From a virus: a stretch of 20,992 bases of DNA. A program made the translations under genes and the position numbers. Where the stretch lies: IMG/VR virus record IMGVR_UViG_3300008448_000807, positions 1 to 20,992 of that record; one strand, 5' to 3'. Of the stretch, positions 1 through 20,992 are shown piece after piece. The notes below the pieces were generated by a model. It was not told the DNA's origin, did no database searches, and was given only the letters and a program-made list of their open reading frames with translations. Numbering within the stretch: position 1 is the stretch's first letter; the number at the start of each line of letters is the position of its first letter.

Positions 1-615
1 GAGACAGTCATTGCCGTCGGCCCGCAGTTTAAGAACTATGCCGAGGACAATGGGATATTCCACGGCGCGTACGGTCGCAGAACCAATGGCCAGTACGACT
101 ACGCGATCGAGAAACTGAAGAACGATCGCGACACACGGCAGGCTGTTGTCACCATCTGGAACCCAGAGTACGACAACCAAGAAGGTAAGAGAGACTACCC
201 GTGCACTGTCCTCCATCAGTTTAGAATCAGAGACAACAAACTAAACATGAGCGTGTACATGCGATCGAACGACGTGTGGCTAGGAGCAGCGTATGACTTC
301 TTCCAGTTTACGAGGGTTCAACTCGCGATGTGTAGCGTGCTTGGCGTTGAGCCTGGCGCATACGCTCATCATGTTGGGTCTTTGCACATTTACGAGTCAA
401 ACTACGCGGCCGCGAACAACCTTAAGAAAACCGACAAGGTTGAAGCAGTGCCGCCTATCTACGGTGATACGTGGGATGAAGTCAAAGACTCGGCAATAGC
501 GATCCTGAACTCTGTAAAAGATCACAGTTTGTTGGACTCTCTTTCTTCGCAGGAGCGGTGGTATGCTAGTGCCATGATCACAGCGATCGAAAAGAACAAA
601 AGAAAAGAGGCGTGA
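1..615 (+). CDS. Thymidylate synthase family protein, probably dCMP hydroxymethylase-like (5' truncated)
   Basis: The reading frame is open from base 1, so the start lies outside the window; 204 C-terminal residues are visible. Family features seen: an AYG.R segment, TRQAVVTIW, the nucleophile motif YPCT with Cys at fragment residue 68, the MRSND phosphate-binding segment at residues 87-91, and GSLHIYE with His129 and Tyr131. These enzymes transfer a one-carbon unit from methylene-tetrahydrofolate to C5 of a pyrimidine nucleotide. At fragment residue 99 (LGAAYDFF) there is Asp where dUMP-specific synthases have Asn (E. coli N177). T4 dCMP hydroxymethylase also has Asp there and shares the MRSNDV and VGSLH context. 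The family is secure. dCMP specificity and hydroxymethyl rather than methyl transfer are inferred. Its stop overlaps the next ATG by one base. Confidence 0.9.
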   Translation, partial: ETVIAVGPQFKNYAEDNGIFHGAYGRRTNGQYDYAIEKLKNDRDTRQAVVTIWNPEYDNQEGKRDYPCTVLHQFRIRDNKLNMSVYMRSNDVWLGAAYDFFQFTRVQLAMCSVLGVEPGAYAHHVGSLHIYESNYAAANNLKKTDKVEAVPPIYGDTWDEVKDSAIAILNSVKDHSLLDSLSSQERWYASAMITAIEKNKRKEA

Positions 616-803
616 TGAGTGGCGATTGGGATGACGAATACTCTTCACCGATGAAGGAAGCCGCGGTGAGTATGCACGAAATGTACCTCACCTTGCGTGA
701 AGCCGGATTCTCCAGACGGGACGGTCTTGAGCTTATCGCCAAGATGCTAATCACAGGCATTGCAGAAGCCTCGATAGAAGACGACGAAGATGACGAAGAT
801 TGA
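615..803 (+). CDS. Small acidic phage protein, unknown function
   Basis: A 62-residue protein whose ATG overlaps the TGA of the upstream gene (TGATG), a translational coupling arrangement. A GTG three bases upstream could also serve. The middle is a predicted helical pair (MHEMYLTLREAGF, then LELIAKMLITGI) resembling small hypothetical proteins common in actinobacteriophages with an E-x-y-x-x-L-x-x-A-G-F core. The last ten residues are almost all Asp and Glu. No catalytic motif or membrane segment is visible. It sits between two nucleotide-metabolism genes and ends in another one-base overlap, so it is probably co-expressed with them, but its role is not recognisable. Confidence 0.7.
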   Translation: MSGDWDDEYSSPMKEAAVSMHEMYLTLREAGFSRRDGLELIAKMLITGIAEASIEDDEDDED

Positions 804-1285
804 TGGACGATACAAGACCTTCTTGGGATGAGACATGGCTTGCAGTAGCCGAAACTATTGGGCTTAGATCTCGATGCTCGCGCGCGCAGTTAGGCGCCGT
901 GATTGTTTCTAGCGAGCAAAGAATCTGCGCAACAGGTTACAACGGCCCTGCGGCTGATTGGCCTGAACAAGGTACGTGCAGTCTGTGGTGCCCTCGAGCA
1001 AGAGGTGAAGCCCCGCTAGACAATATGTATGATGCTTGCCCAGCGATTCACGCTGAGGCAAACGCGTTGCTATATGTAGACCGCTCGAGTGTCGCCGGTG
1101 GGACACTCTACGTGACGAGCGCTCCGTGCATGCAGTGCGCTAAGTTGATAACAAACTCTGGTCTTGCGCGCGTCGTATGCAGACTGCGTTCTGCCGATCT
1201 ACATCGTAGACCGTACGACGTGTTTGAGTATCTAAAGAAGTGTAAGATCGAACTAACAGTAGTTAAGGACGACGACGTTGAGTGA
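803..1285 (+). CDS. dCMP deaminase
   Basis: A 160-residue zinc-dependent deaminase that would convert dCMP to dUMP, feeding thymidylate synthesis. The zinc and proton-shuttle motif HAE is at residues 83-85 and the second zinc motif PCMQC at 108-112. The N-terminal substrate segment includes AQLGAVIV and CATGYNGP, typical of ComEB/T4 Cd-type deoxycytidylate deaminases. Two extra cysteines (59 and 63) precede the HAE motif, as in enzymes with a structural zinc. The ATG at 803 overlaps the preceding TGA by one base; a TTG three bases upstream is less likely. Next to a dCMP hydroxymethylase-like enzyme, the two would share dCMP as a substrate. Confidence 0.93.
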   Translation: MDDTRPSWDETWLAVAETIGLRSRCSRAQLGAVIVSSEQRICATGYNGPAADWPEQGTCSLWCPRARGEAPLDNMYDACPAIHAEANALLYVDRSSVAGGTLYVTSAPCMQCAKLITNSGLARVVCRLRSADLHRRPYDVFEYLKKCKIELTVVKDDDVE

Positions 1286-3101
1286 CAACGACCTTTCAAA
1301 TGTGCAACTGCACCTTGTTGACAACGTGCAGAAGGCACAGGATTTTCTGCACTGGCTTGGGCAGAGAAGACCGTACAACGCTATCTCGGTAGACACTGAA
1401 ACCGGTGAGCTGCCCGGAAACCCAAGAGATCACGCACTGTCGCCGTGGCACGGCCGTCTTCGTCTCGTGCAGGTTGGTGATGGTGAGCAGGGCTGGTCGA
1501 TCCCGTGGGACGAGTGGTCGGGCGTTTTCTACGAGGCAATGGACAAGTTTGACGGTCCGTTGATCTGCCATAACATCGCGTTCGAGGCGCGCTGGTTTGA
1601 TGTTCAGTCCCGATGGGATATTCCGTGGCATCGTGCACACGACACGATGATTATGGCACACGTTGTTGACCCGCTTGGGTCTGGCGCTCTAAAGCGTCTT
1701 GCCGCTCTTCACATCGACAGTCGCGCAGTTGCTCTACAAGAGACACTCGACACTGAACTAGTTAAGAACGGGTGGACGTGGGGGACGGTTCCCACTAACT
1801 TTACGCCATACTGGTCGTACGGCGCTCTTGACTGCGTTTTGACAACTCGTCTGTGGGAGATGTTCTATAAGCAGTGCGGGCCTGACGGTCCGTATCAGCG
1901 CGCGTACGAGCTTGAGATGGCGACACGCAAGATCGTGACGCGCATGGAAATCAACGGTGCACGAGTTGATCTTGACTACTCACAGAGAAAGTACGATGAA
2001 CTTACAGCGTACACTGAATCTGTCAAGAAGTGGGCGAAGGACACGTATGGCGGAGTGTCTATTACGAGCAACGTTCAGTTGGTCCGCCTGTTTGAGTCAC
2101 TTGGCGCAGAGATCACCGAGTTCACGCCTACAGGTCAGAAGTCATGCACTAAGGACCAGTTGAAGATCCTTGCTCGTGACGGAAATGCTGAAGTGTCTAC
2201 TCTTGCTGACACCGTTCTTAAACAGCGCAAAGCTGACAAACTTGCTGGCACGTACTTCTCTAATTTTCTTACAGAGTCTATTGACGGCATCGTTCACCCA
2301 TCGGTGAAAACTCTCGGTGCTCGTACTTCTCGTATGTCGATCACAAACCCGGCGCTACAAACGTTGCCTAAGGGCGACGATGTTGTGCGCCGCGCCTTCA
2401 TCCCTAAGGACGATGATCATGTGATTATCACGAGCGACCTTGACCAGGTCGAGTTCCGTATGTTTGCGAGTCTGTCGAATGACACCAACCTCATCAATCT
2501 GTTTCATCTTGCCGATGCGACAGGGTCCGACCCGTTCACCGAGATTGGTCGTGAGGTCTACAACGATCCGGGGATGCAGAAATCAGACAAGCGTCGTGGT
2601 CTGATCAAGAGCATGATCTACGGTCGCCTGTACGGCGCTGGCGTTGCTAAGCAAGCGTTGACAGCCGGCGTTGCTGAGATTCAAATGAAGCAAACATCTG
2701 ACGCGTTCGACAACAGATTCCCGGGAATGTCATACTTCCAGAGACAGATAGAAGACATCGGGATGCGAAGACTCAAGTCGGAAGGCCAAGGCTACGTCTA
2801 CACGTGGACTGGTCGCAGATTGCCGTGCGACGAAGGAAGAGTCTACACGCTTGTCAACTATCTCATTCAAGGTGGAGCTGCAGAGGTTTTTAAGTCGAAT
2901 CTTGTAAAGCTCGACCAAGCAGATCTGACAGAAATGTTGATCGTCCCGGTGCACGACGAGATCGTGCTGCAGGCCCCTCGAGAAGATGCTGAGGAGATCA
3001 AGCAACTTGTTAGACAGTGTATGACAACAACCGACGGTTGGGCAGTGCCGCTTACCGCTGACGTTGATGGCCCGCTTGAGACATGGGGTGACAAGTACTG
3101 A
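1278..3101 (+). CDS. Family A DNA polymerase with 3'-5' exonuclease domain
   Basis: A 607-residue replicative polymerase of the Pol I/T7 type without a 5' nuclease domain. Exonuclease motifs: DTE at 39-41, ICHNIAFEARWFD around 96-108, and YGALD at 181-185. Polymerase motifs: A is DLDQVEFR at 387-394, B is RRGLIKSMIYGRLYG at 439-453, and C is HDE at 559-561, so both activities look intact. The residue equivalent to E. coli F762 is Tyr448, as in T7 polymerase. The start is TTG at 1278, eight bases before the upstream stop ends, supported by AAGGA at 1265-1269. No earlier in-frame start gives a better ribosome site. The length is within the usual phage range. Confidence 0.97.
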   Translation: MSDNDLSNVQLHLVDNVQKAQDFLHWLGQRRPYNAISVDTETGELPGNPRDHALSPWHGRLRLVQVGDGEQGWSIPWDEWSGVFYEAMDKFDGPLICHNIAFEARWFDVQSRWDIPWHRAHDTMIMAHVVDPLGSGALKRLAALHIDSRAVALQETLDTELVKNGWTWGTVPTNFTPYWSYGALDCVLTTRLWEMFYKQCGPDGPYQRAYELEMATRKIVTRMEINGARVDLDYSQRKYDELTAYTESVKKWAKDTYGGVSITSNVQLVRLFESLGAEITEFTPTGQKSCTKDQLKILARDGNAEVSTLADTVLKQRKADKLAGTYFSNFLTESIDGIVHPSVKTLGARTSRMSITNPALQTLPKGDDVVRRAFIPKDDDHVIITSDLDQVEFRMFASLSNDTNLINLFHLADATGSDPFTEIGREVYNDPGMQKSDKRRGLIKSMIYGRLYGAGVAKQALTAGVAEIQMKQTSDAFDNRFPGMSYFQRQIEDIGMRRLKSEGQGYVYTWTGRRLPCDEGRVYTLVNYLIQGGAAEVFKSNLVKLDQADLTEMLIVPVHDEIVLQAPREDAEEIKQLVRQCMTTTDGWAVPLTADVDGPLETWGDKY

Positions 3102-3421
3102 TGAACCGATACCTTGAAATGGCTCTAGGGGTCGCCTCGAAGAGCAAGTGCAGACATAAGCACGGTTGTGTGGTTGTTCGTGACGGGCGGATCGTTTCGA
3201 CGTCGACGAATAAGAAGATCGGTGACCCAGCGACGGCGTGGCGAACATCTCATGTTCATGCCGAATTTGCTGCTATCACCGCCGCAGGTTCTCTTGCGGT
3301 CGGGTCGAACGTCTATATTGCCAGAATAGCCGCAGATGGGTCTCCGGCTCCGTCGAAGCCGTGTAAGAAGTGCGAAAGTATACTGTTAAGGTCGAAGGTG
3401 GCAAGGGTGGTGTGGACATGA
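3101..3421 (+). CDS. Second cytidine/deoxycytidylate deaminase-fold protein
   Basis: A short (106-residue) zinc-dependent deaminase-fold protein. It has HAE at residues 53-55 and PCKKC at 87-91, the complete metal and proton-shuttle set, preceded by a strand-rich segment (CRHKHGCVVVRDG) that matches the start of the fold. It is shorter than a canonical dCMP deaminase and lacks the extra cysteines of the upstream one, so substrate is uncertain: a nucleoside, a nucleotide or a base in nucleic acid. The ATG overlaps the polymerase stop by one base and the end overlaps the resolvase gene by four, so it belongs to the same operon. Confidence 0.85.
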   Translation: MNRYLEMALGVASKSKCRHKHGCVVVRDGRIVSTSTNKKIGDPATAWRTSHVHAEFAAITAAGSLAVGSNVYIARIAADGSPAPSKPCKKCESILLRSKVARVVWT

Positions 3422-3882
3422 GGTTTATTTTGGCTGTTGACCCTGGAAAGAAGAGCGGCGTCGCTTTGATTTCCTATGAGAGCGGCCTAGAACCGCGCCT
3501 CTTGGCCTCCGGCGAGTTTCTTATGGAAGAATACCATACTCCGATTCTTGGGGCCATTAGCACAGCCAAACTGGCTGGCGCACAGTTAGATATCGTCTGT
3601 GAGAGGTTCACAATTAACGCTCAGACGGTAAAAAATTCTCAGGCGCCGTTTAGCCTCGAGCAGATCGGCATCTTAAAGTATCTGATGCTCAGCAACGACA
3701 TTGACCCTGGTACTTTGCTGTTTCAGTCACCGTCTGACGCTAAGAAGATGTTTGACAACAGCGCACTGAAGAAACTCGACCTTTGGCATCGTGGTGGAGA
3801 AGGTCACGCGCTGGACGCGATACGCCACGGTCTTCTGCGTCTAGTGAAGATCGGTTGGGCGCCATTGCGGCTCCTTGAGTGA
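3418..3882 (+). CDS. RuvC-like Holliday junction resolvase/endonuclease
   Basis: A 154-residue RNase H-fold nuclease that would cut branched DNA during replication or packaging. It opens with a beta strand and DPGKKSGVAL (Asp8), has a second acidic residue in VCERF (Glu62), and ends its core with GEGHALDAIRHG (His130, Asp133), the RuvC-like catalytic pattern. The start chosen is ATG at 3418, which overlaps the upstream stop as ATGA; an upstream in-frame GTG at 3370 would add 16 residues that match nothing in the fold. It is the last gene before an 86-base gap with a promoter-like sequence, so it probably ends this transcription unit. Confidence 0.8.
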   Translation: MRFILAVDPGKKSGVALISYESGLEPRLLASGEFLMEEYHTPILGAISTAKLAGAQLDIVCERFTINAQTVKNSQAPFSLEQIGILKYLMLSNDIDPGTLLFQSPSDAKKMFDNSALKKLDLWHRGGEGHALDAIRHGLLRLVKIGWAPLRLLE

Positions 3883-3909
3883 ACATACTAAGAAAAAATT
3901 GCATGCGTG

Positions 3910-3939
3910 AAGACATTTCCGCTTAGTATGTGATACAGT
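3910..3939 (+). promoter_or_regulatory. Candidate promoter upstream of the helicase operon
   Basis: In the 86-base gap after the resolvase gene there is an extended -10-like TGATACAGT (3931-3939) and, 18 bases before its hexamer, AAGACA (3910-3915), which matches four of six positions of TTGACA. GCGTG and TTTCCGC lie nearby, and the same words precede the -10 at 13512-13520. A ribosome site (AAGAGG, 3957-3962) precedes the GTG start at 3969. No experimental support. Confidence 0.4.
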
Positions 3940-3968
3940 GACAGATAACGAACGACAAGAGGTGTTGA

Positions 3969-5771
3969 GTGCCAGTTGATGTAGAGCTTAATGATTCGGG
4001 TGAACACATCCGTATCGAGACCGAATGGCGATACAAAGAATTATGCAAGGGGATCCCGGGTGCGACCTGGTCTGCAGCCGACAAGGCGTGGCGGGCGCCG
4101 CTCGGCTGGTCAACATGCCTTGCACTGCGATCGGTCTTCAAGACTGAGCTGCGCATCGGACCAAGACTTGCCGAGTGGGCTACAACCGAACTCAACACAC
4201 GAGTGACGCCCTGCAACGAACTGCGCGAACTTGAGACAGCAGACGGCGACGAGGCGTTGTTCCCTCACCAGCGCGCTGGAGTAAAGTTTCTTGCCGCTGC
4301 CCGTCGCGCATTGCTTGCCGACGAGCCAGGCCTTGGTAAGACAGCGCAAACAATTCGCGCGTTGAAGGAACTAAAAGACAGAGGCGAAGACGTATTCCCA
4401 GCGCTCATCGTGTGCCCTAACACGCTCAAGAAGAACTGGAGACGCGAGTTTGGAATGTGGTGGCCTGGTGTAAACGTCCAGGTCATCAGCGGATCAGCGA
4501 CACAGCGACGTAAACAATTTGCCGAAGAAAACGTTGATGTATACGTCATCAACTGGGAGTCGTTGCGCACGCACTCACGTCTTGCTAGTTACGGGTCCGT
4601 TGCGTTGGCGCGCTGTGTTGAATGCGGCGGCCACGATGAAAAGGTCTCGGAAAATCGCTGTGAGGTTCACGTGCGTGAACTAAACAAGATCGACTTCAAG
4701 GCCGTTGTCGCCGATGAGATTCACCGTTCAAAGGAACCGAAGAGCAAGCAGACACGCGCGCTGTGGGCGGCCACAGGAAAAGCTGACATTCGCTTTGCGC
4801 TGACAGGAACACCGATCGCTAACAACGTTCTAGACCTATGGCCGATTCTGCATTGGCTGTCGCCAAATGAATGGCCTAGCAAGACGCGCTGGATCGATCG
4901 CATGGTTGACACTATGTTGAACGCGTTTGGTGGAATGATGGTGCTAGGCGTCAAGCCGCATATGCACGATGAGTTCTACGCGGCTATCAACCCACGGATG
5001 CGCAGAATGCTTAAGGCAAAGGTGCTACCGTGGTTGCCGCCAGTGATCAAGGAACGTCGCGACGTAGAAATGTCTACAAAGCAGAAAAAGGCGTACGAGC
5101 AAATGCGTGACGTCATGATCGCGCAGTTGGAAGGTGGCGAGGCGCTAACTGCTCCAAGCCCTCTTACGCAGGCGACGCGTCTGCTACAGTTTGCCAGTTC
5201 ATACGCTATGGTTGACGTAGACGAGTTTACGGGCGAGATCGCCGTCAAACTGTCAGAGCCATCGTGCAAGGTTGACGCGTTGATGGACGACATCGACGCT
5301 GGCGACTTTGGAGATGACTCGGTTGCCGTCTGCGCCGTATCACGTCAGCTCATCGAACTTCTCAGCGCCCGCCTTGAGAAAGCAAAGATCCCGCACGGAC
5401 TAATCACTGGTGCACAAACAGAAGAAGAGCGCCAAAAGGCTATCGATGATTTTCAGAATGGAAGAATCAAGTGGATTCTTTTCACGGCGCAAGCCGGAGG
5501 TGTCGGCGTTACATTGACAGCGGCTCGCAGACTCATCATGCTTCAGCGTCCGTGGTCACTTGTCGATTACAAACAGGCTCTTGACCGCGTGCACAGAATC
5601 GGTAGCGAGATCCACGACTCCATCGTGATCACCGACTACGTCACTGACGGGACGATCGAGGAGCGCGTTATTCAGGTTCTAGATACCAAGGCCGACAACT
5701 TCGAGCAAATCGTACGAGACAAAGACCAACTTCTCAAGATGTTGAGAGACGACAAGACAGGATCACTGTGA
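3969..5771 (+). CDS. SNF2-family (SMARCAL1/HARP-like) DNA helicase/translocase
   Basis: A 600-residue superfamily 2 ATPase likely acting in fork remodelling or annealing. Residues 1-80 resemble a HARP-like DNA-binding segment. Helicase motifs: FPHQRAGVKFL near 98-108, Walker A DEPGLGKT at 118-125, Ia IVCPNTLKKNW near 147-157, DEIH at 249-252, LTGTP at 278-282, and near the C terminus QAGGVGVTLT and QALDRVHRIG (motifs V and VI). A cysteine-rich insert (C216, C219, C231, H234) just before motif II could bind zinc. The start is GTG at 3969 with AAGAGG six bases upstream. Its stop overlaps the nuclease start as GTGA. Confidence 0.93.
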   Translation: MPVDVELNDSGEHIRIETEWRYKELCKGIPGATWSAADKAWRAPLGWSTCLALRSVFKTELRIGPRLAEWATTELNTRVTPCNELRELETADGDEALFPHQRAGVKFLAAARRALLADEPGLGKTAQTIRALKELKDRGEDVFPALIVCPNTLKKNWRREFGMWWPGVNVQVISGSATQRRKQFAEENVDVYVINWESLRTHSRLASYGSVALARCVECGGHDEKVSENRCEVHVRELNKIDFKAVVADEIHRSKEPKSKQTRALWAATGKADIRFALTGTPIANNVLDLWPILHWLSPNEWPSKTRWIDRMVDTMLNAFGGMMVLGVKPHMHDEFYAAINPRMRRMLKAKVLPWLPPVIKERRDVEMSTKQKKAYEQMRDVMIAQLEGGEALTAPSPLTQATRLLQFASSYAMVDVDEFTGEIAVKLSEPSCKVDALMDDIDAGDFGDDSVAVCAVSRQLIELLSARLEKAKIPHGLITGAQTEEERQKAIDDFQNGRIKWILFTAQAGGVGVTLTAARRLIMLQRPWSLVDYKQALDRVHRIGSEIHDSIVITDYVTDGTIEERVIQVLDTKADNFEQIVRDKDQLLKMLRDDKTGSL

Positions 5772-6727
5772 CAATCAACGAAACTCCGGTTGAGCTCCGC
5801 CGCGAGCCACTGAGAATCTCCAACTCAGAGATTCAGACATTCAAAGACTGCAGAAGAAAGTGGTGGCTAAACTACTACCGCAGACTTCAGCCGCAGACGC
5901 AAAACTTCACCGGCGCTCTTGCGCTCGGTTCGCGAGTTCACTCTGCGCTTGACATGTACTACTCGACTGGTACTCCATTGCTCGAGGCGTACGCTCACTT
6001 CGTACAGCTCGACAAGAAGGCGCTCATGGAAAGCTTCCGTGACACCATGGAACTCGAGACAGAAGCCGAACTCGGCAGAATCATGCTCGAGGGTTACCTT
6101 GACTGGGTCAACGAAAACGGTATCGACGCTGATCTTGAGATGATCTCGACAGAAGAAATCATCACCATGCCTATGTTTGAAGGCAGGGTAGAACTTCAAG
6201 GTAAACTTGACATGCGTGTTCGCCGTAAGGCAGATGGTGTTCGCATGTTCCGCGACTTCAAGACTGTTGGCGGATCATTCACCGAGTTCGCTGCACTAGC
6301 GCACATGAACGAGCAGATCTTGACATACATGCTTCTTGAGGCGGCGCAGAACAAGGAAGGCGAGCGCAGTGAAGGTGGCATCTTTACGATGCTGAAAAAG
6401 GTCAAGCGCACCGCCAACGCAAAGCCGCCGTTCTACGATCAGATCGAGGTTCGACACAACACCTTTGCGTTGAGAGCGTTTTGGAACAGAATTCATGGTA
6501 CCGTAGGCGACATGCTCGCGGTGCGAGACGCATTGGACGAAGGACAAGATCATCACTTTGTTGCATACCCTCGGCCAAGCCGTGATTGCAAATGGAAGTG
6601 CCAGTTCTTTGCAGTGTGCCCGTTGTTTGACGACGGTAGCGCTGCAGAGCACGCGATCGCTGAGCTGTATACGCAAGGCGATCCGTATAAGTATTACGAA
6701 TCAACAGAGATGAAAGGAAGTGAATGA
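5768..6727 (+). CDS. PD-(D/E)XK nuclease, RecB/Cas4-like with predicted Fe-S cluster
   Basis: A 319-residue exonuclease-like protein. It begins with the family hallmark S-x-S-x-I-x-x-F-x-x-C-R-x-K-W at residues 18-32. The nuclease core shows GKLD at 145-148, DFKT at 163-166 and a QxxxY motif (QILTY) at 183-187. Four cysteines fit the AddB/Cas4 iron-sulfur arrangement: C28 near the N terminus, then C274, C278 and C284. It could resect DNA ends for the recombination proteins downstream. Nothing suggests a CRISPR role, as there is no array or cas1. The start is GTG at 5768, four bases inside the helicase gene; the end overlaps the ATPase gene as ATGA. Confidence 0.92.
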   Translation: MTINETPVELRREPLRISNSEIQTFKDCRRKWWLNYYRRLQPQTQNFTGALALGSRVHSALDMYYSTGTPLLEAYAHFVQLDKKALMESFRDTMELETEAELGRIMLEGYLDWVNENGIDADLEMISTEEIITMPMFEGRVELQGKLDMRVRRKADGVRMFRDFKTVGGSFTEFAALAHMNEQILTYMLLEAAQNKEGERSEGGIFTMLKKVKRTANAKPPFYDQIEVRHNTFALRAFWNRIHGTVGDMLAVRDALDEGQDHHFVAYPRPSRDCKWKCQFFAVCPLFDDGSAAEHAIAELYTQGDPYKYYESTEMKGSE

Positions 6728-7485
6728 CCATGAGTGGAGTACAGCGATCGCTTACCCTCATGGTGTATGGTGAATCAAAGGTCGGAAAGTCGACGTTTGC
6801 AGTCACCGCACCATACCCGCGTCTAATGCTTGACGTTGAAGGTGGGCACAGGTTCCTACCTATCAACGTCAAGTACTGGGACCCGTTGCGCGAGGAGCCG
6901 CCTGCGGCTGACGGAACGTGGGACACCTGCGTTGTCAACGTCACCGAGTACGATACGGTTCTCAAGGCGTACCAGTGGCTTCAGATCGGACGCCATCAGT
7001 TCAAATCATTGATCATCGACTCGGTTTCTGAGTTGCAGGTCAAGTGCATGGACAACATCGCGGGAACAAATCAGATGCAGATGCAACAGTGGGGCGAACT
7101 TCTTCGCCACATGGGCGCGTTGCTTCGCGATCTTCGCGACCTGACAATGCACGCCACCAATCCGCTGGAAGCCGTCGTGCTGACAGCTATGGCGCGTCAA
7201 GGTCAGGACGGGCGTTACCGTCCGTACCTTCAGGGTCAACTTGCAATTCAGGCTCCGTATTTCTACGACATCCTCGGCGCTATCAACGTCGAAGAGTTCA
7301 ACAATCCGGACCCGACACAAGGACCCTACAAAGCTCGCCGTATGTACGTCGAGCGCACCAACCAGTACGAGGCCGGCGAGCGCGTTCAAGGCCGCCTCGG
7401 TAAGATCGTCGAGCAAGGCGACCTCAGCGTCGAACGAATGCTCGATATCGTTTTCGGACCTCGTCCGGATCAGCAAGCAAAGTAA
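6724..7485 (+). CDS. Sak4-like RecA-fold ATPase (AAA_24 type)
   Basis: A 253-residue single-domain P-loop ATPase. Walker A is GESKVGKST at residues 16-24 and Walker B is LIIDS at 96-100, followed by a Ser/Glu-containing sensor segment. The size and position between an exonuclease and an SSB-like gene are typical of phage Sak4 recombinases, which anneal or exchange single strands with a partner SSB. The start at 6724 overlaps the nuclease stop as ATGA and has GAAAGGAAG just upstream; a second in-frame ATG at 6730 is possible. Confidence 0.88.
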   Translation: MTMSGVQRSLTLMVYGESKVGKSTFAVTAPYPRLMLDVEGGHRFLPINVKYWDPLREEPPAADGTWDTCVVNVTEYDTVLKAYQWLQIGRHQFKSLIIDSVSELQVKCMDNIAGTNQMQMQQWGELLRHMGALLRDLRDLTMHATNPLEAVVLTAMARQGQDGRYRPYLQGQLAIQAPYFYDILGAINVEEFNNPDPTQGPYKARRMYVERTNQYEAGERVQGRLGKIVEQGDLSVERMLDIVFGPRPDQQAK

Positions 7486-7513
7486 CCAACACAGAAAGAC
7501 ATAGGTAAACACA

Positions 7514-8101
7514 ATGAGCACACTTAATTGGGGTGACCTCGTCAAGGAGGCAGGTGACGTCGGTGGGTACGACCCGCTGCCCGACGGCGACTACGACCTC
7601 GTGATCGTCGAGGCACAGGCTAAGGCCACTCAGACCGGCAAGACGATGTTCGCCGTCAAGGCGCAGGTCACGACAGGGGCGCACGCAAAGCGTCTCGTGT
7701 GGGACAACCTGGTGGTCTCGACCGACAACCCGAACGCGCTCGGAATCTTCTTCCGTAAGATGAACGCGCTCGGTCTCGGCAAGGACTACTTCGCGACCAA
7801 TCCGACCAACGCACAGATCGAGCAGACCCTCAAGGGTCGTAGCTTCCGCGCGCAGGTTGGTAGCCGCACCTGGCAGGGACAGAAGAAGAACGAGATCAAG
7901 ACGTACTACTCGATCCCGACAGCGTCCGCTCCTGTTCCGCCGATGGCTGCAGCTCCGGCACCGGCCCCCGCGCCCGCTCCGGCACCTGCCCCGGCGCCTG
8001 CACCAGTTGCAGCGCCCGCTCCGGCTCCTGCTCCGGAAGCCGCCCCGGCTCCCGTCGCCGCCGAGGTTCAGACACAGACACCGCCGGCCGCTCCGTTCTG
8101 A
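7514..8101 (+). CDS. Single-strand DNA-binding-like protein with Pro/Ala-rich tail
   Basis: A 195-residue protein. Residues 1-135 form a compact beta-rich domain (PDGDYDLVIVEA, then KTMFAVKAQV, then YYSIP) like the DUF669-type proteins that serve as phage SSB next to Sak4 ATPases. Residues 138-195 are a low-complexity Pro/Ala tail ending in Pro-Phe. Host SSBs also carry disordered tails ending in Pro-Phe that recruit partners, but here the usual acidic residues before the tip are missing. Base use is more GC-rich and codon choice stronger than in the neighbours, consistent with high expression. A strong hairpin follows the stop. Confidence 0.75.
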   Translation: MSTLNWGDLVKEAGDVGGYDPLPDGDYDLVIVEAQAKATQTGKTMFAVKAQVTTGAHAKRLVWDNLVVSTDNPNALGIFFRKMNALGLGKDYFATNPTNAQIEQTLKGRSFRAQVGSRTWQGQKKNEIKTYYSIPTASAPVPPMAAAPAPAPAPAPAPAPAPAPVAAPAPAPAPEAAPAPVAAEVQTQTPPAAPF

Positions 8102-8118
8102 CGAGCCGCTGTTCTCTA

Positions 8119-8156
8119 GTGGTCGCCCGCGATACGAAGGTGTCGTGGGCGGCCAC
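8119..8156 (+). terminator. Strong stem-loop after the SSB-like gene
   Basis: The arms 8119-8132 and 8143-8156 can form a 14-pair stem (12 Watson-Crick, two G-U) around a 10-base loop. No T run follows, so it would be an atypical intrinsic terminator, a processing or stability hairpin, or a translational element for the gene starting at 8183. It lies in an 81-base non-coding gap, rare in this compact region. AAGGA at 8171-8175 is the ribosome site of the next gene. Confidence 0.55.
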
Positions 8157-8182
8157 TTGAGCATCACACAAAGGATGAATCA

Positions 8183-9391
8183 ATGAAGATTTTAATGACA
8201 GGGTTCACTGCTCTTCAGATCAACACAGAGCATAGAACAATCAAAAAGATCGACGTGCCAGCGTCGATCGTCGAAGCTCTCGAAAGCGTTGGCCATCAGG
8301 TTGATTGGCGACGCGTCACGCCAGGTGAAGATCTATCGTCATATGACGTGATCTGGGTAAACCTCGGCCCACTAAACTCTCTTAACGGCCGACAGGGCGC
8401 TATGGGCGCGCTGTACGCTCTTAGCTCTGGTATCCCGGCTGTTGGTTTCTTTGACGACTGGCAGTTTTCAGCCGTGTTCAACGCGTGCCGCTCGCTAGTC
8501 CGTCACCCAGAGATTCTGTACAAGTATCTCTTGTCTGGTTCGGCGCTGCGAGGTTCTGAAGACGCCACTTACTTCTCAAAGGCAGAAGCCGACGCTGCAC
8601 TAGAAAGAATCGTTGCTGCTAATCCCGACGCCGCAAAGAAGTGTGCTGTCGGTAGATACTTCTTCAACGACAATGACGATAACATCAAGGCGCACGAAGG
8701 CCAATTGGTACAAACCGCCCAGGCTCTTCTCGGTGAGCGCTGGTCACACGGGCTTGTACCAGTGTGCCCGATGTATTCATTCGGCGACAGGTCACTAGTG
8801 CGAAAGAGAATGCCTGCTGAAATGGCAGGGATCGAAGCGCTAGACCCGAGCTCAACGATCTTCAATATTCTGTCGTCAGCTATTCCGATGCCGCCGTCTG
8901 AAAAGAAGAAGGCGTGGGTTCTTGGGGCCCTCGTCCCGCACGACACGTGGCTCGAAAAGAAAAACCCTGAATGGCCTGTAGAGATCGTCGGTAGCCGCAA
9001 ACTCATCAGAAAGTTTGGCGGACAGCGTTTTGACACAGAGGAAGACGTGCTTTCGTTCTACAACGAACATTGGGGCATTCTTTCTCCGCCGTACCCGCAC
9101 GCTGGCTGCGGTTGGTGGAGAAGCCGGTTCATGTACGCCGCTCGTGTAAAGTCAATTCTTGTCACCGACAAGGGTGAAGGCAAGCCGCTTGGCGCACCGT
9201 ACTCGTTGACGATCAAGCAGGTTGAGTCGATGTCCGACGACGATCTTGCCGGCGCTGCTAACGCGCAATCCGATGCCTTGCGTGCTCACATGCCCACGTA
9301 TGATTCGTTTGTTGAACACTGCAATAGGATCGTGCACCGTGCGTTGAATGAAGACAAGGGACTGAGGATAAACCCAGACGGTAGCAGGTGA
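8183..9391 (+). CDS. Predicted GT-B-like glycosyltransferase, possible DNA-base glycosyltransferase
   Basis: A 402-residue protein that reads like a two-domain GT-B enzyme: an N-terminal alpha/beta start (MKILMTGFTA), a DYDVIWVNLGPL-type strand near 53-65, and FFDDW at 89-93. A second Rossmann-like half starts around residue 244 (AWVLGAL), with EIVGSRK near 267-273 and a late GWWRSRFMYA to ILVTD segment (310-329), where a donor-binding arginine would be expected. The order is reminiscent of T4 beta-glucosyltransferase, although overall identity is low. The next gene has the same layout. I did not recognise a specific family; the glycosyltransferase call and any DNA substrate are inferences. 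Confidence 0.5.
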   Translation: MKILMTGFTALQINTEHRTIKKIDVPASIVEALESVGHQVDWRRVTPGEDLSSYDVIWVNLGPLNSLNGRQGAMGALYALSSGIPAVGFFDDWQFSAVFNACRSLVRHPEILYKYLLSGSALRGSEDATYFSKAEADAALERIVAANPDAAKKCAVGRYFFNDNDDNIKAHEGQLVQTAQALLGERWSHGLVPVCPMYSFGDRSLVRKRMPAEMAGIEALDPSSTIFNILSSAIPMPPSEKKKAWVLGALVPHDTWLEKKNPEWPVEIVGSRKLIRKFGGQRFDTEEDVLSFYNEHWGILSPPYPHAGCGWWRSRFMYAARVKSILVTDKGEGKPLGAPYSLTIKQVESMSDDDLAGAANAQSDALRAHMPTYDSFVEHCNRIVHRALNEDKGLRINPDGSR

Positions 9392-10425
9392 TGAAGTCAA
9401 TCGCTATCTCAGGTATGACCGCGTCGCAGTCGTCGTACCGATCATTCCATAGCAAGGCAAGCTTCATAGGCGTTGTCGCGTCCGAACTAAAGGACAGCGG
9501 TGTCGCTGTTCACTTCATAGAACCGAGCGTTCTACTGAAGAAAAGTGACCTAGATCAGTACGACCACGTTCTACTTGGCGTCGCTCCGATGCTAAGTCTT
9601 ACTGCAAACAAGGCGTACGGCGTTCTTCACATGATCAACCTGTTGAAGGACGACGGCAGTCTTGCACTATTTGTTGACGCGCCGGAACCGGCGAAGATCG
9701 CGGCAAGCCTTCGTGCTATAGATAGAAAGCCCGAAGACATCGTCAAGCCTTTCTACGCGGCTAGAAAACAATATGCCGACGTTGCAGGCAACCGTAAGAT
9801 CATGGCATCGGTGATCGCAGGCGCACAGGCGCTGGCGACAGGTTGGGTCTACACAACGCTGTACCCGTCGACGCCGTTCACCTCTAATGAAAACGTTGAA
9901 AGCCAATTATTCGGCGCGACGCGTGACGTAGTCCAAGGTGTTCAGATCGACTCATTTCTTCTTAACACCGAGTTGAACACGGTGCCTAAGGCGCGTGGTG
10001 GGTATTGGACCGTCGACAACTCAAAGGCAAAATGGTTTAGGTCACTTAAAAATACCCTTGGCCACGAGGTCGTTGAGATGAAAAGCAACAGACTGTCGAC
10101 AGACTCAGACGTAGAAAAACTAATAGTACGCTCATCAGGCGCGATCGTCAGTCCGCAAGACGACGGGACGCTGTGGTGGAGCTACAGAATGTCGCAAGCT
10201 CTAAACAACGACACGCCGGTGGTAAGTGACTGGAAAATTACGTCCATTCTTGGAGATTCGTGGTCGTTACTGCCGGCAAACGTAGAGGAAATGGATTACG
10301 TTGACATCTACGAACTTTCCGTAGACCAACGCAAAAGATACATCGCCGCTCTTGCCAGCAGGCAAGACGCACTACAGACACTGAAGAATGGATTAGGTCA
10401 TGGCAGACAACGTGCTATTTGGTAA
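9391..10425 (+). CDS. Second predicted GT-B-like protein, paralogue of the upstream gene
   Basis: A 344-residue protein with the same apparent architecture as its neighbour: an N-terminal strand (SIAISGMTAS), DYDHVLLGVAP-like segment (QYDHVLLGVAP at 57-66), LFVDAPEP at 93-100, and a C-terminal GTLWWSYRMSQ segment at 259-269 followed by PVVSDW. The WW-x-x-R pattern is shared with the upstream protein. Two tandem diverged copies suggest sequential sugar transfers or a heteromer. The start is ATG at 9391, overlapping the upstream stop by one base; a GTG three bases earlier is possible. The gene end overlaps the next gene by 26 bases. The function is inferred. Confidence 0.45.
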   Translation: MKSIAISGMTASQSSYRSFHSKASFIGVVASELKDSGVAVHFIEPSVLLKKSDLDQYDHVLLGVAPMLSLTANKAYGVLHMINLLKDDGSLALFVDAPEPAKIAASLRAIDRKPEDIVKPFYAARKQYADVAGNRKIMASVIAGAQALATGWVYTTLYPSTPFTSNENVESQLFGATRDVVQGVQIDSFLLNTELNTVPKARGGYWTVDNSKAKWFRSLKNTLGHEVVEMKSNRLSTDSDVEKLIVRSSGAIVSPQDDGTLWWSYRMSQALNNDTPVVSDWKITSILGDSWSLLPANVEEMDYVDIYELSVDQRKRYIAALASRQDALQTLKNGLGHGRQRAIW

Positions 10426-10885
10426 ATGGCTGGAAAAGACACGTCAACTACAGACGGATGTGTACAACGTCGACTACGCGTCGTTCCATAGCGACGAGCA
10501 TGACGACCTAAGAACCCTCATCGAGTACATCCGATGGAATATGCTTGCCATCGACGACGAGCTTGCCGAGGTGCGTAAGGCTATCTCATGGAAGCCGTGG
10601 CAGCACGACGACCCGTATGCCGACCGTCACGAGATCCTCAAGGAATGCGTTGATGTTCTGCACTTTGTAGCGAACATCCTGTGCGCCGCAGGGGCCACGG
10701 ACGATGAGCTTGATCGCGAGTATCTTGCTAAGATGCAGAAGAATGCTGATAGACAAAAGAACGGCTATCGAGTTCTTGACAGTGGTGTCAAGTGCACCGC
10801 GTGCTTCAGAGCTCTTGACGACTACGACGTGGACGCGTGTCTCGAGTCGTCTTGCCCTCAACGGAGCACTGGCGGTGGTTCATGA
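10400..10885 (+). CDS. Dimeric dUTPase/MazG-like all-alpha NTP pyrophosphatase with Cys-rich tail
   Basis: A 161-residue protein. The metal-binding helices carry DDELAEV (Glu54, Glu57) and EILKECVDVLHF (Glu78, Glu82, Asp85), and the core ends with N-A-D-R-Q-K-N-G-Y (115-123), which matches the dimeric dUTPase branch of the all-alpha NTP pyrophosphatases. These hydrolyse dUTP, and sometimes dCTP, to the monophosphate, protecting the genome from uracil or supplying dCMP. Residues 132-152 add C132, C135, C147 and C152, a probable zinc-binding tail not usual in the family. Its overlaps with both neighbours suggest one operon. Confidence 0.78.
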   Translation: MADNVLFGKWLEKTRQLQTDVYNVDYASFHSDEHDDLRTLIEYIRWNMLAIDDELAEVRKAISWKPWQHDDPYADRHEILKECVDVLHFVANILCAAGATDDELDREYLAKMQKNADRQKNGYRVLDSGVKCTACFRALDDYDVDACLESSCPQRSTGGGS

Positions 10886-11118
10886 ATGATCTATGGGAAG
10901 ATGCGTCGGCTCTCGACGTGAACGTTGACGACGTCTTAAGAGTGAAAAAAGACGCATACAAAACCGATGCTGGCAGACTTCATAACGGCCGACTTGTTAA
11001 GGTTGTAGATATCAAGGACGGCGATATCTACGTGACCACGATAGACTATAAGACGCCGCACATACACTCTGCTAGACACCCAGCGTACAAACTAGAGAAG
11101 AAGATAGCGGCGATATAG
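10882..11118 (+). CDS. Small protein of unknown function
   Basis: A 78-residue protein; the ATG at 10882 overlaps the upstream TGA as ATGA, which favours it over an in-frame GTG-class start 45 bases earlier. The N-terminal third is acidic (NDLWEDASALDVNVDD). The rest is basic and strand-rich (GRLVKVVDI, GDIYVTTIDY) and resembles a small beta-barrel nucleic-acid-binding fold, but I recognise no family. No cysteine cluster or membrane segment is present. Confidence 0.65.
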   Translation: MNDLWEDASALDVNVDDVLRVKKDAYKTDAGRLHNGRLVKVVDIKDGDIYVTTIDYKTPHIHSARHPAYKLEKKIAAI

Positions 11119-11119
11119 C

Positions 11120-11509
11120 ATGAGCACCGTAGATCTTTCAGCAGTTCTTGAAAGATTTGAACCGGACTGGTCAAGAAGAATTGACTGTGAGCCGGGGTGG
11201 CACGCTATTATCGCCGCGATCGACGTAGAGCTGTCGAAGATCGACCCAGATTACACGATACAGCAGATCAAGGAAAAGTTTGGCGGCCTTAGATACTACT
11301 TCAACACTAAGACGGAGCACTGGCGCGTGATGAACGATGTAGTAGCTCGATACGAGCAGGTGGCCTGGTCTACGTGCGAAATATCTGGTGAACCTGGAGT
11401 GTTGATGGTGAAGCGAGGCTGGTATAGAACGCTGAGTCCAGCTATTGCGCCACCGGGATTTGAAGTTGTAGACAGGGAGAAACTTCTAAATGGCGAAGCT
11501 AGTTCGTAA
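11120..11509 (+). CDS. Conserved phage hypothetical protein
   Basis: A 129-residue protein that resembles a recurrent but uncharacterised phage family: a C-x-x-G-W-H/Y segment (residues 23-28), then I-x-Q-I-K-E-K-F-G-G-L-R-Y-Y around 47-60, then a CE-x-S/C-G-x-P-G segment (CEISGEPG). In homologues the last segment often has paired cysteines; only one is kept here. It starts one base after the preceding stop and overlaps the next gene by 20 bases. The function is unknown. Confidence 0.7.
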   Translation: MSTVDLSAVLERFEPDWSRRIDCEPGWHAIIAAIDVELSKIDPDYTIQQIKEKFGGLRYYFNTKTEHWRVMNDVVARYEQVAWSTCEISGEPGVLMVKRGWYRTLSPAIAPPGFEVVDREKLLNGEASS

Positions 11510-11690
11510 CGCTCTTAAGTGTTTAACGTGCGGCAAGGTAATTGAGTCTGTGCATAGGCACGATTTTGTTAGATGTGTCTGCCCTGACGACTCAGATACC
11601 GGCATTTTTGTAGACGGTGGTCTTTTGTATCAACGCGTCGGTTACGGGATAAAGGCAGAGTTCGAAGATCTCAGCGAGTACGAGGAGTAG
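11490..11690 (+). CDS. Small zinc-ribbon-like protein (DUF7695-like)
   Basis: A 66-residue protein. CLTCG (C11, C14), VHRHDF (H22, H24) and CVCP (C29, C31), followed by IFVDGGLLYQR, resemble a small phage family with KCxxCGxxIxSxHRHDF and FVDGG signatures that probably binds one zinc. The start ATG lies 20 bases inside the previous gene and in a different frame. The role is unknown; transcription or DNA binding is possible but not shown. Confidence 0.72.
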   Translation: MAKLVRNALKCLTCGKVIESVHRHDFVRCVCPDDSDTGIFVDGGLLYQRVGYGIKAEFEDLSEYEE

Positions 11691-11692
11691 AC

Positions 11693-11893
11693 ATGAGACT
11701 TAACATTGAGATGAAGTGCACCGGTAGAACCTTTGAAGAGATTCATGAGTCACTTACAAGTAAGTGGTCGGAGTTCATTCAAGACCCGTCGGCTGTCATT
11801 CCGTTTGACTCAGAGATACACATTTCTCAGCCTGGTGATGACCCGGACTCGGAGTTCTATCTTGCTACGTTGATCGCGAGAGCTAAGGCATGA
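11693..11893 (+). CDS. Small protein of unknown function
   Basis: A 66-residue acidic protein starting two bases after the preceding stop and ending in a four-base overlap (ATGA) with the next gene. It begins with a strand (RLNIEMKCTG) followed by a helix (FEEIHESLTSKWSEFI), then an acidic turn (PGDDPDSE) and a short helix. This looks like a small alpha/beta fold. I do not recognise a family. Translational coupling supports it being real. Confidence 0.65.
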   Translation: MRLNIEMKCTGRTFEEIHESLTSKWSEFIQDPSAVIPFDSEIHISQPGDDPDSEFYLATLIARAKA

Positions 11894-12186
11894 AAAACGA
11901 AAAAAGTCCTCGGCAGGAGATGCTTGAAACAGCGGCGAAGATCATTTCTGGGCAACGAGACACTCAATACGGCGGACCTGAAGATAACTTTGGAAGAATA
12001 GCCAAGATCTGGGGCGTACTCTTTGGTAGAGAATTCACTAACGAGGACGTTGCCATGGCGATGGTTGCTGTAAAGATCGCTCGCTATGCTTCCAACTCAG
12101 GGTTTCAACCAGACACATGGACCGACATTGCAGGGTACGCCGCATGCGGCTACGAAGTCGGTCTAAAAGGTCAGGTCAGTAAGTAA
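11890..12186 (+). CDS. DUF6378 domain protein
   Basis: A 98-residue protein with the DUF6378 pattern common in phages: ETAAKIISGQRDTQYGGPEDNF near residues 13-34, then an aromatic helix (IWGVLFG), DVAMAMVAVKIARY near 53-66, and a final D-I-A-G-Y-A-A segment (83-89). Its biochemical role is not established; the family often sits near nucleotide-metabolism or replication genes. It is the last member of the tightly overlapping run that starts at 8183. Confidence 0.85.
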   Translation: MKNEKSPRQEMLETAAKIISGQRDTQYGGPEDNFGRIAKIWGVLFGREFTNEDVAMAMVAVKIARYASNSGFQPDTWTDIAGYAACGYEVGLKGQVSK

Positions 12187-12233
12187 TACGTGTTAGTGTT
12201 TATCATCGCATTGGACAACAACGAGGAACAACA

Positions 12234-13475
12234 ATGAGCAATCCCACCTTCATTGACTGCAACGGTCTTGCTGGCTTTATGAGCCTCGGGTTCGTGAGAT
12301 CCGGACTCGATATGACGGTCCGAACGGGCACTCTTAACTTTGGTAACCCGGTTGCCGAGGTGAATAGAAAACACCTTGGCGAACAATGGACGTCGTTCTT
12401 CTCTGAAGACCCAAACGATTGGCCTGACACGAGCGCTGACGTTGTTCTTGGTTGCCCGCCATGCTCTGGTTGGTCGCTGTGGTCTGGCCCAGCGAACCGT
12501 GGCCCCGACGCTAAGGCCCACGAGCACACGCGTGCGTTCATGAAGTACGCTGCCCGGATCAAACCAAAGATGGTCGTGTTTGAGTGCGTGCAGCAGGCGT
12601 ATACGCAAGGCCGAGCCGTGATGAATCAATACCGCGACATGCTCGAAGAGCTCTCCGGTAAGAAATACGACCTGTATCACGTTAAGCACAACAATCTAAT
12701 GGTCGGTGGATTCTCGTACCGCATGCGCTACTTCTGGGTGGCTGTCGAAAGCGGTATGCCTTTCGGCGCGCACGCTGAAATGCCGAAGGAAATGCCAAAG
12801 ATGATCGACGTCATCGGAGATCTCGAGAACCTTGAAATCACGTGGAACAGACAGAAGTACAACGCTGAACCGTCGAAGTTTGTTGCTGATCTAAGAAATG
12901 AAGACGGCTACGTCGACGGCCACATGAATAGAACAAACCTCGAGTCGCAGAGAATCCAAGAGATCTTCGACATTCTCGGTAACGAAGGTTGGAAGCCTAT
13001 GGCCGCGCTGAACGTTGCTCTTAAAGAGGCTGTCGAGAAGAACAACAACACGTTCCCGCAGTCATGGGCCACCAAGGAAGAGAAGATTCGTCTAAACGAC
13101 TTCTACATGGGTTTCTCGCTTCCGGCTCGTTGGGACGCGAACTCGTTCTGTCACGTTATGACAGGCAGTGCTCTTGATCACATCGTGCACCCGACACAGC
13201 CGCGCCGTATCACGCACAGAGAAGCCGCTAGAATTCAAGGTCTGCCCGACAATTGGGAATTTGTCAGTGTCAACAACTACTCGGCTCTTGGGGCCACGTG
13301 GGGCAAGGCAGTGGCCGTCCAGGCGGCGACATGGATCGGTCAAGCAACGGCGGCGGCTTTAGAAGGTCAACCAAACGGCCCGCAGGGTGAGTTGATCGGC
13401 GAACGCGAATGGCTTTTGGACACTGACAAGGGCTTTAGCCGCAACTTCGTGAAGAAGAACTTCTACCAAGAATAA
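12234..13475 (+). CDS. C5-cytosine DNA methyltransferase
   Basis: A 413-residue class I methyltransferase. Motif I is FIDCNGLAGFMSLGF (residues 6-20, an F-x-G-like S-adenosylmethionine loop), motif IV is GCPPCSGW (73-80, nucleophile Cys77), motif VI is FECV (116-119), motif VIII is RMRYFWV (163-169), motif IX is ITHREAARIQGLPDNW and motif X is GATWGKAVAV. Motif VI usually reads ENV; here it is ECV, keeping the catalytic Glu117. The target recognition domain between VIII and IX is about 150 residues. Phages use such enzymes to evade restriction. GAGGA at 12223-12227 precedes the ATG. No nuclease partner is adjacent, so it is an orphan. Confidence 0.9.
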   Translation: MSNPTFIDCNGLAGFMSLGFVRSGLDMTVRTGTLNFGNPVAEVNRKHLGEQWTSFFSEDPNDWPDTSADVVLGCPPCSGWSLWSGPANRGPDAKAHEHTRAFMKYAARIKPKMVVFECVQQAYTQGRAVMNQYRDMLEELSGKKYDLYHVKHNNLMVGGFSYRMRYFWVAVESGMPFGAHAEMPKEMPKMIDVIGDLENLEITWNRQKYNAEPSKFVADLRNEDGYVDGHMNRTNLESQRIQEIFDILGNEGWKPMAALNVALKEAVEKNNNTFPQSWATKEEKIRLNDFYMGFSLPARWDANSFCHVMTGSALDHIVHPTQPRRITHREAARIQGLPDNWEFVSVNNYSALGATWGKAVAVQAATWIGQATAAALEGQPNGPQGELIGEREWLLDTDKGFSRNFVKKNFYQE

Positions 13476-13489
13476 CATAAAAAGCGTGT

Positions 13490-13520
13490 GTCACAAGATT
13501 TTCCGCCGTCCTGATATAAT
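13490..13520 (+). promoter_or_regulatory. Candidate extended -10 promoter
   Basis: TGATATAAT at 13512-13520 is a perfect TG-n-TATAAT extended -10. A weak -35 match, GTCACA (13490-13495), lies 19 bases upstream. It falls in the 74-base gap between the methyltransferase and the gene at 13550, and GCGTG and TTTCCGC words precede it as at the 3.9-kb promoter. A ribosome site ACGGAG (13538-13543) follows. Confidence 0.55.
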
Positions 13521-13549
13521 CATTGTTCTAAACAGTGACGGAGTGACTC

Positions 13550-14062
13550 ATGCAATCTTTTCTTGTATCTACAAATTCGTTTGAAGAAACGGCCGCGGTG
13601 CTTGACAACAAGCGCCTGCACAAGCAGACCCTTGAGGCGTGGCAATGTCTTCTCAATATGTGCGGGCTTGACCCCGACGGCAACGACCGTGCGCCAAAAG
13701 GCTGGTCAAGTCACCCTGTAGTCAAGATGTGGCGAGGGCATGAGACGCTACTTGTCTCCTACATCACGGCTACGTACTTTGAGTGGCGGTCTCGTGGGTA
13801 CAAGTCTACGCTCCTCGAGAAGACACTACGTACCTACGACACCGCTGTGTCACTTGGTAGAATATCTAGTGACATTACGTTGCCGTTGTGGATGCATGAC
13901 CGTACGTACTTTGAGAACCTGTGCTCAACTCACCGTGTCGCGCTACTGAACAAGAACTACGAATGGTATTCGCAGTTCAAGTGGCCAGAAGACACTGGAA
14001 CATGCCCTCCGGGGTACGAGTACCTGTGGCCGCACCAAGACGGCTACGTAGTAGTGGCTTGA
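13550..14062 (+). CDS. Pyrimidine dimer DNA glycosylase-like protein (Pyr_excise/MSMEG_6728 type)
   Basis: A 170-residue protein with the pattern of the Pyr_excise (T4 endonuclease V-related) family seen in actinobacteria: an N-terminal FLVSTNSFEETAAVLDNKRLHKQ segment with the LDNKRL core, EAWQCLLNM, then HPVVKMWRGHE (HP-x-x-x-M-W-R-G), a following LLVSYITATYFEWRSRG helix and a Trp/Tyr-rich C terminus. Members are predicted to remove UV photoproducts, but most in this branch are uncharacterised. It has its own promoter-like region and is followed by about 100 non-coding bases, so it may be a single-gene unit. The family call is moderately secure, the activity less so. Confidence 0.72.
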   Translation: MQSFLVSTNSFEETAAVLDNKRLHKQTLEAWQCLLNMCGLDPDGNDRAPKGWSSHPVVKMWRGHETLLVSYITATYFEWRSRGYKSTLLEKTLRTYDTAVSLGRISSDITLPLWMHDRTYFENLCSTHRVALLNKNYEWYSQFKWPEDTGTCPPGYEYLWPHQDGYVVVA

Positions 14063-14149
14063 ACCCTGTAGAAGGCCTCTAATTCAGCGTCTCGTCCGCT
14101 AACATAGATAATCCTGCCAAGATTACCGCGCTTACGTCGCGTGACAAGA

Positions 14150-14155
14150 TACAAT
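14150..14155 (+). promoter_or_regulatory. Candidate -10 element for a leaderless gene
   Basis: TACAAT sits ten bases before the ATG at 14165, so transcription would start at or within a few bases of the ATG. It is preceded by GCGTGACAAGA and resembles the -10s at 3.9 and 13.5 kb (GATACA/GATATA). No good -35 is seen. Leaderless mRNAs are common in actinobacteria. Confidence 0.35.
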
Positions 14156-14174
14156 CTTTCTACTATGAAAGATT
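14153..14174. repeat. Perfect inverted repeat across a -10 and start codon
   Basis: AATCTTTC (14153-14160) and GAAAGATT (14167-14174) form a perfect 8-base inverted repeat with a 6-base spacer that contains the start of the ATG at 14165. A second palindrome, ATTCTAGAAT, covers 14172-14181. The location overlapping a -10 suggests an operator for a dimeric repressor or an RNA hairpin occluding the start. Confidence 0.5.
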
Positions 14175-14515
14175 CTAGAATTGGTGAATCTCTCTGGGTC
14201 GAATGGTCTGGGGAAGACTATGACTCTTTTGACAGAGATCTAACAACGTTTTACACCGTTGGGCACGTTGATCTCGAGAACGACGTAGTAAAAAGAGCTC
14301 TTGCATCTGCGCTTCAGAGAGACGGGATTGCCGTTTCTCTTGGTGAAGGATACAAACTTTTAGACGGCGCTATCGCTATGCTCGGCTACGCCGGCTGTGT
14401 AGACGGTGACACCGACATGACAATCTGCGCCCAGGACGGCGAGACACGCGACGGAGATGACGTTGACGAAGTTCTCGAGGTGACCTGGGTGGAGATTCAA
14501 TGCCAAAAGGTGTAG
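14165..14515 (+). CDS. Small protein of unknown function upstream of WhiB
   Basis: A 116-residue acidic protein with an N-terminal aromatic/acidic segment (SLWVEWSGEDYDSF), a middle part (ALASALQRDGIAVSLGEGYKLLDGAIAMLGYAG) that suggests a small alpha/beta fold, and a second acidic stretch (DGDDVDEVLEV). No known motif was recognised. ATG at 14165 is chosen because a -10-like box lies directly upstream; GTG at 14141 would place the start before that box. It overlaps the WhiB gene by 16 bases, so the two are probably co-transcribed. Confidence 0.65.
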   Translation: MKDSRIGESLWVEWSGEDYDSFDRDLTTFYTVGHVDLENDVVKRALASALQRDGIAVSLGEGYKLLDGAIAMLGYAGCVDGDTDMTICAQDGETRDGDDVDEVLEVTWVEIQCQKV

Positions 14516-14985
14516 GCGACTTCGAGTGGATGGACGAAGCTGAATGCGGTAAACGTAGCAACAAGCACATGTCGTCGTACTTTTTCTCTGCGGTACCAAG
14601 AGAAAAATATGATGCTAGAAATCTGTGCTTCCAATGTGACGTTCGTAAGGAATGCCTAAAGTACGCTCTCGAGAACAAAGAGATCTGGGGAGTCTGGGGT
14701 GGAAAAGACGAGGCAGAAATTAGACGCACCCTGTCGCTGTCTCACGAAGGCAAAGAGATCAGACGCACTCGGTTTCCCAACTGCCCGTACTGCGGTGCTC
14801 GACCAGTCAAGTTGTCGGTGATTGTTGCGCCATCGCCTGAAGGCGGCCGATGGACGACAATGAAACTTGTGCAGTGCTCGGAGTGCGAGTTTACGTGGAG
14901 AAGTCGCACTAGTGCTAACGCAGTTACCGCGTATCATGCTTCTCGTAAGAAATCTGAAAACGAGAAGAAAAAGAAGAAAGACTAG
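14500..14985 (+). CDS. WhiB-family [4Fe-4S] regulator with C-terminal zinc ribbon
   Basis: A 161-residue protein. Residues 1-80 are a WhiB domain: W10-x-x-x-A-x-C16, FF at 28-29, C43-x-x-C46-x5-C52 completing the four iron-sulfur ligands, and GVWGG at 64-68. WhiB proteins bind the housekeeping sigma factor; in phages they can repress host whiB genes or block superinfection. Unusually, residues 90-135 carry two further cysteine pairs (C95-x-x-C98 and C126-x-x-C129), a zinc-ribbon-like module, and the end is a Lys-rich tail. Typical phage WhiB proteins stop shortly after GVWGG and a basic segment. The gene shares its final CTAG with the opposing minus-strand gene. Confidence 0.9.
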   Translation: MPKGVGDFEWMDEAECGKRSNKHMSSYFFSAVPREKYDARNLCFQCDVRKECLKYALENKEIWGVWGGKDEAEIRRTLSLSHEGKEIRRTRFPNCPYCGARPVKLSVIVAPSPEGGRWTTMKLVQCSECEFTWRSRTSANAVTAYHASRKKSENEKKKKKD

Positions 14986-14996
14986 TTTTCTTCTTT
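14970..14996. terminator. Symmetric inverted repeat at the convergent gene ends
   Basis: AAAGAAGAAA (14970-14979) and TTTCTTCTTT (14987-14996) are perfect inverted arms around a 7-base centre containing ACTAGT, which provides both TAG stops. The stem is A/T-rich, so it would be a weak hairpin, but each strand reads into T-rich sequence, as a bidirectional terminator would. Confidence 0.45.
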
Positions 14997-15125
14997 GTTT
15001 TGAAGCGCCTTGTTTAGCGCGTCAACTGTAGCTTCAAGAATAGCGATCTTCTGTGCCTGCTGTGCTATCTGGTTTGTGAGGCTTAGAACGATCTTGTCGA
15101 TATCAAGTTCTAGGTTGTCTGACAT
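14982..15125 (-). CDS. Tiny coiled-coil protein of the tail operon
   Basis: A 47-residue protein. It starts MSDNLELDIDKIVLSLTNQI and continues as a Gln/Ala/Leu-rich helix with heptad character (QKIAILEATVDALNKAL). The first 20 residues closely match the beginning of the gene at 16121 (MSNVQLDVNKIVESLVNQI), so the two are paralogues. The ATG overlaps the glycosyltransferase TAA by one base, and the stop overlaps the WhiB stop on the other strand. Small helical proteins in tail operons sometimes act as trimerisation aids or chaperones, but that role is not shown. Confidence 0.75.
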   Translation of the reverse strand: MSDNLELDIDKIVLSLTNQIAQQAQKIAILEATVDALNKALQNKEEN

Positions 15126-15919
15126 TACTCAGTCTCCGTCTGTTTGTTTAGTTCTTCAAATCTGCTGTCTATCATATCACTGTATTGTGACGAAATAGCG
15201 GCTACTAGGTCTTGGATTAGCGCGTTTCTTTGCCGTTGCGCCGTTGACGGCCCGACGTGCTGCTTATACAGAAGCCTATTGATGTGAGCAAATTTTGTCT
15301 CAAGGAACGTTCTTACAACAAGTTCGTAGTCGTCGGCAACAACGTACGCAGGGTTGTGTCCGTTAAGTTTTCTATAGACGTCGGCTCGCCACGCGCGTAC
15401 GTGGTTTGGTGCTGACACGATGTGCTTCATCGTGACCGCGTTAACTTCTGGCGCTGACATTACCCACACTCCGTACTCGTCAGACCAATAGTCTGACCCA
15501 TAGCCAAAACCCCAACCTTCTGGGTAGCGACCGGACTGGCCATCGGCAAGAATTTCACACCAGTCCGAGTAGACAAATCCAACCTCTGGATCCTCAAACG
15601 CGCTAGCGATCTCGGCAAGACAGTCCGGCGTCAGTTCGTCATCATGATCTAGTTCAACAAGAATGTCGCCCTTAGCAACCATAAATGCGTTGCGCTTGAT
15701 TTCTCCAATCGAGCCGGAGTGAACGTGCGATCTGTACATTGCGATCTTGTAGCGCTCGTCGGAACAGAAACCGTACAACTGGCGCCACGTCTCGGTATTG
15801 GTGGAATCGTCCCATACAACCCATTCCCAATCTGTGAGCGTCTGAGCCTTGAGTGATGCCCACGTTCTGGCGAGGATTGACTTGTCGGTGTTATAGGTCG
15901 GGGTAATGATTGAGATCAT
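15125..15919 (-). CDS. Family 2 (GT-A) glycosyltransferase
   Basis: A 264-residue GT2 enzyme. The N terminus SIITPTYNT (3-11) is the nucleotide-binding start, ELDHDDELTPD (89-99) contains the DxD metal motif (Asp91-His-Asp93), and ADDYELVVR (195-203) supplies the probable catalytic acidic residue. It would transfer a sugar from a nucleotide-sugar donor. Its location in the tail-fibre operon suggests modification of virion proteins or host-surface polymers. The start is the ATG at 15919, which overlaps the upstream TGA by one base; a longer open frame from 15955 would add 12 residues that lie before the conserved strand. Confidence 0.9.
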   Translation of the reverse strand: MISIITPTYNTDKSILARTWASLKAQTLTDWEWVVWDDSTNTETWRQLYGFCSDERYKIAMYRSHVHSGSIGEIKRNAFMVAKGDILVELDHDDELTPDCLAEIASAFEDPEVGFVYSDWCEILADGQSGRYPEGWGFGYGSDYWSDEYGVWVMSAPEVNAVTMKHIVSAPNHVRAWRADVYRKLNGHNPAYVVADDYELVVRTFLETKFAHINRLLYKQHVGPSTAQRQRNALIQDLVAAISSQYSDMIDSRFEELNKQTETE

Positions 15920-16121
15920 CAAGACTCCGTAGGAGCGGTGGACTCTGGTTGCCATAGTTCGGCGGGATTAGGGCTCGGCGCAATCCAAGTTTCCCCGTCA
16001 AGCGTCCAGCCAAATGATGCTTGCGGGTGTTCGTCGCAGGAAAGCAACGTGTGGCCTTCTGGGAAATCTGATTTACGAGCGATTCAACAATCTTGTTGAC
16101 ATCTAGTTGTACATTGGACAT
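15919..16121 (-). pseudogene. Disrupted tail-operon gene: coiled-coil start fused out of frame to a W/G-rich tail
   Basis: From ATG 16121 (AGGAG site upstream) the frame reads MSNVQLDVNKIVESLVNQISQ, the paralogue of the 47-residue protein, but then loses family-like sequence and runs 29 bases into the glycosyltransferase gene. In the -1 frame, open from 16083 to a TGA at 15919, there is coherent coding: FPEGHTLLSCDEHPQ, then GWTLDGETWIAPSPNPAELW, ending exactly on TGATG coupled to the glycosyltransferase start. The two halves thus look like one gene joined by a frameshift near 16056-16068 (TTTCCC region), or two genes fused by a deletion. Programmed frameshifting, a real mutation, or a base-calling error are all possible. 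Confidence 0.6.
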
Positions 16122-16147
16122 TATTCTTCTCCTGTTGTTGGGGGTAA

Positions 16148-16330
16148 TTATTCATTTTCTTCTTCTGTTATAGATGCGTCATCCCAGATTCCTCTGGAAA
16201 ACTCTACCCAGTCATCGTACTCCTGTTGCGTTAAGACAGTAATTGAACCATCAGGGTTTTGCTTTGAGATGCTTCCAAACGGATTTTGTTCTAAAAACTG
16301 TTCTTTTGTTATTGGTGTGTAATCGTTCAT
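16148..16330 (-). CDS. Small acidic protein of the tail operon
   Basis: A 60-residue protein. The pattern PITKEQFLEQNPFG, then DGSITVLTQQEYDDWVEF, then an acidic end (EEENE) resembles the small accessory proteins that follow tail-fibre genes in phages. The ATG overlaps the stop of the large repeat protein by four bases (ATGA). A 26-base gap with AGGAG separates it from the next gene. The role is not recognised; it is a candidate fibre-assembly chaperone by position only. Confidence 0.7.
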   Translation of the reverse strand: MNDYTPITKEQFLEQNPFGSISKQNPDGSITVLTQQEYDDWVEFSRGIWDDASITEEENE

Positions 16331-18552
16331 GATGCGTCTTCTCCTCCTATACGAACAAAAAATCTTCTGAATTGATTAAGAGCATTAAAACTAGTAAAAG
16401 TACCCGCAAGAAGTATTTTGCGGTCAGATTGAATAGTGACTGAACGAACAGTATTATTAGCACCATTGCCAGCATTAGTAGTAAATGCAGTATCTCTAGT
16501 ACCATCACTATTTAAACGAACAATACGGGTTACAGTCGTACCGTTCCAAGCACCAAAATTACCGCCAACAAGAATTTTACCGTCAGACTGAATTGCTATT
16601 GATACAACACCACCACTAGCACCAGTACCAGTGTTTGTTGTAAATGCAGTATCTCTAGTACCGTCAGCATTTAAACGAACAATACGACCTACGGCCGTGC
16701 CGTTCCAAACAGTAAAATTACCGCCAACAAGAATTTTACCGTCAGACTGGATTGCGATTGTTACAATAGTAGTATTAGCCCCTGTACCAGTATTAGTCGT
16801 AAAACTAGTATCTCTAGTCCCATTACTATTTAAACGAACAATAAAACCTACAGTCGCACCGTTCCAAATAGTAAAACTACCACCAACAATTATTTTTCCG
16901 TCAGACTGGATTGCGATTGTTTCAATAGTAGTATTAGCACCAGTACCAGTATTAGTAGTAAATGCAGTATCTCTAGTACCATCACTATTTAAACGAACAA
17001 TACGGTTTACAGTCGTACCGTTCCAAGTAGTGAAACTACCACCAACAAGGATTTTACCGTCAGATTGAATTGCTACAGAAAGAATAGAACTATTAGCACC
17101 AGTACCAGTATTGGTTGTAAACGCAGTATCCATAGCGCCATCAGAATTTAAACGAACAAAACGACCTACAGTTATGCCATTCCAAGCAGTAAAAAAACCA
17201 CCTACAAGTATTTTACCGTCAGATTGAATTGCTACACAAGTGGTCGTACTAGTAGCAAAAGCAGATAATGTTTCATAACTAGTGCCATCACTATTTAAAC
17301 GAACAATACGACCTACTGCTGTACCATTCCAAGAACCAAAAAAACCACCAACAAGACTTTTGCCATCAGACTGAATTGCGATTGTTTCAATAGAACTATT
17401 AGCACCAGTACCAGTGTTTGTTGTAAATGCAGTATCTCTAGTACCGTCAGAGTTCAAGCGAACAATATAATTTACTGCTGTACCGTTCCAAGAAGTGAAA
17501 TAACCACCTACAAGGATTTTGCCATCAGACTGAATTGCGATTGTTTCAATAGAACTATCAGCACCAGTACCAGTATTAGTAGTAAACGCAGTATCTCTAG
17601 TACCATCAGAATTTAATCTAACAATACGACCTACAGTCGTACCGTTCCAAGCACTAAAATTACCACCTACAAGGATTTTGCCGTCAGATTGAATTGCGAT
17701 TGTATAAATAACATTATTAGCACCAGTACCAGTGTTAGTAGTAAATGCAGTGTCTCTAGTGCCGTCAGAATTCAAACGAGCAGTACGGTTTACAGTCGTA
17801 CCGTTCCAAGAAGTGAAATAACCACCAAGAAGTATTTTACCGTCAGATTGAATTGCTACAGAAAAAATATAATCATCAGCACCAGTACCAGTGTTAGTAG
17901 TAAATGCAGTGTCTCTAGTACCGTCAGAGTTTAATCTAACAATACGACCTACGGTCGTACCGTTCCAAGCACCAAAAAAACCACCTACAAGGATTTTGCC
18001 GTCAGATTGAATTGCTACAGAAAAAATATAATCATCAGCACCAGTACCAGTGTTAGTAGTAAATGCAGTGTCTCTAGTACCGTCAGAGTTTAATCTAACA
18101 ATATAATTTACTGCTGTGCCGTTCCAAGAACTAAATTCACCACCTACAAGGATTTTACCGTCAGACTGAATTGCTACAGAAAGAATATAACTATTAGCAC
18201 CAGTACCAGTGTTTGTTGTAAATGCAGTATCTCTAGTGCCGTCAGCATTTAAACGAACAATATTACCTACGGTCGTACCGTTCCAAGAAGTGAAATAACC
18301 ACCAACAAGGATTTTACCGTCAGACTGAAATGCTATTGCGTAAACAGAACCAGTACCAGCACCAGTACCAAACACTCCTGTCTGGTCCCTATCATCCCAA
18401 GACTTATCAACCAAACCACCCTTAACAAAAGAGGTATACCACCTTCCGCCAACCTTGTTGTAAACATAGTCAGCCAACTTCCATGTACCAGCAACTTTCG
18501 TATAAGGCTTTGAATTTCGCCAAGTACCAGCGACTTTAGTAAGATGAGACAT
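16327..18552 (-). CDS. Tail-fibre/adhesin-like protein with 13 delta-60-type repeats
   Basis: A 741-residue protein. Residues 1-45 carry short KVAGTWK/KVGGRWY repeats typical of phage fibre N termini. From residue 70 on there are 13 repeats of about 53 residues with the core AIQSDGKILVGG, then WNGT, then IVRLNSDGTRDTAFTTNTGTGA, matching the delta-60/DUF5122 beta-propeller repeat family. Repeat 7 is four residues shorter and diverged (DGTSYETLSAF), and repeat 13 is degenerate and ends in a distinct cap. No signal peptide is seen. It is probably a surface-exposed fibre or receptor-binding component. The start overlaps the upstream stop by one base. Its AT-leaning sequence differs from neighbours. 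Confidence 0.88.
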   Translation of the reverse strand: MSHLTKVAGTWRNSKPYTKVAGTWKLADYVYNKVGGRWYTSFVKGGLVDKSWDDRDQTGVFGTGAGTGSVYAIAFQSDGKILVGGYFTSWNGTTVGNIVRLNADGTRDTAFTTNTGTGANSYILSVAIQSDGKILVGGEFSSWNGTAVNYIVRLNSDGTRDTAFTTNTGTGADDYIFSVAIQSDGKILVGGFFGAWNGTTVGRIVRLNSDGTRDTAFTTNTGTGADDYIFSVAIQSDGKILLGGYFTSWNGTTVNRTARLNSDGTRDTAFTTNTGTGANNVIYTIAIQSDGKILVGGNFSAWNGTTVGRIVRLNSDGTRDTAFTTNTGTGADSSIETIAIQSDGKILVGGYFTSWNGTAVNYIVRLNSDGTRDTAFTTNTGTGANSSIETIAIQSDGKSLVGGFFGSWNGTAVGRIVRLNSDGTSYETLSAFATSTTTCVAIQSDGKILVGGFFTAWNGITVGRFVRLNSDGAMDTAFTTNTGTGANSSILSVAIQSDGKILVGGSFTTWNGTTVNRIVRLNSDGTRDTAFTTNTGTGANTTIETIAIQSDGKIIVGGSFTIWNGATVGFIVRLNSNGTRDTSFTTNTGTGANTTIVTIAIQSDGKILVGGNFTVWNGTAVGRIVRLNADGTRDTAFTTNTGTGASGGVVSIAIQSDGKILVGGNFGAWNGTTVTRIVRLNSDGTRDTAFTTNAGNGANNTVRSVTIQSDRKILLAGTFTSFNALNQFRRFFVRIGGEDAS
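16330..18345 (-). repeat. Tandem 159-bp repeats inside the fibre gene
   Basis: The coding repeats are phased at 159 bp and highly similar at DNA level. One pair (17841-17944 and 18000-18103) is identical over 104 bases, which indicates recent duplication or gene conversion. Such an array can change copy number by recombination while keeping the frame. Confidence 0.9.
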
Positions 18553-18917
18553 CAGGAATAAACCATCCAGACATCCCCATCGTTACCCCCGGTTGGTGAT
18601 GATGTTGAAATAGTAATAGTGTTATTAGAACTGTCACCAGTAATGAAAACGCCTGCAACTTTAGATGGGGCGATAGCCGCCGAAGCGTTAATATCCCCGT
18701 CAACAATAGTGCCATCAACAATCATTGCGCTAGTCACGGTATTAGAAGGAATTGTTGTGGCATAAGAAAGGCTGGTCCACGCTGTAGAACCAGTGCCGAT
18801 TTTGAACTTGCCAGTATCTGTTTCAAACCCCATCTCACCAGCGGCAAGAGTTGGGTTAACTGAGGTCCAGTTAGCGGCGGTATCACGCCGTATTTGTATG
18901 AGTGCGTTACGAGCCAT
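18552..18917 (-). CDS. Tail-fibre protein with Mtd-N-like domain
   Basis: A 121-residue protein. It opens with ALIQIRRDTAANWTSVNPTLAAGEMGFETDTGKFKIGTGSTAWTSL (described in pieces: the R-R-D-T, L-A-A-G-E and D-T-G-K-F-K-I-G signatures), the N-terminal module found at the start of many phage fibres and related to the major tropism determinant N domain. The second half is Ser/Thr/Ile-rich (VDGTIVDGDINASAAIAPSKVAG), a shaft-like motif. It is shorter than a complete fibre, so it probably assembles with the large repeat protein directly downstream. Both ends overlap neighbours by one base. Confidence 0.85.
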   Translation of the reverse strand: MARNALIQIRRDTAANWTSVNPTLAAGEMGFETDTGKFKIGTGSTAWTSLSYATTIPSNTVTSAMIVDGTIVDGDINASAAIAPSKVAGVFITGDSSNNTITISTSSPTGGNDGDVWMVYS

Positions 18918-19072
18918 TATTCAGCCTGCCATTCTTCGGGGGTGTTGCCTTCTTCTAGCCATGCTAGATAGGCACGGTAGTCGCGGCATGATTCGTCCAT
19001 TGAGATAAACGCAACATCTTCTAGACGCACTATGTATTGTTCGCCGCGTGTTGTTGTAAATGTCCCGTACAT
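18917..19072 (-). CDS. Tiny tail-operon protein (51 aa)
   Basis: A 51-residue protein that overlaps both neighbours by one base. It begins MYGTFTTTRGEQYIVRLED and ends CRDYRAYLAWLEEGNTPEEW. The Y-x-x-Y-L-x-W-x-x-E-G-N-T-P pattern recurs in small phage proteins encoded beside fibre genes, some likened to tail-fibre assembly factors. Perfect coupling on both sides supports it being translated. A chaperone role is only suggested by position. Confidence 0.75.
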   Translation of the reverse strand: MYGTFTTTRGEQYIVRLEDVAFISMDESCRDYRAYLAWLEEGNTPEEWQAE

Positions 19073-20244
19073 CAAAACTCTCCATCAATGACAAAGTTCC
19101 ACAAGTCTGTTCCAAAACTATTGCCGCCTGAAGTACGAGAAAAGGAACAATTAGTAACAGCCTTGTAATACACACTCAACGCACCAGCACCAGAATTACC
19201 CGATGCCGTGTAGGTATTTGTTCTCATTCTTACTGGAAACTGTATGTTGCAATACCTATTGGTACTTCCCGTGCCATTTTGGTCGGGCCACATAGGGATT
19301 GCGGTATCTGTTTCACGAAAGTAGTACCGCTGGCACAACGCCAACTCTGCGCCGATCGGCCTCTGCTCGAACGGTGTTGCCACCGACCCACGCTCAACCT
19401 GAACACCCCAGAAGTCGAAGGTGTTGTTCTGGATGCCAATGCTATTTAGTCGCGCATTGAAGGTGCTTCCTGCCGAAACCCACAGGTTACAGTTTAGGCT
19501 ACTGGTGTTTGCTGTCGTGCCAAACGTTTTGCCATTGATGTTAGGGACGGTCATAGTAACCGAATAGCGAACCCATGATGTAGAAAGCGTTACTTGACCA
19601 CCAAGAGTGTTGACATCTGCCGATGGGCTACCACCAGTTCCAAATACCTGTGCTAGTTCAACAGCAACTTTGGGTGTACCGCTAGCCGCTTTTGCCCAAA
19701 ACGAAATCGTAACCGTGCTGTTGGCGAATGTTCTAGCATCCTCAATGGGCTGTTGAAGGACGGCGTAATCTCCAGATGCCGACTGACTTGCCGTCACAAG
19801 TCGGACAAAATTGGGAGACTCATAACCTGTGGCGGCAGGTGAACCAACCGTAAAGGACTGGCTTGACATGGTGACTGTGCCACCGACATTGAATACTTTC
19901 CAGCGGTCATAACCATAAGTGGTGCTTGCCGTGGACGACGACCATGCTCGCTGGTTGATGCGGAAGTCGCCGTTGATGATCGCATTACGGAACCCCGTAT
20001 ACGGAGTCAAATAGTCCGTACCCTGAATGAACTGGGTGGCCTCGACCGTCCCGTTGACATCCAACGTGTACGCCGGGGACTGGTTGTTGATACCAACCCG
20101 CGTGTTCGTCGAGTCCACTTTCAGTACGGTTGGGGACAGGGACGCACCGTAGGCTTTCCAGACGGTTCCGTCCCAAATCCACGACTTGTCGCCCGACGTA
20201 AAGATTTGGCCGGTGGTGGGGGAGTTGGGGAAGTCAATCGCCAT
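19072..20244 (-). CDS. Receptor-binding/tail protein with carbohydrate-binding-like domain
   Basis: A 390-residue protein. Residues 1-35 form a short module (FPNSPTTGQIFTSGDKSWIWDGTVWK), residues 49-70 carry the fibre-shaft motif VGIN-x-x-SPAYTLDVNGTVEAT, and residues 86-100 read RNAIINGDFRINQR. A jelly-roll domain follows (YGYDRWKVF, VSFWAKA-like ISFWAKA, then FWGVQVERGSVATPFEQR) that is widespread in phage tail proteins and resembles carbohydrate-binding modules. IGAELALCQRYY is a well conserved closing motif. It probably binds host surface glycans. The ATG overlaps the small upstream gene by 11 bases, and its TGA overlaps the next ATG. Confidence 0.9.
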   Translation of the reverse strand: MAIDFPNSPTTGQIFTSGDKSWIWDGTVWKAYGASLSPTVLKVDSTNTRVGINNQSPAYTLDVNGTVEATQFIQGTDYLTPYTGFRNAIINGDFRINQRAWSSSTASTTYGYDRWKVFNVGGTVTMSSQSFTVGSPAATGYESPNFVRLVTASQSASGDYAVLQQPIEDARTFANSTVTISFWAKAASGTPKVAVELAQVFGTGGSPSADVNTLGGQVTLSTSWVRYSVTMTVPNINGKTFGTTANTSSLNCNLWVSAGSTFNARLNSIGIQNNTFDFWGVQVERGSVATPFEQRPIGAELALCQRYYFRETDTAIPMWPDQNGTGSTNRYCNIQFPVRMRTNTYTASGNSGAGALSVYYKAVTNCSFSRTSGGNSFGTDLWNFVIDGEF

Positions 20245-20359
20245 CAGTTACCTCGGTTGATTCAAGAGTCCAACCTGACGCGAGCAACGCTTCGTATTCC
20301 TCGTCTGTCATAGGGCGCACTAGATCATCGATTTGGATGTTGGGTCGTTCGGGTTCCAT
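20234..20359 (-). CDS. Tiny tail-operon protein (41 aa)
   Basis: A 41-residue protein. It has an acidic/hydrophilic start (EPERPNIQIDDLVRP) and an MTDEEYEALLASGW segment, a pattern recurrent in small phage proteins. The ATG overlaps the preceding TAA by one base, and the gene ends 11 bases inside the next gene. No function is recognised. The tail operon alternates large fibre genes with tiny ones like this. Confidence 0.65.
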   Translation of the reverse strand: MEPERPNIQIDDLVRPMTDEEYEALLASGWTLESTEVTDGD

Positions 20360-20992
20360 TATGAGTTCCTATATCCATAGACGCGAATCGTGCCGCCGGT
20401 AATTGTTCCCGAGCCCGGTTTGACGGTGAACGACGTGTATGAGGTGGACGAATTGTGGAATCCACCACCTATCCAAGCCGTTCCATTTGTATCGGCGTAC
20501 ACATTCGTCCAAGAAGCATTTGTTGGTCTCGCCTCAAATGGTCTGATTACGTCAACGATTGCGTATGCTCCGTTCGCTCCATCAACTGATCCAAGCCGCC
20601 ATGATGAAGTGTTAGTAGCCTTGATCTCGCCGTAAGCGACAGTGAAGTTCATCTGCCAATTAGCGTAGTAGTACGAAGCAACTGATGATCCGAGCGTCAA
20701 TAGGAGTGATTCATCAGTGCTTGCGCTGTCCGTCGTTATGACAATCCGATAGTTGTCGTATGTACTTGAGAAGGCTCCAGTCACTTCCACCGATGCGACG
20801 GCTGTGCCGATTGCCTGTGTCTTCACCAACACCAAACCTGGCGCAAGACTGGCCGACATCGCCGTCACCAAATTGCCGTAAGTAATCTTGTTCGCCGCCG
20901 TCGCACTCGACGGATTATCAACCACCGGAAACACGTCGTCGGTCGTCAAGCTCGTCACCGCCGACAACGCGGTCACCTGCCCCGGTTGCAAC
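20359..20992 (-). CDS. Tail-fibre-like protein (5' truncated at window edge)
   Basis: About 210 C-terminal residues are visible; the frame is open to the right edge, and the TTG at 20991 is probably internal. QPGQVTALSAVTSLTTDDVFPVVDNPSSATAANKITYGNL is a typical phage fibre shaft/joint pattern (P-V-V-D then N-K-I-T-Y). The rest (FSSTYDNYRIVITTD, YYYANWQM, FHNSSTSYTSFTVKPGSGTITGGTIRVYGYRN) is a beta-rich tip seen in many phage tail proteins. It overlaps the next small gene by one base. Receptor recognition or baseplate attachment is likely. Confidence 0.85.
   Translation of the reverse strand, partial: LQPGQVTALSAVTSLTTDDVFPVVDNPSSATAANKITYGNLVTAMSASLAPGLVLVKTQAIGTAVASVEVTGAFSSTYDNYRIVITTDSASTDESLLLTLGSSVASYYYANWQMNFTVAYGEIKATNTSSWRLGSVDGANGAYAIVDVIRPFEARPTNASWTNVYADTNGTAWIGGGFHNSSTSYTSFTVKPGSGTITGGTIRVYGYRNS

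Follow-up and report, generated by a model that had tools for sequence, protein, structure and literature searches.

Predicted T4-like cytosine hypermodification with an exchangeable glycosyltransferase slot in a virus probably infecting actinobacteria

Introduction

Phage T4 (gp42, gp1, gp56, cd, alpha-gt, and beta-gt) is the closest known model for the supply of hydroxymethyl-dCMP combined with glycosylation of DNA after replication. In the thymidylate synthase (TS) fold, Asn at the position of Asn177 is found in dUMP-using enzymes, and an Asp signature fits any dCMP-using member. MilA-type CMP 5-hydroxymethylases act in antibiotic biosynthesis. RB69 has an arabinosyl-hydroxymethylcytosine system, and ORF003c is proposed as its arabinosyltransferase (PMC6024577). 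Several T4-like groups, two Proteus phages included, have UDP-arabinose genes while their arabinosyltransferase is reported as unknown (PMC8056088). No description of hydroxymethylcytosine in an actinobacterial phage was found in the open-licence PMC listings.

Gene content of the window

The window is the whole stretch analyzed here, positions 1 to 20,992 of the IMG/VR record IMGVR_UViG_3300008448_000807. The host of this virus is probably an actinobacterium. The initial annotation of positions 1-10885 had proposed a dCMP hydroxymethylase-like enzyme, a dCMP deaminase, a dUTPase/MazG-like pyrophosphatase, and two glycosyltransferase-like genes that together resemble T4. All of these genes are present on the + strand, with scores far above chance. 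The features are as follows.

1..615, + strand: predicted dCMP hydroxymethylase, C-terminal 204 codons (PF00303, E = 4e-22); the 5' end is beyond the window edge
612..803, + strand: small conserved ORF between synthase and deaminase, at the same position in many syntenic relatives
800..1285, + strand: dCMP deaminase (PF00383, E = 9.5e-19; PHROG dCMP deaminase, E = 2.5e-41)
3101..3421, + strand: second, short deaminase-fold protein (PF00383, E = 4.3e-12)
7514..8101, + strand: SSB-like protein at the left border of the decorator slot (match to PHROG single strand DNA binding protein, E = 6.7e-12)
8183..9391, + strand: GTa, GT-B glycosyltransferase, predicted hydroxymethylcytosine-DNA glycosyltransferase (predicted structure, neighbourhood of relatives)
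9388..10425, + strand: GTb, GT-B glycosyltransferase, paralogue of GTa (predicted structure, hhalign)
10400..10885, + strand: MazG/dUTPase_2-family pyrophosphatase, predicted dCTPase/dUTPase, T4 gp56-like (PF08761, E = 8e-12)
12234..13475, + strand: C5-cytosine DNA methyltransferase (PF00145, E = 5e-22), beyond the range 1-10885

The range 1-10885 also contains orthologues of genes annotated in Actinomycetia phage DSL-LC01 as Pol I, RuvC-like resolvase, helicase, PD-(D/E)XK nuclease, and RecA-like protein. Gene presence and order, the Asp signature, the homologies, and the GT-B folds described below come from sequence or structure prediction.

The resemblance to T4 is borne out on several points: the TS-fold enzyme is of the Asp type, the dUTPase_2 enzyme is gp56-like, a dCMP deaminase is present, a nucleotide-kinase-type gene overlaps the synthase, and VIA-align ranks beta-gt as the nearest structure for both GT-B transferases. 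In contrast to T4, a C5-methyltransferase is included in the module, the genes are gathered in one replication block, and the phages are actinobacterial.

The dCMP deaminase shows HAE and PCxxC motifs. The family of the second deaminase-fold protein has members in 23 loci besides the window, several of which belong to the same virus, and its function as an auxiliary (deoxy)cytidylate deaminase is possible. PF08761 matches both the MazG gene of the window and T4 gp56. The MazG-family profile, built without T4 members, finds T4 gp56 first among 264 ORFs (E = 1.2e-9). The product is predicted from these matches to be a gp56-like dCTPase/dUTPase.

The TS-fold enzyme and the adjacent kinase

The full-length synthase was obtained from an overlapping contig, L076 (L076:8324-9181), which matches the window at 100% identity along 10,606 bp. 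At the Asn177-equivalent position, the window synthase has Asp (MRSNDVWLGAAYD); the Asn of thymidylate synthase proper was not found there. Asp is seen in 74 of the 76 TS rows of loci L019-L129 (55 distinct sequences; near-identical viruses are included). The two exceptions both come from a single L022 gene that is broken by a frameshift. This Asp aligns with the Asp of T4 gp42 and with that of MilA. The catalytic Cys is kept in 112 of 113 aligned synthase rows, the remaining row being a gapped fragment. These residues suggest that the synthase carries the signature of a dCMP-specific TS-fold enzyme, and Asp alone cannot separate a hydroxymethylase from a methylase. The closest protein in PDB to the orthologue from DSL-LC01 is a MilA-type CMP 5-hydroxymethylase with the same Asp (5b6d, E = 2.2e-18), which leads the best thymidylate synthase (E = 3.8e-17) only narrowly, in an alignment limited to residues 67-216.

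The initial annotation saw no hydroxymethyl-dCMP kinase. This is correct for the window but not for the locus, because the fragment edge cuts the block. The search for a deoxynucleotide kinase beyond the range found a P-loop kinase-like gene in L076, directly upstream of the window edge, where it overlaps the full-length synthase. The kinase lies immediately upstream of TS in 52 of the 55 syntenic loci with room for it, and the two genes overlap in 49. It matches PHROG thymidylate kinase (E = 3.5e-14), and RB69 ORF045c is recovered with the profile of the actinophage kinases (E = 3.4e-6). Unlike the T4 system, the kinase is not recognizably gp1: profile comparison gave no significant similarity, only a weak match (E = 0.053 over 21 columns), and its C-terminal part is weakly UDG-like. 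It is a candidate hydroxymethyl-dCMP kinase.

Sequenced isolates show a related organization. Gordonia phages Sixama, Phendrix, and GMA2, as well as DSL-LC01, have TS with Asp. A kinase-annotated gene adjoins TS in Sixama and DSL-LC01; in Phendrix one small gene lies between them, and in GMA2 an unannotated gene occupies this place. The Gordonia phages and DSL-LC01 share the block GTa-(x)-GTb-MazG-C5-WhiB, in which further small genes occur. Between the transferases, DSL-LC01 has UDP-galactopyranose mutase (UGM), whereas the Gordonia phages have further genes, and their transferase block is apart from the TS block. The glycosyltransferases of the window are 31-34% identical to those of DSL-LC01 and 21-26% identical to those of the Gordonia phages.

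Two GT-B glycosyltransferases

GTa and GTb are homologous to each other (hhalign E = 9.9e-36). GTa shows no match to Pfam up to E = 1, and GTb shows one weak unrelated match (E = 0.0066). In profile searches of PDB with the glycosyltransferases, one search gave nothing up to E = 1 and another gave three chance-level matches. No sequence similarity to T4 BGT or T4 AGT was detected for either. Neither matched RB69 ORF003c in hmmsearch, and hhalign gave E = 0.053 or worse.

The AlphaFold models (pLDDT 85.4 for GTa and 91.1 for GTb) are closest mostly to GT-B glycosyltransferases, in agreement with the two glycosyltransferase-like genes originally annotated. For GTa, T4 BGT is the top match both with Foldseek (1qkj, E = 1.1e-6) and with VIA-align (1nzd, Z 17.2, rmsd 4.0, 305 aligned residues), although SenB is a near tie in the latter (Z 16.2) and PimA also scores near BGT. 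For GTb, VIA-align ranks T4 BGT first (1qkj, Z 18.0, rmsd 3.9, 297 aligned residues). With Foldseek, GTb has nothing under E = 1e-3; the best match is LanGT2 (E = 1.4e-3), the weak matches are of mixed function, and T4 BGT is absent from the best 50 listed. VIA-align re-examines Foldseek matches alone, and the absence of a family from its results is uninformative. Asp92 is invariant in GTa and Asp97 in GTb.

GTa is predicted, on its modelled fold and the neighbourhood of its relatives, to act as a hydroxymethylcytosine-DNA glycosyltransferase. GTb possibly adds a second sugar. Three contigs that have no TS still contain GTb, so this enzyme may act on another acceptor.

Relatives of GTa are present in Morganella and Providencia phages. 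One of them, gp40 of Morganella phage Rgz1, sits between homologues of RB69 ORF055c and ORF053c/052c, a neighbourhood that corresponds, in this T4-like phage, to an RB69-like UDP-arabinose module. At E<=1e-3, neither the window nor the non-T4-like loci contain any homologue of these UDP-arabinose genes. A kinase and a nucleotidyltransferase in the slot of locus L047 were considered as homologues of 052c and 053c, and the matches were weak only (E = 0.0011 and 0.11).

Exchange of the transferase slot and co-occurrence of genes

The slot between SSB and MazG, which contains the transferases, is swapped among relatives, while the supply genes stay. GTa relatives adjoin UGM in 24 of 31 records; the window's own slot has no sugar-nucleotide gene. 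In two loci (L121 and L126), an inositol-phosphate synthase and an amino acid:DNA transferase-like gene take the place of the transferases.

Gene co-occurrence was counted in 50 of the 132 IMG/VR loci, one per contig, and GTa matches below 100 bits were excluded, being taken for cross-hits of GTb or for second pieces. TS is present in all 30 GTa-bearing contigs among the 50, but this figure is biased, since TS itself led to many of the contigs. Absences were tabulated only where a locus extends 1.7 kb or more ahead of Pol and includes a gene beyond the slot. There are 16 such loci, twelve of them complete, and several are near-identical, so that few independent lineages are represented. In the syntenic L060 and L061, the kinase, TS, deaminase, GTa, MazG, and C5-methyltransferase are all missing at once, but GTb is kept. 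L067 lacks TS, deaminase, GTa, MazG, and C5-methyltransferase and also keeps GTb; its 1.7 kb before Pol is too short for the kinase to be judged.

The C5-methyltransferase is associated with the module. All 26 aligned homologues, the window included, retain its catalytic Cys and motif VI Glu. It is found in 37 of the 50 contigs. The two contigs that have it without TS (G009 and G011) are fragments beginning downstream of the place of TS. Eight contigs have TS without it; four of them (G031, G033, G035, and G046) apparently stop short of its position, and four have apparent room. The enzyme was originally taken to imply some unmodified cytosine. Its presence stands, but this implication is only one option; a C5-methyltransferase would be of little use if every cytosine were hydroxymethylated. 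Tet_JBP (PF12851) was over the cut-off in none of 22 contigs, six of them longer than 110 kb, with sub-threshold matches in two; neither DSL-LC01 nor the record of the window virus itself was among the 22.

Proposed pathway and alternatives

It is quite probable that the locus encodes a T4-like supply of hydroxymethyl-dCMP and glycosylation after replication, with a swappable decorator. The activities, the extent of replacement, the identity of the sugar, and the purpose are what we infer from the genes. The TS-fold enzyme would convert dCMP to 5-hydroxymethyl-dCMP, and the adjacent P-loop kinase would begin its conversion to the triphosphate. The dCMP deaminase and the MazG/dUTPase_2 enzyme would remove dCMP, dCTP, and dUTP, and because these are drained, the polymerase would incorporate hydroxymethylcytosine. 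Once the DNA has been replicated, one or two sugars would be moved from a nucleotide-sugar donor to the hydroxymethyl group by GTa and probably also by GTb. It is plausible that the transferred sugar is a furanose. The sugars may shield DNA against restriction and other nucleases, and the exchange of the transferase slot between relatives would leave the supply genes in place.

The transferases could instead decorate a virion protein or the host surface. This is unlikely, even though GT-B enzymes take many acceptors, SenB and PimA score near BGT for GTa, the weak Foldseek matches of GTb are mixed, and L060, L061, and L067 have GTb but no TS, deaminase, MazG, or GTa. Against such a target are the location of the genes within the replication block, the first rank of T4 BGT for both enzymes in VIA-align, the GTa homologue in the RB69-like UDP-arabinose module, and the amino acid:DNA transferase-like gene that the slot can contain. 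An ordinary thymidylate supply, in which the deaminase provides dUMP, the TS-fold enzyme dTMP, and the kinase dTDP while the transferases act elsewhere, would fit the gene order of the trio, the public annotation as thymidylate synthase and thymidylate kinase, and the single PF00303 gene in the DSL-LC01 genome. However, it is weakened by the replacement of Asn with Asp, the narrow lead of a CMP hydroxymethylase in PDB, and the coordinated absence of the trio with MazG, GTa, and C5-methyltransferase, which together make it rather improbable.

A role of the TS-fold enzyme as a dCMP methylase appears very unlikely. The enzyme would produce 5-methyl-dCMP for DNA with 5-methylcytosine, as in the model of phage XP12, and the transferases would act on another target. 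The Asp is compatible with this activity and a C5-methyltransferase is also in the window, yet methylcytosine has no acceptor hydroxyl, while every GTa contig counted has TS and a GTa relative is located in a DNA-sugar module. Phage systems are also known in which a C5-methyltransferase methylates DNA, a TET/JBP dioxygenase oxidizes it, and transferases glycosylate the sparse hydroxymethylcytosine. The methyltransferase in the same block, with its catalytic residues kept, would suit such a route, but the PF12851 search weakens it, and C5-methyltransferase is missing from the four TS-positive contigs with apparent room; we regard it as highly improbable here.

Implications of the exchangeable slot

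If the T4-like reading is true, T4-style cytosine glycosylation extends to actinobacterial phages, in a lineage that has sequenced isolates (Sixama, Phendrix, GMA2, and DSL-LC01) whose DNA is directly assayable. The decorator set seems to differ from that of T4, being swappable and having other sugar-adding enzymes. A wider reading is tentative. A large actinobacteriophage clade and related contigs may share a constant supply block with a swapped decorator. In this view, the GTa family forms its own lineage of DNA glycosyltransferases, and UGM would often provide its furanosyl donor, giving galactofuranosyl-hydroxymethylcytosine. In L121 and L126, an inositol-derived group might be attached via the amino acid:DNA-transferase-like enzyme. 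To our knowledge, neither galactofuranosyl-hydroxymethylcytosine nor inositol-derived DNA bases have been described.

The exchangeable slot sets up a natural comparison of sugar chemistries and of the defences that each overcomes. Relatives of GTa are, in addition, candidate arabinosyltransferases for the T4-like groups with UDP-arabinose genes (PMC8056088).

A probable T4-like cytosine hypermodification pathway

The initial annotation proposed a T4-like logic, in which hydroxymethyl-dCMP is made, dCTP and dUTP are limited, and DNA is glycosylated. This pathway is the best reading of the module and, in our estimate, a likely one. It is supported by an Asp at the base-recognition position, a kinase-like gene, a gp56-like match, and folds similar to T4 beta-glucosyltransferase (BGT). 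The genes named in that annotation were all found:

1-615, thymidylate-synthase-fold gene (TS), predicted dCMP hydroxymethylase, 5'-truncated
800-1285, dCMP deaminase
8183-9391, + strand, GT-B glycosyltransferase GTa
9388-10425, + strand, GT-B glycosyltransferase GTb
10400-10885, MazG/dUTPase_2 gene (MazG)
12234-13475, C5-cytosine DNA methyltransferase

TS is truncated by the window start. The whole gene is seen at L076:8324-9181, in IMG/VR contig 3300031758_004756 (L024, L076), which matches the window at 100% over 10,606 bp in L076. The residue equivalent to E. coli Asn177 sets base specificity: Asn for uracil and Asp for cytosine. In the alignment, Asp occupies this position in the window, and likewise in DSL-LC01, three Gordonia phages, a metagenomic phage, and T4 gp42. 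It is found in 74 of 76 TS rows (55 distinct sequences, loci L019-L129), and the other two rows are pieces of a single frameshifted gene. The search pattern for TS loci did not cover this position. Among the best 60 of 127 PDB sequence matches, the CMP 5-hydroxymethylase MilA, with Asp at the same position, ranks first (E=2.2e-18), closely followed by thymidylate synthases (3.8e-17). The complete DSL-LC01 genome has one PF00303 gene. Judged from these sequences, the enzyme probably uses cytosine. Asp cannot separate a hydroxymethylase from a methylase; a hydroxymethylase is preferred because of the transferases.

Kinase and nucleotide-pool genes

The earlier statement that no kinase is visible holds within the window. 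Beyond it, a 333-residue P-loop protein (L076:7338-8336) lies directly 5' of the full-length TS with a 13-base overlap. Because the contig is identical to the window over 10,606 bp, the same virus population has the "missing" kinase. Where TS and the polymerase are syntenic and the locus extends 900 bp or more ahead of TS, the kinase gene immediately precedes TS in 52 of 55 loci and overlaps it in 49. In 71 of 78 loci, the deaminase gene sits between TS and the polymerase gene.

The kinase matches a PHROG labelled thymidylate kinase (E=3.5e-14), and its profile matches RB69 ORF045c (E=3.4e-6). Comparison with T4 gp1 showed no similarity. The protein set presumed for arabinosyl-hmdCMP synthesis includes one with homologs among thymidylate kinases, according to a passage of PMC8056088. 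The C-terminal extension of the kinase shows a weak, below-cut-off match to the UDG superfamily (PF03167, E=0.0068) and is possibly a base-reading domain.

A dUTPase_2 match is common to the MazG-like protein and T4 gp56. With a MazG-family profile of 51 members from IMG/VR loci, T4 left out, gp56 ranked first among 264 ORFs from T4 and T4-like stretches (E=1.2e-9). A second short deaminase-fold gene (3101-3421) is present in only some loci; hydroxymethyl-dCMP is a conceivable substrate.

Glycosyltransferases and the swappable slot

The AlphaFold models of GTa and GTb have mean pLDDT of 85.4 and 91.1. The first Foldseek PDB match of GTa was BGT (E=1.1e-6). For GTb, the top row was a LanGT2 chimaera (1.4e-3), nothing was under 1e-3, and BGT was not among the best 50 matches listed. 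When Foldseek's 1000 best chains were re-aligned with VIA, BGT ranked first in each case, with Z 17.2, rmsd 4.0, and 305 aligned for GTa (SenB near at 16.2) and Z 18.0, rmsd 3.9, and 297 aligned for GTb (SenB the next family at 16.4). GTa and GTb are homologous by profile comparison (hhalign E=9.9e-36) and form a pair of diverged paralogues. Neither showed sequence similarity to T4 BGT, T4 AGT, or RB69 ORF003c.

Gene content of the slot, read from after the SSB-like gene (7514-8101 in the window), with MazG next where the locus extends that far
Window: GTa-GTb
DSL-LC01, L112: GTa-UDP-galactopyranose mutase (UGM)-GTb
L047, L049, L053, L059: 416-residue protein (no Pfam or PHROG match), APH-like kinase, HAD phosphatase, and nucleotidyltransferase before GTb
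L075, L077, L085: start of the 416-residue/APH-like kinase type set
L105, L113: GTb alone
L116, L118, L122, L124: other genes, glycosyltransferase matches at most sub-threshold
L121:12090-14676, L126:9912-11899: myo-inositol-1-phosphate synthase and amino acid:DNA transferase-like protein; MazG beside the slot not seen

In the last type, the synthase has a Pfam match in L121 (E=5.6e-37), and the L126 protein is 88% identical. The transferase-like proteins (PF18724; E=2.8e-8 in L121, and 2.2e-5, just under cut-off, in L126) are 37% identical to each other. The slot can thus be occupied by a family whose name refers to DNA decoration, a predicted function here, and this supports DNA as the acceptor.

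Among 50 contigs, TS is present in 43, the C5-methyltransferase in 37, and GTa in 30. All 30 GTa contigs have TS, a count biased by the many contigs fetched via TS; among GTa contigs fetched via GTb, TS is present in 11/11. The kinase, TS, deaminase, GTa, GTb, MazG, and C5-methyltransferase are all present in 12 of 16 block-spanning loci. Of the other four, L105 is without GTa and the C5-methyltransferase. The sister contigs L060 and L061 keep only GTb of the block genes, right after the SSB-like gene. L067 has the same losses and keeps GTb, its 1.7 kb before the polymerase being too short to judge the kinase. PF00303 and PF00383 searches of these three contigs, fragments of 17-44 kb, gave no match. 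The module genes are present or absent together. The acceptor of GTb need not be hydroxymethylcytosine and is possibly another, because three contigs that lack TS keep GTb.

In the C5-methyltransferase, the catalytic Cys and motif VI Glu are conserved in 26/26 aligned sequences. Although the gene accompanies the module, four TS-positive contigs that seem to have room for it lack it (G016, G040, G012, G013). Its substrate may be residual cytosine, early unmodified DNA, or something new. A search of 22 contigs (six >110 kb) gave no Tet_JBP dioxygenase match over cut-off.

GTa relatives and sugar donors

UGM produces UDP-furanoses. A search with the homologue from Erwinia phage FBB1 (E<=0.001) found GTa relatives in 31 phage records. 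A UGM homologue adjoins them in 24 (FBB1, 19 Aeromonas, 2 Stenotrophomonas, C48C1, and DSL-LC01), which represent about four lineages, as redundancy is high among the Aeromonas and Stenotrophomonas records. In avDM4, such a pair would have to bridge the two ends of the record. The remaining seven records are Rgz1 and two each from Providencia, Sixama, and Manatee Spring. Examples of the pair, from T4-like and Kyanoviridae phages and mostly annotated as hypothetical, are:

L009:4937-7062
L012:4896-7077
L013:10001-12033

Given the UGM product, some members of the GTa family plausibly use a furanosyl donor. The window gave no UGM homologue; its sugar donor may be supplied by the host or by the rest of the virus genome. 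In Lactobacillus phage ATCCB (MK504445.1, 34345-37388), a TS-fold gene and UGM are ~1.2 kb apart, perhaps a further furanosyl base system.

In Morganella phage Rgz1 (L010:5372-8776), the GTa homologue is flanked by RB69-like UDP-arabinose genes. One flanking gene encodes an arabinose-5-phosphate isomerase, a homologue of RB69 ORF055c (E=1e-102). On the other side is a protein homologous to ORF052c (1.4e-105) and ORF053c (7.2e-76), followed by ORF051c and ORF050c homologues. RB69 ORF055c and ORF53_52c are tied to UDP-arabinose supply in a passage of PMC6024577. Several T4-like groups, including two Proteus phages, are described in part of PMC8056088 as having UDP-arabinose genes and no known arabinosyltransferase. 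The Rgz1 protein is a candidate for a second family of DNA arabinosyltransferases.

Host, relatives, and neighboring genes

The window, 20,992 bases long, is virus record IMGVR_UViG_3300008453_001070. Of the isolates in the phage collection, Actinomycetia phage DSL-LC01 (129,469 bp; lake water, China) is the closest, covering 28% of the window at 76% identity. Protein identities are 62% for TS, 64% for the deaminase, 82% for the polymerase, 91% for the RecA-like protein, 73% for MazG, and 68% for the C5-methyltransferase; both glycosyltransferases show only 31% and 34%. An actinobacterial host would fit both the Gordonia-phage relatives and the presence of a gene orthologous to one annotated as WhiB. 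The proposed logic is common with T4, whereas the transferase lineage and host group differ and the decorator is exchangeable. No title on such cytosine hypermodification in actinophages was found in open-licence PMC.

Beside the module is a pyrimidine dimer DNA glycosylase (13550-14062; PF03013, E=2.1e-14), of the T4 DenV family. A GT2-family glycosyltransferase (15125-15955, - strand; PF00535, E=7.2e-19) borders the opposite-strand genes and probably has no relation to DNA modification. A tandem array at 16455-18338 (159-bp unit, 11.9 copies, 80% matches) lies inside a 741-residue ORF (16327-18552, - strand), and the opposite-strand genes around this ORF are probably tail-related.
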